Shown here in pieces: positions 1 through 64,000 of a stretch of 64,000 bases of DNA. The notes below the pieces were generated by a model that had not been told where the DNA came from, did no database searches, and saw only the letters and a list, made by a program, of their open reading frames with translations. This stretch comes from Ignavibacteriota bacterium (lineage in GTDB: Bacteria; Bacteroidota; Ignavibacteria; UBA10030). The translations under genes and the position numbers were made by a program. The stretch spans positions 342,457-406,456 of the forward strand of contig PMZI01000023.1 of assembly GCA_003170475.1 (NCBI GenBank), in the 5' to 3' direction. Within the stretch, counting starts at the first letter, position 1; every line of letters starts with the position of its first letter.

Positions 1-1265
1 GCTTCTTCGAATTCGTTGTTCCCGACCATTCCATACCACCATTGATGACCGCACTCGTGGACCGTCACCCCTTCCGGTGATGACTGCTCTTTGGGTGAGT
101 AGCGGCTCGTTCCGCCGGTGAAGAGTGTGGGATATTCCATTCCTCCCGACTGACTGCCGTTTGCAGGATCAACAACGGTGAGAGCATCGTACGGGTACTC
201 GCCATACCACTCGCCATAATAACGAAGAGCCTTGAACGTCGCATCAAAATAGCGGTCGATCATGTTGTCGTGCTGCGGCTGGGTGAGAAGAATGACGGTG
301 ACCTCCCGCAGAGGGTGGTGGCGATCGGCGCGCTCTCCCGGTTCAATTGCGATATGCTTGAACTTCCGCACAGTTGGAATCAGATCAGGAGCTGTCACCC
401 AGGCAAAATCGTGAACATCTTCCTGATGAAATCCCTGCGTTGTTGTGCTGTCTTTGTTCGTTTCAATAGTGCGCGGAATTCCTCCCGTTGCGCCGACCAC
501 ATACCCATGAGGAACAGTGATCTTCACGTCGTACACTCCGTAGTCGGCGAAATACTCCGTGGTCGAATGAAACTGATGACAATTCCACGCACCCTTCCAC
601 CACACCCCGATTTTCGGAAACCATTGCCCCACAAAGTGGTACGTCCGGATTGCTCCGGTGCGTGAGAGGGGATGCGGCTGCTTGGTTTCGAACTCAATTT
701 TGAAGACAAGAGATTGGCCCGCGCGCACCGGTTTCGGTATCCTCACCTGACAAACGGTCTGATCGTCGATGTTTCCGTCGTCCGGTTGAATGTATCGGAA
801 GGTATCGGTGATATCCGTCTCGACCTTACCTTCCACCACCCTGATGCTCTTCACATTCGTATAACCGTAGTCGCTCTCCTGCGGCAGTCCCAAATCCCAC
901 CCCTCTTCTTTGGCATACGTACTGCGGTTATTCTTCCAGGCATTATGATAGAGATGAAATGGAAACTCTTGCTGAGCTTGACCAGTCGTGTTCTTCCAGT
1001 CAAGCGTCTCCGATCCGGTGATGATGTTGGTTTTCGCATCGAGCTTCACGTCCATCGTGTAATGCACCATGCGATCGCTTTGCGACGGGAGTTTCAGATC
1101 CTTGTCCCATGGTTCGCTTCCCTGAATCAGCTTCGGAATGAATGGATCGGGAAGCTGCTGCACCGCCGTGTTCTTACCGGGTGGGAGGCCGACAAACGCG
1201 ACAATAACAACGATGGCAGCAAATATGAATCCGTATTCCAAAATTGACAGGAAAGTCTTTTTCAT
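1..1265 (-). CDS. M1 family zinc metallopeptidase (N-terminal part, cut by window edge)
   Basis: Reading the minus strand from an ATG at 1265 gives at least 421 uninterrupted codons that run off the left edge, so the C-terminal part is missing. The N terminus (MKKTFLSILEYGFIFAAIVV) is a signal peptide or membrane anchor. An exopeptidase-type GGMEYPT stretch is followed by HECGHQWWYGMVGNNEFEE at about residues 403-421, which matches the HEXXH zinc site and following residues of gluzincin M1 aminopeptidases. The third zinc ligand (E) lies in the final visible residues. A GGAGG-type ribosome site (cggaggaattca) precedes the ATG. Likely role: release of N-terminal amino acids from peptides outside the cytoplasm. 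Family call is firm; substrate is unknown. Confidence 0.92.
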   Translation of the reverse strand, partial: MKKTFLSILEYGFIFAAIVVIVAFVGLPPGKNTAVQQLPDPFIPKLIQGSEPWDKDLKLPSQSDRMVHYTMDVKLDAKTNIITGSETLDWKNTTGQAQQEFPFHLYHNAWKNNRSTYAKEEGWDLGLPQESDYGYTNVKSIRVVEGKVETDITDTFRYIQPDDGNIDDQTVCQVRIPKPVRAGQSLVFKIEFETKQPHPLSRTGAIRTYHFVGQWFPKIGVWWKGAWNCHQFHSTTEYFADYGVYDVKITVPHGYVVGATGGIPRTIETNKDSTTTQGFHQEDVHDFAWVTAPDLIPTVRKFKHIAIEPGERADRHHPLREVTVILLTQPQHDNMIDRYFDATFKALRYYGEWYGEYPYDALTVVDPANGSQSGGMEYPTLFTGGTSRYSPKEQSSPEGVTVHECGHQWWYGMVGNNEFEE

Positions 1266-1388
1266 TGAATTCCTCCGATAACAAAATGACGCGCAGTCCT
1301 CTGGCGACCGTGAACACCAGTCACGCGCTGTCAGAATGAAGTGTCATGAAAACACGAAGAGGGTGCTGGCGTGCAGCCTTGAACAACT

Positions 1389-3185
1389 TTACTCCCAGGT
1401 TGTCTTCAGCCAGGACTCAAAAATCGATTTCTGAAGAGGCGTTGGCTGCTCGACTTTGGTCACCTTGTATGAGGGGACATCCTGAAGCCGGAGCGTTATC
1501 TCAAAATCCCGCAAATGGTCTCGCCGGAACACCGTGAGCTTGACCTTGTCTCCCGGTTTGTAGTCTGCCAGGCGGTCCGACAGGTCACTGGTTCTGACCC
1601 GAAGGCCGTTCAGAGCGATAACTTCGTCGCCGATATCAACACCGGCATCATAGGCCGGTGATCCCGCTGTCAGGCCCGTCACGCGGGTTCTGTTTTCGCG
1701 TTCAGCGGTCATCATTCCGAGGGAGATTTTCCGGTCTGAATCTTTCGCTTGGAGGGACAGGCCGGCGTAGCCGAGGTATCGCTCCCAATCAATTGGTGCG
1801 GTGCCGTTGACGTAGTCTTCGAAGAACTTTTTCAGATCTGTCCCGCTGAGCTTCTCAGCAATCGATCGGAGATCGTCAACCGTGTAACCACGGTCGCCCA
1901 AAGGAAATCGTTTATAGAGGGTGCGCATGACATCGTCGAGGGAGTGCTGGTTGTTCGAGTGTTGCCGGATCTCGAGATCAAGGACAAGGCTCACTTCGGA
2001 GCCCTTGCCATAGTAATCTGATTCAGCATTGAATCCCTGCTGGTGTTCCTTCCAGTATTTGACCCATGCGTCGAAACTCGACTCCGAGAGGGACTGTACG
2101 CGGTTCCCGGGACGCTGGCGCTCGCCCTGAACTGTGCCGGCAAGCCACTCATAGACAAATTGCGGCGAAGAGAAGCCCCCCCGCTGAAGCATCAATGCAC
2201 CATAGTACGATGTCGTTCCCTCGGCCACCCAAAGCTCGTAGACATAGTTCTCTTTCATGTAGTCATACGGCGCGATGCCTTTGGGGCGCAGCTGTTTTAC
2301 GTTCCAGGTGTGAAAATACTCGTGGGAAACGAGGCCCAGAAATCCGCGATAGGAATTTGGGTTCTTGAAACCAAACGGACCCGTCTGCATAATCGTGGAG
2401 TTCAAATGCTCCGTACCTCCCCCGCCTTGCAGGCCGAGGTGTAGGAAGAAGACGTAACGGTCATACGGGAGATCGCCCCAGAACTCCTTGTTCATCTTCA
2501 CGATCTTTCCGATGTCCGTCATCATCTTGTTCGCGTCATAGTTTCCTGTGCCGAAGATGCTCAGCACATGTTTCTTGCCTTCGACATCGAATTCAAAATC
2601 CTTCTGGTTGCCGACTTCCATCGGGCAGTCCATGAGCTCATCGAGGTTTTTCGCCTTGAACGCGAAGGGCTTGCCGGGAACGGACTCGAGCCCTGTCGTG
2701 ACATGCCAGTCTTGATAGGGAGCAACGGTGACGGTGAGGGGAAGAGAACGATACTTCTCAACAAACATGAAGACCGCGCAACCGTCCACGAATGCATGTT
2801 CATCGTTCAGACCGCGCGTGCGCTGTTCAAACTCGTTTGCGTACACCTTGTAACGGATGGTGACAGCCGTTGAGCGGCCCTTTTCGACGCGCCAGGTCGA
2901 TTTGTCTGTTTTGGCCCATCGGACAGGAACACCGGAAGCATCCAACGCCGAGAATTCCTGAACTCCGCCTGAGAAATCAAACACAACATATCGGCCGGTG
3001 CGCCAGACGGGCATGAGGAAGTCGATCGATGCCGGAGAAGTAGGCACGCCCCTCACGGTCACTTCTATTTCGAGGAGATGCGTCCAGGGTTTGGACATGC
3101 CAACGTTGTATTCGATGGCAGGAGTCTGGGAGAAAATGAGTGCCGGCAAAAACAGGACAACGAAACAACGTACAACGGTTTTCAT
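1389..3185 (-). CDS. M61 family peptidase with C-terminal PDZ domain
   Basis: A 598-residue secreted metallopeptidase of the glycyl-aminopeptidase (M61) family. Residues 1-20 are a Sec signal peptide ending LIFSQ. An M61 N-terminal beta domain follows, then the catalytic domain with GGGGTEHLNS and the zinc motif HEYFHTWNVKQ at about 288-298. A PDZ domain lies near 480-560 (GSPAYDAGVDIGDEVIALNG). The reading frame is open up to 3314, but the ATG at 3185 is preferred because it is preceded by AGAGGT at good spacing and opens directly on the signal peptide; the upstream 43 codons look non-coding. It follows the methyltransferase on the same strand after a 214-bp gap, so it may have its own promoter. 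Probable periplasmic or surface exopeptidase. Confidence 0.93.
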   Translation of the reverse strand: MKTVVRCFVVLFLPALIFSQTPAIEYNVGMSKPWTHLLEIEVTVRGVPTSPASIDFLMPVWRTGRYVVFDFSGGVQEFSALDASGVPVRWAKTDKSTWRVEKGRSTAVTIRYKVYANEFEQRTRGLNDEHAFVDGCAVFMFVEKYRSLPLTVTVAPYQDWHVTTGLESVPGKPFAFKAKNLDELMDCPMEVGNQKDFEFDVEGKKHVLSIFGTGNYDANKMMTDIGKIVKMNKEFWGDLPYDRYVFFLHLGLQGGGGTEHLNSTIMQTGPFGFKNPNSYRGFLGLVSHEYFHTWNVKQLRPKGIAPYDYMKENYVYELWVAEGTTSYYGALMLQRGGFSSPQFVYEWLAGTVQGERQRPGNRVQSLSESSFDAWVKYWKEHQQGFNAESDYYGKGSEVSLVLDLEIRQHSNNQHSLDDVMRTLYKRFPLGDRGYTVDDLRSIAEKLSGTDLKKFFEDYVNGTAPIDWERYLGYAGLSLQAKDSDRKISLGMMTAERENRTRVTGLTAGSPAYDAGVDIGDEVIALNGLRVRTSDLSDRLADYKPGDKVKLTVFRRDHLRDFEITLRLQDVPSYKVTKVEQPTPLQKSIFESWLKTTWE

Positions 3186-3399
3186 GAAGGTGACCTCTGG
3201 GGTTGAACACAATCCGCTTGACGTCGATGAACGGCGACGAGGCGTGCTGGTAGGAACACCAGCTTTCTCCGCGAACCCTCGGTGAATGCCATCGTCGGGA
3301 TGCGGACCTTTCATCGCGGGATGCTACGGCGAATGATTTAATGACGGTATTTTTCCTGAAAAACTCCAGAAAAACGGGATCGAAATATCATCTTTCGCT

Positions 3400-4224
3400 T
3401 CAACGGCGGGCAATTCCTGCAACGTCAACAACGAGAGGAGAGAAAAACACCGTGTCGGGATTCCGACGGTGGGAGTTCCAGTCGGCCGTCAGCGCGTCCG
3501 CCTGTTCATTTGAAATGACCCCCTTTTCCGCCATCAATGGGATATGCAGGGAAAAAAATCTATGGGCCCACTCCATGACTCCGCTCGTGGGTCCTCCGGA
3601 AAGGCATGTCGGAGTGAGATCCGTTAATTCAATTCCGTGTTTTCTGAAAAGTGCAGGGATCTTGCCCGTGACATATGCGTCGCCTCCCCCCGAGCGGTAA
3701 TAGGCTCGTACCACGTCTGGCATCGTGTCCCAGATTCCACCGCGGGGAAAGAGTGAGAGACCCTCGTAGTAGTAATCCTGTATGGCGATGATGCCTCCAG
3801 GACGCAGAGCGTTAAACAGCGGGAGAAGGAATTTTTCCGGATCGGGTACGAACGCAATGACCCATCGAACGAAGATGAGATCATAAAGGTGGGGTGGAAG
3901 GTCGGCACTTTCCGCTGTTCCCTGAATGCACTTCACGTTGGTCCACCCGTTGTCGCCAGCCTGCTTTCTCAACCAATCCAGGTAGAATTGTGAAGGGTCG
4001 AGTGCGGTCACTTCGCCGGTTTGGCCGACCAACTCCCGTAAATCCATCGAAACAAGTCCCGGTCCCGCGCCGACATCGAGACACCGCCATCCGTTCCCGA
4101 CATTCAATCGACCGAGGAACTTCTTCGTGACATGGCCCCATACTCCGTGCTGAAACTGAAGTCGTTCCAGTTCCTGCTGGTTCACTCCCAGCAAATAGCT
4201 GCCATGGTTGTTGGACTGAGGCAT
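3400..4224 (-). CDS. Class I SAM-dependent methyltransferase
   Basis: This 274-residue cytoplasmic protein carries the Rossmann motif I CLDVGAGPG at about 48-56, an acidic motif II region (VTALDPSQF), and the later signature DLIFVRWVIAFVPDPEKFL followed by LRPGGIIAIQDYY, as in small-molecule methyltransferases of the UbiE/Methyltransf_25/31 type. No signal or membrane segment is seen. It starts at an ATG; no strong Shine-Dalgarno is visible. The acceptor cannot be told from the sequence, and neighbours (peptidases) give no clue. Confidence 0.88.
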   Translation of the reverse strand: MPQSNNHGSYLLGVNQQELERLQFQHGVWGHVTKKFLGRLNVGNGWRCLDVGAGPGLVSMDLRELVGQTGEVTALDPSQFYLDWLRKQAGDNGWTNVKCIQGTAESADLPPHLYDLIFVRWVIAFVPDPEKFLLPLFNALRPGGIIAIQDYYYEGLSLFPRGGIWDTMPDVVRAYYRSGGGDAYVTGKIPALFRKHGIELTDLTPTCLSGGPTSGVMEWAHRFFSLHIPLMAEKGVISNEQADALTADWNSHRRNPDTVFFSPLVVDVAGIARR

Positions 4225-4617
4225 AGGGAATAGAGTCTCTTGAGAGAATTGCGGTTCGGTTAGACTTGATCGTGGGATCAGTGTACGAGACTTCTCATAA
4301 AAGGCAAAACGGGGGTGCTCTGCGTTGGGAAAGCATGGTGGGATGACAACGTCTCGTCTTGAGTCAACGAAGCCTCAGCTCAAGCTCATGTCTCAAATTG
4401 AAGAGTGATCCCGGGAATTCTCATTTTCAAAACCCTGGATTTGATGCAGGTCACAAATGGAACAATACCGTTGAAGAAATGCGATTGATGCATGATTGTC
4501 TGCAGGGTCTTTCCTATATTCCACCAGCATTATTGAATCTGCTCATCTGAGCGCACCGTGATTGTCAAGGCTCAAAAAACTGAGTTGTCATAGTAACCAT
4601 CAAGGGAAGGTGAAACC
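4225..4617. other. Intergenic region between divergent genes
   Basis: This 393-bp gap separates the minus-strand methyltransferase from the plus-strand zincin, so it should hold two outward promoters. I see no convincing sigma-70 or Bacteroidota-type -33/-7 pair. The only plain signal is the ribosome site AAGGGAAGGTG just before the ATG at 4618. A 63-codon open frame on the plus strand (4359-4550) has no ribosome site and no recognisable features and is not called. Confidence 0.5.
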
Positions 4618-7600
4618 ATGAAGTTGCGAACCCTCGCCATTGTATTTCTCTGTGTCGTGCTTACCTCGACGCTCCTTGCACAAACCGACATTCAGCTTCT
4701 TCAAGGGGGCTGGCGGCCCGAACAGCACACAAGTTATCTTCACAAACAAATCAAGTCCGAGACCGTCGCGGACAATCGCCTGATCTGGAGAACCGACAGT
4801 GGTCCGTCTCTGGATAGCTACATATGCGAGGGTTCGGCTTCGGATCCCATCAATTTTGATATTCCTATCAATCAAGACACAAAAGGGCTGCAAAATGTGA
4901 AGTTGACGCTCAGCGTGTGGGATGTCGACGAATCGTCGGGCGAAGTCGATAAAGTGTACGTGAATGGCAACTACGTCGGCACGTTGCACGGGGCGAACGA
5001 CTCCTGGAGTGTTAACTCCTACACCGTAAACGCTGCATGGCTCAAAGGTGGGACAGCAACGAGCCCGGGTCACAACATTATCACAGTCGATTTGACGGTA
5101 ACCGGGTGGTGTGTCACCGTCGATTGGGGGGCGATTAGCGCAGATGCAAACGTCTTCTCCGTTGCTTCTTACACGCCGAAGAGCGGTCAAGCGCAGGTTG
5201 ATATCACAGCACCCAATATCACGGTTACGTTCAGTGCAGAGCCGGACATGAACACGATCAACACGACGACATTTCAGGTGGCGTACTTTGATCAAAGCGC
5301 GGCCCTGGTTATGGTGAACGGCACCTATGCCGTCTCGGGAAACACCGTGACGTTTACGCCCAGCGGGAGCCTGCTCGATGGAATAAAATACGCTGTGAAG
5401 CTGTCGACAGGGACGTCCGGCATCAAGAGTAAGGCCGGTGCGCAACTGGACAAGCAGGTGCAGTGGAATTTTTCGACAACCCCAAATATCGTCATTGACA
5501 AAGTTGTACCCGTTCAAACGTCCGAGGGTTCGGATATGATCGCGCTCAAGCGTGGGATGATTCGCGTCTACGCTACGTGGGATCTTAAGCCACAAATTCA
5601 TTCAAAAGCTCAGGCCGACCGCATCACCGCCACCGTCAGCGTTGAAAGCAACGGTACCGCTGTTGGTACACAGACGGTCACGATCAAGCGGCGTGATCTT
5701 ATCACGGGTGCGGAAATGAGAACGGGGAGACAGAGCATAAATTTCTTCAGCTGGTTCCCCCCGGTGGGAGGCAATGCACTCAAGGCGACGGTATCAATCA
5801 CGCAGCACAACTCGACCATCGCCAAGACGGAAAAAACCGGCAGCTACGCGACACAATCCAAATTTGTGGACCTCCGGTTCCAGTACTATGCACTTCAGGT
5901 GGGGGCGTGGGCAACAACTCCTTCGTCTGTTCCATGGGCAACCATTAACCTGAACGTGCAGCAGGCGCGGATTTCGATGGAGCAACAATTCCCGATCCAG
6001 TCTGCCGCAAGCTCTTCCGGGGGCCTCTTCAATCCTGGATTACCCCAACCGACGCGATATGTGTATCTGTCCGAACTGAACTATATCGCGATGCGGCTGA
6101 ATGAGCAATGGCAGCGCACCCTGCAGGCAGGTGGAACACAATTCATTGTCGCGTATGTGCCAGCCGGGTATCTTGGTGCGGGCGTTGTGGGTGGTGAAGG
6201 GTTCTCACAGAATTTTGTGAATTACGGCGGGAATAACGTTAATGTTCTGACTGAAAGCTCAAACTCCGCAATTCTGCCGCACGAAATGGGTCACGCCTGG
6301 ACGCTGGGTCACACCGGTTCCTCGCCTTCCATTGAAGGATACGAGATCGACTTGACTGGAACCCGGGGGCGACAGCGCTCCATCAGCGCAGGCGATTTTG
6401 TCACAAGCCTGATGGATCCGACACCGAACCCTACGGACGCCTCGTTTATCCAAAACTCGGATTACAACACTCTTCTCTCCACAGCGCACAAGTCAACGGT
6501 GCAGGTTCTCTCGCCTGCGGCTTTGACACCAGTGTTCCTGATCGCCGGAGTTTTCGATCCCAGCGACGTGGTGACGCTTGACCCGATCCGCCGTCAGGAT
6601 TTCACGAACCTCAACGCGCCAACGATCGGGGCGTACACCATCGAGCAACTCAACAGCAGCAGCACGGTGATTGCCACAAACAATTTTGACCCCTCGCTTC
6701 CCATCGTTGGAACAGACTCCCGCCTGTACCGGATGTTCAGCGTTGCCGTGCCTTACAACGCGGCTGCGCAACGGATTCGCATCAAGAAAGGTACGACGCA
6801 ATTGCAGGAGATCGTTCGCTCAACGAATGCGCCGGTGGTGACCATCACCGCACCAACCGCCAGTGCAAATTGGAGCGGGCAACACACGGTCACATGGACG
6901 GGCACGGACGCAGACGGGAACGCCCTCACCTACGACGTCAGCTATAGCGCCGATAACGGCACAACCTGGCAAGTTCTTGCACTTGAAACCAGCGCAACAA
7001 GCCTGTCGATGAGCACTGACCTCATTCCACAGGGATCGAACTGCAAGCTCAACGTGTCGGCGTCGGATGGCTTCAATACAACGATTGCGACCGTGAGTTT
7101 TACGGTCGCCAACGGTCTGAAAGTGATGAGCGCGACGCCCGCAGCGTCAACCTCCGGTGTGCCGCTCACAAGTTCTCTCCAGGCGCAGTTTGGTTCCTCG
7201 CTGCGAAGCAGTTCCATTACATCATCGAATTTCACCCTGACGGCGGGCAGCGCCGCGGTCAGTGGCACCGTGAGCTACAACGCCGTCTCCAAAGTTTTCA
7301 GTTTTGTTCCGGCCGCTGAGTTGAATTACGGAACACTCTATACGGCAAGGTTGCGGGCAGGCATTCAGGATTCCTCGAACAACTCTCTCGCATCGGATTA
7401 TGTTTGGACGTTTACCACGGAAACGGATGCATCCTCGCTCGAAGTCACGAGCGTTTCGCCTCAAGCAGCAACGGTCGGAGTTGCGGTGAACGCACCGATC
7501 AGCATCCAATTTACGAAACCAGTCAATTCCTCAACGCTGAACACGACCAACCTTCGGCTGGTCTCCCAAACAAGTGCAACGGTCGCCGGATCTGTCACCT

Positions 7601-8781
7601 ACGATGCCGTGCAAAGGATTGCCAGCTTCAAGCCGAATACTTCTCTTGCGCCCAACACGCGCTATACCTGCACAGTCACCACTGCAGTTTCGTCCACGGA
7701 CGCCAAGGCGCTCTCGGCGCAATATGATTGGTTCTTCGTGACCGGTACCGATTCTACGAGCGCCATTGCATTTACTGGAAAATTTGCCGACCGCACAGTC
7801 GACAAAAACGGAAACGGTCTTGCTGACTCGCTTTTGGTGGACATCGAAGTGACTGCCATCACTGCGGGTACGTACTCAGTGAACGGCCGGCTGGCCGATT
7901 CCCATGGAAATGAGATCATGTGGGCGGCTGCGCAGAATCTCTCATTGCCGGTTGGTACCAGCACCATCACACTTCCATTCGACGGAAAACTCATCAATGC
8001 ATACAGCACGGATGGTCCATATCAGGTTACGGATCTGATGATCTACAGCAGTCAGAATACCAATACCAGCGATTGGCTCTCGGCGGCAACAACCACGGCG
8101 GCTTACCACTACACGCAGTTTGAGCTAAGTCCGAATCCGGCGGCAGTCGATTTCAACCCATCCGAGGGCGCGTCGAACGTGCCCGTGAATGCGATGATCA
8201 GCGTCCGATTCACACGTCAAATGGACCCCTCGACGATTACCACATCGTCCTTCACACTGCGTGATCGTCTGAATACCCTCGTGCCGGCGACGGTCAAGTA
8301 CGACACCGCCACGAAAATTGCGACACTGGATCCCACGAGCGACCTCCTCGCTGATTCACTTTACAGTGTAGCCCTCACGACCTCTATTCGAGGAGCAGAC
8401 GGAACGGCACTGATAAAATACTATGCCTGGTCGTTTGCTACGGGCACTGGAAGCGCAGCGGTCACTTCGATTGGCGAGGTCATCAGTTATCCGAATCCGT
8501 TCCCGCATCAATCTCTCCCCTCAGGAGGCATGCGCTTCACTTACGTGCTGGCGGGCCCGGGAAAAGTGAAAATCCGAATTTACTCCGTCGCTGCCAACTT
8601 CATTCTGGAGATTCCCGAAACAATTGCCCCTGCTCGCCAGGGTTACAACGAAATCGGCTGGAATGGACTCAACCAGGGGGGTACCCCCGTTGCAAGCGGC
8701 ACGTATGTTTACATTGTCTATTTCACCGATGCGGATAATACCGAGCATCGAGCCACGGGGAAATTCACGGTGATACGATGA
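4618..8781 (+). CDS. Giant secreted zincin-like protein with Ig-like repeats and FlgD/T9SS-like C terminus
   Basis: A 1387-residue exported protein. A signal peptide (1-22, ending TLLAQ) is followed by a beta-rich region, a first Big_5-like Ig domain (about 181-292), and a putative metalloprotease domain with HEMGHAWTLGH at 555-565. The ligand spacing is that of metzincins (HExxHxxxxxH), but the Gly sits two positions later than in the classic HExxHxxGxxH. An FN3/Ig-like module (about 739-833) and three more Big_5-like repeats (about 834-940, 941-1047, 1170-1280; each with a T...F.....S.Y signature) follow. The last ~95 residues (ISYPNPF ... GTYVYIVYFTD ... GKFTVIR) form a FlgD-Ig/T9SS type A-like sorting domain. 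The next gene is a PorV-family protein, which suggests T9SS export. Ribosome site AAGGGAAGGTG. Catalytic activity is inferred only from the motif. Confidence 0.87.
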   Translation: MKLRTLAIVFLCVVLTSTLLAQTDIQLLQGGWRPEQHTSYLHKQIKSETVADNRLIWRTDSGPSLDSYICEGSASDPINFDIPINQDTKGLQNVKLTLSVWDVDESSGEVDKVYVNGNYVGTLHGANDSWSVNSYTVNAAWLKGGTATSPGHNIITVDLTVTGWCVTVDWGAISADANVFSVASYTPKSGQAQVDITAPNITVTFSAEPDMNTINTTTFQVAYFDQSAALVMVNGTYAVSGNTVTFTPSGSLLDGIKYAVKLSTGTSGIKSKAGAQLDKQVQWNFSTTPNIVIDKVVPVQTSEGSDMIALKRGMIRVYATWDLKPQIHSKAQADRITATVSVESNGTAVGTQTVTIKRRDLITGAEMRTGRQSINFFSWFPPVGGNALKATVSITQHNSTIAKTEKTGSYATQSKFVDLRFQYYALQVGAWATTPSSVPWATINLNVQQARISMEQQFPIQSAASSSGGLFNPGLPQPTRYVYLSELNYIAMRLNEQWQRTLQAGGTQFIVAYVPAGYLGAGVVGGEGFSQNFVNYGGNNVNVLTESSNSAILPHEMGHAWTLGHTGSSPSIEGYEIDLTGTRGRQRSISAGDFVTSLMDPTPNPTDASFIQNSDYNTLLSTAHKSTVQVLSPAALTPVFLIAGVFDPSDVVTLDPIRRQDFTNLNAPTIGAYTIEQLNSSSTVIATNNFDPSLPIVGTDSRLYRMFSVAVPYNAAAQRIRIKKGTTQLQEIVRSTNAPVVTITAPTASANWSGQHTVTWTGTDADGNALTYDVSYSADNGTTWQVLALETSATSLSMSTDLIPQGSNCKLNVSASDGFNTTIATVSFTVANGLKVMSATPAASTSGVPLTSSLQAQFGSSLRSSSITSSNFTLTAGSAAVSGTVSYNAVSKVFSFVPAAELNYGTLYTARLRAGIQDSSNNSLASDYVWTFTTETDASSLEVTSVSPQAATVGVAVNAPISIQFTKPVNSSTLNTTNLRLVSQTSATVAGSVTYDAVQRIASFKPNTSLAPNTRYTCTVTTAVSSTDAKALSAQYDWFFVTGTDSTSAIAFTGKFADRTVDKNGNGLADSLLVDIEVTAITAGTYSVNGRLADSHGNEIMWAAAQNLSLPVGTSTITLPFDGKLINAYSTDGPYQVTDLMIYSSQNTNTSDWLSAATTTAAYHYTQFELSPNPAAVDFNPSEGASNVPVNAMISVRFTRQMDPSTITTSSFTLRDRLNTLVPATVKYDTATKIATLDPTSDLLADSLYSVALTTSIRGADGTALIKYYAWSFATGTGSAAVTSIGEVISYPNPFPHQSLPSGGMRFTYVLAGPGKVKIRIYSVAANFILEIPETIAPARQGYNEIGWNGLNQGGTPVASGTYVYIVYFTDADNTEHRATGKFTVIR

Positions 8782-8861
8782 TGCTTTGAAGTTCTCCAGC
8801 GCTGTGATATTTATCCATGTTTGACATAGACTTCGTTCATTCTCTATTGAGGAGTATACAA

Positions 8862-9803
8862 ATGAAGATTCTTGTTCGGACTCTTATCCTCTCGCTCATG
8901 CTCGTGTTCGTTGCGTTTACGATGTTGGCGCGAGATAACGACAAAGCTGGCACAACCGGCGCGACGTTCCTGAAATTGGGGGTCGGCGCACGTGCAGCCG
9001 CACTTGGCAACTCGGTAGTCGGTTCTTCCTCCGATGCGGGTGCACTCTATTGGAATCCGGCGGCGCTCGGTATGGTTCGGAACACCGACGTCATGATCAG
9101 CTACGACCGCTGGTTCGAAAAAATGCAACATGGCTTTCTTGGTATTGCGATGCCCGGGAGCATGGGTACGACAAGCCTCGGTGTCATCTACTTCAATAGC
9201 GGCCCGATGACACGCACCGAGGCGGCCCCCGGCGGAGGGTATGTGGACAAGGGAGAGTATTCAAACACAGACGCCGCATTGTTGGTGGGTTACGGAATCC
9301 GGCTGTTCGGTGAAACGCATTTCGGCTTGACAGTAAAGGGAGTGTATGAGAGCCTGGCGGGACAATCAGCGTTTGCCTTTGGCGGTGACGCAGGCATCTA
9401 TTCTCGCATCGGGATTGTTGATATTGGAATTGTTGGCCGAAACTTCGGATCCAAGTTGAAATTCAATGACGAAGCTTATGCGCTTCCGCTGCAAATTCTT
9501 GGTGGTGCCTCGGTGCATCTGAAAGAATATGGGCTGACCGTGTCGGCAATGGGAGGCTCCGTGTCAGAAGGCCAGACGCAGTTTTCTGTCGGCGCCGAAT
9601 TCAATCCCCTCGACTTCATTGCACTTCGGGTTGGGTACAAGACAGGGCTGGGAGACGTGACGGGTGGTATGAAGGGCATTTCAGGAGGGTTAGGCTTGAG
9701 CTTTTCCGACGTCCGTCTCGATTATGCGTACAATACGCTTGGAGATCTGGGACCAACGCACCACATCTCGCTGGGTTTCAGTATTGGTAAGGGCGGCTCG
9801 TGA
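8862..9803 (+). CDS. PorV/PorQ family outer-membrane protein
   Basis: A 313-residue beta-barrel protein. The signal peptide (MKILVRTLILSLMLVFVAFT) is followed by the family hallmark GATFLKLGVGARAAALGNS and SDAGALYWNPAAL, then alternating amphipathic strands to the C terminus (HHISLGFSIGKGGS). The frame is open from 8817, but the ATG at 8862 has TTGAGGAG seven bases upstream and starts the signal peptide, so it is chosen. It lies 80 bp behind the giant zincin on the same strand and is probably co-transcribed. PorV proteins shuttle substrates for the type IX secretion system; this paralogue may serve the upstream protein. It could also be a general FadL-like barrel. Confidence 0.88.
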   Translation: MKILVRTLILSLMLVFVAFTMLARDNDKAGTTGATFLKLGVGARAAALGNSVVGSSSDAGALYWNPAALGMVRNTDVMISYDRWFEKMQHGFLGIAMPGSMGTTSLGVIYFNSGPMTRTEAAPGGGYVDKGEYSNTDAALLVGYGIRLFGETHFGLTVKGVYESLAGQSAFAFGGDAGIYSRIGIVDIGIVGRNFGSKLKFNDEAYALPLQILGGASVHLKEYGLTVSAMGGSVSEGQTQFSVGAEFNPLDFIALRVGYKTGLGDVTGGMKGISGGLGLSFSDVRLDYAYNTLGDLGPTHHISLGFSIGKGGS

Positions 9804-9847
9804 ACCAACCGCGCTAGGGATGTCCAGTAAAAAAAGATCTCATCCAA

Positions 9848-11239
9848 TCAATGAAATGCCACACTGACACTGAAATCGAAATCGACAAATGCTGTTGTGG
9901 TACTGAGATCAATGACATTGCGTGGAACGATGTAGGTGACAGAAGGAGAGAGTCTCACCGGCCCCAGGTCGATTGTGACGGGGAGGGACATCTCGTAATC
10001 AAGGATTCCAAATGAGTTGTTCGTTTGAGTTGTGACGCCGATGACCTTCTTTCCTTTTGGTCCCTTGCGTAGCGCCGTCAGGGTGCTATTCTGCTCACCG
10101 ATGGTTGCAGTCAGTGTTGGCTCGATGGAGATCTTATTATAGAGGGTGAGGGGGATTTCGAATTGGTGAGACGCTGAAGCTGCCAGCGTAAACTCCGAAG
10201 CAGTTCCTGTCGCCAAATCTCCGTTAACGGACAATGTCAGAACCGGCCAGTTCAAGGAGAGGCCGCCGTCGAACGCGTCCTTGAAGACCGATTTCGATGA
10301 CCGGCTGCTATCGCTGAACCAGAAATGATTGTAGGAAAGTGTCCCGCCGATGATCCTTCCCACGGTGAATTCATACGCGAGTGACGCAGCCACTCCGTCC
10401 CATGATTTCGGCGTTTGATCGAGCCAATACGATGATATCTGGATGTCGATCCCCCACTTATGATGAAACGCGAGCGAAGGGTTGATCATCTGCTGGGGGA
10501 CTCCATTGTCGCGGCCGCGATAGGTCGTGTGACTTGAATAGCCTGAGGAAACGGCAAAACGAGTTGCCACGTAGCGTTGGTAGTCAATTTCATCCAAACG
10601 GTGATCGATGAGGTTGTCCCGGAGATCGGCCAGAGAATCGCGGATCGTCTCATATCTGTCCTGAAAAGTATCCCTGTGATCGTCCATCAGCGCAGACGTT
10701 GTGTCGCGGAAAATTTCATGCAGGTTGTCGACAAAATCCCGGAATTGTTCAAATCGATCATTGAAATCAGGACCGCCTTCACAATTGTCGCAAACGGAGA
10801 ATGTTTTCTTTCCCTTAGTTAGCTCGCTCAGAAAATTGGAAATGGGTACGATGGCAGCTCCTTTTGCGGTGTCCTCGAACGCAAGAATCTGATGTTGAAG
10901 AGATTTTGTGACGAACCGAAGAGTGTCTTTCCGCGAAGCGTCGAGGGAATCATGAGCTGATCTGATCAGAGAGTCTGCCAGGAAATCAATCCCGGCGGTC
11001 GTCTTCGTAGCGATGAATCCGAGTGTAGTGACAAGCGAATCCGAGAAGTGCCGTTCGGTCTGCAGAGTGCTGTCTGCGAAATGCTGAATAGAGTGGGTAA
11101 GTTTTTGATTCAGCGTTGTGCTGCTGGTTTCAGAGCCCGTCGCCACACTCGGTTTCTTCTGGGCGAAGGAAATGAGAGGAAAAAGAACCAACAGAGAAAC
11201 GAACAGTGCCCCAACGAACATGTGCCTGACAAATCTCAC
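9848..11239 (-). CDS. Outer-membrane protein with helical periplasmic region and beta-barrel-like C terminus
   Basis: I do not recognise the family. The 463-residue protein has a signal peptide ending PLISFAQ, about 190 residues of charged amphipathic helix rich in Ser, Thr, Asp and Leu (several segments could form coiled coils), a CDNC motif near 150, and then about 240 residues of alternating strands ending in Phe-His, like an outer-membrane barrel. The frame could begin at a TTG at 11266, but a GTG at 11239 is preceded by AAGGGAGGG and is preferred; an ATG at 11221 is also possible. It is convergent with the PorV-like gene (44-bp gap) and lies 35 bp after the amidohydrolase gene on the same strand, so it may be the last gene of that unit. 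Confidence 0.7.
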   Translation of the reverse strand: MRFVRHMFVGALFVSLLVLFPLISFAQKKPSVATGSETSSTTLNQKLTHSIQHFADSTLQTERHFSDSLVTTLGFIATKTTAGIDFLADSLIRSAHDSLDASRKDTLRFVTKSLQHQILAFEDTAKGAAIVPISNFLSELTKGKKTFSVCDNCEGGPDFNDRFEQFRDFVDNLHEIFRDTTSALMDDHRDTFQDRYETIRDSLADLRDNLIDHRLDEIDYQRYVATRFAVSSGYSSHTTYRGRDNGVPQQMINPSLAFHHKWGIDIQISSYWLDQTPKSWDGVAASLAYEFTVGRIIGGTLSYNHFWFSDSSRSSKSVFKDAFDGGLSLNWPVLTLSVNGDLATGTASEFTLAASASHQFEIPLTLYNKISIEPTLTATIGEQNSTLTALRKGPKGKKVIGVTTQTNNSFGILDYEMSLPVTIDLGPVRLSPSVTYIVPRNVIDLSTTTAFVDFDFSVSVAFH

Positions 11240-11274
11240 GAGCAGATACCCTCCCTTGGTAGTCAAATATGAAG

Positions 11275-12624
11275 TTACGGGCGATTCTTGAAGATACTGC
11301 CGCCCTTCATCACAAACCGCACATCCCGAGCGGCTTTGATGTCCTGCGTAGGATCGCCGTTGACAGCTATCACGTCGGCGTACAGATTAGGAGCGATGCG
11401 TCCAACGTCATCCTGCATCCGGATGATCTTGGCATTCACGGCTGTGGCCGCCAGTAAGGCTTGTGTCGGACTCATGCCGCCGCGTACCATCCACTCCAGT
11501 TCACGATAATTGGTACCGTGTGCGAATACACCCACATCACTTCCCAAACCGATGGTGACTCTGGCATCCATCGCGAGCTTAAAAGCACGCAGGGCCTGTT
11601 GCATCCCGGTTGTCAATGGCCCCCCTTGTTTGTATCCATTGAAGTACTCTGCGTAACCTTCTTCTGCAGTGAGAGTGGGAAGGAACGCTGTGCCGTGTTG
11701 CGCCATCAGCCTGAACACTTCCTCCGTGCCTCCGTACCCATGCTCGATAGAGTCGACACCCGCCACAGTCGCGCGCCGCATTCCTTCCGCGGTGGTAGCA
11801 TGAGCGGAAACCGGCCTGCCGGCGGTGTGAGCTTCTGCGACTAATGTGCGTAATTCCTCCTCACTGAACGTTGGAACGGTTCCCCCTACACCATGATGAT
11901 AATCGGCATAGACCTTGACCCAATCAGCTCCCTGGCCAATTTGTTCTCGCACCGCTTTGATCATTTCGGCTTGACCGCTGACCTCCTGAGCTCCTTTGGG
12001 CAAAACTAGATCGGGTGCAAATCCGGCGGGTCCCGGCCCGTAGCTTGCCGTGGCCACGATGGCACGCGTAGCAACCAGCAGGCGTGAACCCGGGATCATC
12101 CGTTCGCGGATGGCGCGTTGCACTGAGACATCCGCGAATCCTGCTCCTTCTGTGCCAAGATCACGCAGCAGGGTGAATCCCGCCATCAACGTGCTTTCGC
12201 AATGTCGGACTGCTTCGATCGTCCGATACGCGAGCGGCTCCTTTAAGACCTGATCATTCCACAATGTTTCATTATACGGGTGGAGGAAAATATGCGAGTG
12301 GATGTCCATCAGGCCGGGAAGCAAGGTCAGCCCCGGGAGTTCGGTTGTCTTGGTACCCTCAGGGGCACGAACCTGAGCGGGAGGACCGACGTCCACAATT
12401 CTTTCTCCACGTATGAGAACAACCCACCCATCATGAATTGTTCCGTCTGCAGCGGTGAATACGCGGGCAGGCTTCAGGAGTTGAACAACGTCATTTTGGT
12501 TTCCAGTTGACTGACGCCGGACTGCCGCTCTGAGTGTTCCGGGCAAGAGGGACGCGAGAACGACGCCAGCGCTGGAAAATATGCCTCGTTGAAGAAACTC
12601 ACGACGGTCTATTGGATTTTTCAT
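11275..12624 (-). CDS. Tat-exported metal-dependent amidohydrolase
   Basis: A 449-residue member of the amidohydrolase superfamily (imidazolonepropionase/Xaa-Pro dipeptidase-like branch). The N terminus has a twin-arginine signal (DRREFLQRG, then a hydrophobic stretch ending in RAA), which implies export of a folded, metal-loaded enzyme. Metal-site motifs are HSH at 109-111, VKVYAD with the probable bridging lysine, SAHATT, SIEHGYG and GLGSDVG. It resembles the amidohydrolase encoded at 15953-17257, but that one has a plain Sec signal. A likely role is hydrolysis of dipeptides or cyclic amides outside the cytoplasm; the exact substrate is not predictable. Confidence 0.9.
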   Translation of the reverse strand: MKNPIDRREFLQRGIFSSAGVVLASLLPGTLRAAVRRQSTGNQNDVVQLLKPARVFTAADGTIHDGWVVLIRGERIVDVGPPAQVRAPEGTKTTELPGLTLLPGLMDIHSHIFLHPYNETLWNDQVLKEPLAYRTIEAVRHCESTLMAGFTLLRDLGTEGAGFADVSVQRAIRERMIPGSRLLVATRAIVATASYGPGPAGFAPDLVLPKGAQEVSGQAEMIKAVREQIGQGADWVKVYADYHHGVGGTVPTFSEEELRTLVAEAHTAGRPVSAHATTAEGMRRATVAGVDSIEHGYGGTEEVFRLMAQHGTAFLPTLTAEEGYAEYFNGYKQGGPLTTGMQQALRAFKLAMDARVTIGLGSDVGVFAHGTNYRELEWMVRGGMSPTQALLAATAVNAKIIRMQDDVGRIAPNLYADVIAVNGDPTQDIKAARDVRFVMKGGSIFKNRP

Positions 12625-12818
12625 GGCTCGTCTCCTGAACGTCAGATAGAGGATTTGACCCGCGGCCAGAGTGGCCCCAGCGGGACCTTGGGGTTGCGAA
12701 CAATGTACATCGGGAGATTGAAATGCATTGGTTGAACATACTCATCCGTGAGCGCTCTATGACCTCTTCCAATGGGAGTACACTCTTGGCGAAAAATAAA
12801 GTCTGCTTGTCGATTCGA

Positions 12819-15194
12819 CTACTTCAATTTCGAATTCAGCGTTGTTGTGCCGGACTTCAACGCACGCCGTTCTCCGTCCGGAAGAAGCGCAGTCGCCTCA
12901 ACTCCTTTGGGAATAGTCACCGTCATGGAGAACGCTTCCTTCAACCGTTTCCACTTTACCTTTATTATGCCGGACGGACCCGCGAATGAAGCCGACGCGC
13001 TTTCCAGCGATCCCGGATTCGGAGCAATGAAAACCTTCTTCCAGCCAACACTGCCCGGTTGCTGTTGTATCCCCGCAACATAAGCGTAGTGCCACTCCAT
13101 CAAATGCCCCAGCATAAAATGGTTCATGCTGTTGCCGGTTCCCGGCTGTGCATCCCAGCTCTCGGGCAATGTTGTGAAGCCCTGTTTCACCATGTACCCG
13201 TAGCTTCCACGGTTTTCACGGGCGTACACGCGATGAAGAACATCGTTTCGGTTTCCCTCAGCGAGGGCGCGGATGAAGAACACCTGAAGCACTTCACCCA
13301 CAGTCTGTTGCCAGTTTCGCTTCTCGAGGTCATCGACAATCGCCTGAAGAACAGCGGCGCGATCCTGTTCTGGAATAAGTCCAACACACAGTGCCACACT
13401 ATGCGCCGCTTGACAGGAACCGTTATTTTTCAATGTCTTCGTGGCCGTATCATAGAAATGTCGCTGAAAATCTTGTTTGATCTGCTCGAACAGTTTCCCG
13501 TACGTCGTTGATTCGGATGTCTTCCCAAGCACCGTCGCCGCCTGCGAAACGGTCTTTGCCCCTAATGCCCAGATGGCTGTTGCGCTAAGTTCGTTCGGCG
13601 TCCACTGCGATGGTCCGTCTCCCTTTCCGTGACCGTAGTCATACCAATCTCCCAAATTGCTGTTGATGATGCCATCCTTTGCCGTCGATGAGAGGTAATC
13701 GACGAACGTGCGCATGCTTTCAAAATTCGATTGGAGAACGCTCGTGTTTCCGTACCATTCATAGAGATGCCAGGGGACCAGCACTGAGGAAACTCCCCAT
13801 TCAGGGGCCTCATTCCAGTATCCGTGGGGAGGAATGCCGACAAGGTAGTTCGGACAGTTGGTTGGCACGTGGCCGTCCGGGAGCTGGGTATCCCGCAGAT
13901 CGTGTGCGATCTTTGTCATCCACTGTTCCGTATTGAACCGATAGCTCATCGCCCTGGCCATATGCCAGTTCTCTTCCTGCCAGCCGTTCTTTTCCCGGTG
14001 CGGACAATCCGTGGCGACGTAGCTCATGTTTGATCGGATCGACCAGTCAATCATCCGTTCTGCGCCGTTCTGCAATTCGCTCGAGCATGTGAATGTTCCA
14101 ACGAGAGGATTCGCCGTGCGAACATGAACGAGCTCCAGCATTTTTACGACGGGAAGCTTCTGCGGATTCGGATAACCCTCCGGAACTGCTCCTGTGACTC
14201 CCACGTATTGACAGCCAACATAGCAAAAAAGAATCTGGTGTGACTCGCTGCCGTTTCCAGATGTTGTATAGTCGTCCCAGATATCTTTGTGCGTTCCCCA
14301 GGTATAGGTGAACTTGACATGGCCGGTGGCATCCATATATTCGCAGGGCTTGAATCGAATGGTCTTTCCGGCAGCACCTTTGACGGTGAATCGCAAGAGA
14401 GCAGAACAATTTTGTGAGAAGACATAAGTGTACTCGCCGGGAGCAGGCGACTCGATCTTCACAGGTTTAAAAACTTCAAACGATTCCATTGCAGGGCCAC
14501 GGTACTGTTCCAGAGTTGCAGAGGGAGCAGAAATGATCCGGACATGCTTCCAGTCGTGATCGTTGAATCCGGGTGCATTCCATCCGACTGGAAGGAGCCT
14601 TGCGTCAAAGTCTTCCCCGGCGTAGATGTGCGAGAAGGTGAGGGGACCTTCCATCCATTTCCATGAATCGCCGCTGGTAATGACCCGTTCCTTTCCGGCC
14701 TTTGTCTTGATCCGGGCTTCCAACCACAGAAGGTAAGGATAGCCGGAGGAGAAATCGGGCATTGCGTCAGTCTTGACATACCGCATTGAATCATTCGCCG
14801 GTCCTACGTGCCAGAAGGAGTTCCCCAACATAATCCCCCAGACATTCTCTCCCTGGCGGAGAAGCTTGCTGACATCAAATTCCTGCCAGTAGAGAGTCTT
14901 GTTGTACTGTGACCACGGCTGCTTGATGAGAGCCTTTCCCACCCGTTGGCCGTTCAGATATAACTCGTAATGACCGAGCCCCACGACCCGCACAATTCCA
15001 GTCGTGATTTCTTTTCCGAGCGTGAAAGCTGACCGCATGATCGGGCACGGGGTTTTCTCGTTTGTTTCTCCGGCTGCGTAGGGAGTTATCCAGCGCGCAG
15101 AATGAGTACTGGCTTCCTGAGGCACGAGGCGTTGCGAGAGAACACAAGTCGAGATGAAACAGAGGGCAAGTGCAAGGGAGAGGGAGTATTGCAT
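12819..15194 (-). CDS. GH78 alpha-L-rhamnosidase, secreted
   Basis: A 791-residue glycoside hydrolase. After a signal peptide (MQYSLSLALALCFISTCVLS) comes the rhamnosidase N-terminal beta domain (YELYLNGQRVGKALIKQPWSQYN), a concanavalin-like module, and the (alpha/alpha)6 barrel with the GH78 acidic signature DCPHREKNGWQEENW starting near residue 396 and QLPDGHVPTNCPNY downstream. A C-terminal beta domain closes the protein. An open frame extends to 15317, but the ATG at 15194 begins the signal peptide. It starts 23 bp behind the HAD gene and is probably co-transcribed. Expected reaction: release of terminal L-rhamnose from plant or bacterial glycans in the periplasm. Confidence 0.9.
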   Translation of the reverse strand: MQYSLSLALALCFISTCVLSQRLVPQEASTHSARWITPYAAGETNEKTPCPIMRSAFTLGKEITTGIVRVVGLGHYELYLNGQRVGKALIKQPWSQYNKTLYWQEFDVSKLLRQGENVWGIMLGNSFWHVGPANDSMRYVKTDAMPDFSSGYPYLLWLEARIKTKAGKERVITSGDSWKWMEGPLTFSHIYAGEDFDARLLPVGWNAPGFNDHDWKHVRIISAPSATLEQYRGPAMESFEVFKPVKIESPAPGEYTYVFSQNCSALLRFTVKGAAGKTIRFKPCEYMDATGHVKFTYTWGTHKDIWDDYTTSGNGSESHQILFCYVGCQYVGVTGAVPEGYPNPQKLPVVKMLELVHVRTANPLVGTFTCSSELQNGAERMIDWSIRSNMSYVATDCPHREKNGWQEENWHMARAMSYRFNTEQWMTKIAHDLRDTQLPDGHVPTNCPNYLVGIPPHGYWNEAPEWGVSSVLVPWHLYEWYGNTSVLQSNFESMRTFVDYLSSTAKDGIINSNLGDWYDYGHGKGDGPSQWTPNELSATAIWALGAKTVSQAATVLGKTSESTTYGKLFEQIKQDFQRHFYDTATKTLKNNGSCQAAHSVALCVGLIPEQDRAAVLQAIVDDLEKRNWQQTVGEVLQVFFIRALAEGNRNDVLHRVYARENRGSYGYMVKQGFTTLPESWDAQPGTGNSMNHFMLGHLMEWHYAYVAGIQQQPGSVGWKKVFIAPNPGSLESASASFAGPSGIIKVKWKRLKEAFSMTVTIPKGVEATALLPDGERRALKSGTTTLNSKLK

Positions 15195-15217
15195 GGGAAT
15201 GTCTTTCTTCGCTCGTT

Positions 15218-15856
15218 TCAAATATGAAGGAGCAGTTCCGGGAGAGAGTGAATGATAAAGTCCGGGGTGAGTTGTTCCATCTGTTCTCTCGTGAGTGATC
15301 CGTAGGTGACACCGCATGTCGCAATGTTTGCACGCTTCCCAGCCATGATGTCGTTGTCGGTGTCGCCCACCATCAGGCTTTCACCCATCTCCCACGACTG
15401 ATCTTCCAGAATCTTGGTAATGATGGAAGGATCGGGTTTGAAGGGAATATTGTCGCTCCCCTGGATCTGATCGAAGTGTTCTGCGATCCCAAGATGCGTC
15501 ATCAGACGAAGTGTGCCCGCACTCAACTTGGTTGTAGCAGTGGCCAGGCGAAGCCCCCTTGCTCTCAACGTGACAAGAGTCTCCTTTACCCCGGGGAAGA
15601 GTGTGGTCGTCTCGAGTGAGCGCGGAGGATAGTAGTTCTTGTAAAGTTCTGTTGCTTCGGGAATACGCTCATGAAGATCTTTGGGCAGAAGCCGCGCAAA
15701 CGTGTCGGCAAGTGGTTTTCCGATGAGTGGGTACAGCTCTTCCGGCTCGTACGAGTGAACACCCAACTGGCCGAGCACCCAATGCTGTGCAGCAGCGATA
15801 TCGCGCTTGGAATCGACAAGTGTTCCGTCGAGGTCGAAGATGATGTTCTTGATCAT
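15218..15856 (-). CDS. HAD-family phosphatase (phosphoglycolate phosphatase-like)
   Basis: The 212-residue cytoplasmic protein opens with the HAD motif I IIFDLDGTLVDS (Asp8 nucleophile, Asp10 acid/base). It has motif II in the TATTKLS region, a lysine in PFKPDPSI (motif III) and the motif IV acids in LMVGDTDNDIMAGKRA. The helical cap after motif I fits the PGP/Gph subfamily. The longer open frame (to 15916) adds 20 codons read through a heptamer repeat and is rejected in favour of the ATG at 15856, although no clear ribosome site is seen there. It is upstream of the rhamnosidase, 23 bp away. Substrate is uncertain: phosphoglycolate, or a sugar phosphate from the neighbouring pathway. Confidence 0.9.
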   Translation of the reverse strand: MIKNIIFDLDGTLVDSKRDIAAAQHWVLGQLGVHSYEPEELYPLIGKPLADTFARLLPKDLHERIPEATELYKNYYPPRSLETTTLFPGVKETLVTLRARGLRLATATTKLSAGTLRLMTHLGIAEHFDQIQGSDNIPFKPDPSIITKILEDQSWEMGESLMVGDTDNDIMAGKRANIATCGVTYGSLTREQMEQLTPDFIIHSLPELLLHI

Positions 15857-15868
15857 GCTATCATGGTG

Positions 15869-15957
15869 CTCAGAAGTCAGAATCCGGAAATCAGAATAGC
15901 GGGATAGTGCAAACAATCATGCTGCTGACCCCCGCCTTCTGATTCCTGCATTCTATC
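15869..15957. repeat. Degenerate 7-bp repeats in inverted arrangement
   Basis: Between the HAD start and the amidohydrolase stop the sequence falls into 7-bp steps: ctcagaa, gtcagaa, tccggaa, atcagaa on one side, and ttctgat, tcctgca, ttctatc on the other, which is the same unit in opposite orientation. The same TTCTGAN unit builds the array at 44272-44348. No coding capacity or known element is recognised. Confidence 0.6.
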
Positions 15958-17257
15958 GTTCGCTTCCCACAAATTGATTTTTATATACCTTACCGTCTTT
16001 CATTACAAATCCCACATGCTCGAGAGCGCTGATGTTCTTGAGAGGATCTTCCTTTGCTGCCACGATGTCGGCAAAAGCTCCCGGGGTAATTTCGCCGATC
16101 TTTCCGCTCATCTCCAGCAACTCCGCCGGCACGGAGGTCGCGGCCTTGATTGCCTGCATCGGTGTCATACCCCATTTCACCATGTAGGAGAATTCTTTCG
16201 CTTCATTTTCCGTCCAGTCAAAACCACCGACATCGGTTCCGAACGCAATCTTTACGCCAGCCTTCAGCGCTTTGTTGAAAGTCGCAGGCAGGGTCTGGGT
16301 GAATGTCTTGTTCATGGTGCTGCCGGCGGCAGCGCGCCCATCGGCTACCCACTCATTCACATAAATGGTTGGACACCAGAAGATTCCCTTCTCCACCATT
16401 AGCTTGATGCATTCATCGTCTATGCCGAATCCGTGTTCTATGGAGGCAGCGCCGGCTTTGATCGCCGGGATGATTCCGTCCCGCGTAACCGCATGAGCAG
16501 ACATTTTCTTGTGATGCATCGCGGTCTCATCTCCCAGGGCATTGATTTCCTCGGCGGTGAAATTTGAAAGGCTTCGGAACGAACCGTCTGTCAGGCGATA
16601 GTAGCTTCTATCGGCGTACACTTTTATCCAGTCGGCCCCGTAGGAAATCTCTTCCCGTACGGCACGCCTTGCTTCGATCGGTCCTGTAATCTCAATCAGA
16701 CCTTTCGGGACCTTCCATTCCCACGCGTAGTCCCGGTTGGAGAGCGGATAGTGCCCGGTGGAATTTATCGCGCGCCCACCAACAAAGAGCCTTGGCCCGT
16801 CGATAATGCCGCGGTTGATAGCCTTTTTCAAATCAACGTCAGCATACATGCTTCCTTCGGTTCCGAGATCGCGCAACGTAGTGAATCCGTTGAGAAGTGC
16901 AGTTCTGCACGAGACCGATCCCCGCAATGCTCGGTATGCGATGGATTGCTTCAGGAGTTGAACATCATAATCATCGGAGGTAATGTCTCCCTGCAGCAAG
17001 ACGTGTGTGTGCGCGTCGATGAGGCCGGGGAGGACAGTCGCGGCGGAAAGATCGATGACTGTTGCACTCGCGGGGATCTTGACGTTCTTTCCAACCTCTT
17101 TGATCTTGTTCCCTTCTATCAAGATCACAACGTTTTCCGTAGGGGTGTCAGACCTGCCGTCGATGAGTTTGCCGCATTTTATCGCCGTGGTCTGCGCCTG
17201 AGCCATGCCGAATTGCAGCACAGCCAGAATGATGACGATGCGTGTGAGAATTTTCAT
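15953..17257 (-). CDS. Sec-exported metal-dependent amidohydrolase
   Basis: A 434-residue amidohydrolase with a signal peptide (MKILTRIVIILAVLQFGMAQ). Metal motifs are DAHTH (His83, His85), DWIKVYAD with the probable carbamylated lysine, MSAHAVT, SIEHGFGID and AFGTDVGG. It belongs to the same imidazolonepropionase/Xaa-Pro dipeptidase-like group as the Tat-exported enzyme at 11275-12624. The start at 17257 is set by AAGGAGG upstream and by a 4-bp ATGA overlap with the DedA gene stop, which suggests translational coupling. A frame open to 17560 overlaps the DedA gene and is rejected. Likely acts with the nearby M28 peptidase in extracytoplasmic peptide or amide turnover. Confidence 0.91.
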   Translation of the reverse strand: MKILTRIVIILAVLQFGMAQAQTTAIKCGKLIDGRSDTPTENVVILIEGNKIKEVGKNVKIPASATVIDLSAATVLPGLIDAHTHVLLQGDITSDDYDVQLLKQSIAYRALRGSVSCRTALLNGFTTLRDLGTEGSMYADVDLKKAINRGIIDGPRLFVGGRAINSTGHYPLSNRDYAWEWKVPKGLIEITGPIEARRAVREEISYGADWIKVYADRSYYRLTDGSFRSLSNFTAEEINALGDETAMHHKKMSAHAVTRDGIIPAIKAGAASIEHGFGIDDECIKLMVEKGIFWCPTIYVNEWVADGRAAAGSTMNKTFTQTLPATFNKALKAGVKIAFGTDVGGFDWTENEAKEFSYMVKWGMTPMQAIKAATSVPAELLEMSGKIGEITPGAFADIVAAKEDPLKNISALEHVGFVMKDGKVYKNQFVGSER

Positions 17258-17880
17258 GGGGCCTCCTTGCGCGAATCCAATGAGGATCGGGATCTTTTTC
17301 GCTTTACGTAAAAGAAAAGTGCGATGCTGGCAAACAATACTGCGGCACCAAGAGCAAAGGGGAGCCTGTAGCCCAAATGAAAATCCTGCGACCAGGTCCC
17401 GCCAAGATAGTATCCAAGAGACACGAACGTCAGTGACCAGATCAACCCTCCCGTGTAGGCAAATGCAGCAAACACAGGATACTGGAGCTTGGAAGCCCCG
17501 GCGACGAGCGCTGTGAAATGCCTCACGCCGGGAATGAAGTACCCCACCGTCAACGCCCACTTTCCAATCCGGTCAAACCATCTGTGAACCCTTTCCAGGC
17601 GCTCCTCGGTGAGGTGGAAGCGCGGGCCGTACTTGTGGATCAACCGGTAGCCGCCCGACCGGCCGACCCAATAACTCAACGTGATCCCCGACAGACTTCC
17701 CAGGCCGGCGACAACATAGGTGGGCACAAAATGAAATCGCCCTGTGGACACAAGATATCCAAACAGGGCGAGCAATGATTCATCGGGGATAGGCAGGCCC
17801 ACAACGCCGAACACCAATCCAAAGAACAATGCAGCATACCCGTAGAGGTCAATCCAATGCTGTAGAGTCTCGATGGGCAT
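17254..17880 (-). CDS. DedA family membrane protein
   Basis: A 208-residue inner-membrane protein of the DedA/VTT (SNARE-associated) family. The signature region is VGLPIPDESLLALFGYL, then GSLSGITLSYWVGRSGGY and the conserved FIPGVRHFTALVAGAS stretch with the Arg important in this family. About five hydrophobic segments are seen, and the tail is basic. It lies 11 bp after the M28 peptidase gene and overlaps the next amidohydrolase by 4 bp, so the three are one operon. DedA proteins are linked to polyprenyl-phosphate or phospholipid flipping and membrane homeostasis; a role here is inferred by family only. Confidence 0.93.
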   Translation of the reverse strand: MPIETLQHWIDLYGYAALFFGLVFGVVGLPIPDESLLALFGYLVSTGRFHFVPTYVVAGLGSLSGITLSYWVGRSGGYRLIHKYGPRFHLTEERLERVHRWFDRIGKWALTVGYFIPGVRHFTALVAGASKLQYPVFAAFAYTGGLIWSLTFVSLGYYLGGTWSQDFHLGYRLPFALGAAVLFASIALFFYVKRKRSRSSLDSRKEAP

Positions 17881-17891
17881 GGGGGATGAAC

Positions 17892-20117
17892 CTATTTTGT
17901 CGGCTGTGCGTCAAGATCCCGCGCTGCAGACTCTATAGTACTTGCCTCGTTCTGAAGAGCGGCTGCCACGCGGATGATTTCTGTTTCGGCTTCCTTCCAT
18001 CGCTTCAATTCAATTGCTTCCCGTACACCTGGAATTGTTTTGACGCCATAGCCGGTGTAGGCTCCCGGTGCGTAGATCAAATGCTTGAACCAGGGCCGCC
18101 CCGGAAGTCCATCGGCATGCGTCAGCATGCGCTCCGTGAGTATAAGCTTTCCATTGACCGCCTTCACTATTTCCGGAGACAAAGGAACGATCGTATGAGA
18201 AATTCTCTTCGCGGCCTTGTCGTAGTGTTCCGAACTCCGGCTCAGCGCGTCGAGAGCATTGTCGAGTGGGGCAAAATTGATGTATGGCGGCACTTCTTCC
18301 GTTGCAGGAGCAACGAGCGGGTGTTTCGGATCGTCGGTTGCACTGAACACTCCTTCGGCAATCTCCTTGTTACGCTCTTTGGTCTGATCCTGCATCGCCT
18401 TGAGCTGTCGCTTCAGATCGTCCACATAATGATGCATCGTTTCGTTGAAGTCTGTGAAATCATAGGGAAGAATGTCAGCATCTGCGAAACGGAAGACGGC
18501 TGTGCCGCCGGTCTGCGCGAGTGTGCGACCATACGCGAAATCGGTGTCGGAAAAATGTGTGAACCAGTAGAAATCGTCATAGATCGAGTGATAGATGCCT
18601 CCGCCGTCCTCGCCTCCATACCCCATGTTGAGAGAAGCAATACCGAGGAAATCGAGGAACACCGTGTAGTCGGATCCTGATCCCAACGCCCCAATGTGAA
18701 GATCAGCGCGCGTTCTTGCTTCATTCCGATCGTCCGGTGTACGAGCCGTCGATATCCGCTGGAGCTGACTTCGCTTCCAAACAGAGATCTTCTTTTCGGG
18801 ATCTTCGATATCGCGGGCAACTCCATTGATGAAATGTTCGAGAGAGTGCGACCCTTCAACCCCGAGAAACCCCCTGCCGTTGCCATCAGAATTGATATAG
18901 AGGACAGCTTTTTGTTTCAGTTCGGCTGCGTGCGTCTCTGCCCACTCTGTTGAGCCGAGCAATCCTTCTTCCTCACCATCCCAGGCACAATACACAATTG
19001 TCCGTTTCGGCTTCCATCCCTTCTTGAGCAGTTCGGAGAGCGCACGGAGCTCTTCCATCTGTGCGACGAGTCCTGAAATTGGATCCTCCGCGCCATTCAC
19101 CCAAGCGTCATGGTGGTTTCCCCGAATGACCCACTCGTCCGGATACTCAGAACCTGGGATCGTGACAATGACATCATGAATGGTTTTGGTATCCCAATTG
19201 GATTTTACCTTGAGGTGCACTTTTGCCGGGCCCGGTCCAATCTTGTATGTCATGGGTAGCACCCCTCGCCAGTTCTCGGGGGCGACAGGTCCTGCGAGTT
19301 GGGCGAGTAGCGGTTGGGCGTCGGCATAAGAAATCGGTAGAACGGGGATTTTTGTAATCGTTTTTGCTTCTTTCAGAGGGATTCTCTTGGCATCTGCTGT
19401 GGCTCCAACGCCGGGCGTCAACGGATCGCCCGGATACATCGGGGTGTCCATGACGCTGCCGCGTTGCACTCCATCCTTCGGTCGCCACGGGCCGTCGGGG
19501 AAAACATCTCCGTGATAATAGCCATCTTCTTTGGGATCGGAATAGATGATGCAGCCGATGGCGCCTTTTTCCGCAGCCACCTTTGGTTTGATCCCACGCC
19601 AGGAGCCGCCATACCGGGCAATGACAATGCAGCCCTTGACAGAAATGCCCATCCGTTCGAGCTGTTCGTAGTCTTCTGGAATTCCGTAATTCACATAGAC
19701 CAGAGATGCGGCGACATCGCCATCGATGGAATAAGCATTATAGGTGGGTAATTGTTCGGCACGTTGCCCGGACGTGATGTCGACGATTACTCTGGGTTCT
19801 TCCAATGTTGCCGTGAATTTCTTGGGTTCGAGGAGCTCAACGGCGCGTTCTTTCGGTGTGGGGAAAAGGACATCGAATGATTCAATACGCGCGTTCAACC
19901 CCCATTGCTTGAAGGTGGAGAGCAGCCACTGTGCATTGTCTTTGTCATATGCCGAACCCACATGATGCGGACGTGCTGAAAGGCGCTGCATATATTCGCG
20001 CTGGCGTTCCGGGGAGGGAATGCTTCGGAGCAGCGACTCCCAATCGGTTTTCTGACTCTGTGCAACTATGACTTGTGAACAAAGAACCAGCGCAACAATC
20101 AAACAACTCGATCTCAT
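17892..20117 (-). CDS. M28 family zinc peptidase, glutamate carboxypeptidase II-like
   Basis: A 741-residue secreted enzyme with the full PSMA-like layout: signal peptide (ending CSQVIVAQ), a PA (protease-associated) insert around 110-290, the M28 catalytic domain and a transferrin-receptor-like dimerisation domain. Zinc and catalytic motifs are GNHHDAWVNGAEDPISG (333-349), DGEEEGLLGSTEW (380-392), GSGSDYTVF and YHSIYDD. The start at 20117 has CGGAGG six bases upstream; the frame open to 20213 is not used. It heads an operon with DedA and an amidohydrolase. Expected role: exopeptidase cleaving C-terminal acidic or other residues from peptides. Confidence 0.93.
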   Translation of the reverse strand: MRSSCLIVALVLCSQVIVAQSQKTDWESLLRSIPSPERQREYMQRLSARPHHVGSAYDKDNAQWLLSTFKQWGLNARIESFDVLFPTPKERAVELLEPKKFTATLEEPRVIVDITSGQRAEQLPTYNAYSIDGDVAASLVYVNYGIPEDYEQLERMGISVKGCIVIARYGGSWRGIKPKVAAEKGAIGCIIYSDPKEDGYYHGDVFPDGPWRPKDGVQRGSVMDTPMYPGDPLTPGVGATADAKRIPLKEAKTITKIPVLPISYADAQPLLAQLAGPVAPENWRGVLPMTYKIGPGPAKVHLKVKSNWDTKTIHDVIVTIPGSEYPDEWVIRGNHHDAWVNGAEDPISGLVAQMEELRALSELLKKGWKPKRTIVYCAWDGEEEGLLGSTEWAETHAAELKQKAVLYINSDGNGRGFLGVEGSHSLEHFINGVARDIEDPEKKISVWKRSQLQRISTARTPDDRNEARTRADLHIGALGSGSDYTVFLDFLGIASLNMGYGGEDGGGIYHSIYDDFYWFTHFSDTDFAYGRTLAQTGGTAVFRFADADILPYDFTDFNETMHHYVDDLKRQLKAMQDQTKERNKEIAEGVFSATDDPKHPLVAPATEEVPPYINFAPLDNALDALSRSSEHYDKAAKRISHTIVPLSPEIVKAVNGKLILTERMLTHADGLPGRPWFKHLIYAPGAYTGYGVKTIPGVREAIELKRWKEAETEIIRVAAALQNEASTIESAARDLDAQPTK

Positions 20118-20233
20118 GGCATCCTCCGATGCAAACATCTGGGGTTTGGGCCGAATTGGCGGGCAAAGAGATGAACAACGACGAAGAGAATATGAAGATT
20201 CCTCCTCAAACAAGCAAGATGAGAAGGCAGGAT

Positions 20234-20877
20234 CTACTGCGCGGGAGTATACTGAAAAATAAACGATCGAACCGTAAGCACATAATTGCTCTCGTCCATG
20301 GCTCCCGGCACGCCCTCGTGATCGGCGCCTGGGACGCGAATGAACTGCTTCGGAGGATTCGCGTTGTTGAAGACGACAGCTCCGTTCTTTTCGATGTCGA
20401 TGAATTTGCCATCCACACGATGCATCAGAAGAAGGGGTGTATGGACCATTCGTATCCTTTCTGCGTTGTTGTATTCCCCTTTCGTGATGTACGAACAGGG
20501 AATGTCCACCAGTGCACCGGACTGGAGAAGCGTCGACATGGAGGTAAACGGCGATTCGAAGCAGAGACAGGATGGTGTAAATTCATAGGCCGCGACATCA
20601 ATCACTCCGGCAGCGCCATCGTTCCGTGGATGTTGCCGATGAGCGTGAGATTCTCTTTGTAGCTGTGGATGAGGCCGAGGTTCAGGTATGGAGTGGGGAC
20701 AGTCATTCCGTCGAAAGGGATGAACGGTCCGCCGAGGGACACCGCTGCCTGTGTGATTCCCTGGTCGACAACCCGTACGGGTTGTGTTACGCTGCAGCCG
20801 GCGGAAGACACCACAAGGATGATGATGACGAGAGTCCTCGTGGGGCAAGGAGCGAGCAAACATGAGAGTGGGACCAT
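20234..20877 (-). pseudogene. Chimeric remnant: lipoprotein 5' part joined to alpha/beta-hydrolase 3' part
   Basis: From an ATG at 20877 a lipoprotein signal with lipobox SAGC is followed by sequence like an outer-membrane protein (LGLIHSYKENLTLIGNIHGT) that stops at 20602. If a frameshift is allowed there, the product continues as GVIDVAAYEF. Further on, in the same frame, the text changes to the C-terminal end of an alpha/beta hydrolase: TPLLLMHRVDGKFIDIEKNG with a candidate catalytic Asp, and PGADHEGVPGAM with the catalytic His, ending at 20234. The hydrolase nucleophile region is absent. I read this as two genes fused by deletion and then frameshifted. A sequencing error could explain the frameshift but not the missing hydrolase part. 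Confidence 0.6.
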
Positions 20878-20978
20878 GCTGTGCACTCCATAGTTGCATG
20901 AGGGAGCATCGGGAGAATGTTCCCTCCACTGCCAGCGTTATGAAGTGAAAAAACTTTCCTCAGCAGGCAAATCTTTTG

Positions 20979-21317
20979 CTATTCGATTACCATCGTGGGC
21001 GGTGAATTCCCCTCTACGAGATGAACATCACCATTGTCCTCTGTAACGAGTATGCAGTAATGGTAGATGCCCGTCTTGGATCCCACCACAGCGCTCGCTT
21101 TTCCATTCTTGCCGTAAATCTCGGTATTGCCGTTGGCGATGGGATTATGGTTTTTGGGGAACCAGATGGTAAAACTGTCTATGCCGCAATGCCAGACCAC
21201 CTTGGCATTTGGTTGGAGGATCAACGACTTGACGAACCAGTTCGCACCTTTACCACCTACTTTGACGATCTTTACATCGACCTGAGGGTTTACAGGCGTC
21301 TTTGGTGTGGCAGCCAT
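20979..21317 (-). CDS. Small cupredoxin-like protein A
   Basis: I recognise no named family. The 112-residue protein lacks a signal peptide and reads as a beta sandwich: KVVWHCGIDSFTIWFPKN, then GIYHYCILVTED and the C-terminal GNSPPTMVIE. The last part recurs almost unchanged in the next gene (GTYHYALFVHEG, GNSPPEMIIE), so the two are paralogues. The order of an aromatic-rich first strand and a YHY strand near the end resembles cupredoxin-like domains, but a canonical His-Cys-His-Met copper set is not clear. AAGAAAGG precedes the start. It is 180 bp downstream of its paralogue on the same strand. Confidence 0.75.
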   Translation of the reverse strand: MAATPKTPVNPQVDVKIVKVGGKGANWFVKSLILQPNAKVVWHCGIDSFTIWFPKNHNPIANGNTEIYGKNGKASAVVGSKTGIYHYCILVTEDNGDVHLVEGNSPPTMVIE

Positions 21318-21497
21318 ATGAAACCTTTCTTGATTGTGGTGGATGATGGAGGAGCACTATGATTCATAGAGGTTTGGGATAGAATACAGTTCTGGCGGAG
21401 GAATGGTCAAGGGAGAGAGGGCTGAGAAAGAGCATAGACCAATCCTTTGCCCCTCGTGTTGAACAAACGTACTGTATATCTACCGCACAAGCAAACG

Positions 21498-21866
21498 CTA
21501 CTCGATGATCATCTCCGGCGGAGAGTTGCCATCGACGCCAACAAAAGACTCTCCCTCGTGCACAAACAGAGCGTAGTGATACGTCCCCGGTGCCCCATTG
21601 AGCTGAACCACAGGCAAAACTGATCGAACGGGCGGTTCCTCCACTTCGGGAAAAAAGAGAACAACCTGAGGTTGAGGATCCGCCGGTTCCCCGCTGTCTC
21701 CAAGAACGACCCATGTGACGTTTGTTCCGGCTTTCACGTGGATTGTAGGTACCCAATAGTTCCCTCTGGATTCCTTGTGAATCGAGCAATCGACGGAAGA
21801 AGTGGGTCCTGTCGACCCGAGTGCTAATCTTGGTGCTGCTCGGTGGATGATGACAGGTGTTGGCAT
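21498..21866 (-). CDS. Small cupredoxin-like protein B
   Basis: A 122-residue paralogue of the preceding small protein, with no signal peptide. It has NVTWVVLGDSG, a proline/valine-rich middle (QVVLFFPEVEEPPVRSVLPV), APGTYHYALFVHEGESFVGV and a GNSPPEMIIE C terminus. The VTWVV and TYHYALFV strands are typical of a cupredoxin-type sandwich, but metal ligands are not conserved between the pair, so a structural or binding role is as likely as redox. AAAGGAA lies upstream of the ATG. The divergent neighbour is a diheme cytochrome c gene 210 bp away. Confidence 0.72.
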   Translation of the reverse strand: MPTPVIIHRAAPRLALGSTGPTSSVDCSIHKESRGNYWVPTIHVKAGTNVTWVVLGDSGEPADPQPQVVLFFPEVEEPPVRSVLPVVQLNGAPGTYHYALFVHEGESFVGVDGNSPPEMIIE

Positions 21867-22076
21867 TGACGTGTTCCTTTTTGATATGCAGCGAGTCTAT
21901 GGTTGTTCCACCTGCGCCCGTCAAGCATCAGCAGAAGGCGTTGAAACATAAGGGATTTGTAAGCTCTCTGAATCTTGCGAAGTCTCTCGAAAACGATGGT
22001 TGGAACGAATATTCCCGCGGATTGTTTTCATCTTCTGAACGACTAGAAATTCTTTCTTTCATCTTCAGGAGGGTGC

Positions 22077-23060
22077 ATGAAGAAAATCCTCAAGGTTCTC
22101 AGTTGGGGACTGGGTGTTGTGGTGCTGTTGGTTGGGGCGGGCGTAGGCTATCTGTTCCTGAAATTCCCTGATGTTGGACCGGTTCAGAGCATGACCGTCC
22201 AGGCTACACCGGAGCGCCTGGCACGCGGGGCGTATCTGGCGAATCATGTCTCGGTTTGCATTGACTGTCACGCCACCCGCAATTGGGAGTACTTCTCGGG
22301 TCCGCTGTTGGCAGGTACGGAAGGGAAAGGCGGAGAAGTCTTTGATGAGAAGTTGGGTTTTCCCGGGACAATCTATGCCCACAATATTACACCTGCATCT
22401 CTGGGTTCGGTGAGCGATGGTGTTCTTTACAGGGCGATTACGACCGGTGTCGACAAAGACGGGGAGGCGATGTTTCCGCTGATGCCGTACACGCACTTCA
22501 CGACGATGAGCGAGGAAGACCTTATGTCGATCATCGCGTACATCCGGACGCTGAAGCCCATCGAGAATACACCTCCGCAGACGAAGCTCAACTTTCCTTT
22601 GAACTTGATCGTTCGCACAATTCCCGGGAAGCATACAGAACATGGATCGCCTGACACATCCAACGTCTATGAATATGGCAAGTACCTGGTGAACGCCGCC
22701 GATTGCATTGAGTGTCACACGCAGCGGAAAGATGGACGGATCATAGAGGGCCTGGAGTTTGCTGGAGGGTTTGAGTTCCCATTTCCGAATGGCCAGGTTG
22801 TCCGCTCAGCAAACCTCACCCCGGACGAAGAGACAGGAATCGGCACCTGGTCCGAGACGGACTTTGTGAACAAATTTAAATTTTATGACAACCCGGAAGG
22901 TCGGACCATGCTGGCCGCCAGCATGGAATACAACACGACGATGCCTTGGACAATGTTCGCGGGGATGACTGAGCACGATCTGGGAGCGATCTACAAATAT
23001 CTTCGATCCGTGAAGCCTCTGAAGAACAAAGTGGAGAAGTTTACCGGACCATCAAAGTAG
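22077..23060 (+). CDS. Diheme c-type cytochrome, membrane-anchored
   Basis: A 327-residue periplasmic electron carrier held by an N-terminal membrane segment (LSWGLGVVVLLVGAGVGYLF). Two heme-binding sites are visible, CIDCH near 62-66 and CIECH near 212-216, each starting a cytochrome c domain; candidate axial methionines lie in AMFPLMPYTHF and TMPWTMFAGM. The start has a strong AGGAGGG site. The domain pair resembles the cytochrome subunits of periplasmic dehydrogenases, but no dehydrogenase is next to it. It is convergent with the large kinase gene and divergent from the small cupredoxin-like gene. Confidence 0.92.
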   Translation: MKKILKVLSWGLGVVVLLVGAGVGYLFLKFPDVGPVQSMTVQATPERLARGAYLANHVSVCIDCHATRNWEYFSGPLLAGTEGKGGEVFDEKLGFPGTIYAHNITPASLGSVSDGVLYRAITTGVDKDGEAMFPLMPYTHFTTMSEEDLMSIIAYIRTLKPIENTPPQTKLNFPLNLIVRTIPGKHTEHGSPDTSNVYEYGKYLVNAADCIECHTQRKDGRIIEGLEFAGGFEFPFPNGQVVRSANLTPDEETGIGTWSETDFVNKFKFYDNPEGRTMLAASMEYNTTMPWTMFAGMTEHDLGAIYKYLRSVKPLKNKVEKFTGPSK

Positions 23061-23083
23061 TTCACAGTTTTGGATGATCAGAA

Positions 23084-23099
23084 GGGGAGATGCCTCCCC
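23084..23099. terminator. Short GC hairpin between convergent genes
   Basis: The sequence ggggag-atgc-ctcccc forms a perfect 6-bp GC stem between the cytochrome stop and the stop of the large kinase gene. It could end transcription from both sides, but neither strand has a proper T tract after it, so the call is weak. Confidence 0.35.
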
Positions 23100-23184
23100 G
23101 TCGTTAATTTGCCGGGGGGGCATGTGCTGTCGGGATGATACGCTCTTACGGTAGGTGAAGGTGCAACGGAAATCACGCTTTTGG

Positions 23185-26100
23185 TCATGACGTTCGTCGG
23201 ACCACAACGATGGTCATATCATCTGACTGCGGGGTTGTTCCGGTAAAAGTTTTTACTTCTTCAATGATCTTCTCCATCAGCCCGGCAGTCGTCAGCGCAT
23301 GATGTTTGGCTAATAACGATGCGAGTTGTTCCTCACCGAAAAAGTCCTCTTGTTCATTCATTGCTTCCGGGATCCCGTCGGAATACATAACGATGGTGTC
23401 ACCGGGGGCAATTGCCACAACATCGTGCTCGAAAGAAAACTCTTCCATCATCCCCAGCGGAATCCCCCCCGCTTTCAGTCGAGATTTCTGCACGCCTCGA
23501 TTCATCACAAACGGATTGTCGTGCCCGGCATTCGCAAACGTCAAGGACTGATTTCTCGTATCCAGGATGCCGTAGAAGAGGGTCGCAAACTTTTCCGGAC
23601 TGGTGCTTTGGTACAGCAGTTTGTTGGATCGGTGGAGGCATTCGCCCGGCGGCGCATCGAGAAGGGTTTGCCCGCGCAATGTTGCCTGGAGGTTGGCCAT
23701 CAAGAGAGATGCCGGGAGACCCTTGCCCGAGACATCTCCGATGCAAATGGCCCAGCGACCTTCGCTGATCGGAATGAAATCGAAGTAATCACCTCCAACC
23801 ATCTGCGCCGGAATGTTCGTTCCCGCGATTTCGTATCCGGGAATGTCCGGAGCAGTCTTTGGCAAGAGGTTCTGCTGGATTTGCGATGCCAACCGCACCT
23901 CTTCTTGCATACGGACGAATGCCTTCTCCTGTTCGTACAAACGTGCATTTTCAATGGAGATGGCTATTTGCGATGAAAGCAATTGCAGAACTTGAATTCG
24001 TTCCTGGGTGAATGCCCCTGCAATCAAGTTGTTCTCCAGATACAGCAGTGCGCTGACCTTTCCCTGATGGAGAATGGGGAGGCACAGGATCGATTTTGGC
24101 CTGTTCTTTAGAACGTAGGCATCGCTTGAGAATCTGGGGTCGGTGGCGGCATCATTGAGAACAACGTGTTCCTTTGTACGTGCGACGTACTGAACAAGTG
24201 ATAAACAAAGCCGATCGCTTTGTTCCACCGGAAGAGATTGCAGGGTGACCGCTTCTTTCACTTTTTCCTCTCGTTCCGCAACGATGAAAAGAGACTTTCC
24301 CTTTTCCATCAGGAAGCACCCGCGCTCTGCACCGGCGTTTTCGACGACAATCTGCATCATCCTGTCTAACAACTTTCCGAGCACGATCTCGCCGGAGAGC
24401 GCCTGAGAAGCCTTGAGAACGGAAATCAGGTCGAGATTTGAATCCAACCCACCTGTATACAGTGTGGTGGTCTCGGAAATGTTCCTGGGTTTCGGCTGAT
24501 TGGTGTCGTCTTGCAGGAGGTCGGCATGCAACCGCTGAAGCATGGAAACCTTCGCTGTGGCTCCCCAGGTGGTATACGCTCTTCGAGCCTCACGTAGGTA
24601 GGGCGCGGCAATCGTGCGTTTTCCCAGCGAAATATAGAATTGCGCGGCAAGCTCGTTGGCAACTGCTTCGTTCTGGGTGAATCCATTGCTCCTCGCAGCG
24701 GCGATGGCCTTTTCATACAAATCCATCGCCTCCGAATGTCTCCCTTCCAATCGGGCCATCTCTGCTTCAACGAGCGAAAAGCGATCGGAGAAGTTGTCCG
24801 GGCAATGACCGGCCCACCGCTTCATCATGCGTTGGTTCTTCTTTATGGTGCGAATCAGAGTGCGCCGCTCTGTTGCTGATGCGGTCGCACAAAGAGCCGA
24901 AGAGATGAGCGACTGATAGAAATTAAACTCGGCCTCTGAAAGCTGTCCCATGAGAGCGTACAGCTGTTTCTGAGAGCCCGCGGCGAGCCGCTCGGCTTCA
25001 GCGAACTGACCAAACAAATACATTGTCTGCATCTTCCGGAGAACGTAATACATTTTCGCGACGACAAATTTCATGGCGCTCAACTTTGGGATGTATTCCT
25101 CTTCATGAAATTCCGCCGTATCAAAACTCCCGGGCCGGTTCGTTTGTCCCTTCAGGCTCATCACCATCTGTCGGACAGAGATGAATTCGTGCGCAAAGTC
25201 GTCAAACTTGATCCTGGTGGTGTACTCAAGGTACTCAGTCGCTTTCTCAAACACCCTGTCCAACGAAGTGCCGATGAACATGTGCACCAGAGCCAAATGC
25301 GTGTGCACGCTCGCAACGAACTGCAGATCACCGCTCTCGAGGCTCAACGAACGGGCGTTCGTGAGAAACTCAAGATTGGACTTTGCATGTTTTCGCCAGT
25401 GATGAATAACAGCGCCCATAACGAAATTGGAACGCCCCTGATAGAGATGACTGTTGAGCTGCTGGCTTACCGTGATCGCGAGGTTCCCGAACTCATACGC
25501 ATCTTTGTACGACCGAAGTCCCGCGCCAACAAGCAATCCGTAGAGAGCGAATGCATAGGATGATGCATCGGCAATGCCGTACTTGAGCGTCGTCTTGAGA
25601 AGCTTCGTCATCACGGTCGCGCTGAGTTCAGCGCTCGATGAATATGCCACCGTCATCAGGCTCGTCAGGATGTCAATAGCGATCGTCGGTTCCGGTTCTG
25701 TCATGCGCGGGAGTCGGGCAAGATCCGGAATGGATTTTCCGCGCAGCGCCCATTTCGACTTGAGGATTTCAATGCCCACCGTAGCCTTGCTGGGATTCAG
25801 GGCGAGATTCACTCCAACCAATTTCAATCCTGTCAGTCCGGCGTCAATGGCCAAATCATGCTTGCCGATGTGAGTATAGAGCATGACCTTGGCGGCATAC
25901 GTTTTCGCTTTGTCGAGATTCGTCGCAGCCCGGCTGATGATGATGTCGAACAGTTCCTCCGATGCGTCGAAGCCACCCGTCAGGTATTCGCACTCGCCGC
26001 TCTCACGAAAGAGGTCCAGGTTCAGCTCGTAGTCGGCAGCCCAATCATCGTCGAGAAATGTGCGGCCTGTCGTCAGGTACTTCAAAGCCGCCTCAAATGC

Positions 26101-28416
26101 CGCTGAATCCTTTGCCTTCTTCCCTGCCAGAAGATTCAATCGTGCAAGCTGATATCGTTGGGGTTTTTCGAGGACTCCGGACGCTCCCAGATTGAACTGA
26201 TTGACGATGTCAAACAAGCGCTCATCCCGCTGTCCTTCTGCGGTTTTGTCCAGCAGTGTTTTGCCGATTTCCAGATGGAAAGCAGATCGTCGATTCTCAG
26301 GAATCAGGGAATAAGCGGACTGACGAACGCGGTCGTGAGCGAATTTGTACGAGACGTCAGTATAATGAGTGGGAGGAACGACGGTCAACGTTGCCGTTTC
26401 GGAGTCCGGGTCGTGAACGAACTTATACGCATCACCGATCGGGAGCAACAGTCCTTCCTCGATCGCCGGCCAGAGATCGGTCGCTGTCCGTGCCTGGGTA
26501 TGCCCGTAGACGAGAGAGAGAGTAAACAAGTCGAAGGTATTGCCGATGCAGGAAGCAAGCTGGATCGCCTTTTGAGTCTGCGGGGGCAGGCGCTGTATTT
26601 TCTCTGCCATCAACGTAACAACGTTGTCCGTAATTCCTCTCTTCTGAATTTCTCCCAAATCCCAGTTCCATCCCCCCTCATCCGGGTCAAAGGAGAGGAG
26701 CGATTCGTGGTGAAGCGATTTCAGAAACTCGTTCACGAAGTATGGATTGCCACCCGTCTTTTGATGCACAAGCACCGCAAGGGGAGCGGCTTGCTCCGAT
26801 GAAACCTGGAGCGCATCGGCGATGAGCTGGCTCACCATGGTGGGATCGAACGGCCGTAGAGCCATTTCGTGGACGGGGGTTCCCGATTCGCGAATGGTGG
26901 AAAGAGTCTGGCGAAGGGGATGACCGGCCTCGATCTCGTTCTCACGATATGATCCAAGGAGAAGAAAGAACTTCAGGCCGTTGTCTGTCAGAAGGAGCTG
27001 GATCACCTTGAGCGATGCCGCATCGGCCCACTGCAAATCATCCAGGAAGAGAACGAACGGATGTTCACGACGCGCAAGTGCGGACACAAAGCTCAGGAAA
27101 ACATTGTTGAACCTGTTCTGTGACTCTGTCGCGGGAAGGTCCGGCAAAAAGGGTTGCTCCCCCACAACGAGTTCGAGTTCAGGAATGATCTTAATAAGGA
27201 CCTGGCCATTTTGTCCCAGCGCTTCGTGTAGAGTGGTCTTCCACTCGCCGAGTTCCTCGTCTGTCCGGGTCAACAATTGCCGGATGAACTCCTGAAACGC
27301 CTGTGCCAAAGAAGCGTACGGGATATTTCGTTTGAACTGATCGAACTTGCCTGTGATGAAGAATCCTCGTCGACCGGTAATCGGCTTATGAATTTCATGG
27401 ATGAGGGCAGATTTTCCGATGCCGGCGAGTCCGGAGACAAGCATCATCTCGGAGGACCCGTTGCTCACGCGCTCAAATGCATCGAGGAGTTGTGCGATCT
27501 CGCCCTCCCGTCCATATAAATGTTGAGGGATGCTGAATCGATCTGTGGCGTCATTCTCACCAGGGAAAAAATGTGAAATGCGTCCCGTGGACTGCCATTC
27601 GCGGAGACAACGATCGAGGTCAGCTTTCAGTCCCCGGGCGCTCCGGTACCGTTCTTCCGCAGTTTTTGCCAGGAGCTTCATGACAATCTCCGAGAGCGAT
27701 TGCGGAACCTCGAGATTCAGCTCGCTGGGAGGCGAGGGCATTTTTGCTATGTGGGCATGAATCAGTTCCATCGGCTCTGTCGATTGAAACGGGACCCAGC
27801 CAATCAGAAGTTCAAACAGTGTGACACCAAGCGAATAGAGGTCTGTCCGATAATCGAGGGAGCGGTTCATACGCCCGGTCTGTTCCGGCGAGATGTAAGG
27901 GAGCGAACCCTCCAATCCGTTCAGACTTCCGATGCTTGCGGTTTCACGTGGAAGAAGCGTCGCGATGCCAAAGTCCGTTACTTTCACTTGACCCGTGTCC
28001 GGGTTCATGATGATGTTGTTGGGATTGATGTCTTTGTGGATGATGTTACGCTCGTGGATCTCCGATAAGATTTCAGCAAGCTGACAAGCGATCTGAAGCA
28101 CTGTCAGGAAGTCAAGCCTCTTGGACTGAATGATGTGTTTCAGTGACGTGCCGCCGAAGTCCTCCAGAATAAGGGCATGTATATCGTGATAATGTTCGAT
28201 TCCGTGGACCTTCACCACGCCGATGAAATCGGCCCGTTGCATCGTTTCATGCTCATGGTGAAGGCGCACAGCGTCAAAGGGGCTGGCCTCGTCGGGCCGG
28301 ATGGCCTTAATCACCACAGGATGGTGGTCTTTGTTCCGCGTAGCCCGATAGACGACCGTTTTTCTCCCCCTGTGGAGTTCTTCAATGATCTCATATCCGG
28401 GAAGTTCGAACGGCAT
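23185..28416 (-). CDS. Giant Ser/Thr kinase - AAA ATPase - helical repeat - GAF - SpoIIE phosphatase
   Basis: A 1743-residue cytoplasmic signalling protein with a kinase at one end and a phosphatase at the other. Residues 1-275 are a Hanks-type kinase (Lys37, HKDINPNN at 127-134, DFG at 148-150). The HKDIN version is usual in the multidomain kinase/ATPase family. A linker leads to an AAA_16-type ATPase (GREGEIAQL, Walker A GLAGIGKS at 329-336, Walker B LFLDD at 456-460). About 700 residues of TPR-like helices follow, then a GAF domain (about 1325-1490) and a SpoIIE/PP2C phosphatase (about 1505-1742; GGDYFDFIPI, GDVSGKGLPASLLMANLQ, NAGHDNPF, YSDGIPEA, QSDDMTIVV). In known relatives a histidine kinase often ends the protein; here a phosphatase replaces it. 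It starts 2 bp after the Pyr4-like gene. Confidence 0.93.
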   Translation of the reverse strand: MPFELPGYEIIEELHRGRKTVVYRATRNKDHHPVVIKAIRPDEASPFDAVRLHHEHETMQRADFIGVVKVHGIEHYHDIHALILEDFGGTSLKHIIQSKRLDFLTVLQIACQLAEILSEIHERNIIHKDINPNNIIMNPDTGQVKVTDFGIATLLPRETASIGSLNGLEGSLPYISPEQTGRMNRSLDYRTDLYSLGVTLFELLIGWVPFQSTEPMELIHAHIAKMPSPPSELNLEVPQSLSEIVMKLLAKTAEERYRSARGLKADLDRCLREWQSTGRISHFFPGENDATDRFSIPQHLYGREGEIAQLLDAFERVSNGSSEMMLVSGLAGIGKSALIHEIHKPITGRRGFFITGKFDQFKRNIPYASLAQAFQEFIRQLLTRTDEELGEWKTTLHEALGQNGQVLIKIIPELELVVGEQPFLPDLPATESQNRFNNVFLSFVSALARREHPFVLFLDDLQWADAASLKVIQLLLTDNGLKFFLLLGSYRENEIEAGHPLRQTLSTIRESGTPVHEMALRPFDPTMVSQLIADALQVSSEQAAPLAVLVHQKTGGNPYFVNEFLKSLHHESLLSFDPDEGGWNWDLGEIQKRGITDNVVTLMAEKIQRLPPQTQKAIQLASCIGNTFDLFTLSLVYGHTQARTATDLWPAIEEGLLLPIGDAYKFVHDPDSETATLTVVPPTHYTDVSYKFAHDRVRQSAYSLIPENRRSAFHLEIGKTLLDKTAEGQRDERLFDIVNQFNLGASGVLEKPQRYQLARLNLLAGKKAKDSAAFEAALKYLTTGRTFLDDDWAADYELNLDLFRESGECEYLTGGFDASEELFDIIISRAATNLDKAKTYAAKVMLYTHIGKHDLAIDAGLTGLKLVGVNLALNPSKATVGIEILKSKWALRGKSIPDLARLPRMTEPEPTIAIDILTSLMTVAYSSSAELSATVMTKLLKTTLKYGIADASSYAFALYGLLVGAGLRSYKDAYEFGNLAITVSQQLNSHLYQGRSNFVMGAVIHHWRKHAKSNLEFLTNARSLSLESGDLQFVASVHTHLALVHMFIGTSLDRVFEKATEYLEYTTRIKFDDFAHEFISVRQMVMSLKGQTNRPGSFDTAEFHEEEYIPKLSAMKFVVAKMYYVLRKMQTMYLFGQFAEAERLAAGSQKQLYALMGQLSEAEFNFYQSLISSALCATASATERRTLIRTIKKNQRMMKRWAGHCPDNFSDRFSLVEAEMARLEGRHSEAMDLYEKAIAAARSNGFTQNEAVANELAAQFYISLGKRTIAAPYLREARRAYTTWGATAKVSMLQRLHADLLQDDTNQPKPRNISETTTLYTGGLDSNLDLISVLKASQALSGEIVLGKLLDRMMQIVVENAGAERGCFLMEKGKSLFIVAEREEKVKEAVTLQSLPVEQSDRLCLSLVQYVARTKEHVVLNDAATDPRFSSDAYVLKNRPKSILCLPILHQGKVSALLYLENNLIAGAFTQERIQVLQLLSSQIAISIENARLYEQEKAFVRMQEEVRLASQIQQNLLPKTAPDIPGYEIAGTNIPAQMVGGDYFDFIPISEGRWAICIGDVSGKGLPASLLMANLQATLRGQTLLDAPPGECLHRSNKLLYQSTSPEKFATLFYGILDTRNQSLTFANAGHDNPFVMNRGVQKSRLKAGGIPLGMMEEFSFEHDVVAIAPGDTIVMYSDGIPEAMNEQEDFFGEEQLASLLAKHHALTTAGLMEKIIEEVKTFTGTTPQSDDMTIVVVRRTS

Positions 28417-28418
28417 GG

Positions 28419-29093
28419 TCAGGCTCCTGTCGCCACTGCGTGTTCAACCTTCACCCGGTGATGGAAGATGATCAGGTAGACCACATCGATCACGGGGCAG
28501 ATGCCGGCGAGAGCAAGAAGAAAGTAATCGGAGGGATAATGAAGGAACATGAATACGGAAATGAGGCCCGAGCCGAGGGTGCGAAGCCACGACACTGCGT
28601 ACGACGACCAAACCAGTTTGTGATGGCGAAGAAGGAGGATCAAATAGAGAAATGAGATCAGGGCTTGTGCAATATATGCTGAGTGTGCCCCGATTACTGT
28701 GTCTAGTCCCTGTAGTTTGAAGAGATAATAAAGAACAGCCCAGGCCACGGCGAGTGATGCTACGATGGGCCGGAAGTACTTTTTGATCTCTGGAATCGAG
28801 ACCTGCTCAGACCCATATTTCAAAACACCGTAGAAGATATAAAGATCGAAAATAAACCAGAGCCGGTATCCCCAGAGGCACAGCAGGCCCATGTTCGTGA
28901 AGGGAGGGATAAAGCTCCAGACGAACTCCCAGCCGAAATTGCTCGCCGCCGCAAACACCGGCATGCCAATCATTTTGTGCCTGTGGATGTTGCGGGCATA
29001 GAGGTAGTACACGATCACCCAGAGATAGCAGCCGGTGGCGAAAAAGATCAGCTCCAGCGGAGTGTAGTCGACAAGATTGATGAAGTCGTTCAT
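28419..29093 (-). CDS. Pyr4/PaxB-like integral membrane terpene cyclase family protein
   Basis: A 224-residue protein with about seven membrane segments and no signal peptide. The layout matches the fungal Pyr4/PaxB/AtmB meroterpenoid cyclases from memory: SNFGWEFVWSF in helix 2 corresponds to Pyr4 NIAWEIVYSL (catalytic Glu; here Glu56). GAHSAYIAQALISFLYLILLLRH corresponds to the helix-5 region, and GICPVIDVVYLIIFHHR near the C terminus corresponds to the last helix with the second acid (here Asp203). That both acids and their spacing are kept is what makes the call. It sits between an MpaB-type oxygenase (18 bp) and the giant kinase (2 bp). The reaction in this organism is unknown, and no prenyltransferase or epoxidase is in the window. 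Confidence 0.68.
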   Translation of the reverse strand: MNDFINLVDYTPLELIFFATGCYLWVIVYYLYARNIHRHKMIGMPVFAAASNFGWEFVWSFIPPFTNMGLLCLWGYRLWFIFDLYIFYGVLKYGSEQVSIPEIKKYFRPIVASLAVAWAVLYYLFKLQGLDTVIGAHSAYIAQALISFLYLILLLRHHKLVWSSYAVSWLRTLGSGLISVFMFLHYPSDYFLLALAGICPVIDVVYLIIFHHRVKVEHAVATGA

Positions 29094-29111
29094 CGAATGG
29101 AATATCCTCTC

Positions 29112-30320
29112 TTACGAAACTGGCTTCGCTGTCGTATGTGAACTGTGACCAGGGTGTCCGGCATTTGCGATCATTCCCTTCAGGTCGGTGATACTCAGGG
29201 GGATCGTGAACGTGACCTCGCCACCGTAGGCTCTATCGATCATCTCTTGGAAGATCATCGCACCGATGCGCTCATGACGCTTGGTGCGAATGTGTTCAAT
29301 CGGACGCCAGAGGCGAATGAGAGCGAAAAGGAACCATTTGACCAATCCGTACCCGCGTCTCCGTCGGATGCGAATCAGTGAACACTGTTTCGGCCCCATG
29401 AGGTCAAGCATATATAATCGCGGGAGAGCGCCAAATCCGAAAAGACGAAGAAATCGGGGAACGAAGTGCTTCAACATCCTGAGGTTTGCCAATCCGAGAG
29501 CGACGCCATCGGGGTTCTTGTCAGCCATAACGTAGTGGCGACTTCGGTATGCTTCGTAGAAGGCTTTTGCGTCTTCGACGTCGTCAGGGATGAACTCGAA
29601 ACTGTCGGGTTTGTCGGACGGATGGATTCCCATCATTTGTGCGAAAACTCGCCAGAGGTACAGAAAATCCTCCTCTTCCTGCAGCGTGAGGCCCGCGTCG
29701 AGCTTTCTCATTCCTTCGATCACGAGATAGGAAAATCCCATGACGGTACCCAACATATCTTCCTGATTGACCGGGATGCCATACTGGGGCTCAAAGTCCG
29801 GACGGTATTGACGCGTGAGGTGTCGTATGCCCGCATGGAGAAGGCGCAGTTTCTGTGCTGTGATGACAGCCCGTCCGCCGTTTTGAAACCCATGAAATGT
29901 GGAGACATTGACAACCGTCTGAAGCGTGGCAAGCAGTCGTTTGTAAGGATGAGTTCTGAGGTTGCCGGAAAGGTTGAGGATGATCGAGAGATTGGGGGCA
30001 GCGTATCCTTCAGGGAGGCTCTTTGTGAGTAGGACGAGCGCTGCGGTGAATGCGTTTTCCTGAAACACCTTTTCTCCGCGGCTAATGCGTTGGAGGTCAA
30101 CACCCGGAGGCAGGTTGTTCGTTGCCGTGAAGAATTCGCTCAGATCCGGAAAGTTCTTCGAAGGAGGAATTTCATTGTTCGAGTCCATCTCGGCGAATAT
30201 TTTCCGTATGTTCGTCATTTCGTTATCCCGGATGATTCGAGTGAGAAAATCATCTGCGAGAGCATCGCCTTGCTTGCTCATGGAATCGAGAAAGGCGTCA
30301 GTCCATCGGTGTGAGGCCAT
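29112..30320 (-). CDS. MpaB/latex-clearing-type oxygenase (DUF2236)
   Basis: A 402-residue helical protein of the DUF2236 family, which includes the rubber oxygenase Lcp and the fungal farnesyl-chain-cleaving enzyme MpaB. The signature is LRLLHAGIRHL (158-168, with His162 and His167), YGIPVNQEDMLGTVMGFSYLVIEG (180-203), and a long C-terminal helical segment. One of these histidines probably binds b-type heme, by analogy with Lcp. There is no signal peptide; the hydrophobic, arginine-rich stretch near 320-345 (LIRIRRRRGYGLVKWFLFAL) may associate with the membrane. First gene of the operon with the Pyr4-like protein and the giant kinase. Inferred role: oxidative cleavage of an isoprenoid chain; substrate unknown. 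Confidence 0.82.
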   Translation of the reverse strand: MASHRWTDAFLDSMSKQGDALADDFLTRIIRDNEMTNIRKIFAEMDSNNEIPPSKNFPDLSEFFTATNNLPPGVDLQRISRGEKVFQENAFTAALVLLTKSLPEGYAAPNLSIILNLSGNLRTHPYKRLLATLQTVVNVSTFHGFQNGGRAVITAQKLRLLHAGIRHLTRQYRPDFEPQYGIPVNQEDMLGTVMGFSYLVIEGMRKLDAGLTLQEEEDFLYLWRVFAQMMGIHPSDKPDSFEFIPDDVEDAKAFYEAYRSRHYVMADKNPDGVALGLANLRMLKHFVPRFLRLFGFGALPRLYMLDLMGPKQCSLIRIRRRRGYGLVKWFLFALIRLWRPIEHIRTKRHERIGAMIFQEMIDRAYGGEVTFTIPLSITDLKGMIANAGHPGHSSHTTAKPVS

Positions 30321-30586
30321 TGGTCCGCCAGAAAATCAGTGGGTGTAAGTTGTTTCGCTATAACAAGGAAAACTGCGAATAAGTTGCGGGGGTGAGGCTA
30401 GGAAAAGGCCTGTAAATAAGGGCGAAGCGCGGTGATGGGGTTGCGGGATGAGGAAAATCCCTAGTGCGTTGTCGACGAGAAATCGACCTCCTTGGTGAAC
30501 GAAACCTGTCCCAAAGGGGTCCTCCGAAGGAGTCCCTTCCCAGGTGGATCACTTCGTGGCGGACCTTCGGAAAGGATTTGGCTGAC

Positions 30587-30619
30587 AGCTCAGCCATCTG
30601 ATTTGTCAGATGGCGAGCT
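30587..30619. other. Long hairpin overlapping a stop codon
   Basis: The stretch agctc-a-gccatctga-tttg-tcagatggc-gagct forms a 14-bp stem with one bulged A and a four-base loop. It begins at the stop codon of the small membrane protein gene (30618-30620) and runs downstream of it on the minus strand. No T tract follows, so it is either a weak terminator or a 3' mRNA-stabilising structure. Imperfect palindromic GGACC/TCCGAAGGA segments lie in the adjoining 30500-30580. Confidence 0.55.
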
Positions 30620-31055
30620 ACTCCGAGTCGGGTCCCTCCGATTGGATGACCTTCTGCAGAATCTCTCCGAACCATGCACCGGCGAGTGAGAGTCCGGCTA
30701 CAACGGCCAGCGCAATGACCAATCCAAGAATGGACTGAACCGTGAACTGCATGGCCGCGTTGAATTTGAAATGCAGAGCGACAAGGGACAAGATCACGAG
30801 GCCAACGGCCGCCGCCGCCGGCTCTTTTATCGTCACGCCTTTCGAGATATATCCGGCGACCGCTGAAATGACGATCATTCCAGCGAAGGACCACACGCCG
30901 ATGAAAACCGCAGAGGCCTTCGTAACAGCCGTGCCGCTCAGCATTCCGCCGGGCACAAGTGTGAGAGGTAAGAAATAGAACACGATATACATCAGGAGCG
31001 ATATCCCAACCCACTTCCACTGAAACTGTTTGGGTGTTGTTGATAATTCAGACAT
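30618..31055 (-). CDS. Small four-helix inner-membrane protein of unknown function
   Basis: No family is recognised. The 145-residue protein has four hydrophobic helices: WVGISLLMYIVFYFLPLTLV, ASAVFIGVWSFAGMIVISAV, AAAAVGLVILSLVALHF and SILGLVIALAVVAGLSLAGA. The N terminus (MSELSTTPKQFQWK) and the acidic C terminus are both soluble, and there is no cleavable signal. A GAGG stretch lies close to the ATG. It lies 50 bp after the acylase gene on the same strand and might be read through from it. A long open frame in another phase (30358-31020) covers the same DNA; it is basic, low in hydrophobic order and lacks any family features, so this frame is preferred. Confidence 0.75.
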   Translation of the reverse strand: MSELSTTPKQFQWKWVGISLLMYIVFYFLPLTLVPGGMLSGTAVTKASAVFIGVWSFAGMIVISAVAGYISKGVTIKEPAAAAVGLVILSLVALHFKFNAAMQFTVQSILGLVIALAVVAGLSLAGAWFGEILQKVIQSEGPDSE

Positions 31056-31105
31056 GAGGAGACCTCGTCGAAGGTTGGATAGTGATCATGTGTGACATCA
31101 CCACC

Positions 31106-33298
31106 CTATGGAGTCATTTCTCCCGGGTGATATTTCTTTTCCATGTGTTTCAGCACATCTTCTTTGTAGAAGAGGACATCCTTGAATTGTCCCTTCGTGT
31201 ACATCAGTGCCTGATCAGCAAAGTGTTTCGACGATGGGTCGCCGCTCTCTCCGCCAGTCAAGAGTGATTTAGCCCTTACCTTTTTGCCGAACTCGACTGC
31301 ACAGATAAAGCTCGCTCCGCCGAATCCATACCTCTTACTTGTTCCGGGAAAGGGTTGGCTGCTATAAGCTGCCAACATTCCCCATTGTGATGAAGTGAAC
31401 CCTACAGGCAAGCTGGGCTGGTTGTCGTCAAATCGTTCAACGACGTCATCCGTCAGACGTTGGTATCGGTTGATCTCTCCCCACGGCATCTTCCATGTTC
31501 CAAATCTCTTTTCCAGCTCTCGCGTTGCATTCAGTAATGGCATGGTCAGCTCCTGAATGGATGCTTCCGCTGCAAATTTCTTTGTCTTTTCTACCTGATC
31601 TGCATCTCTACCATCGACGCGAATTCTCTGAATTGCTGGCGTCAGCTGCCTCCCCCAGTCAACCGCCAGAGTCGTAGCGATGGATTTTTCACCGGATCGA
31701 AAATCCCATTGCTTCAGGACGGCGACGACTTCATTCAGCTGCGCAAAAAGTGAATCGCTCGGTTTCACATTCTGTTCGAATGCTCTGACCAAGGCTGGCA
31801 CGAGCACTTCAAAGGCTGTCAGTGTGGGATCGTACCCTGCAGAAATGATTCTGTCGAGGGTGAATGCGTTTTCCCTGCTCAACACCCGAACCGCATTGAT
31901 GGCGCGAAAATTCTCTCCATCCGGCGCCATGTAGACAGGGAAGTTCTCCTTCTTCGGACTGCTGGCCCCCGACACAGTAAAGGGAGTTGAATTGCAGTTC
32001 TGTATCCACCCGCTGGAAGGATTATACACGTGGATGATTTCGTCCAGCGTATGCAGCCCCATCCATTCTGTTGCCGGAATCGATCCATCAACGGGTTTCG
32101 ACCAGTCATAGGACCGGTCTCGCCGTGGCATAAAATCACCTTGCCAATAAGCGATATTTCCTTTGTCATCTGCGAAAACGGTGTTATTGGAGGTGTTGGA
32201 GCGCAGTTCCATGGTCTTCCTGAATGAGGCAAATCCCATGCTCTTGGTTCGCTCCCAGCATTGGATCAGGCTGGTCAGCGAGCGATTGTACGATCGCACG
32301 CTGAGCCATTCACCGTTTCGTTTCGCCATGATCGGACCGTGATGCGTGAAGTACGACGTAACGGTTTTTGTCCGCAGAGTGTCTCCTGTCTTGTAGCGAA
32401 GGACGATGGTTCGTTCGCTTACTGGTCTTTCCGATTTGTCATACTCGTAGAAGATGTGCCCGTCCTTCTTTGTGATTTTTTCAATATACATGTCCGATAC
32501 GTCAACAGCGCTTGATGTATGCATCCATCCACAATGCTGGTTGAACCCTTGGTAAACAAAGAACTGCCCCCACGTAACGGCTCCGTAAGCGTTCAGCCCC
32601 TCTTCACTTACCGTGTGCACCTCGGGGCGGAAATAGAAGGTCACGTGCGGATTAATATAGAGGATGGCGTGTCCGGAAAGGGTTTTCGAAGGAGCGACAG
32701 CAAATCCGTTTGAGCCGGTTAATCGTTCCTCCTGTTCCGTCGATAATTCGCTCATAGGTTCGCTTCCGTCCAGATACAGGGCTCTGACATCTCTCGCAGT
32801 CACATCGCCGGTGCTGATCGCCCCTATGCTTCCGTCTGTCCACATCAATGGAAACCATGGTTCGAAGTGATGCAGCAGCGCCGGCTTGACGGACGGGTGG
32901 GTGAAAAGATAGTAATTGATGCCGTCGGCGTATGCTTTCATCAATTTCTGAAGCCGCGTCGGGCTTTTCTTGAAGTCAGCCACCGCTTCTGCGGAGTCGA
33001 TGATCAACCGGATATAGAGGTCAGAAGCCAATGCCGCTTCGCCATTCACTTCGGCCGTTCTCCCCAGTTTTTCGATATAGTTCATTTCCACGCGTTTGAA
33101 ATCATCTTCGCACTGGGCATAGAGCAAACCAAACACCGCGTCCGCGTCTGATTTGCCGTAGATGTGTGGAACGCCCCAGGTGTCGCGAATGATTGTCACC
33201 CGGCTTGCTTGATGTTGCCAGCGCGCGATTTCCTCCTTGGAAAAATCTTGTCCAAAGAGAGCGAGAGGGATCAGGAGAAAGAAGGTAAATTTTTTCAT
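31106..33298 (-). CDS. Penicillin/AHL acylase-type Ntn hydrolase (S45)
   Basis: A 730-residue exported precursor. After a signal peptide (MKKFTFFLLIPLALFGQ) comes the alpha chain (VTIIRDTWGVPHIYGKSDADAVFGLLYAQCEDDF), then TGSNGFAVAPSKT near 194-206, where Ser196 is the expected autocatalytic cleavage point and N-terminal nucleophile. The downstream beta chain has GHAILYINPHV and YQGFNQHCGWMHT. The mature enzyme would be a periplasmic heterodimer hydrolysing an amide: N-acyl-homoserine lactone, penicillin-like or other N-acyl compounds. Length fits the family. It lies 135 bp behind the C45 peptidase gene, another Ntn hydrolase. Confidence 0.92.
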   Translation of the reverse strand: MKKFTFFLLIPLALFGQDFSKEEIARWQHQASRVTIIRDTWGVPHIYGKSDADAVFGLLYAQCEDDFKRVEMNYIEKLGRTAEVNGEAALASDLYIRLIIDSAEAVADFKKSPTRLQKLMKAYADGINYYLFTHPSVKPALLHHFEPWFPLMWTDGSIGAISTGDVTARDVRALYLDGSEPMSELSTEQEERLTGSNGFAVAPSKTLSGHAILYINPHVTFYFRPEVHTVSEEGLNAYGAVTWGQFFVYQGFNQHCGWMHTSSAVDVSDMYIEKITKKDGHIFYEYDKSERPVSERTIVLRYKTGDTLRTKTVTSYFTHHGPIMAKRNGEWLSVRSYNRSLTSLIQCWERTKSMGFASFRKTMELRSNTSNNTVFADDKGNIAYWQGDFMPRRDRSYDWSKPVDGSIPATEWMGLHTLDEIIHVYNPSSGWIQNCNSTPFTVSGASSPKKENFPVYMAPDGENFRAINAVRVLSRENAFTLDRIISAGYDPTLTAFEVLVPALVRAFEQNVKPSDSLFAQLNEVVAVLKQWDFRSGEKSIATTLAVDWGRQLTPAIQRIRVDGRDADQVEKTKKFAAEASIQELTMPLLNATRELEKRFGTWKMPWGEINRYQRLTDDVVERFDDNQPSLPVGFTSSQWGMLAAYSSQPFPGTSKRYGFGGASFICAVEFGKKVRAKSLLTGGESGDPSSKHFADQALMYTKGQFKDVLFYKEDVLKHMEKKYHPGEMTP

Positions 33299-33433
33299 GT
33301 GCGGGTTCTTCTATTATCGTTGGCGTTCAGTCTACAAGAGACCCCCTCAAACAAAACGTCGAGGTATCAGTGGGGCTTTCATTTGACTCCCGGAACGGAT
33401 CAGAACATTGATGCGGATGCAAAAACAATGTAC

Positions 33434-34669
33434 CTATTTATTGAGTTGCGGTTTTGGTGACATACCTTCAGGAGTTGCAACCGAGCGAAACGAATAGACA
33501 ACATATTCACTCAGATCCGGCGGGCCATAGGTGACCTGAAGGGATGGATGGCCCGACAGGGTCATGATGGTCGAGCCGAACGTGAAGATGGCGCCACCAC
33601 TTTTTAACGACCTGCACACCGGGTTCCAGTCGGAATCCCTGGAGCGAAGAGTCTCCTTGATCTTCTGTTCGACAATGTCGATGTCTCTTTTGGCGAGTCG
33701 CGTTTGAAGAGAGGCAAAACGCACATGACTATTGCTGTATCTTCGTTCCTCTGAAGTCATTTGCCTGGTTCGTTGCGCCCACCACGGCTTCAGGTTCTCA
33801 TTCGCGAGGGGATGATTTGTATGGTAGACGAGACTGCCGCCGACAACAGGAGTGAATTGAACCACGCCGGTCGCAGATGCTTCGAAGTCAAACACCTTGT
33901 CGTTAATACCGAGGATGTAGTTCTGTCCTGACGCATGCTTCACGTTCTTGATGAACTCCAATGCAGATTTCTCCGACGTACTGGCAAGTAATCCCCGAAC
34001 AACAAATGCAACGGGAAGTCCATCGGGAGAAGCGTTCAACTGCATGAATGTATTTACGCAGACGCCAATGGAACTATTGTTCACACCGTTGGCCGCTATG
34101 AGCCCTGCCGTAGTGAAGATGAACTGCTCCGGCAATGTCTCCGATTGAAGAACGTGCAGAACCGTCTGCGAGCCATGACGCCACGACTCCAGATCCAGAT
34201 TCTGTGCTACGTACGCCGGATGAGTCGCGGTCTTGGCGACGCCAAGTCCGCTGCAATGGTGAGCATCGAGCTTGTCGAAATAGACCCATATCTCATCGGG
34301 CAATTGATAGGCAAAGATCGTCTCAAACGTTTGTCCTGACCCGTCTGCGATTCCTTTGACTTCATCGAGGAGATCGGGTGTCCATTTCTTGATGGCGGGA
34401 ATGAAATCTGTTACGTGGAGAAATTCTGAGATGAGGGAGTCTGGATCTCTGTCCCTTGATATCTTGAGGTCTGCCTTGAAGCGCCCGAGAACGTCTGCGA
34501 TTTGTGGCTTGAGCGCTTTTCCATGTTGCAGGCCCCGCTCGTACCCCGAACCGCTCAGTTCGACGTACAGCGGTTTCTTTGCCTGGTCGCTCTCTTGGGA
34601 ATTCTGAGCTGATGCCGCGCCCAACAAGAAGGTGAGCAATGGTATCAGAAGCGTCCTTAGGCAAATCAT
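33434..34669 (-). CDS. C45 family peptidase/acyltransferase (IAT-like Ntn hydrolase)
   Basis: A 411-residue exported protein of the acyl-CoA:6-aminopenicillanate acyltransferase family. A signal peptide (ending LLGAASA) is followed by the pro-segment (GSGYERGLQHGKALKP, then KGIADGSGQTFETIFAYQ). Cys139 in DAHHCSGLGV is the expected self-cleavage point and N-terminal nucleophile; NLDLESW and GLIAANGVNNSSIGVCVN continue the Ntn core. The ATG at 34669 has AGAGGT seven bases upstream, while the ATG at 34696 lies in an octamer repeat with no ribosome site. Substrate is probably an N-acyl amino compound. It precedes the S45 acylase. Confidence 0.9.
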   Translation of the reverse strand: MICLRTLLIPLLTFLLGAASAQNSQESDQAKKPLYVELSGSGYERGLQHGKALKPQIADVLGRFKADLKISRDRDPDSLISEFLHVTDFIPAIKKWTPDLLDEVKGIADGSGQTFETIFAYQLPDEIWVYFDKLDAHHCSGLGVAKTATHPAYVAQNLDLESWRHGSQTVLHVLQSETLPEQFIFTTAGLIAANGVNNSSIGVCVNTFMQLNASPDGLPVAFVVRGLLASTSEKSALEFIKNVKHASGQNYILGINDKVFDFEASATGVVQFTPVVGGSLVYHTNHPLANENLKPWWAQRTRQMTSEERRYSNSHVRFASLQTRLAKRDIDIVEQKIKETLRSRDSDWNPVCRSLKSGGAIFTFGSTIMTLSGHPSLQVTYGPPDLSEYVVYSFRSVATPEGMSPKPQLNK

Positions 34670-34694
34670 GTTAACCTCTTTTGCTCTGTTGATC

Positions 34695-34739
34695 ATTGGT
34701 CAACTGGTTGATTGGTTAACTGGTTAATTGGTGAATTGG
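34695..34739. repeat. Degenerate 8-bp tandem repeat
   Basis: The gap upstream of the C45 gene consists of 8-bp steps: attggtca, actggttg, attggtta, actggtta, attggtga, attgg. The same unit recurs at 36931, 44232, 47080 and 49771. It is not coding and no protein-binding site is recognised. Confidence 0.75.
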
Positions 34740-34780
34740 CTCCAGACGCGATGGCGCGATTACACGATTCCTTCGCTTCC

Positions 34781-36787
34781 TCACTTCTTCAAATACTTGT
34801 CAAACCACCCAATGTAACGTTCCAACCGATCTTTCACATAGCTTGGCGTTGAGAGGCCGTGGTTTTGATTTGGATAGATCACCAACTCGGTCGGAATGCC
34901 TAAGCTCTGCAGTGCCTGATACATTTGCTCGGCTCCCGCGACCGGTACGTTAAAGTCATTCTGCGATCCCATGAACAAGGTTGGTGTTTTGATTCTATCC
35001 ACATGAAAGAACGGATAGGACACCTTCATCCATTTCTCGGGCTGCTTCCACGGTGTGCCGAGTTCCGTTTCATACTGTGTTACGTACTGATCGACCCCGT
35101 ACATTGTGAATTGCAGTGCACTGCCGGCTCCGCTCACCGCCGCCTTGAATCGCTGGTCTGTTGCAATGGTAAAGTTGGTGGAGATACCGCCGTAGCTCCA
35201 TCCGCCAATGCCCATCCGCTTCTCATCGACAATACCCTGATGAATGAGTTGATCCGCCGCACCGACGATGTCGATCACTTCTTTGTTTCCCCAATCAGCG
35301 TAAATCGCACGCGTGAACTCAATTCCCCGGCCGCTGCTCCCTCGATAATTCACACTCGCGACCGCATAACCGGCAGAGGCAAGTATCTGACCCATGAGAT
35401 CAAACCCGAATTCATCCTGTCCGACCGGCCCGCCATGGATATGAAGGATCAGTGGCAGCTTTTGGTCAATACGTGCACTTGCCGGGCGCAGAAGAATGTT
35501 GGAGATCGACGTACCGTCTTTGCTTTTCGATCGAAACCCCTCAACGGTTGCCAGCTGAAGCGGAGCGAGAAATGCGTCGTGAATCTTTGTCACCGCTCTG
35601 AGCGAATCGTGCTCCAACATAAAAATCTCCGTGGGGTGCGTTGGCGAGCTCGCGAGCAACAACCAACTGTTGTATGGCTCGTCGTACTCAAGCGAGGAGA
35701 CGCTTCGCTCGCCATCCAGAATGCGTGTGAATCGCCCTGTCGCGACATCGAATGACGCCACCAGTGATTGGCGGTCATCTTTCTCAATGACATGGATTGT
35801 TTTCCCATCGGCGGACCATCGGGGATTATTCACAGGTCTGTCCACAGGTTTTGAGAGAAGGCTCGGCGTTCCACCGTTCTTGGGGATGACCGCGAGATAA
35901 TTTTCTCCGTACATCGTGAAATTCTCGTTGCTGCTGCTCTGCAGGTAGGCGATCCGCTGTCCGTCGGGACTCCAGACCGGAGAGGTGTCATCACCAGGCC
36001 AGTCCGTCAGTTTCTGCATCGGCGCGCCCGGTCTTGCGTCCATCACAAAGATATCCGTGTTATCATTCTTGTCGGGATCTTCAGTCCGGTTACTGACAAA
36101 CGCGATCTGTGATCCATCGGGCGAGAACGCCGGCTGGCCCTCATCGTACTTGCCGGTGGTAAGTGTGTCGATTTTTTTGTCAGCGAGGGTGAACAGGTAC
36201 AAATGAGTTGCCCTGCGATCGAGATAACCTTCCATATCCTGTTTAAAGTGGAACCGGTCGATCACGTATGGTGTGCGTGTCTTCGTTTTTGCTGTATCGG
36301 AAAAATCCTGATCCTTCACAACCAAGAGCAATTTCTTTCCATCCGGTGACCAGCGGTAATCGCCAAGTCCTCCCTTGATATCGGTTGCCCTGATCGCATC
36401 GCCCCCCCGCCGGTCGAGGAGATACACCTGGCTGGCCTTGTCCTCGCCTCGTTTGGCGACGAACGAAATGTACCTGCCGTCTGGACTGAAACGCGGCTGA
36501 CTCTCGCCCTCAGGACTGTTTGTGAGCTGAACATTTTGTTTGCCGTCCCGACTGATCATCCAGATGTCGGAGTTCTTTTTGTCTTTTGTGGAATCGGTGG
36601 TCGTGAGAACATACGCAATCCATTCTCCGTCAGGCGAAACCTGAATACCCCCAATGGACTGAAGGCGGTAAACATCACCGGGTGCGATAGGACGTTTGGT
36701 GATTGCCGATGGTTGTGCAGCAACCGGGGCTGGAAGAAGTGACAGACAGGCGCAAAGCAAGAGGGACAAGAAGAAAGGTCTACACAT
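34781..36787 (-). CDS. S9 family prolyl oligopeptidase-type peptidase
   Basis: A 668-residue secreted serine peptidase. A signal peptide (LLLCACLSLLPAPVAA) leads into a seven-bladed propeller with PD40-like repeats (SPDGEWIAYV, SPDGRYISFV, SPDGKKLLLV, SPDGSQIAFVS, SPDGQRIAYL). The alpha/beta-hydrolase domain has GIGGWSYGGIS with Ser531, Asp near 611 (GSQNDFNVP) and His near 643 (NQNHGL). This is the acylaminoacyl-peptidase/DPP-like branch, with the propeller gating access for short peptides. A candidate promoter lies at 36846-36876 and a GGAG site before the ATG. It is 111 bp upstream of the C45 gene, separated by an octamer repeat. Confidence 0.94.
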   Translation of the reverse strand: MCRPFFLSLLLCACLSLLPAPVAAQPSAITKRPIAPGDVYRLQSIGGIQVSPDGEWIAYVLTTTDSTKDKKNSDIWMISRDGKQNVQLTNSPEGESQPRFSPDGRYISFVAKRGEDKASQVYLLDRRGGDAIRATDIKGGLGDYRWSPDGKKLLLVVKDQDFSDTAKTKTRTPYVIDRFHFKQDMEGYLDRRATHLYLFTLADKKIDTLTTGKYDEGQPAFSPDGSQIAFVSNRTEDPDKNDNTDIFVMDARPGAPMQKLTDWPGDDTSPVWSPDGQRIAYLQSSSNENFTMYGENYLAVIPKNGGTPSLLSKPVDRPVNNPRWSADGKTIHVIEKDDRQSLVASFDVATGRFTRILDGERSVSSLEYDEPYNSWLLLASSPTHPTEIFMLEHDSLRAVTKIHDAFLAPLQLATVEGFRSKSKDGTSISNILLRPASARIDQKLPLILHIHGGPVGQDEFGFDLMGQILASAGYAVASVNYRGSSGRGIEFTRAIYADWGNKEVIDIVGAADQLIHQGIVDEKRMGIGGWSYGGISTNFTIATDQRFKAAVSGAGSALQFTMYGVDQYVTQYETELGTPWKQPEKWMKVSYPFFHVDRIKTPTLFMGSQNDFNVPVAGAEQMYQALQSLGIPTELVIYPNQNHGLSTPSYVKDRLERYIGWFDKYLKK

Positions 36788-36845
36788 AGATTTAATCTCC
36801 GGAATGCAAAGGTGCGAATGGCGGGGAATCGACCCCGAGGGTCTT

Positions 36846-36876
36846 CAAAAATACGAAAGAGAAAGTTGAGAACAAG
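36846..36876 (-). promoter_or_regulatory. Candidate Bacteroidota-type promoter for the S9 peptidase gene
   Basis: On the minus strand, TATTTTTG (36853 to 36846) matches the -7 box TAnnTTTG, with a TTG-containing -33 box 19 bp upstream (36875-36873). It lies 59 bp before the ATG of the S9 peptidase gene. The consensus is known for Bacteroidota; its use here is inferred. Confidence 0.35.
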
Positions 36877-36930
36877 TATTATCGGGCCATGTTTCTTAGG
36901 CCGATCATGAGGGGGAAAGACTGCACGTTA

Positions 36931-37028
36931 CCTGGTTAACTGGTGAATTGGTCAATTGGTCCGTTGATGATGAGTTCATTGATCCACTGATTCAATGGAC
37001 CGATGAGTCAATTATCCGATCACCCGAT
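36931..37028. repeat. Degenerate 8-bp tandem repeat, about 12 units
   Basis: In register the units read cctggtta, actggtga, attggtca, attggtcc, gttgatga, tgagttca, ttgatcca, ctgattca, atggaccg, atgagtca, attatccg, atcacccg. The array fills the gap between the DUF2339-like gene stop and the S9 peptidase promoter. The units drift from ATTGGTTA-like to ATTGATCA-like forms. Confidence 0.7.
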
Positions 37029-37039
37029 GACAGGAGCCC

Positions 37040-38668
37040 CTACGATTCCGCTACCGTCTTTTTCTTCTTTTTGCTGTAGATCATCGAGATCCCGAGTAAC
37101 GCACTGCCAACTGCTAGAAATGAAATAATCCGCACCACGGGATCAACGGTCGTCAAATCAACAATAAAGAGGTAGAGGATCGTAAGGGACATGGTCAGCA
37201 GTGCCATCCAGCGGTACTTCCGGCTTTTCAGAATTCGGCTTGCACTATAATAGAGCGCAGCAAGAATGAGCCACGAAACGCTGACGAGATGCGGCGGCAC
37301 TGAATTGTAGAGTGCATACGGGAGAAAGAGAAGCGCACTGGCAAGATAGGCGTTGCGCATAAGCTCGGTCCGCAGCGCGAGTTTGTCTCGCTGCCAGTTG
37401 AGTACACGTGCACTGAGCAATGCAACAAGTCCGAAGCTCACGCTCACCGAACTCACCGTTGTGGAGGAACTGAGGAATGCAATGAAGATGATCAGATAGA
37501 TGATGAAGTTCGCGACAACGATGAAACGCGAACGAAACCATACAGCGGTGGATACCACCAGAAGGCTCTGCCAACAAAGCCAAACAAAGAAATCGGGCAT
37601 TCGGAATTGGGCAACAATAGCGGCACTTAATGCTGCATATCCAATCATCGCATAGGCAAACGTAGAATAGACGCTTTTCTCGCGTATCCAAAACGTGATG
37701 GCGACTCCGAGAAACAAGATGGAAGCAACCAACTGCCAGGCGACAGTGTTGATGGTTGGGTTGCTCAATAACGAGAGAGAGAAAATGACGAAGCCGACGA
37801 ATGCATTGAGCGCACTATTGAGGATGACACCCGGGCCTTCTTGCGTTGTGTCTTTCCGCAGTGCGATCGCGGCGGCAAACAGCGATGCGTAAATCAAAAT
37901 GAAACCAAGATGAATCTCTGGAGCCAGTCCGAACTGAAGCTCCCCGGTGAAAAAGGGATTATTCGCCGACCAGAGAAAATGTGTCAGGTACGTGAGGGAC
38001 ATTCCAAACGCCAGGAGGCCATTCGACTGGAACCTCCATGTTAGATACGAAATGCTGGCGGCGAGAAGAGTGAGGAGCGCGAACACGAAGCCGGGCTCAC
38101 CGCCGATGAGCACGGTGAGAAACCCGAGCGTAAGGTTGAAGCCTGCGAGGTAGATCGATTGGCGCCTGATGGCGATGGTCACATTTCCAAAGACAACAAT
38201 GAGGAGGAGAGCAAGTTCGATCGTTTTGTTGCTGAGTGCCGGCGAAGGAGTGAAATAGAAGAGGCGCAAGGTTGTAAAATAGAGGAGAAGCAATCCACCA
38301 CCGAGAAGATAGCGCGAAACTTGTTGAAAGGACTCTCTCCAGAAATGAGAGAGAAAGAAAATGCCACCGACGAGACAATAGCCCAATATACTTGGGAGAA
38401 ACGACGGAAATCCGTCATAGGGAAGCGTGAGAAGAAAAGCAATCCCGAGGGCAAGTCCAACAATTCCCGCCTTCGCAAACCAGTTTTGACCGAGCTGCAG
38501 TTCAAGCTCTTCATCGTCTTCTGCTGCTACGGCTGGGCCGGATGCGGGTTCCGGAACTGCGGGTGAGTCAAGCTCAAGGCGCGATTCAATTCGCGCAATG
38601 CGACTCTCGAGCGTCCGGAGTAATTCAAGGATTTTTTCGGAAGAGGGGTTCTGGGAGGAATCACCCAT
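37040..38668 (-). CDS. DUF2339-like polytopic membrane protein
   Basis: A 542-residue inner-membrane protein with a soluble N terminus of about 60 residues containing a short coiled coil (LELLRTLESRIARIESRLEL), an acidic linker (AAEDDEELELQLGQNWFAKAG) and about 14 hydrophobic segments. The coiled coil followed by a G-x-x-W-x-x-x-x-G motif and many helices is characteristic of DUF2339. Function of the family is not established. The start is the ATG at 38668 with GGGAGG upstream. It stands apart from its neighbours by 191 and 252 bp, so it is probably transcribed alone. Confidence 0.82.
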   Translation of the reverse strand: MGDSSQNPSSEKILELLRTLESRIARIESRLELDSPAVPEPASGPAVAAEDDEELELQLGQNWFAKAGIVGLALGIAFLLTLPYDGFPSFLPSILGYCLVGGIFFLSHFWRESFQQVSRYLLGGGLLLLYFTTLRLFYFTPSPALSNKTIELALLLIVVFGNVTIAIRRQSIYLAGFNLTLGFLTVLIGGEPGFVFALLTLLAASISYLTWRFQSNGLLAFGMSLTYLTHFLWSANNPFFTGELQFGLAPEIHLGFILIYASLFAAAIALRKDTTQEGPGVILNSALNAFVGFVIFSLSLLSNPTINTVAWQLVASILFLGVAITFWIREKSVYSTFAYAMIGYAALSAAIVAQFRMPDFFVWLCWQSLLVVSTAVWFRSRFIVVANFIIYLIIFIAFLSSSTTVSSVSVSFGLVALLSARVLNWQRDKLALRTELMRNAYLASALLFLPYALYNSVPPHLVSVSWLILAALYYSASRILKSRKYRWMALLTMSLTILYLFIVDLTTVDPVVRIISFLAVGSALLGISMIYSKKKKKTVAES

Positions 38669-38860
38669 GCAGATGTTCCTTTCCTGTCCATCGAGAGAGA
38701 CGGTGCGTGCGGCGACGGATTTTCTAGAGCTACGAAACTGCGACTAAGCGGTTGTCGCAGGGTGTATCGAAATCGTGAAACTTGTGCTAAGGTATTTCGA
38801 TCGTCTCGTCTCGGTACTTCTCAGGAAGCACATGGGTAAATCAGAGGAGCAGGTGTGTAT

Positions 38861-39616
38861 TTACTGAAAAGTCTTGCCACTCACAACATGGTACCCCTTC
38901 ACGCTGAGATCTTCCGTGGTCGTCACCTGAACGTTGGAGCGCCGCTCGGCGGCCATTTTCCATTGAAAAAGCTCGGAAAAAGTGTGCTGGACCTTCCTGG
39001 TCAGCTTTCTGAAAAGCCCGCTGGATTCATAGACATCAGCAGCTTCTTTGCTGTCCCAGATGGTGAGGGAAATGACCTCATTGCGTTCTTCCACACCTTC
39101 GGTGAGGAACGCATAACGGCATCCTTGAACGTTCCGGAGCACAGGGAGGATTTCTGACTGGTAGATCTTCGCAAACTCCTCTGTCTTGCCGGACTGAACC
39201 TTGACGGAGAGAATCCGGATGTACAGTCGACCCTCCTCGGCAAGCGATGGTCGGTCGGTGGACGGGGTCGTCTCCGTATAGGACCGAACAACGGGCTCTT
39301 GCGACACGGGAGTGTATTCAAGTGTCAGGTCTTTGGAAAGCTGGATTTTCCATTCAGACGAATCAGAGAAGTAAGGATGAGCTTCAGTAATCAATCGTTG
39401 AAAAGCGCCGCTTTGCTCGTACGCGTCGGCATCATGAGCCGTCTCCCAAAGTGTCAACGAGATGGATTCGTCCGGGTTCGATGAGCTCTGGATAAGGCTC
39501 GCGTAGATACACCCGGGTGTTTTCTGAAGCTCCGGAACAATCTGTTGCGCGTAGAGGGCAGCAAGTTTATCTGAACTCTCCGGCTTTACTTTGACCTGTA
39601 CGAGTCTCATGAACAT
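38861..39616 (-). CDS. Protein with two antibiotic-biosynthesis-monooxygenase (ABM) domains
   Basis: A 251-residue cytoplasmic protein made of two similar ferredoxin-like ABM domains. Domain 1 (about 1-95) has RLVQVKVKPESSDKLAALYA, TPGCIYASLIQSS and SLTLWETAHDADAYEQSGAF; domain 2 (about 130-230) has RILSVKVQSGKTEEFAKIYQ, VQGCRYAFLTEGV and SLTIWDSKEAADVYESSGLF. The repeat supports an intramolecular version of the normal ABM dimer. The ATG at 39616 is chosen because GGAGGAGGAAG lies just upstream; the frame opens at 39682. Such proteins can be small monooxygenases or heme-degrading enzymes, but many have no known activity. No pathway genes adjoin it. Confidence 0.85.
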   Translation of the reverse strand: MFMRLVQVKVKPESSDKLAALYAQQIVPELQKTPGCIYASLIQSSSNPDESISLTLWETAHDADAYEQSGAFQRLITEAHPYFSDSSEWKIQLSKDLTLEYTPVSQEPVVRSYTETTPSTDRPSLAEEGRLYIRILSVKVQSGKTEEFAKIYQSEILPVLRNVQGCRYAFLTEGVEERNEVISLTIWDSKEAADVYESSGLFRKLTRKVQHTFSELFQWKMAAERRSNVQVTTTEDLSVKGYHVVSGKTFQ

Positions 39617-39665
39617 GATTCTTCCTCCTCCTCTCTTCCACAATCCATTCAGAAATAGAGAGCTA

Positions 39666-39737
39666 ATTGATTCAATGACCACATGCCCGGATATCGCGAT
39701 GACTCAATGGCTCGATGATCTGATGGCTGATCATCTT
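39666..39737. repeat. Degenerate 8-bp periodic sequence
   Basis: Units attgattc, aatgacca, catgcccg, gatatcgc, gatgactc, aatggctc, gatgatct, gatggctg fill the gap between the stop of the first kinase and the ABM gene start. They are more diverged than the 36931 array but keep the 8-bp step and a G-A-T core. Confidence 0.5.
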
Positions 39738-39738
39738 C

Positions 39739-41868
39739 TTATTTCCCTTTCATCAATTCTATGTAACCCGGGTCGTTGCGAAGGCTCTCGAAATCCGGAT
39801 CCCGCTTGATCCATGCAAAGTTCTCATAGCCGGCAGCGATGCTGCCCCTCAGCGCCGTGGTTGCGAGTTGACTCTCACCGAGGCGGGCATAGAAACAAGC
39901 AGCATTATAGAGCATCAGAGGATCGGAAGGGTTCAATTCCAGGGCCTTCGCGGCTTCCCGTTTGGCATCCTCAAATCGCTCCCCCTTTGCCAGATCGGTC
40001 GCATAGAACATATGAGATCGAGCATCTTCGGGATGTTTTGAGAGGTAGCGAGGGTACATCCGCAGGCTCTCTTGGAGAGCGTCATCCAGCTTGTCTTTCT
40101 CACCGAGTCGTTCGTACATCATTTCCAAGTCCATATGGGCTGAGTAGAAGTCAGGATCGAGCGATATCGCCTTCTTGAAGAGTTCAACGGCTTCACGGTC
40201 ACGATCCGTGCTGTGGAAAATTCTCCCAAGGATCCAATAGGCAATATGATTATTAGGATCCAATTCAATGGCTCGGTGTCCTGCCTTGATGGCTTCATCA
40301 ATGGATTCCTGGTTGAAATAGGCAAGGGCAAGAGATGCGTATGCCTCAGAGAGGGTGGGGTCATATGACAGAGCCTTCAGACCGGCTTCAACAGCTTTAT
40401 CGAGCACGAATGAGTGCCGTTCGAAAAAGAAATACAGGGTGGCATATGCTTCGGCCAGCCCGGCATACGCAGCAGCGTATCTCACATCAAGCTCTATCGC
40501 ACGCTGGAAAAGTTGAATGGCGGCATTGATATCGTTCTTCGTGAGCCGGGAGAGGAAATTCCGCGCGCGGAGGTTCAAGTCGAACGCCTCCGGGTTGTCG
40601 GTTGAGCGCTTTGAAAGCACAACCTTTTCGGTCGGTGTCAACTTCACCATCAACGCATCGACAATCTGCTTTGATACCTGTTCCTGAATATCAAAGACAT
40701 CGGCGAGGGTCCCCTTGTAGGCTTCTGCCCAGAGTTGTGCGTCGCTTTCCACGTCAATCAGCTGTGCGGTGATGCGAATATTATCCTGGAACTTCCTGAC
40801 ACTTCCCTCGAGCACGTAGCGCGCCGCAAGTTCCTTTCCGATTGTTTTGATATCTTTTTTCGTTCCCTTGTACTGCATACTGGTCGTACGAGATACAACT
40901 CTCACATCTTTGAGTCTCGACAAATTCAGAATGAGCTCTTCGGTGAGTCCATCGCTGAAATATTCATTCTCGGCATCGTTACTCATATTGGTAAATGGCA
41001 GGACGGCAATCGCTTTCGCTTTGATGCCTGCCGTTGACGTTTCCATTTCAATCCGGATCGCCTCCAATGATTCAAGGACCTCGGCGCAATGTTGATACCG
41101 CTTCGAACGATCTTTCTCCAGCATCTTCTTCACGACGGAATCGATATTGAGCGGAATCTTTCGATCAAGCATGCTGGGGGCTGCAGGATCTTCATTCATA
41201 ATCAGATAAGTGAGTCCAGCGACATGCTCGGCCTTGAACGGAAGTTCCGCCGTGAGCATCTCATAGAGCACGACACCCAACGACCAAATATCCGACCGGT
41301 GATCCGCGGAAAGCCCTTGCGCCTGTTCCGGCGACATGTAGGACAATGTCCCGAGCGACGTTCCAGATTTGGTGATTGAGGCGGCCGTTGTCAGCTTGGC
41401 CAACCCAAAATCCATAATCTTGATCTGATCATTGTTCGTGAGCATGAGATTGTGAGGCTTGATATCGCGGTGAATAATGTTCTTGTCATGAGCCGCCTTT
41501 AAGCCCCGAGTAATTTGCAGAACCCAGTCAAGGGCTTGCTTCACAGGTATACCGGATCCCGTTTTCAGGTTTGAGATATACGAGTCCAAAGTCCGACCTT
41601 CAACAAGCTCCAGCACGATGAACATTGATCCGTTGCTCTCGCCGACATCGAACACAGACAAAATGTTCGGGTGACTCAGTGCGGCCGTCGCCTTTGCTTC
41701 CTGAAGGAAACGTGCGTTGCTGTCGGTTGAGGCGGAAAGATGCGACGGGAGAATCTTTATGGCGACAAAGCGATCCAGTCTCGTATCTTCAGCTTTGTAC
41801 ACCACACCCATGCCCCCCTCGCCCAACTTCTCGAGAATCTTGTAATGCGAGATCGTCTGTCCGATCAT
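39739..41868 (-). CDS. Ser/Thr kinase with TolB-like and TPR domains (kinase 1)
   Basis: A 709-residue protein without a membrane segment. The Hanks kinase domain (about 1-275) has LGEGGMGVVYKA, Lys38, HRDIKPHN at 133-140, DFGLAKL at 153-159 and MSPEQAQG. A FlgO/TolB-like domain follows (IAVLPFTNMS near 292, YFSDGLTEELILNLSRL, VSRTTSMQYKG, YVLEGSVRK), of the type that precedes TPRs in CadC/adenylate-cyclase-like sensors. About seven TPR units end the protein. It starts 4 bp after the stop of the next kinase (41873) and is nearly the same length and order, so the two are tandem duplicates. Active-site residues are complete. Confidence 0.93.
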   Translation of the reverse strand: MIGQTISHYKILEKLGEGGMGVVYKAEDTRLDRFVAIKILPSHLSASTDSNARFLQEAKATAALSHPNILSVFDVGESNGSMFIVLELVEGRTLDSYISNLKTGSGIPVKQALDWVLQITRGLKAAHDKNIIHRDIKPHNLMLTNNDQIKIMDFGLAKLTTAASITKSGTSLGTLSYMSPEQAQGLSADHRSDIWSLGVVLYEMLTAELPFKAEHVAGLTYLIMNEDPAAPSMLDRKIPLNIDSVVKKMLEKDRSKRYQHCAEVLESLEAIRIEMETSTAGIKAKAIAVLPFTNMSNDAENEYFSDGLTEELILNLSRLKDVRVVSRTTSMQYKGTKKDIKTIGKELAARYVLEGSVRKFQDNIRITAQLIDVESDAQLWAEAYKGTLADVFDIQEQVSKQIVDALMVKLTPTEKVVLSKRSTDNPEAFDLNLRARNFLSRLTKNDINAAIQLFQRAIELDVRYAAAYAGLAEAYATLYFFFERHSFVLDKAVEAGLKALSYDPTLSEAYASLALAYFNQESIDEAIKAGHRAIELDPNNHIAYWILGRIFHSTDRDREAVELFKKAISLDPDFYSAHMDLEMMYERLGEKDKLDDALQESLRMYPRYLSKHPEDARSHMFYATDLAKGERFEDAKREAAKALELNPSDPLMLYNAACFYARLGESQLATTALRGSIAAGYENFAWIKRDPDFESLRNDPGYIELMKGK

Positions 41869-41872
41869 GTGA

Positions 41873-44002
41873 CTACTTTCCTCTCACTAGTTCAATATAT
41901 TCCGGTTCATTGCGAATGCTGTTGAAATCTGGATCCCGCTTTATCCAATCGAAATTCTCATAACCATGGGCGACCGCGTTCTTGATCAACTCCACAGCCT
42001 TGTGCTTTTCTCCGAGGCGAGCATACAAGCAGGCACCATAGTACATCATGATTGGGTCACTCGAGCTTGATTCGAGCGCTTTCTCCCCCTCAGTTCTGGC
42101 TTCCTCGTTTCGTTGCTCATATGTCAGGTGTACGGCGAAAGCCATGCGTCGGTAGGCATCATCCGGATGCTGCAGGAGATAGTGGGGATAGATGTCCAAC
42201 ACCTTGTGCAATACCGCGTCATACTTTTCTTTGTCGCCCAGTCGTTCATAAAACATCACCAGATCATCATACGCTTGAAGGAATTCGGGATTCAATGCCA
42301 CAGCTTTTTCGAGAGCATTTGCTGCTTCTTTGTCCCGATCGGTCGTATGATATATTCTGGAAAGAATCCAATATGCATTGAAATTCTTTGGATCGAGAAG
42401 AATCGCCTTCTGACTCGCTTCGAGTGCCTCATCGAGTGACTTTTTCCCAAAATACACAAGCGCAAGCGAGGTATACGCCTCAGAGAGTGTGGCGTCATAC
42501 ATGATCGCTTTCAGGCTCACCTCAAGCGCACGATCAAGCCAGATTTCTTTTCGATCAAAATCGCGATACAACACACCGTACGATTCTCCAAGCCCGGCAT
42601 ATGCCGACGCATATCGTGGATCATGCTGGATCGCCTTCTGGAAGAACTGCACCGCCATGTTGACACTCGTCTTGGTCCGGCGATTCAAAAGATCCCGTGC
42701 GCGAAGATTACAGTCAAAGGCTTCTGCGTTCACCGTCGTGCGTTTCGAAAGCACGGTCCTTTCGGTTGGTGTGAGCTTTATCATCAACGCATCGACAATT
42801 TGTTTTGAAACTTGTTCCTGGATATCAAACACGTCGGCCAGAGTCCCTTTAAATGATTCTGCCCAGAGCTGACGACCGCTTTCGACGTCAATGAACTGCA
42901 CAGTGATTCTCAAGTTGTCCTGAAATTTCCGGACGCTCCCCTCGAGCAAATACCGGATACCAAGTTCCTTTCCAATGGTTTTGATGTCTTTCGAAGTATT
43001 CTTGTATTGCATGGAATTTGTCCGAGACATGACATCAAAATCTTTGAGCTGAGAAAGACTGACAATGAGTTCATCGGTTAAACCGTCTCCAAAATACTCA
43101 TTCTCTTTGTCGCCACCGATCGTTGTGAACGGCAGAACCGCAATTGCCAATTTCTTTGCAGAAGGTTGTTTTGATTCAAGATTTGTGTGAAGGGACTTCA
43201 GCGCACCAAGCAATTCATCAACGTTTTGAAACCGCTTCTCCCGTTCTTTCTGTAACATCTTCTTAACGACAGTGTCGATAGATTCAGGTAACCTGCGGTC
43301 AAGTTCACTCGGCAAGGGTGGATCCTGATTGACGACCAAATACATCAACCCTGCCTCATGTTCTGATTTAAATGGGAGATCGCCGGTGAGCAACTCGAAG
43401 AACAATATTCCCAACGACCAAAGGTCGGAGCGATTATCTGCGCTGAGACCCTGTGCTTGCTCCGGTGACATATATGCCAATGTTCCGACGGATGAACCAG
43501 CCCGAGTATAGGAACTCTGACTTCTCAGTTTTGCCAGACCAAAATCCATGATCTTCAGTTGACCGGATTTTGTCAGCATGATGTTTTCCGATTTAATATC
43601 CCGATGAATGATATTGCTGTCGTGCGCAACCTTCAAACCACGCGCGATCGTCTCCGTCCACTCGATTGCTTGTTTGACCGGTATGCCGGAACCCGTCTTC
43701 ACGGCTGCGAGATAGTCCTTAAGATTCTGTCCGTCGATGTATTCGAGAACGATGAATGCACTATCACCTTGCTCATCAATTTCATAAATAGAGAGAATGT
43801 TTGGATGATTGAGAGCTGCGGTTGCCTTTGCCTCCTGGAGAAAGCGGGCTTTACTCTCCAAAGTTGCGGACGAATTGGAAGGCAGAAACTTGATCGCCAC
43901 AAACCGATCGAGCTTCATGTCCTGGGCTTTGTACACAACGCCCATTCCCCCTTCGCCCAATTTCTCAATAATCCGATAATGAGAGACTGTTGTTCCAATC
44001 AT
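41873..44002 (-). CDS. Ser/Thr kinase with TolB-like and TPR domains (kinase 2)
   Basis: Like kinase 1 it has 709 residues and the same domain order: kinase (LGEGGMGVVYKA, Lys38, HRDIKSEN, DFGLAKL), TolB/FlgO-like region (IAVLPFTTIGGDKENEYFGD), then TPRs. It has Ser in place of Pro in the HRDxKPxN loop, as does kinase 4. The true start is the ATG at 44002, because MIGTTVSHYRIIEKLGEGG aligns with the other kinases; the frame open to 44098 adds residues from a repetitive, hairpin-rich insert. No clear ribosome site is visible, perhaps because that insert replaced the normal upstream region. Confidence 0.92.
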   Translation of the reverse strand: MIGTTVSHYRIIEKLGEGGMGVVYKAQDMKLDRFVAIKFLPSNSSATLESKARFLQEAKATAALNHPNILSIYEIDEQGDSAFIVLEYIDGQNLKDYLAAVKTGSGIPVKQAIEWTETIARGLKVAHDSNIIHRDIKSENIMLTKSGQLKIMDFGLAKLRSQSSYTRAGSSVGTLAYMSPEQAQGLSADNRSDLWSLGILFFELLTGDLPFKSEHEAGLMYLVVNQDPPLPSELDRRLPESIDTVVKKMLQKEREKRFQNVDELLGALKSLHTNLESKQPSAKKLAIAVLPFTTIGGDKENEYFGDGLTDELIVSLSQLKDFDVMSRTNSMQYKNTSKDIKTIGKELGIRYLLEGSVRKFQDNLRITVQFIDVESGRQLWAESFKGTLADVFDIQEQVSKQIVDALMIKLTPTERTVLSKRTTVNAEAFDCNLRARDLLNRRTKTSVNMAVQFFQKAIQHDPRYASAYAGLGESYGVLYRDFDRKEIWLDRALEVSLKAIMYDATLSEAYTSLALVYFGKKSLDEALEASQKAILLDPKNFNAYWILSRIYHTTDRDKEAANALEKAVALNPEFLQAYDDLVMFYERLGDKEKYDAVLHKVLDIYPHYLLQHPDDAYRRMAFAVHLTYEQRNEEARTEGEKALESSSSDPIMMYYGACLYARLGEKHKAVELIKNAVAHGYENFDWIKRDPDFNSIRNEPEYIELVRGK

Positions 44003-44053
44003 AGTAAGACCCCCGTGGTTGAAATTGGGCTTCCGCCTTCGCACTTCATGCTC

Positions 44054-44157
44054 CGGCGGACAAGTCGGGGGACAGTGCCGCCCTGCCCGCCGAAACAAAG
44101 GTGCAGGCGGGCTTCGCCGACTTGCCCCGACGGCTTGTCCGCCAGTTTTTTGGCGGA
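44054..44157. repeat. Hairpin-rich insert (MITE/REP-like) behind a truncated kinase start
   Basis: The sequence cggcggacaagtcgggg (44054) returns inverted as ccccgac-gg-cttgtccgcc (44125). Between them gcccgcc/ggcgggc and after them tccgcca-gttttt-tggcgga make further stems. It is far more GC-rich than the surrounding DNA, non-coding, and lies between the kinase 2 start and a leftover 14-codon kinase start. It resembles a small palindromic mobile repeat; no named element is recognised. Confidence 0.5.
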
Positions 44158-44187
44158 AGTCCAGGTTTTCCGGGACGTAGTCGGGGG

Positions 44188-44229
44188 CTTCTCAAGAATC
44201 TTGTAGTGAGAAATCGTAGTTCCGATCAT
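44188..44229 (-). pseudogene. Truncated 5' end of a fifth kinase gene
   Basis: From the ATG at 44229 the minus strand encodes MIGTTISHYKILEK, the same opening as all four kinases, then the reading changes to a non-kinase sequence at about 44187. Only 14 codons of kinase identity remain. It marks a deletion, or an insertion of the palindromic element, at the head of a kinase gene. Confidence 0.7.
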
Positions 44230-44231
44230 GC

Positions 44232-44348
44232 CTTTGGTGAATGGTCAATTGGGTAAATGGTGAGTAGTGAGTTCTGAGTTTTGAGTTTCCAGTTTTGAGT
44301 TCTGAGTTGTGAATTCTGACTTCTGGATTCTTACTTCTCACTGCTCAT
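44232..44348. repeat. Adjacent 8-bp and 7-bp degenerate repeat arrays
   Basis: First, 8-bp steps (tttggtga, atggtcaa, ttgggtaa, atggtgag) run to about 44262. From 44272 the step changes to 7 bp: ttctgag, ttttgag, tttccag, ttttgag, ttctgag, ttgtgaa, ttctgac, ttctgga, ttcttac, ttctcac, tgctcat. The heptamer array runs into the stop codon of kinase 3. The heptamer unit also occurs at 15869-15957. Confidence 0.75.
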
Positions 44349-47068
44349 TTTTCCACCGATGTCAGGTTCTTTATTTCATCAATCCAGTGCAAGATAACGG
44401 CGATATTCTTGTACGATGTCCCACGTACGGGCTGCGTTGTGATGAAGTATTTGCCATCTGCTGTGATATCATAGCTGATGCCGCTGTCAACGTTCATCGC
44501 GGGAAAGCCATTGAACAACAGTGTCGGAACACCTGCTGAGAATGTCGTTGCCGTGGAAACCGGAACGGCCATGATTTGCGAATTCTTTCTATAGTAGAGC
44601 ATTTTACCATCCGGAGACCATCGCGGCTCTTCGGCAACATCTGTGGAGATTTGCCATTTCCCTTCTTTGTTTGGAAATGATCGTACGTAAATCTGATATG
44701 ACCCAGACTCGTCTGAGAGGTACGATACCCATTTCCCATCGGGGGAAATACTTGATTCATATTCATCCCGCTTGGAATCAAGATACAGCCACGGCTTTTT
44801 GTCTCCCGATAAAGGGAGGACAAGGAGATCCGATTGGGCGTTCTGCGCCATATAGTCGACCATCAGAAATTTCCCATCCCGTGACCAGAAATTCAGGTAG
44901 AGCCTGTATTCCGCCGAAAAAATCTCCTTCTCATCGCCACTGCCATCATAAGGTTTCGTGAATATCCTTGGCTTTCCATCTTTTGTTCGTTTCGAATAGG
45001 CAATCGTTTTGCCGTCGGGCGACCAGAGCGGAGTCCGGTTCAATCCTCCAAACGTCAGCTTGCTGAGGGTCTTTCTCGCGATATCGTACACCCATATGTC
45101 ATAATCCTGACCTTCACGAATAACCACAGCAATCTTTTTGTTATCCGGCGAAAGCTTGGGCTCCACATAAGGCCGGGCAGTCGAATCCAACACTGTGATA
45201 ACACCCTTCATGTCGATTTTCACCAGTCTGCGACTTTCGCCTTCGATGGCGCCCGGAAGGTACGCCAGTGTACCGTTCTCTGCGAACACATAGTTGGTGA
45301 TGCCGGTCGTTGTCTCGCTGTACACACCTTCGACAACGGGGACAGGTTGTCCTTTGAGCTCAAGTTTATCAGGGTCAAATGGTGCGATATAGAGAACACC
45401 GGAACGAGAAAAGAGGAGATGGCCGGAGTTAATATATTTGGCAGTACTCGCTCCCTGGAGAATCACCTTTCGCTTGCCCGTTTCTATATCGACGGCCTCA
45501 ATCGTGGCGTTTTCGTAGTAGTCGGGACTTGAGAGTGTTCCGAGCGTAAACAAGACATGCTTGCCGTCCGGCATGGCCGAAGGCCACCGATGGGTTCTTT
45601 CTCCCTTTACAGAATCAACGGTCGTGAGCTGTTTCGTCACGCCTCCGTTTTCGGGAACGATCGACAGACCCGTTGTGGCAATGGGGGTGAAGATAATAAA
45701 ACCACGGCTGCTCCAGGTGGCGCCTCTGTTGTCCGGACCGTCTGCCAGCGTCACAGGCGTCCCGCCAGCCAGCGATATCTTTTCCAATTTGCCGCTCCGA
45801 AAGAATCCAACCGATTTGTCATCAGGTGAGAAGAACGGAGATGAGACGCTTTCTATTCCGGGAATCAGCGTCGGCTCCATCGAATCCATCTTGCGGAGGA
45901 AGAATTTGTTGTTCGCTTTGAAGATGAGCTTGGTCCCATCGTGTGACAGGGCAAGGGCTGGATATGAGCCGATGTCAAGCACATTGTCGTCGCCGATATA
46001 CATTAAGAATTTTGTAACGATCCCGTCGGCAACGGATCGATGAAAAAGCAACCATGTCGTTAGGAGTGCAAGAGCCAAGACAATTGAGACCATCCAGGGG
46101 ACCAGCGCCGAGCGAAAGAATGATGCCAGATTGATTTTGCGATTCATCAGCTCAAGCGTGAACGATCCGGACGGAACCGTGCTCGAAGTTGGTTCTGCGG
46201 GGGCTTTGGCCAAAGCCTTTTGTGTACGGTATGCCCTGCTTCTTGAGTTTCCCGTCGACTTCCTGATCTTTCGGAGATCTTTTGCCAGTTCTTTGGCCGA
46301 CTGACATCGGTCATCCTTCTCTTTCTCCAGACATTCCAGGATGATGTCATCAAGCTGCGGGTCGATTCCCTCTTTCACCGTTGCGATCGGCGCGGGATCA
46401 ACGTTCACAATCTCATACATGATTGCAGTTTCGTGCACTCCCTTGAAGGGAGATTCACCGGAAAAAAGTTCATACAGAACAACCCCGAGAGAAAAGAGAT
46501 CTGTCCTGTGATCGACATCGAGGCCCTGCACCTGTTCGGGGGACATGTATCCGATCGTTCCCATCGTCGTGCCGGCCTTCGTAAGCCGGGAGAGATTGCC
46601 GGTGGTATAGAGTTTTGCGAGGCCGAAATCCATGATCTGAACAATGCCATCTTTCCGGATCATGATGTTTTCCGGCTTGATGTCACGATGGACGATCCCT
46701 TTTTCGTGCGCTGCTGCCAGGCCTTCGGCGACTTGGATACCCATGTCCAGGATCTGCTTTTCGGAGAGGTTTTCCTTCTTCTCCTTGAGAGATTTGCCGT
46801 CCACAAATTCCATCACGATGAATAATTGTCCGTCGTGTTCTTCGATATCGTGGATGGTGCAGACATTTGGATGATTGAGCGCTGAGGCTGATTTTGCCTC
46901 CTGGATAAACCGCGCCTTGTCTTCCTCCGACGCGGCGAGATGCGCAGGGAGGAATTTGAGCGCGACGAAGCGATCGAGCTTGATGTCCTGGGCCTTGTAC
47001 ACCACACCCATTCCGCCCTCTCCGAGCTTTTCAAGGATCTTATAATGTGAAACTATTTGACCGATCAC
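44345..47068 (-). CDS. Membrane-anchored Ser/Thr kinase with C-terminal beta-propeller (kinase 3)
   Basis: A 907-residue protein with a cytoplasmic kinase domain (Lys38, HRDIKPEN at 127-134, DFG at 147-149), a linker rich in Arg/Ser/Ala/Pro, one membrane helix (PWMVSIVLALALLTTWLLF near 330-348) and an extracytoplasmic TolB/PD40-like propeller (SHDGTKLIFKAN, SPDDKSVGFF, SPDNKKIAVVIRE, SPDGKTIAYSKR, SPDGKWVSYLSD). Unlike the other three kinases it has propeller blades instead of TPRs, so it may sense an outer ligand. The conserved N terminus requires a GTG start at 47068 (the others use ATG). No Shine-Dalgarno is evident. Confidence 0.93.
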   Translation of the reverse strand: MIGQIVSHYKILEKLGEGGMGVVYKAQDIKLDRFVALKFLPAHLAASEEDKARFIQEAKSASALNHPNVCTIHDIEEHDGQLFIVMEFVDGKSLKEKKENLSEKQILDMGIQVAEGLAAAHEKGIVHRDIKPENIMIRKDGIVQIMDFGLAKLYTTGNLSRLTKAGTTMGTIGYMSPEQVQGLDVDHRTDLFSLGVVLYELFSGESPFKGVHETAIMYEIVNVDPAPIATVKEGIDPQLDDIILECLEKEKDDRCQSAKELAKDLRKIRKSTGNSRSRAYRTQKALAKAPAEPTSSTVPSGSFTLELMNRKINLASFFRSALVPWMVSIVLALALLTTWLLFHRSVADGIVTKFLMYIGDDNVLDIGSYPALALSHDGTKLIFKANNKFFLRKMDSMEPTLIPGIESVSSPFFSPDDKSVGFFRSGKLEKISLAGGTPVTLADGPDNRGATWSSRGFIIFTPIATTGLSIVPENGGVTKQLTTVDSVKGERTHRWPSAMPDGKHVLFTLGTLSSPDYYENATIEAVDIETGKRKVILQGASTAKYINSGHLLFSRSGVLYIAPFDPDKLELKGQPVPVVEGVYSETTTGITNYVFAENGTLAYLPGAIEGESRRLVKIDMKGVITVLDSTARPYVEPKLSPDNKKIAVVIREGQDYDIWVYDIARKTLSKLTFGGLNRTPLWSPDGKTIAYSKRTKDGKPRIFTKPYDGSGDEKEIFSAEYRLYLNFWSRDGKFLMVDYMAQNAQSDLLVLPLSGDKKPWLYLDSKRDEYESSISPDGKWVSYLSDESGSYQIYVRSFPNKEGKWQISTDVAEEPRWSPDGKMLYYRKNSQIMAVPVSTATTFSAGVPTLLFNGFPAMNVDSGISYDITADGKYFITTQPVRGTSYKNIAVILHWIDEIKNLTSVEK

Positions 47069-47079
47069 TGGAGTAGTTC

Positions 47080-47119
47080 ATTGGTTAATTGGTGAATAGT
47101 TAATTGGCCCGATGACCCA
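47080..47119. repeat. Degenerate 8-bp repeat between kinases 3 and 4
   Basis: Units attggtta, attggtga, atagttaa, ttggcccg, atgaccca follow the kinase 3 start codon and reach the stop of kinase 4. They are the same family as the array at 34695. Confidence 0.6.
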
Positions 47120-47125
47120 TTTTCT

Positions 47126-49765
47126 TCAATGTTTCAATAGCGCCTCGAAGCGTTTGTCACTATGAAGTGATTTCCATTTCGGGTCAAGACGGACAGAGTT
47201 TGTTGAAAACTCTGATGGAATCGATAACAGCCGTTGGAGCACATCGATCGCCTTTTCCGGGCTTCCAACCATCGCGTAAATCTGCGCCAGGTCACCCAAG
47301 CGGAATGAGCCGCGCCATGCTTCTTTTTCGATGGGCAACAAAGCAACCCCGCGCTCCCCCTCTTTGATCGCTTCGCTCCTTCTTCCGAGTCCTGCGTAGG
47401 CAATTCCAAGTGCGCTATGGACACGCTCATCATCGGGAGCCACTCTCAATCTGTGTTCGAGAATGACGCGTGCACTGTCGTAGAAGGCCTTCGCCTTTGC
47501 CTCTGCACCATTGAGCGCTTCAAGTTGAGCAGAGAACAGGATGGAGGGGTAACAGACAAACTGATTGTCTATTCCCGCGCCCCTGATTCTTTTCACAGCT
47601 TGTGCGGCGGCGGGAAAATCCAATCTCATCGCGGCTACAGTATAATCAATTGCATTGAGTGACTCGTTTTGACGCAAGGTTGAAATGCCGAGGCCTTCGT
47701 CGATGATCTTCTGGGCAAATGCCACATCTCCCTTCCAGAGGATCAAATTCTCCGCCCTTTCCAGATATGCTTCTTCAATGTCCGGAGCCAAGTCGATCGT
47801 CCGGGCATACACGCGATCGGCCTCCTCGTATGAGCGCGAGAGCATTAACGTCTCTCCGAGTTGACGGACCAGGTCGGACGCGCGGGGATTGCCCGCCACT
47901 GCTTTCCGGAATGCTTCGACGCTTTCCTGCATCCGCCCCTGTCGCCGGAAAACAGCTGCCATACCATAATAGGCATCCGTATTGTTTGGCTGCAACGTCA
48001 GCGCGGCTGAAAATTCCTTGAGAGCATTCGCATAGTCGAGCTTTGCATGGTAGTAGTACCACGCCATGGCTTCATGAGCAACCGAAAGAGTTGGGTCCAG
48101 CGCGAGAGCCTTCTCCACTGCCGTTCGGCATCGTTCGATGCGTTCTTTGCTTCGATCGAAAAAGAACCAATACATGTTCGAGTGACCATAGCCGAGCTTT
48201 GCATAGGCTGCGGCGAACTGAGGGTCAAGCTGTGTTGCGCGCTCAAGCAGACGTATCGCGCTTTCATGGTCCGCTTGCAGGTCAGAACGGTCAAGATACG
48301 TCACGCCGCGAAGGTAGAGATCGTACGCTTCCGCATTGGTGGTGAGTTTCTGCTCCAGTGACGCGGCTTCGGGCTTGAGAAGCTTGATATCGAGAGCGCT
48401 CGCGACTTTGCTTGCGATGTCCGATTGCAGCGTGAACACGTCGGAAAACGGAGCATCGAGCGTCTGCGCCCATACCTGTACGCCTGTGCTCGCCTTAATC
48501 AATTCGGGACTCACGCGCACCTGCGAGCCTGACCACCGAACAGTACCCATAAGGATATAATCCACTCCGAGTTCAGCGCTCATCTCTTTGATGGACTTCT
48601 TTGCTCCCTTGTAGTTCTTTGCGCTCGATCGGGCGATGACGCCCAGTCCGGACAGGCTCGAGAGACGCGTCGTAATTTCATCAGTGAGGCCGTCCGCGAA
48701 ATACTCCTTTGTGGAATCTGATTGGTTCTCAAACGGTAACACCACAAGCATTTTTCTCTCGGAAACGTCTCTCGACCAGGGGTGCATTAGAAGTAGCAAC
48801 GCAACGGCTAGCATGGCCATACCAACGCCCGCACTGAAGATCCACATTCTCTTCCGGTTGCCCGTGGGTTTCTCGTATTGATCGGATGGTGCCACGGGAG
48901 ATACGGACGACTGAATCTTCATCGCATCCGGCGGCGTGGGGTGAATGCTGCTTGTGTCTCGTTTCCATCGCCGGAGATCAGCCACCATATCAGCGGCAGA
49001 TTGATACCGCTCGTCGGGGTTCTTCTCAAGCGCCTTCTCAATGATTCTTTCGCACGCAGCAGAGATGTCTGGAAGATGTTTTCGGAGGGTGTCTGGCTGT
49101 TCATGAAGAATCGAATACATCATGGCAGCCTCGTGCTCACCACGAAAGGGAAGAGAGCCTGTAAGCATTTCAAAGAGCAGAACACCAAAGGCGAAGAGAT
49201 CGCTCCGGGCGTCAGCTTCGCTGCCTTGAATCTGCTCCGGTGCCATATAGGCAAGGGTGCCGACCGTGCTGGACGTGCGGGTAAGCTTAAGCGCCCCTTT
49301 CAACTTTGCCAGGCCGAAATCCATCACCTTCGCATGACCTTTCGATGTCAGCATGATGTTATCGGACTTGATATCCCGGTGAACGATCCCCTTGCTGTGG
49401 GCCTCAGCCAATGCTTCGCCAATCTGAATCGCCGTCTGGATGGTATTGGCGATGGTCGATTTTCGAGCAGAAATGAAGTCACGAAGTGTTCCGCCGTCAA
49501 CATACTCCATTGCAATGGAGAGAGATCCTTCGTGCTCTTCAATGCCATAGATGGTGCAGATACCGGGGTGGTTCAGGCCAGCGGCTGCCTGGGCCTCCAG
49601 CAGGAATCGCGCCTTGGCAGTCTCGTCCTTGTTAATCCTCTCAGGGAGAAATTTGAGGGCGACCGTTCGGTTCAGTCGTATGTCATGGGCCTTATAGACG
49701 ACGCCCATTCCGCCTTCGCCAAGTTTCTCAAGGATCTTATAATGCGAAATTGTCTGACCGATCAT
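47126..49765 (-). CDS. Membrane-anchored Ser/Thr kinase with TolB-like and TPR domains (kinase 4)
   Basis: An 879-residue protein with a kinase domain (Lys38, HRDIKSDN at 129-136, DFG at 149-151), a linker, a membrane helix (WIFSAGVGMAMLAVALLLLM near 304-323), a TolB/FlgO-like domain (LVVLPFENQSDSTKEYFADG) and about eight TPR-like repeats. The membrane helix separates it from kinases 1 and 2, which have none. The ATG at 49765 is chosen from the shared MIGQTISHYKILEKLGEGG start; the frame open to 49840 includes repeat DNA. It follows the GAF-SpoIIE phosphatase gene after 184 bp on the same strand. Confidence 0.93.
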   Translation of the reverse strand: MIGQTISHYKILEKLGEGGMGVVYKAHDIRLNRTVALKFLPERINKDETAKARFLLEAQAAAGLNHPGICTIYGIEEHEGSLSIAMEYVDGGTLRDFISARKSTIANTIQTAIQIGEALAEAHSKGIVHRDIKSDNIMLTSKGHAKVMDFGLAKLKGALKLTRTSSTVGTLAYMAPEQIQGSEADARSDLFAFGVLLFEMLTGSLPFRGEHEAAMMYSILHEQPDTLRKHLPDISAACERIIEKALEKNPDERYQSAADMVADLRRWKRDTSSIHPTPPDAMKIQSSVSPVAPSDQYEKPTGNRKRMWIFSAGVGMAMLAVALLLLMHPWSRDVSERKMLVVLPFENQSDSTKEYFADGLTDEITTRLSSLSGLGVIARSSAKNYKGAKKSIKEMSAELGVDYILMGTVRWSGSQVRVSPELIKASTGVQVWAQTLDAPFSDVFTLQSDIASKVASALDIKLLKPEAASLEQKLTTNAEAYDLYLRGVTYLDRSDLQADHESAIRLLERATQLDPQFAAAYAKLGYGHSNMYWFFFDRSKERIERCRTAVEKALALDPTLSVAHEAMAWYYYHAKLDYANALKEFSAALTLQPNNTDAYYGMAAVFRRQGRMQESVEAFRKAVAGNPRASDLVRQLGETLMLSRSYEEADRVYARTIDLAPDIEEAYLERAENLILWKGDVAFAQKIIDEGLGISTLRQNESLNAIDYTVAAMRLDFPAAAQAVKRIRGAGIDNQFVCYPSILFSAQLEALNGAEAKAKAFYDSARVILEHRLRVAPDDERVHSALGIAYAGLGRRSEAIKEGERGVALLPIEKEAWRGSFRLGDLAQIYAMVGSPEKAIDVLQRLLSIPSEFSTNSVRLDPKWKSLHSDKRFEALLKH

Positions 49766-49770
49766 ATGTA

Positions 49771-49834
49771 TGGTTAACTGGTTAACTCGTCCTGAGCGAG
49801 CGAAGCGAGTCGAAGAATTGGTTCGATCGCCCGA
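49771..49834. repeat. Octamer repeat with embedded GCGAGCGAAGCGAGT element
   Basis: Two perfect tggttaac units lead into tcgtcctg, agcgagcg, aagcgagt, cgaagaat, tggttcga, tcgcccga. The centre (gagcgagcgaagcgagtcg) resembles a palindromic dispersed repeat that I have seen in unrelated bacterial genomes; its origin is unknown. Confidence 0.55.
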
Positions 49835-49889
49835 TTCCATCTCTCAGTTTTCGCGTTCTTTGCTAGTATCTCGAAAATGAGAATACTGA

Positions 49890-49908
49890 AAGGGCAACAG
49901 GTTGCCCC
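49890..49908 (-). terminator. Hairpin after the GAF-SpoIIE gene
   Basis: On the minus strand GGGCAA-CCTG-TTGCCC is followed by TTTC, about 40 bp after the stop at 49950. A second, weaker stem (GTAT-CTC/GAG-ATAC) lies just beyond. It probably separates the phosphatase transcript from the kinase array, but the T tract is short. Confidence 0.4.
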
Positions 49909-49949
49909 GGGCTTATCAATGTCGTTTGTGAACTTCTCGGAGTGAACCG

Positions 49950-51245
49950 TTAGTTCTTTGTGCGTCGCATGACGACAACGGTGATGTCGTCAGATTGGGG
50001 GTGGCCGGCCGCAAAGGTTTTGACGGCCGAGACGAGATGATCGATAATTTCGGATGCGGGTGCGAGCTTGTGCTGGTCGATCACAGCTGCGATGCGCTCC
50101 TCTCCGAACATCTCCTCCTGCACGTTCATTGCCTCTGTGACACCATCGGAATATGCGACAAGAATGCTGTCGTCTTCGAGTGAAACCGATTCCTGTTCAA
50201 ACGAAAAGTCAGGTAACATGCCGAGCGGAATGCCGCCGGTCTTGAGGCGCTTGGTTGCTGTGTGGCCGGAGCAAAGATACGGATTGTCGTGACCGGCATT
50301 TGAATAATGGATCTGGTGATTCTGGAGATCGAGTATGGCGTAAAACAGCGTGGCAAATTTTTCCGGACTCGTGCTTTGATACAGCAACTGATTTGAACGT
50401 TCCAGGCACGTCTTCGGTGATCCGGTGGTGAGTGTCTGTCCTCGCAGGGTTGCCTGAAGGTTCGCCATGAGCAGTGACGCCGGAAGCCCTTTGCCCGTGA
50501 CGTCACCGAGACAAAACGCTATACGGTGTTCGTCGATCGGAATAAAATCGAAATAGTCTCCTCCGACCTCTTGTGCCGGAATGGATCTTCCAACAATTTC
50601 ATATCCCGCGATGGTCGGAGCTGACTTCGGGAGCAACTCGGTCTGGATGCGTGCGGCGAGTCGCACTTCCTCCTGCATCTTCACAAGCGTTTTTTCTTTC
50701 TCGTAGAGCCGGGCATTCTCGACAACTTGTCCGGATTGCCCGGCGATAATCGCAAGCAATCGTTGATCGTCCTCTGCGAACGGCTTGCCATCCTTCTTGT
50801 TATAGACCGTGAGGACGCCGCGCAATTCCGACTTCGCCATCATCGGTACGGCGATGAGAGAGCGAATGGATTCGTCCCAGGGGATACCGCGAAACCGTTC
50901 ATCGTTTTTCGGGTCATTGATCACGAGCGGCTTCTTGTTGAGATGCATCCATCCAAGAAGAGCCTGGCTGAAATGAAAGTGCTCCTGCTCTTTCGAACTT
51001 ACCATTGTTCGCACCAGGGTTTTCATCGACTGGTTGGATTGTTCTTCCACAAGCGTGATGACGCCTTGTTCGGCGTTGGTGGCTCGCAGCGAGCGGCGGA
51101 CGATTGTCTGGATGATCTCCTGTGTGTTGAGTGACGCACCGATTGCCCGGGCGAGATCGTTCAGGATAGACAACTCATCGACGGCGCGTTTGAGTCGTTT
51201 GTTCTCATCTTCCAGAAGACGTATGGCTTGATCTTGGGGTGGCAT
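49950..51245 (-). CDS. GAF-SpoIIE protein phosphatase (RsbU-like)
   Basis: A 431-residue cytoplasmic protein: a short N-terminal coiled coil (AIRLLEDENKRLKRAVDELS), a GAF domain (about 25-178; NAEQGVITLVEEQS, SLIAVPMMAKSELRGVLTVYNKK) and a SpoIIE/PP2C phosphatase (about 195-431) with metal motifs GGDYFDFIPID, GDVTGKGLPASLLMANLQAT, NAGHDNPY, YSDGVTEAM and PQSDDITVVVMRR. The last 240 residues are very close to the C terminus of the giant regulator at 23185. It is upstream of four kinases on the same strand and could reverse their phosphorylation, or act on an anti-sigma antagonist. The ATG is at 51245; no strong ribosome site. Confidence 0.93.
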   Translation of the reverse strand: MPPQDQAIRLLEDENKRLKRAVDELSILNDLARAIGASLNTQEIIQTIVRRSLRATNAEQGVITLVEEQSNQSMKTLVRTMVSSKEQEHFHFSQALLGWMHLNKKPLVINDPKNDERFRGIPWDESIRSLIAVPMMAKSELRGVLTVYNKKDGKPFAEDDQRLLAIIAGQSGQVVENARLYEKEKTLVKMQEEVRLAARIQTELLPKSAPTIAGYEIVGRSIPAQEVGGDYFDFIPIDEHRIAFCLGDVTGKGLPASLLMANLQATLRGQTLTTGSPKTCLERSNQLLYQSTSPEKFATLFYAILDLQNHQIHYSNAGHDNPYLCSGHTATKRLKTGGIPLGMLPDFSFEQESVSLEDDSILVAYSDGVTEAMNVQEEMFGEERIAAVIDQHKLAPASEIIDHLVSAVKTFAAGHPQSDDITVVVMRRTKN

Positions 51246-51429
51246 AGTCTATATATGAGTTGGCTACTGAGGGAGAAAAATCCCTTAGATAACAACAACT
51301 TAGGGGGGGGAATGATTCCAAAGTACAGAATGGGGGGAGGAGAATCAAACGCACGGAAGAACCAGTAAAGGCCTTTGTTTTAAGAGTATTTCCAGCCGAA
51401 AATCTGAGGCATGGCCTGGAAGGCAAGAG

Positions 51430-52377
51430 TTATTTCGCCCACTTCTCCATTCCCGTTTGAGGTTGCCATTTCGCATCCGGCTCGAAATACTCCCATAGAG
51501 TCCGCGCCACTCTTCGAAGGAGAACATTACCCTCATTGTTGTCTTCCCAGCGCTGGTCTGCCTGATTCTTTGTTATCACGGAATAGACGTAGTCGCCCGA
51601 AGGAGCGTTCACCAAGACCGTCTCAGACTTTGATGCGTTGACGGCGCCGTTCTTGGTGGCAACGTGGATTGTCGGGGGAATCTGCGAGAGTCCTTCGCCG
51701 TCCCAGTACTGCTTCGAAAGTACCCGGAACATCTGCTCGCTTGCCTCCGGGCTGACTGCATGGCCTTGAAAGATCAGTGTGAATATCCGTGCCATCTCGC
51801 TGGGCGTTGTCTGACCCCAGCCGTATGCTTCGCGGTCCGCCTGACGTCCCGGTGTGCGTGAGTTGACGCGCATTTGATGGAATCCGTTCTTCTCCAGCCA
51901 GTCATTGATCGCCGTCCCTGTTCCCGCCAGCTTCTGCAGCCAGAGAGATGCCGTGTTATCGCTCAGGGAAGCCATAAGCATGACGAGCTCGGAAAGCTGA
52001 ATCCTGGTGCTGTCGCGGAACGATCCGGTCACACCATCGTCATACTTCATCGAATCAAGGTAGACAAGCTCCTGATTGTACTTCAGCTCACCTCGATTGA
52101 TCTTATCGAACACGCCACACAGAATCGACACTTTGATCATGCTTGCAGTGGGGAAGAGAGTGTCTGGATGAATTGCCGCCGTCTGTCCCGTTTTCAAATT
52201 GTGGGCATAGATACCCACATCTCCCTTGAAATCCCTTACAACGTCTTCAAGTTTTTGTTGCAGATTCGCATCGGGCTTCTCTTGAACGGCCAGCTGTGAT
52301 GTGCCGCAGGAGAGAAGAAGCAACGAGCAGAAGCACAATGGGACAACCAGCCGGATGAAAAGTAATTTGTTGCTCAT
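51430..52377 (-). CDS. Lipoprotein serine hydrolase, class A beta-lactamase-like
   Basis: A 315-residue lipoprotein (lipobox LLSC, Cys24). The serine beta-lactamase fold motifs are Ser79-x-x-Lys82 (TASMIK), SDN at 139-141 and KNG at 242-244, replacing KTG/KSG. The usual Glu166-xx-Leu-Asn loop is not evident; the matching stretch is NSRTPGRQADREAYGWGQ before TTPSEM. The missing Glu argues against true beta-lactam hydrolysis and for a peptidase or esterase role on cell-wall or surface substrates. It lies 15 bp after the MBL-fold lipoprotein gene, in one operon with it and a small outer-membrane protein. Confidence 0.88.
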   Translation of the reverse strand: MSNKLLFIRLVVPLCFCSLLLLSCGTSQLAVQEKPDANLQQKLEDVVRDFKGDVGIYAHNLKTGQTAAIHPDTLFPTASMIKVSILCGVFDKINRGELKYNQELVYLDSMKYDDGVTGSFRDSTRIQLSELVMLMASLSDNTASLWLQKLAGTGTAINDWLEKNGFHQMRVNSRTPGRQADREAYGWGQTTPSEMARIFTLIFQGHAVSPEASEQMFRVLSKQYWDGEGLSQIPPTIHVATKNGAVNASKSETVLVNAPSGDYVYSVITKNQADQRWEDNNEGNVLLRRVARTLWEYFEPDAKWQPQTGMEKWAK

Positions 52378-52392
52378 AGTCGAACTCCCTGT

Positions 52393-53343
52393 TTATTGTT
52401 TCAAGACAATCTGCTCGCCGACAACGAGGAGCTTGACACGGTCCTGCAATCCCCTCTCTTCTATAAGTGCCTGCATCAACTTCTTTGCGTACCCGACTTC
52501 GGGTTCCAGTCCCTGGAAAAAAGTATCGTGGTGCATGGGGATCATGATCTTCGCACCAAGATCCTCGAACGCTTGAAGAGCCTCTGCCGGGTCGGTGTGG
52601 ACGCGCTTCATGAATGCGCGCGGTTCAACAGGAGCGATGGGAAGCAAAGCCACGTCGATATGAAACCTTTGTCCGATCTCTTTGAAATAATCCGGATTGT
52701 ACCCCGTGTCTCCGGCGAAATAGATCGACGTCCCCTTGTACTCGATCACGTATCCGGTGAAGGGGCGCGGCGGACCCCAGAGAACATCAAACCCATACCT
52801 GCCGCCGAAATGTTGAGCGGGAACCGGGGTGATTCTCAGACTGTCTTCTTCGATCGTCTCCCACGTTCTTGCTTCACGGGTCTTCGCGAAACCGAATTCG
52901 GGCGTATACTCTGCGCCACCGGGCGGTATGATCAGCGTGGCCTGCTTCGGGAGCATGTCGAGGCTACCATAGCTGAAATGATCGAAATGAAGATGCGAGA
53001 TCAGAACAACATTGAGCCGGGTGATTGTCGAGGGATCCAAACCCGGTTCCACAGAACGCTTTGCGAGCAAACCGACAGTGTTCGAAAACACAGGATCTGT
53101 TATGATGATTTTATCATGAATCTGAATCAGCATTGTCGCATGTCCGACCCACAAAATGGATACGTCGTTGTCAGAACGAATCGGCGATGCATTCTTCGTG
53201 GGTGCCGGGCGAATGGGTTCGCTGAGTTGCTCCATGGCCCGGGTGGTAAACCGCGAAACAAGTGGGTTGCAGCCAGAGAAGAGACCAAGAAGTGCAAATG
53301 CGATAAGGCAGACAAAAACATGTCGAGCTTGAGAGTGATTCAT
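52393..53343 (-). CDS. MBL-fold lipoprotein hydrolase (NAPE-PLD/UlaG-like)
   Basis: A 316-residue lipoprotein (lipobox FSGC, Cys25) with the metallo-beta-lactamase zinc motif HLHFDH at 117-122 and further ligands in FAGDTGYN and MHHD. The text (WVGHATMLIQ, PPRPFTGYVIEYKGTSIYFAGDTG, LLPIAPVEPRAFMKRVHTDP) is typical of the NAPE-phospholipase D/UlaG branch, rather than of antibiotic-hydrolysing lactamases. Expected location: inner side of the outer membrane, or periplasm. It begins immediately after the stop codon of the upstream small outer-membrane protein gene (TAA then ATG), so the genes are coupled. Confidence 0.9.
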   Translation of the reverse strand: MNHSQARHVFVCLIAFALLGLFSGCNPLVSRFTTRAMEQLSEPIRPAPTKNASPIRSDNDVSILWVGHATMLIQIHDKIIITDPVFSNTVGLLAKRSVEPGLDPSTITRLNVVLISHLHFDHFSYGSLDMLPKQATLIIPPGGAEYTPEFGFAKTREARTWETIEEDSLRITPVPAQHFGGRYGFDVLWGPPRPFTGYVIEYKGTSIYFAGDTGYNPDYFKEIGQRFHIDVALLPIAPVEPRAFMKRVHTDPAEALQAFEDLGAKIMIPMHHDTFFQGLEPEVGYAKKLMQALIEERGLQDRVKLLVVGEQIVLKQ

Positions 53344-53934
53344 TTAGAAAAAGCGGAATTCGATTGTGCCCATCCACATCTGCGGATCAGAGCTGTGCTT
53401 GAAGTTGAACTCGAGGAATCCGAAGAGCGTCGAGACGCCGACGACTGTGAACCATGGCGAAGAACCCGCGAGCGCGTATTTCGCCACACCGACATTCAAT
53501 CCGAGATATTCTCCTCTCTCCATCAGCGGTATATGGCCGATGAGTTGCGCGGAACTGCCAAAATAGGAACTCCCCATCTTTCGTGTGGAAATCTGCCCCG
53601 TCGCCTTGAGCTCAATGGAACCTGTAAATCGCGCCGCCTGCGAGACTTTGAATGAGTACCAGGGAGACACAAGCCGGGTCATGCCGAAGGAATACAGGAG
53701 CGGGGTTGCTTCCCATTCGAACGCAAATGGAATTTCGCCGGGATGCGAGATCACCATCATGCTGGGAATTGTCTGGAACGCAAGCCATGAGCCGAAGCCA
53801 GAGGTTGAATCGCGTTGTTCAATCTGCGCTTGCACGGGAGAGGAGTGAACGATCGTTGCAACGACTATCCACAGCAATGAAATTCGTAGACAAGACGCGA
53901 AGTGAATCAAAACTCTGTTGACGGACTTGCTCAT
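53344..53934 (-). CDS. Small outer-membrane-like protein of unknown function
   Basis: I recognise no family. The 196-residue protein (from ATG 53934) has a signal segment (LRISLLWIVVATIVHSSPVQA) and then beta-strand-rich sequence with many aromatic residues (AFEWEATPLLYSFGMTRL, YLGLNVGVAKYALA, WFTVVGVSTLFGFLEFNF) ending MGTIEFRFF, like an outer-membrane barrel C terminus. The frame is open to 54138, but the upstream part is basic and low-complexity and lies over a hairpin region, so the later ATG is used; no ribosome site is evident. It abuts the MBL lipoprotein gene. Confidence 0.68.
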   Translation of the reverse strand: MSKSVNRVLIHFASCLRISLLWIVVATIVHSSPVQAQIEQRDSTSGFGSWLAFQTIPSMMVISHPGEIPFAFEWEATPLLYSFGMTRLVSPWYSFKVSQAARFTGSIELKATGQISTRKMGSSYFGSSAQLIGHIPLMERGEYLGLNVGVAKYALAGSSPWFTVVGVSTLFGFLEFNFKHSSDPQMWMGTIEFRFF

Positions 53935-54147
53935 GTCATCCAAACGGATCAAGTGATCGCTCGGTTCCTTTGACGAAGGGTTATTGAAAACGGCGGCATC
54001 GATTGGAAATGGACGCCTGCCAAAAACCGAAACCCTTCGGGTTTTATGGAAGATGGAGCCGTCCCCGCCAGACCGCTCGGCGGGCTGGCGATTCATCGGA
54101 TGGCGAGATAGAAAAGTTTTCCCGAAAGCTGTCAGCATCGATTATAC

Positions 54148-54186
54148 AGAAAACAGTAAGGGGCAGCGTGATGCGCCGCCCCTTAC
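54148..54186 (-). terminator. Rho-independent terminator after the S46 peptidase gene
   Basis: On the minus strand GTAAGGGGCGGCG-CATCA-CGCTGCCCCTTAC forms a 13-bp stem (one G-T pair), followed by TGTTTTCTG. It begins 13 bp after the stop of the S46 gene and separates it from the small outer-membrane protein operon. Confidence 0.8.
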
Positions 54187-54199
54187 GTGGTAACGTTTC

Positions 54200-56344
54200 T
54201 TAGTTGACGATCTTTGCTGCTCTCAACTCTTTCGCAATTCTCTCCGCCTTGTAGATCTTGTCCATGCCTTCGATGATGCCGGAGGAGTGAACAGAGACGG
54301 AACGGTTCTTCGTTTCATCGAAGATCACGTTGCCGGGGAGACTCTCAATGTTGCCGTCGAAAATCAAACCGACAACTTCGAGGTTTTTATTCACAACCGG
54401 ACTGCCCGAGTTGCCGCCGATGATGTCGTTCGTCGAAACGAAATCCAACGGTGTGCTCATCTTGAAGTCGGCCGGTGGATTTGCCCAACGCGCGGGCAGG
54501 TTCCACGGGTCCTTTTTACCAAAGGAGTAATAGCGGTCATACATGCCATAGAAGGTCGTGTTGACTGGGGCAATGGTGCCGTTGTAATCGTAGCCCTTCA
54601 CCACGCCGTCTGCAATGCGCAGAGAGAAAGTTGCGTCAGGCGGAATGCTCGTGCCGTACACATCATACATGGCTTTTCCGAGTAACGCCAGCAGCGGTTG
54701 CTGCTTGGCGACGAGGGCACGGACTTCAGTCTGGAGTTCGCTTGAACGGGAAACCGCATACTTTGCGAACGCCACGACCGGATCGGTCGATTTCATGATG
54801 TCTTCCTGTTTTCCGGCGGCGAATGCCTCATACTTCTCTTTCGAACCAAAAACGGAACTGCTCATGAGGGCAGCTGCTGCCTGTTCCGGTGTCCGACCTG
54901 AAAGAAGCGCATTGAATGCTTCGTTGCTCTCTGCAAAATAACTCTTCATGTAGGTCAGCTGGTCGACGAGCAACATTTTCTCGACCTCTACCACGTAGTT
55001 CTTCGGGAACGGGGGCTTCATCGCCGGCCGTCCACGGAAATCCGTTTGTCCCGTTGCGAAGTCAATTAATCCAGAAGCCAGGGAGAATGTAGTTGACCAG
55101 TTACGGAGATTGAGAGCACTGGTCTCCGGACGCAGCGATTGGACGCCTCGTTCATAGGCCGCGATTTCGTCCCAGGGATCACCATACTTCGCACTGAGTT
55201 GCGGATTGCCGGTCACTGCGGTGCGGAAGGTTTTCTCAAAGTCCACTTTCTTCGCCATCAGAATGGGATCTTTCAAGCCGCCAAGATATCCCGTGATAGC
55301 TTTCAGGCTGTTTGCGATTCCGAAAATGGTATTGATGTAGTCATAGCGATTCTCGGGGTGCTTCTCGACATACGTATTCAACGCTTTGAGTCGGCTTCCC
55401 AGCATTTCGATGTTGAATGGGAAGGAATAATCACGGAGCGTTTCCAGTTGAGCAACGGTATTCAGACGATTGGTGGATCCCGGGTTGCCGAGTACAAACA
55501 CTGCTTCGCCTTCCGCAGCACCGTTTTTACTGAATGGGAAGAAATTATGAGTCTTATAGGGCTTGCCGTTTTCGTAGACGCGGAAGAACGACACATCGAA
55601 ATCGTAACGGGGATACGTAAAGTTATCCGGATCGCCGCCGTAGAATGCAATCTCTTCTTCCGGCGCGAATACGAGGCGAACATCCGTATAGCGTTTGAAT
55701 CCGTAGAGTGAGTACCGGCCTCCGTTATAGAAACTATACACGGTAAAAATCATTGAATCAGCCGGGTTGGACTGCTTGAACTTCGATGAGAACTTACGCA
55801 TGATCTCGGTCTGCTTCGCCATGCGGTTTGATGCTTTCGCGCTGTCAGAAGTGCCGCTGTCGAACGCGGCTTGCATATCACTGGTCACATCTTGAATCAG
55901 CACAAGCTGATCGACGTACGTCACCGGTGATTTGCGCTCTTCTTCGAGCGTTTTCGCGTAGAAGCCCTCTGTCACAAGCTTTTCACCCTCTTTTGCAACG
56001 GCAGCCAGAGCACCGCGTGCACAGTGGTGGTTGGTCATCACCAATCCGTCTTCCGACACGAAAGAGGATGTGCAACCCGGAAGTCTCAGCGCACCGAGGC
56101 GAGCCTTCTCAAACCAGGCTTTGTCAGGCGTGAATCCGTAGGTAGCTTTGAAGTATTCGGTCGGTGGATAGTCGAACGTCCACATTCTGCCTGTGTCGAA
56201 CTTTCCTGCTTTGACCTCGACAGTCGGCGTACTCTTGTGGGATTGGGACTCTACCATCGTTCTGAGGGCGTAGGAGCAACCGCTGAGGAGAAACGCCGCC
56301 GCCATCATAAAGACGAAGGATGATTTCACAAATGCTTTGAACAT
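54200..56344 (-). CDS. S46 family dipeptidyl-peptidase (DPP7/DPP11-type) lipoprotein
   Basis: A 714-residue exported serine peptidase with lipobox LSGC (Cys23). S46 markers are MWTFDYPPTEYF near 54-65, the catalytic His in LVMTNHHCARG (about 106-107), Asp in YGGDPDNFTYPRYDFDV, and Ser646 in GGNSGSPVVNKN, with GLIFDGNIESLPGNV after it. Family members release dipeptides from peptide N termini and are common in asaccharolytic or proteolytic Bacteroidota. The specificity-determining residue after the GNIE segment cannot be assigned by eye. A strong terminator follows, and it has its own upstream region, so it is probably monocistronic. Confidence 0.94.
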   Translation of the reverse strand: MFKAFVKSSFVFMMAAAFLLSGCSYALRTMVESQSHKSTPTVEVKAGKFDTGRMWTFDYPPTEYFKATYGFTPDKAWFEKARLGALRLPGCTSSFVSEDGLVMTNHHCARGALAAVAKEGEKLVTEGFYAKTLEEERKSPVTYVDQLVLIQDVTSDMQAAFDSGTSDSAKASNRMAKQTEIMRKFSSKFKQSNPADSMIFTVYSFYNGGRYSLYGFKRYTDVRLVFAPEEEIAFYGGDPDNFTYPRYDFDVSFFRVYENGKPYKTHNFFPFSKNGAAEGEAVFVLGNPGSTNRLNTVAQLETLRDYSFPFNIEMLGSRLKALNTYVEKHPENRYDYINTIFGIANSLKAITGYLGGLKDPILMAKKVDFEKTFRTAVTGNPQLSAKYGDPWDEIAAYERGVQSLRPETSALNLRNWSTTFSLASGLIDFATGQTDFRGRPAMKPPFPKNYVVEVEKMLLVDQLTYMKSYFAESNEAFNALLSGRTPEQAAAALMSSSVFGSKEKYEAFAAGKQEDIMKSTDPVVAFAKYAVSRSSELQTEVRALVAKQQPLLALLGKAMYDVYGTSIPPDATFSLRIADGVVKGYDYNGTIAPVNTTFYGMYDRYYSFGKKDPWNLPARWANPPADFKMSTPLDFVSTNDIIGGNSGSPVVNKNLEVVGLIFDGNIESLPGNVIFDETKNRSVSVHSSGIIEGMDKIYKAERIAKELRAAKIVN

Positions 56345-56501
56345 GGAAACACCTCGTGGAAAGTGAACGATTGGGTGGAATTACAGGCGTCAAGAATGTA
56401 ACAAGAACTCTCCGTTCACGCAATGAAAACCGGCGCGGCCGGTAAAAAGCGACCCCATCAACGTCACAATTGTCCGACAATTCCGAGAAGCGGCAATCAC
56501 T

Positions 56502-56924
56502 TCAGGCAGAGGTTGAACTGTTTCCCGTCAGTTGAAACGCTGCCGACAGAAGGGCTCCCGCAAGGATGTACTCCAGCGTGCCGTAGAGGAACCATTGCAG
56601 TGCGACGGCGTATGGGATCTGCAGTGTCGCGTAGGAATTGTATGCGTGAGGGAGAACAATCATGAGAGCGGCGTATGTCCCGTAGCGCACACCTTCGAGC
56701 AACCCCTTTCCTTCGTAGCCTTTTGAGAAGATGAACACAAAGAAGAAGGAAAAGAAAGCGCCCGTCACCGGAAGCATCCACAATTTGATCTCGGCAATCG
56801 GCCGCCAGATCTGCGGAGAGTGGTCATAGGTGGGACCGAGCAGAATGAAACCGACGATTCCCTCGATGAGTTGCGTCGTCACGAAGACGGTGACGAATCC
56901 GATCCAGATTCTTTTGTACATCAT
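56502..56924 (-). CDS. Small four-helix membrane protein
   Basis: No family name can be given with certainty. The 140-residue protein has four hydrophobic helices (WIGFVTVFVTTQLIEGIVGFIL, LWMLPVTGAFFSFFFVFIF, TYAALMIVLPHAYNSYATL, ALQWFLYGTLEYILAGALL) and a conserved-looking loop SKGYEGKGLLEGVRYG. Similar short proteins of unknown function are common in FCB genomes. The ATG at 56924 has GGAGGTGG upstream; a second ATG follows immediately. It is 157 bp from the S46 gene and divergent from the TPR-receiver gene. Confidence 0.8.
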   Translation of the reverse strand: MMYKRIWIGFVTVFVTTQLIEGIVGFILLGPTYDHSPQIWRPIAEIKLWMLPVTGAFFSFFFVFIFSKGYEGKGLLEGVRYGTYAALMIVLPHAYNSYATLQIPYAVALQWFLYGTLEYILAGALLSAAFQLTGNSSTSA

Positions 56925-57119
56925 TTGCCACCTCCATGCGGAGAAGAGTCGATGATCGCCGGGATTCGGATGTCGGTGTGATCGAGGACAATCATCTCAG
57001 AACGAAACACGACACGTCAGATGTGAGAAACTATGAAGAAGAGTGACACTTCCGCACAATTATATCAATTATCGTACAAGAGTCAATTCGCAGATTCTTG
57101 ATCGGAGACCTCCGTTGAA

Positions 57120-57150
57120 TTGATTTTCAAGGTAGATTTTGATAGGTTTG
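57120..57150 (+). promoter_or_regulatory. Candidate Bacteroidota-type promoter for the TPR-receiver gene
   Basis: TTG (57120-57122) and TAGGTTTG (57143-57150) are separated by 20 bp, matching the -33/-7 pattern with a TAnnTTTG -7 box. The gene start at 57185 is 35 bp downstream. The use of this consensus in this organism is inferred. Confidence 0.42.
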
Positions 57151-57184
57151 TTCAAAGCACATCATCATTACTCTGGAGATGCCC

Positions 57185-58375
57185 ATGATCAGCAAGAAGG
57201 AAGCACAACCCAGCACGATCAAAGAGCGGATCGCTCGATATCTCCGCGTTGCTGATTACATGGTCAAGGAAGGCAAGCTTGAAGAAGCGGTTATCCAGAT
57301 CGAAAAAGCTCTTCAGCTTGATCCGAAGAACTATTATGCGCGCTCATTTCTCGAACGCTTGCGTTCTCAGATGGAAAAAATCCAGCAGCGTCGGCAGGAA
57401 AACGGAGAAGCGAAGACAATCAGCGAGGAGGCGAAACTGGAGCAAATCAGTCTTCTCCTGAGAGCCGCCGACCAGTTTCTTGCCGTGAAGAATTTCAAAC
57501 TTGCTCTGCAACAGGTCGCCAAGGTCTACGCCATCGATCCCCAGAATTACTACGCACAGGCATATTCTGATCGCATCGATCAACTCATCGCGGAAGATAA
57601 AAGAACCATCAATCTTCCTGCGTCATTGAAGCCACCCATGCCTCCGCCGACCGCACCGGCCGCTTCCCGGTTTGAGTGGAGAGCGGGCGAGCGTGCAAGC
57701 ATCGCAATGTACCGGGAGCTCCTCAAGGAAGTGTGGTTTGATGGAAAGGTCACCGATGAAGAAGCGAAAGAGTTGAAAAAGGTCCGCGATATCTTCAAGA
57801 TCACCGATGAAGACCACAAAGAGTTGGAAAAACAAGTGCACATCGATGCCTACGTTGAGGGGTTGCGCATTGCGTGGAGAGACGGCGTCATCACGCAAAA
57901 TGAAAACGATGTACTGCAGATGATGCGGCACAAATTCAACATCAGCATGGAAGAGCATATGAGCGCGGAGGCGAAGATCCTCTGGGCAAAGAATACACCG
58001 CACGCGAAGGCGGCCGTCATGCTCGTGGACGATGAACGCTCATTCCTGCTTTCCCTGGCGGCGAAACTCCGGAAACATGGGTACGATGTGCTGACGGCGG
58101 AAAATGTCGAGCTCGCTCTCGAACTCCTGCAGCGCTCGCTTCCGGCGATCATTGTTGCGGACCTGCTTTATGGAGAAGGGAGGATGACCGGGCTGGAGTT
58201 TTATCAGAAGGTGCGTGAAAATTCCCGGCTCAAGAGCGTTCCCTTCCTCTTGATGAGCGGCATCAGCGATGAATTTGTGGTTCGAGCGGGAATGCGGTTG
58301 GGGGTTGATAACTTTATTCAGAAGCCCTTTGACCTTGAGTTGCTTCTCGCCACGATCGAAGGGAAGTTGAAGTAG
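57185..58375 (+). CDS. TPR - repeated helical module - response-regulator receiver protein
   Basis: A 396-residue cytoplasmic protein in three parts. Residues 1-145 are TPR-like (KLEEAVIQIEKALQLDPKNYYA, then NFKLALQQVAKVYAIDPQNYYA). After a Pro-rich linker comes a module with two related halves (EVWFDGKVTDEEAKEL and IAWRDGVITQNENDVL), resembling TerB-like or EF-hand-like helical domains. Residues about 275-396 are a receiver domain: LVDDE, candidate phosphoacceptor Asp326 in IIVADLLYG, Ser in LLMSG and Lys in IQKPF. There is no output domain, so it probably signals by protein contact. The ATG at 57185 has GGAG six bases upstream and is preferred over the in-frame ATG at 57179. Confidence 0.88.
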   Translation: MISKKEAQPSTIKERIARYLRVADYMVKEGKLEEAVIQIEKALQLDPKNYYARSFLERLRSQMEKIQQRRQENGEAKTISEEAKLEQISLLLRAADQFLAVKNFKLALQQVAKVYAIDPQNYYAQAYSDRIDQLIAEDKRTINLPASLKPPMPPPTAPAASRFEWRAGERASIAMYRELLKEVWFDGKVTDEEAKELKKVRDIFKITDEDHKELEKQVHIDAYVEGLRIAWRDGVITQNENDVLQMMRHKFNISMEEHMSAEAKILWAKNTPHAKAAVMLVDDERSFLLSLAAKLRKHGYDVLTAENVELALELLQRSLPAIIVADLLYGEGRMTGLEFYQKVRENSRLKSVPFLLMSGISDEFVVRAGMRLGVDNFIQKPFDLELLLATIEGKLK

Positions 58376-58397
58376 AAATAGAAGAATGTCCGGAGCT

Positions 58398-58997
58398 TCA
58401 AGCTCCCGTGAGGTGGCGCCGGAGAACGTCCTTCATTGATGCCAGCGCTTTTGCGCGGTGGCTGATGGTGTTCTTCTCCGCTGCTGTCAATTCCGCATAT
58501 GTCCGGGAAAACCCGTCCGGAAGAAAGATCGGGTCATAACCGAAACCATTTGTTCCTCGGGGCGATTCGGCAAGCATTCCTGAACAGATACCTTCCGTGG
58601 TTTCCACTGTCCTGTCACCCAAAAGTGTTAACACAGCGCGGAATTGCGCGCGTCGCCTTCGCGGCGCAACACCCATCATCTGGTTCAACAGCTTCTGGTT
58701 ATTGGTTGCATCCGAGGCTCCCTCGCCGGCATAGCGTGCCGAGATAACGCCCGGCCTCCCCGTCAGATAGAATACCTCTAGACCCGAATCATCTGCCAGC
58801 GCAGGAATTTTCGTGTGCTCAAAGACTATCTGCGCTTTCTGAAGAGAATTTTCCTGGAACGTCGCGCCCTCTTCCTTCAAGAGAGGCACGTGCGGAAAGT
58901 CGTTCAGAGTCAACACCTCGAGCGGAAGATCGCTGAGAATGGTCTTGATTTCTTCGATCTTGTGTTTGTTGCGAGTGGCGAGAACAATCCTGGTCAT
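58398..58997 (-). CDS. rdgB: XTP/dITP diphosphatase
   Basis: A 199-residue cytoplasmic house-cleaning enzyme of the RdgB/HAM1 family that removes non-canonical purine nucleoside triphosphates. The N-terminal IVLATRNKHKIEEIK, then ALADDSGLEVFYLTGRPGVISARYAG and NGFGYDPIFLPDG plus ELTAAEKNTISHRAKAL are all family signatures. It overlaps the PQ-loop gene by 4 bp (ATGA) and ends the radA-guaD operon. Linkage with the guanine deaminase gene makes a purine-salvage and sanitation theme. Confidence 0.96.
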   Translation of the reverse strand: MTRIVLATRNKHKIEEIKTILSDLPLEVLTLNDFPHVPLLKEEGATFQENSLQKAQIVFEHTKIPALADDSGLEVFYLTGRPGVISARYAGEGASDATNNQKLLNQMMGVAPRRRRAQFRAVLTLLGDRTVETTEGICSGMLAESPRGTNGFGYDPIFLPDGFSRTYAELTAAEKNTISHRAKALASMKDVLRRHLTGA

Positions 58998-59257
58998 GCA
59001 GTTCCTTCCTGCGGTTCTCGCGGGAAAAGCTTATAGAAAATGTTGAGTGCGGCACTCAAGGTCGTCAGCGTGTTCAGGGTTGTGAACACGGGGTCGCCGA
59101 GGCTCCAGGCATATACCGCAAGAATGAGGCTTCCCAGAGAAGAGAGAATCAGAAACGTGAGGTTCACAGGGCAGCGCCCCCGCTTGATGGTCTCAATCGA
59201 CTGGGGGATCCAGCACACCGTCAGAGCGGTGAGACCAACATATCCCATCCACTGCAT
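58994..59257 (-). CDS. PQ-loop (SemiSWEET-like) small membrane protein
   Basis: An 87-residue protein with three hydrophobic helices and the PQ-loop signature CWIPQSIETIKRGR in helix 1. A single three-helix unit is the size of SemiSWEET sugar transporters, which work as dimers; the related LAB_N domain of lipid-A synthases is an alternative. It starts 12 bp after guaD and overlaps rdgB by 4 bp. Substrate unknown. Confidence 0.85.
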   Translation of the reverse strand: MQWMGYVGLTALTVCWIPQSIETIKRGRCPVNLTFLILSSLGSLILAVYAWSLGDPVFTTLNTLTTLSAALNIFYKLFPREPQEGTA

Positions 59258-59269
59258 ACGAGTCCTGTC

Positions 59270-59749
59270 TTAGTAAGGGATCTTGTCGTTCTTCTCCTGC
59301 CACTCCCGAAAGGCCACAAGTGCTTCGTCCCGCATGAGCTGGATCATCTGGATCTTGCGCTGGTTATGCGGGCGGGCGAATTCATCATAGATGGTGCGAT
59401 CGTCAAAACCAATTTTGGCTGCATCGTCTCTCGTGTTGGCGAAGTAGATGGACTTCGGTCGAGCCCAATAGATCGCTCCGAGACACATGGGACACGGTTC
59501 GCACGATGTGTAGATGTCGCATCCGTCGAGCTGAAACGATCCAAGGACTCGGCACGCTTCGCGGATGGCAACAATCTCAGCGTGAGCGGTAGGATCATTC
59601 GTCGACGTCACAAGGTTTGTTCCGCGGGCGATGACCGTTCCGTTTTTTACGATCACCGTCGCAAACGGGCCACCCTTGCCTTCCTGAATATTCTTGTGCG
59701 AGAGGGTGATGGCTTCCCGCATGAACTGATCGTGATCCGTTGTGCCCAT
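59270..59749 (-). CDS. guaD: Guanine deaminase
   Basis: A 159-residue zinc-dependent deaminase of the CDA fold with HAE at 56-58 (zinc ligand and proton shuttle) and PCPMC with Cys86 and Cys89 as ligands. The text GSFQLDGCDIYTSCEPCPMC and AIYWARPKSIYFAN, the GFDD element and the REW segment near the C terminus agree closely with Bacillus-type GuaD rather than TadA. It converts guanine to xanthine. The ATG at 59749 overlaps the radA stop region; the TTG at 59761 is less likely. No clear Shine-Dalgarno, so coupling to radA is likely. Confidence 0.92.
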   Translation of the reverse strand: MGTTDHDQFMREAITLSHKNIQEGKGGPFATVIVKNGTVIARGTNLVTSTNDPTAHAEIVAIREACRVLGSFQLDGCDIYTSCEPCPMCLGAIYWARPKSIYFANTRDDAAKIGFDDRTIYDEFARPHNQRKIQMIQLMRDEALVAFREWQEKNDKIPY

Positions 59750-59753
59750 GACT

Positions 59754-61115
59754 CTAACCAATCAGTTGCTCCATTGCTTCATTGACTGTGTGGACACCGA
59801 CGATCTCGATGCCGTTTTGCCCCTTGACGCCCTTGAGGTTGTTGTGGGGGATGATGACCTTCTTGAAGCCGAGCTTCGCCGCTTCCTGCACGCGTTTTTC
59901 GACGTGGCCGACCGTCCGGATTTCCCCGCCGAGGCCGATTTCGCCGACGGCAACCGAAGATGAATCCACCGGAATATCACGCAGGCTTGAAGTGATAGAC
60001 GTTGCGATGCCGAGGTCGACCGCAGGTTCGTCAATCTTCACGCCGCCGGCGATGTTCACAAAAACATCCTGACTGCCCAGATGAAGGCCGACTCGTTTCT
60101 CCAGCACGGCGAGCAGGAGAGAAAGGCGGCGGTAGTCGAATCCTGTCGTGTTCCGTTGAGGCATGCCGTAGCTTGTCGGAGTTACGAGAGCCTGCACCTC
60201 GATGAGAATTGGTCTCGATCCCTCAATGCTGGAAACGACCGTTGAACCGGACGTCCCGTACCGGCGCTCGGACAAAAAGGCTTCCGAAGGGTTTTTCACT
60301 TCGCGAAGCCCGCTGTCATGCATTTCAAAAATTCCAATTTCGTTGGTTGAACCGTATCTGTTCTTGAGTGCCCGGAGGATGCGGTAGGCATAGTGGGCCT
60401 CCCCCTCAAACTGGAGAACAGTGTCGACCATATGCTCGATCACACGTGGGCCCGCGATCACACCCTCTTTTGTAACATGCCCAATGACAAAGATGGGGAT
60501 GCCCTGGGTCTTTGCCAGACGGAGGAGAAGAGCTGTCGATTCACGGACCTGACTCACGCTTCCGGGGGCGCTCTCTAATCCCGGACGGTACATTGTTTGA
60601 ATCGAGTCGACGATGATGAGGTCGGGCGGATTGCGCTCGATGACATCGAGAATCAGATCGAGATTCGTTTCGGCTAGCAGCAGAATGCTCTTGGTATTAT
60701 CGGCTTCGAGTCGTTCAGCCCGGAGCTTGATTTGTCTGACAGATTCTTCGCCGCTGATGTAGAGTATCACCTGGCCTTTGAGTTTCAAGGCCACCTGCAT
60801 CATCAGTGTCGACTTGCCGATGCCGGGATCACCGCCGAGGAGAATGAGGGAACCCGGAACGAGGCCGCCTCCGAGCACCCGGTCGAATTCGTCGATGTTC
60901 GTCTTGATGCGCGGAACATCCTGGCTTTCGAGTTCATCCATCGGAATTGGCTCGATCTTCGAAGCGGCTCCCATAGGCTTCTTTGAAAGTCTGAGAGGAG
61001 AGGGGGCTTCCTCGACAAACGTATTCCACTCCGTGCAGTTTGGACATTTCCCAACCCAGCGCGGGGAAACGTAGCCGCATGACTGACAAACATATTTTGT
61101 CTGGATCTTGCTCAC
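59754..61115 (-). CDS. radA: DNA repair protein RadA (Sms)
   Basis: A 453-residue RecA-like ATPase that drives branch migration in recombination. A C4 zinc finger (YVCQSCGYVSPRWVGKCPNC) leads, then Walker A LGGDPGIGKST near 93-103, the RadA-specific KNRYG motif near 251 and a Lon-protease-like C-terminal domain (VNIAGGVKIDEPAVDLGIA). Homologues start close to the zinc finger, so the GTG at 61115 (VSKIQTKYVC) is chosen over the TTG at 61121; no ATG is in frame. It is the first gene of the radA-guaD-PQ-loop-rdgB operon. Confidence 0.96.
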   Translation of the reverse strand: MSKIQTKYVCQSCGYVSPRWVGKCPNCTEWNTFVEEAPSPLRLSKKPMGAASKIEPIPMDELESQDVPRIKTNIDEFDRVLGGGLVPGSLILLGGDPGIGKSTLMMQVALKLKGQVILYISGEESVRQIKLRAERLEADNTKSILLLAETNLDLILDVIERNPPDLIIVDSIQTMYRPGLESAPGSVSQVRESTALLLRLAKTQGIPIFVIGHVTKEGVIAGPRVIEHMVDTVLQFEGEAHYAYRILRALKNRYGSTNEIGIFEMHDSGLREVKNPSEAFLSERRYGTSGSTVVSSIEGSRPILIEVQALVTPTSYGMPQRNTTGFDYRRLSLLLAVLEKRVGLHLGSQDVFVNIAGGVKIDEPAVDLGIATSITSSLRDIPVDSSSVAVGEIGLGGEIRTVGHVEKRVQEAAKLGFKKVIIPHNNLKGVKGQNGIEIVGVHTVNEAMEQLIG

Positions 61116-61318
61116 GAGCAATTTGAGATCATTGATGGGCTGGTCGCAGAACTGAAAAATTGGATTATTACACTCTCGTTCAATATACAGACGGGGTTTC
61201 TGAGATTCAACAAATCGATCCGCTCACTTGGGATTTCATAGAATCGCAAAGACAATCTGACATCAGAACCATCGATATGCATTTTTGAGGTAGCTTCTGA
61301 GTCGACGATACCACAAAC

Positions 61319-61350
61319 AAAAAACCCCTGAGATGTTCAGGGGTTTTTTG
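61319..61350 (-). terminator. Rho-independent terminator after the CpoB-like lipoprotein gene
   Basis: aaaacccctga-gatgt-tcaggggtttt has an 11-bp stem and T/A runs on both strands, so it could work in both directions. It lies 22 bp past the stop of the lipoprotein gene at 61372. Confidence 0.88.
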
Positions 61351-61371
61351 CCTTACGTTCAAACGCAAATC

Positions 61372-62034
61372 TTACATCTTTCCCCAGCGCTCCTTGGCTT
61401 TCTTCACCTTGTCGCTTGTTGGATAGTCCTTGGTAACCTTTTCGTAGGCTTCCTTTGCCTTTGCTTTGTCTCCCGTGGCTTCGTAGCAGCGCCCCAGCAT
61501 GTACTGGGCATCGGCTTTCTTCTCCGAGCCTTTGTATTGGAAGACCATCTCAAAATGCTTCATCGCGTCTTTGAACTGTCTCTTTCCAAAGAACGACTCG
61601 CCGATCCAGTAGTGGCAATTGTCTGCTTGGTCTTCAGCGATTCCCCCCGAAAGGAGCGTTTCAAACATCTGGATTGCATCGTCGTATTTCTTCTCGCCAA
61701 AGGCCTTGATCGCGCCTTCATACGTTGCTGCAGGCGGTTTCGGCACCGCCGCAGCTTTCTCCAGCTCTGCTCTGAGTTTTGCTTCGACGTCTGCAATTCG
61801 GGCGTTGAGCGTACCGTTGTCCTGCTCGAGCTTCACAATTTTCTGCTTCAAATTGATGTTGTCTGCTTCGAGTGAATCGATCTTCTTTTGCTCAACCGTT
61901 GGCCCAGGCGGTGGTGGCGGCGTTTCCGGCTTTACGGCTTCTTCGCTGGCGCAGCCTGCCAAGGCAAAAAGCAGAACCATCAACGCGGGAAGGGAGAGGC
62001 GAAGCAGTGTCTCCTTTGATTGTGCAAAACTCAT
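61372..62034 (-). CDS. CpoB/YbgF-like TPR lipoprotein
   Basis: A 220-residue lipoprotein with signal and lipobox LAGC (Cys28), a Pro-rich linker, a coiled coil (VEQKKIDSLEADNINLKQKI to about 95) and at least three TPR units (YDDAIQMFETLL, FKDAMKHFEMVF, AKAKEAYEKVTKDYP). This order (coiled coil then TPR) is that of CpoB/YbgF, which coordinates outer-membrane constriction with cell-wall synthesis next to the Tol-Pal system. No tol genes are in the window, so the function is a family inference. It ends with a strong terminator. Confidence 0.88.
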   Translation of the reverse strand: MSFAQSKETLLRLSLPALMVLLFALAGCASEEAVKPETPPPPPGPTVEQKKIDSLEADNINLKQKIVKLEQDNGTLNARIADVEAKLRAELEKAAAVPKPPAATYEGAIKAFGEKKYDDAIQMFETLLSGGIAEDQADNCHYWIGESFFGKRQFKDAMKHFEMVFQYKGSEKKADAQYMLGRCYEATGDKAKAKEAYEKVTKDYPTSDKVKKAKERWGKM

Positions 62035-62190
62035 ACGGCCTCCGAGCTATGGCGGTGAGAAGAATTGATTGAAAGCACCGGAAATGTATCAATCCCGGCA
62101 TTGAAAATCAAGTATGAACAGCGCAATTCTTTCATCGATTCATTTAAAGAGAAAGATGAGAAGGGGGCGTCTTAGCTCACAAATTGCGTT

Positions 62191-63267
62191 TCACCCTAAT
62201 TTCGCTTCATTTGGGGCAACTTGACTGATCCGAGAGAACGTGAAATCGACCAATGCCTCCGAAATGGAAGAGACAATCCGCTCAGGCACCCCATCGGGAT
62301 GGATGGATTGGAGCCTCATGTCGCACATCTCATTGACATAGTCGACAACGACGAATTTGTCGACGGAAGTCATCGCAATCTCCGTCGAAAAAAAATCGAG
62401 TCCGCAGATTTGCTGGATGGTGATTGCGATCGAACGGAGCGGGTGGAGTCCGAACGCTTCCTCATCGTTTGGTGTTAACTCTTCATAGATATGTGTGAGA
62501 TCGTTCCACCAGCACGGCAGAACGAGGCCGACAGCGTAGAAAACTCTGAACCAGCCTCGCCGATGGGCCAGCTCGACCGGAATCACTTTTTCCTGCAGGA
62601 GGTATTTGTCATTCTTGTGATGCTGGCGCGTCTCGATGACATCTTTGAGAGACTCAGCTCCGAGGACGACACCGACCCCTCCGCCTGTTGTGTTCGCAGG
62701 CTTGATAATGAACGGCCGTCCGAGCAACGCCAGCTCAGAAAGCGATAGCTCAACTTCCTTTCTCTGATTGAACGGGGAGATGATGATGGTGTAGGGGACC
62801 TGGATGCCGTGGGACAAAAACTCAAGGTGCATCGTGGCCTTGTCTGACGCCCTTCGGAGTAAGTCGTGTGGATTGAGAATACAGAGGGTTTCACGGCGGC
62901 CGGAAGTGCGAGCGATCCGATGGATGACGTTGGACAGCGCGAGAAACCGCTCGTCTTCATCAGAGGCGCGGTCGAGGAAAACACGGACGAACAGAGTGTC
63001 GTCCCGCAGTCTGGAAACCGTCTCCTCGAGGTTGTTCAGATCGACGAATTGTGTCGTAAGGCCGCGGGCACTTGCAGCAGTATCAAGACATCCAAGAAAC
63101 TCGCGATCGAATTCCCAGGTCCAGGCAACAGCAATATCAAATCCCTCACGGGCGGCTTTCATTTGACGAAAGATAGCTCCTTTCAGTCCTCTCTGCAAGC
63201 CTTCGTTCGACTCCGGGCGCAGGGTAACATCCTTGTTATTCAAAGCCATAATCGATATATTTTCCAT
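62191..63267 (-). CDS. ATP-grasp family ligase-like protein
   Basis: A 358-residue cytoplasmic protein with a C-terminal ATP-grasp fold. GRPFIIKPANTTGGGVGVVLG is the ATP-binding segment, followed by YLLQEKVIPVELAHRRGWFR and the metal-binding end FFSTEIAM and VVVDYVNEMCDMRLQSIHPD. It resembles RimK-like and peptide ligases, but the exact enzyme cannot be named. The start is uncertain: ATG at 63267 or ATG at 63249; the frame open to 63507 overlaps the divergent TPR lipoprotein gene and is rejected. With the start at 63267, only 6 bp separate it from that gene. Confidence 0.82.
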   Translation of the reverse strand: MENISIMALNNKDVTLRPESNEGLQRGLKGAIFRQMKAAREGFDIAVAWTWEFDREFLGCLDTAASARGLTTQFVDLNNLEETVSRLRDDTLFVRVFLDRASDEDERFLALSNVIHRIARTSGRRETLCILNPHDLLRRASDKATMHLEFLSHGIQVPYTIIISPFNQRKEVELSLSELALLGRPFIIKPANTTGGGVGVVLGAESLKDVIETRQHHKNDKYLLQEKVIPVELAHRRGWFRVFYAVGLVLPCWWNDLTHIYEELTPNDEEAFGLHPLRSIAITIQQICGLDFFSTEIAMTSVDKFVVVDYVNEMCDMRLQSIHPDGVPERIVSSISEALVDFTFSRISQVAPNEAKLG

Positions 63268-63273
63268 ACTCTT

Positions 63274-64000
63274 ATGAAAATTACCCTCTCTATTGTCATT
63301 GTCGCTCTTGTCACCGTCTTGGTTGGATGCAGTTCCATGAAGGAGACGGCCCAACCCTCCCCGGGAACAAAAAAAGATACTCCGCTCACGGAGCGTGTGA
63401 AGGAATACCAGCGCGATCGCGCACTCGCCCGCCTCGTGCAGGGCTCGGTGTATGACGTCACCGGTGACTATGCGAATGCAATTCTGGAATATCAGGAAGC
63501 GCTTCAACTCTATCCTCAGGCGGCCACGGAGTACGCGATCTCAAAAGACTACTCTGCTCTGGCGAAGCACGCTCTGGCGGCGCAGCACGGCGCGGAAGCG
63601 GTCCGGCTCGACTCCCTCAATATTCTGTATCATCAGAACCTTGCCACGATCTATCTGAACGCGTATCAGCCAGATCTCGCCGTGAAGGAATTCGAACGGG
63701 TTGTTCAGATCGACTCGAACAACGTCGAAGGACAGTATAACCTTGCGCGGCTCTATCAAACCACCCGGCCGTTGAAGGCCATCGAGATCTATGAGCGTCT
63801 TCTTGATCGCACGGGCGATGAGTGGGAGATTCTCCTCCAGACAGCCGAAACCTACACTTCCCTCGGCCGCTTTGATGAGGCGGCGGAAAAATACAAACAT
63901 ATGTTGGAACTGGATCCCAGCAACAAGGTCCTGCAGCGCCAGCTCGCCGAGACCTTCGGACGGGCAGGGAAGTTTCCGGAAGCACAGAAGATGTTAGAGA
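63274..64000 (+). CDS. TPR lipoprotein (N-terminal part, cut by window end)
   Basis: At least 242 codons run off the right edge. The signal peptide (MKITLSIVIVALVTVLVGC) ends in a lipobox with Cys19. Repeated TPR units follow: NAILEYQEALQLYPQAATEY, HALAAQHGAEAVRLDSLN, LAVKEFERVVQIDSNN, KAIEIYERLLDRTGDE, FDEAAEKYKHMLELDPSN. It is an outer-membrane or periplasmic scaffold; its C-terminal part is unseen. It is divergent from the ATP-grasp gene with almost no intergenic space. No ribosome site is visible. Confidence 0.9.
   Translation, partial: MKITLSIVIVALVTVLVGCSSMKETAQPSPGTKKDTPLTERVKEYQRDRALARLVQGSVYDVTGDYANAILEYQEALQLYPQAATEYAISKDYSALAKHALAAQHGAEAVRLDSLNILYHQNLATIYLNAYQPDLAVKEFERVVQIDSNNVEGQYNLARLYQTTRPLKAIEIYERLLDRTGDEWEILLQTAETYTSLGRFDEAAEKYKHMLELDPSNKVLQRQLAETFGRAGKFPEAQKMLE

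Follow-up and report, generated by a model that had tools for sequence, protein, structure and literature searches.

A three-gene cassette in a 64,000-nucleotide stretch of an Ignavibacteriota genome (contig PMZI01000023.1; hereafter the window) encodes an oxygenase homologue (D), a Pyr4-like membrane protein (P) and a kinase-phosphatase (K). Because P stays constant among relatives while the signalling enzyme changes, and because two loci encode P and a histidine kinase as a single fused protein, sequence comparison leads us to consider it probable, at roughly 60%, that in a modular signalling system D and P serve as the sensory input, which handles an isoprenoid, and are not a pathway merely regulated by a kinase. 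The placement of D-P beside interchangeable signalling enzymes, with occasional cyclase-kinase fusion, suggests an unrecognised type of sensor for oily isoprenoid molecules.

The cassette consists of three real open reading frames, all on the minus strand in the order D, P, K, and their coordinates (402, 224 and 1743 amino acids) agree with the spacers of 18 and 2 bp given in an earlier note on this DNA. Gene D (29112..30320) encodes an MpaB/Lcp-type (DUF2236) haem oxygenase homologue whose catalytic domain, residues 118-318 (29367..29969), matches Pfam PF09995 (MPAB_Lcp_cat) with 59.2 bits (E 8e-16, cut-off 23), and which also matches the solved LcpK30 structures 5o1m (3.8e-12) and 5o1l (4.9e-12). 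Residues R128, T132 and H162 of D align with R164, T168 and H198 of LcpK30, the arginine and threonine being those which we take to have a role near the proximal haem histidine. We aligned D proteins from 33 signalling loci, dropping none and including L117, L122, L123, L124 and L158, where P is missing, cut, interrupted or encoded on the opposite strand; L053 lacks the key columns, hence 32 rows were counted, with R128 in 32/32, T132 in 30/32 and H162 in 32/32. D thus keeps the haem histidine, and it is predicted to bind haem and to cleave C=C bonds oxidatively. The two proteins differ at Lys167 of LcpK30, which is Ala131 in D of the window and most often Glu in the set (17/32 rows). A simple hydropathy scan marked zero hydrophobic segments in D, and its AlphaFold2 model was too poor for use (pLDDT 48.0).

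Gene P (28419..29093) scores 68 bits against PF25129 (Pyr4-TMTC; E 1.3e-18, cut-off 27), which keeps this 224-residue protein within the Pyr4/PaxB clan. Its AlphaFold2 model (mean pLDDT 86.0) has seven long helices, versus just four regions marked by a hydropathy scan. As nothing useful on Pyr4 residue numbers was found in the literature, DmtA1 served as the residue reference, and seven residues of P (W25, Y29, N52, W55, E56, D203 and Y206) match conserved DmtA1 residues and their spacing in a comparison that covered these seven positions. By motif and spacing, Glu56 (28926..28928) corresponds to the catalytic E60 of DmtA1 and is E in 39/39 rows of the signalling clade described below, while Asp203 (28485..28487) corresponds to the catalytic D214 and is D in all 38 rows having the column. 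In the accessible part of the DmtA1 report, seven family-conserved residues including D214 were mutated, and E60A/Q mutants gave no complementation (PMC6173783). P proteins from signalling loci form one separate clade on the P tree (support 100/99), across which the seven residues are retained; they are cyclase-family proteins with conserved cyclase residues intact and possibly cyclise a prenyl chain. Intact cyclase residues are equally compatible with an ordinary enzyme.

Gene K (23185..28416) encodes a protein kinase domain at residues 8-257 (27646..28395; PF00069, 1.7e-36), an AAA_16 NTPase domain at 300-482 (26971..27519; PF13191, 1.8e-43), a TPR-like middle that falls below Pfam cut-offs, a GAF domain at 1348-1488 (23953..24375; PF01590, 3.5e-16) and, as output, a SpoIIE (PP2C-type) phosphatase domain at 1552-1741 (23194..23763; PF07228, 1.3e-52). 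A simple scan marked zero hydrophobic segments. The full architecture occurs once in its own genome, which also gives seven STAS hits. With the kinase and SpoIIE domains of K and the above-cut-off Pfam matches of D and P, the family assignments and operon structure of the earlier note hold. None of the adjacent window genes examined with Pfam encodes a prenyltransferase or epoxidase, which a meroterpenoid cluster would carry beside its cyclase.

The D-P pair is conserved in relatives; with P placed inside the Pyr4 family, neither observation that would have refuted the earlier note was made. Among 98 genomes of the home order, the seven with PF25129 over its cut-off are also the seven with PF09995, and the two genes are neighbours in 7/7; an eighth, below-cut-off PF25129 match (G343, E 8e-4) was rejected because it was missed by the profile built for this analysis. 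In a draw of 391 genomes from the larger home class, D is present in 21 of the 24 genomes with P and in 32 overall (hypergeometric p ~8e-24, which ignores phylogeny), and in a draw of 295 from a second class of the phylum it is present in 7/11 genomes with P versus 36 overall (p 5e-5, likewise ignoring phylogeny). Contig ends often cut the cassette in the order and in both classes. Genomes with D but without P over the cut-off number 11/32 in the home class, one of which has a P fragment (L123), and 29/36 in the second class. Eleven second-class D loci, P-less or additional, were read: a kinase-cyclase neighbour is found only in L202, and D adjoins a DNA ligase gene in L194, L195 and L201. Outside the phylum, the analysis covered the planctomycete Candidatus Uabimicrobium amorphum and plasmids. 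In the former (L054), D-P follows a kinase-AAA gene whose product shows no output domain; with this locus and D-P beside outputs in the second class, the idea of a merely local pairing was rejected. Plasmid searches with P proteins gave partial matches in Nostoc and Streptomyces or none, and the search with a D protein gave 31 records; the one read, from Persicobacter, has D without P.

Signalling enzymes are regularly encoded next to P. By one scripted rule, 23/27 P genes in the home-class draw have a same-strand neighbouring or fused signalling enzyme, and two of the other four are cut by contig ends. The same rule found a signalling neighbour for 11/264 control genes, taken from 20 stretches in 15 genomes picked at round coordinates, not at random; this rate may be somewhat low because the single-sequence signalling detector missed three SpoIIE genes later caught by Pfam. 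A chance neighbourhood of P and signalling genes was rejected on this control. In the second class 5/11 P genes satisfy the rule, and 9/11 do so in a relaxed count, with the control not relaxed, that admits 7TMR-DISM-SpoIIE genes detected near P by Pfam (in L154, L157 and L159) as well as, in L162, a kinase gene at a distance of 343 bp. Outside the signalling clade, 1/13 loci satisfies it; 12 genomes of family f24 carry PF25129, and one of the 11 loci read there, all outside the clade, has a signalling neighbour. Other neighbours occur as well: L153 lacks a signalling neighbour, L055 adjoins an acetolactate-synthase-like gene, and both the D-P pair of L076 and the P gene of L091 (cut on its upstream side) are followed downstream by a RuvX gene and then a TPR protein gene, not by a signalling gene. 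The two RuvX genes are 86% identical, and each of these genomes also holds a P-kinase fusion.

The identity of the signalling enzyme varies among relatives, and what persists is P, usually with D. The outputs comprise kinase-SpoIIE, kinase-cyclase, kinase-histidine-kinase, adenylate/guanylate cyclase, 7TMR-DISM-SpoIIE and histidine kinase proteins, and K was accordingly rejected as the constant partner of D-P. Placing all ten context labels on the P tree requires 14 changes, against a minimum of 9 and a mean of 34.6 after shuffling. In two genomes PF25129, HisKA and HATPase_c are joined in one frame (L074, 829 amino acids; L075, 818 amino acids). The remainder of the L074 protein is 39% identical over 587 positions to the separate kinase that follows P in L088, and 43% over 610 positions to the separate kinase in L028. 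A sensory module would be recognised by fusion to, or a steady neighbourhood with, different outputs, and here there are two fusions, and 23/27 home-class P genes lie beside such an enzyme or are joined to it. Some outputs carry a membrane part of their own, so P need not be the sole input: 7TMR-DISM is present in L154, L157, L159 and the L160 kinase, and the outputs of L029, L080 and L077 have hydrophobic N-terminal halves.

Where D is missing, P is preceded at four loci by a gene for an HpnE/phytoene-desaturase-like flavoenzyme; in the second class, this enzyme is encoded next to P in three of the four genomes that have P but no D. The earlier guess of an isoprenoid substrate is strengthened because this enzyme takes the place of D. 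A UbiA prenyltransferase gene beside P was seen only in L027 and L030, both with P outside the signalling clade, in a partial Pfam UbiA screen and with a weak scripted UbiA seed that missed the gene of L030.

If D and P are a sensory input, P would bind, and possibly still cyclise, an isoprenoid in the membrane. D, as an O2-using haem oxygenase, would oxidise the isoprenoid and thereby make or remove the ligand of P, a role that the flavoenzyme may fill in other lineages. Whether P is occupied or empty would then be relayed, presumably through contact between the proteins, to the signalling enzyme that is encoded alongside P or fused with P. In the window this enzyme is K: its kinase/AAA/GAF part would control its SpoIIE phosphatase, whose target would most likely be a STAS-type anti-sigma antagonist. 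In its fullest form, which we put forward only tentatively, a catalytically intact membrane terpene cyclase would act as a bacterial receptor: after oxidation by an enzyme resembling rubber oxygenases or carotene desaturases, an isoprenoid would be captured by the cyclase in the membrane, and attached kinases, nucleotide cyclases or phosphatases would directly sense this capture or the turnover, giving an O2-dependent isoprenoid sense laid out like retinal-based vision but of unrelated descent.

P of the clade could alternatively be a pure receptor or transporter-like sensor without turnover, with D sensing O2 or haem redox state and making no ligand. The folds closest to the P model are those of the KDEL receptor, SWEET and cystinosin (Z 14.0 to 8.5 in the first 16 rows and 5.7 in the next, where helical proteins may reach values below about 13 by chance), and D lies beside kinase-cyclase genes without P in L117 and L202, as a distant D homologue lies beside cyclase-AAA genes in L119 and L120. 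However, the Foldseek E-values of these fold matches are at least 0.1, and the seven residues important in DmtA1 are retained across the clade; we regard this explanation as unlikely. A second alternative, on the pattern of quorum-sensing pairs, is that D and P are ordinary enzymes producing an autoinducer, a diffusible isoprenoid that has been oxidised and cyclised, with the neighbouring kinase, cyclase or phosphatase as its receptor or acting downstream. In its favour, P retains its conserved cyclase residues and D its haem residues, P is paired with one or the other of two oxidising enzymes, and a small molecule could be bound by the GAF or 7TMR-DISM domains present in several outputs, but the P-histidine-kinase fusion in two genomes would be needless for a synthase of a diffusible signal, which makes this proposal quite improbable. 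The metabolic pathway of the earlier note, in which D and P convert a quinone, polyprenol or carotenoid of the membrane under regulation by the kinase-phosphatase, draws on the operon-like row of genes and on isoprenoid-chain activity of characterised members of both families in the portions of the literature available, but is the poorer fit and very unlikely, since its regulator must be swappable for nucleotide cyclases and histidine kinases, which make outputs and do not act directly on a membrane enzyme, and since it leaves the fusions needless; its families, operon and isoprenoid guess stand, and the kinase as mere regulator does not.

The single parts belong to known families, and the combination of an isoprenoid-oxidising enzyme, a cyclase-family membrane protein and a variable signalling output fits no known kind; we found no published description of a D-P-signalling system in the literature. 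P shares PF25129 and the seven DmtA1-type residues with the Pyr4-like cyclases (Pyr4, XiaH/XiaE, DmtA1, TylF, ZigF), but the characterised ones, in the source sections available, come from (mero)terpenoid pathways, whereas the P clade is separate and accompanies signalling enzymes. D is allied to the Lcp/MpaB oxygenases by its LcpK30 match and haem-site residues, and the available portions of the literature found make no mention of a signalling setting for them. Among kinase-AAA signalling proteins, the TOMM kinase/cyclase fusion family TIGR03903 is matched by the AAA part of K (E 8e-41), but at 139.9 bits it is far under the cut-off of 705.75, and K ends in GAF-SpoIIE. The 7TMR-DISM receptors, some of which adjoin D-P, resemble P in having a seven-helix membrane domain with SpoIIE or histidine-kinase outputs, but they belong to another Pfam family (PF07695), while P derives from a family of enzymes and mostly stands as a protein of its own. 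In opsin-type sensors, which signal through histidine kinases or cyclases, the retinal comes from a carotenoid oxygenase. Their outline is like that of D-P, an isoprenoid-cleaving oxygenase, a seven-helix membrane protein and a variable signalling output, but we claim no homology: the oxygenase family and the membrane fold are different, and no chromophore is known for D-P.

A genome-mining study of 2026, in the part available, lists 1107 bacterial Pyr4-like candidates, of which 264 were kept after a filter for nearby terpenoid genes (PMC13307353). The signalling clade of P offers a function for part of the remainder. Matches to PF25129 and DUF2236 should not automatically be taken as natural-product or rubber-degradation genes. 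To our knowledge, few bacterial sensors are known for quinones, polyprenols or carotenoid precursors. If our reading is right, D-P systems would be a new class of receptors sensing isoprenoids such as these, and the P-kinase fusions would make the model directly testable by ordinary kinase or cAMP assays.

The row of three minus-strand genes at 23185-30320, with gaps of 18 and 2 bp, is borne out by the ORF positions, and Pfam matches agree with the family placement of its first two members in the earlier note. D (29112-30320, minus strand, 402 aa) is a homologue of the MpaB/Lcp oxygenases (PF09995), P (28419-29093, minus strand, 224 aa) is a Pyr4-like protein (PF25129), and K (23185-28416, minus strand, 1743 aa) carries Pkinase, AAA_16, GAF and SpoIIE domains. 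Solved structures of the rubber oxygenase LcpK30 match D at 3.8e-12 and 4.9e-12. Residues R128, T132 and H162 of D align with R164, T168 and H198 of LcpK30, of which R164 and T168 presumably have functional roles, whereas LcpK30 K167 is not conserved, the window protein having Ala at that position. Both K167 and H198 contact the haem in LcpK30, according to PMC12724181. A simple scan marked no hydrophobic segments in K or D and four hydrophobic regions in P, for which the AlphaFold2 model has seven long helices (mean pLDDT 86.0). Upstream of the cassette on the same strand lie a penicillin-amidase-family gene (31106-33298) and, beyond it, two further large ORFs (the three spanning 31106-36787). 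A region rich in kinase-phosphatase signalling follows at 39739-51245, with four more Ser/Thr kinase genes in a row, bearing TPR or PD40 repeats, and a GAF-SpoIIE protein (49950-51245) that is 48% identical to the C-terminal part of K.

Among 98 genomes of the order, PF25129 (over the cut-off) is present in seven, which are also the seven with PF09995, and the two genes adjoin in every one; K follows D-P in six, and the contig ends in the seventh (locus L045). The pair is thus kept in related genomes, both in these seven and at loci across the home class (that of the window organism) and a second class of the phylum. Other carriers of a P relative include Ignavibacteria/Ignavibacteriales bins, Bacteroidota bins and Candidatus Kapaibacterium. 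A carrier from outside the phylum is Candidatus Uabimicrobium amorphum, a planctomycete whose D-P pair is preceded by a kinase-AAA protein in which no output domain was detected. In one Bacteroidia bin (L055), P adjoins an acetolactate-synthase-like gene at a locus without D.

The 391 home-class genomes hold 27 P genes over the cut-off, in 24 genomes. By a scripted rule (a signalling domain fused to P, or on the same strand within two genes and 200 bp), 23 of the 27 have a signalling enzyme, compared with 11 of 264 control genes under the same detector and distances (20 stretches from 15 genomes). Two of the four exceptions are cut by contig ends (L045, L090); in the other two (L076, L091), a RuvX gene and then a TPR protein, identified by Pfam (the L091 RuvX copy by 86% identity), lie downstream of P instead. 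The kind of output changes from locus to locus. Besides the kinase-AAA-GAF-SpoIIE arrangement of K, the same kinase body ends in a class III cyclase (L079 and L089 by Pfam; L082, L083 and L026 by seed search) or a histidine kinase (L078), and other loci have SpoIIE proteins (L077, L084, L087), a cyclase (L080) or histidine kinases (L088, L028). In L077, L081 and L084, D-P is surrounded by several consecutive SpoIIE-like proteins, six of them in L084 by seed search. In the second class (295 genomes), five of 11 P genes satisfy the rule, or nine in a relaxed count, not used on the control, that adds 7TMR-DISM-SpoIIE genes found by Pfam (L154, L157, L159) and, in L162, a kinase-cyclase gene at a distance of 343 bp. 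Of the remaining two, L155 is cut by its contig end inside a 7TMR-DISM gene, and no signalling neighbour of P was found in L153.

In a tree of 54 P proteins, one clade of 39 (support 100/99) holds every P from a signalling locus together with those of L153, L055, L076 and L091. Apart from it stand the UbiA-associated L027 and L030, Streptomyces L137, Nostoc L136 and family f24; L030 and L137 are long branches of unsure placement, and the "biosynthetic" label of L137, whose neighbours carry no annotation, is an assumption. Outside the clade, the neighbour rule holds in one of 13 loci read (11 of f24, L027 and L030). The f24 proteins (L126-L135, L031) form a distinct PF25129 clade without a steady signalling neighbour, perhaps a biosynthetic branch; Ala replaces the catalytic Glu in four of 11, and a flavin-monooxygenase-like gene lies nearby in four of 11 loci (L031, L127, L129, L130).

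In the characterised Pyr4-family cyclase DmtA1, mutation of each of the family-conserved residues W29, Y33, N56, W59, E60, D214 and Y217 reduced or abolished cyclisation, and D94, E133 and C58, specific to DmtA proteins, were likewise mutated, according to PMC6173783. Our comparison covers the seven family-conserved residues. All seven are matched in the window protein (W25, Y29, N52, W55, E56, D203 and Y206), with equal spacing inside each group, and they are retained across the clade: W25, Y29 and E56 in 39/39, N52 in 38/39, W55 in 37/39, D203 in 38/38 and Y206 in 35/38, the other three having Phe. Judged by its sequence, P therefore looks like a functional cyclase. The fold predicted for it would resemble most closely the KDEL receptor, SWEET and cystinosin (top 16 matches Z 14.0 to 8.5, the next 5.7, on a scale where helical proteins can reach 13 without kinship), for which Foldseek gave E-values of at least 0.1.

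An oxidising enzyme usually accompanies P. D is present in 21 of 24 P genomes against 32 of 391 overall in the home class, and in 7 of 11 against 36 of 295 in the second; by the scripted rule it is a direct partner of P in 20/27 and 5/11 cases, respectively. Four P loci without D (L153, L156, L161, L080) have an FAD flavoenzyme (PF01593) immediately upstream of P. The four share about 50-58% identity, and NCBIfam ranks HpnE hydroxysqualene dehydroxylase first for them (E-values 6e-19 to 7e-26, with scores of 68.6-91.5 bits where the cut-off is 283), ahead of zeta-carotene or phytoene desaturase. The two partners, D and the flavoenzyme, come from unrelated families, each with characterised members that act on isoprenoid chains (judged for the flavoenzyme from family names), and this argues that P handles an isoprenoid. 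D also occurs next to kinase-cyclase genes where P is absent (L117, L202), and in two genomes of genus g39 a more distant homologue (512 and 508 aa) adjoins a cyclase-AAA protein (L119, 6786-12713; L120, 3588-8617), with a fatty-acid desaturase gene alongside in L119; this may be another lipid-linked sensor built along similar lines. Counting against D as part of the signalling set, most second-class D genes lack P, and among 11 D loci read (without P or additional), the seed search found a signalling enzyme in L202 alone. D adjoins a UbiE/CMAS-like methyltransferase in L117 (7902-10108), L202 (7111-9502) and L198 (7403-9690), the first two of which have the kinase-cyclase gene and no P. In L123 (genome G551), a 95-aa frame beside D (9415-9702) matches P below the family cut-off, as if a P gene had been truncated or had decayed there.

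In two genomes, P is joined to a histidine kinase: in L074 (829 aa) and L075 (818 aa), a single open frame encodes PF25129 and, after it, HisKA and HATPase_c, and the two proteins share 39% identity across 817 positions. Two stand-alone kinases match L074. The one encoded after D-P in L088, in which the simple scan found no hydrophobic segment, aligns through its residues 182-751 with residues 264-820 of L074 (39%, 587 positions), and the one after P in L028 aligns with residues 236-819 (43%, 610 positions). Depending on the genome, then, a kinase of one kind is either part of the P protein or encoded by a gene of its own next to P.

In a searchable literature that takes in a minority of subscription papers and no preprints, we found no published account of DUF2236 together with Pyr4. 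Titles and abstract openings of the DUF2236 literature gave no signalling role, the searchable literature gave no link between the MpaB family and a histidine kinase, and the matches listed gave none, by title and abstract opening, between a terpene cyclase or Pyr4-like protein and a histidine kinase; related searches likewise listed no description of such a system. Bacterial Pyr4-like cyclases are charted in PMC13307353, from whose main text the word "kinase" is absent.

A constant membrane module, accompanied in most cases by an isoprenoid-oxidising enzyme, is fused to or adjoins at least three chemical kinds of output, as would be expected of a sensory input. On this ground we read D and P as a sensor that handles an isoprenoid, with K as the output. 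One of the two main alternatives is that P is a receptor without turnover. The other makes D and P producers of a diffusible isoprenoid signal, against which, as the general case, the P-histidine kinase fusions argue. The earlier note's isoprenoid pathway regulated by the kinase-phosphatase fares least well: its isoprenoid part gains support from the swapped partner enzymes, and its regulator part is the poorest account of the changing outputs. SpoIIE phosphatases commonly act on STAS proteins, and the organism's own genome has seven STAS matches. With D and P as the sensor, an isoprenoid would provide the input, K would be the output, and its SpoIIE domain may act on a STAS protein.
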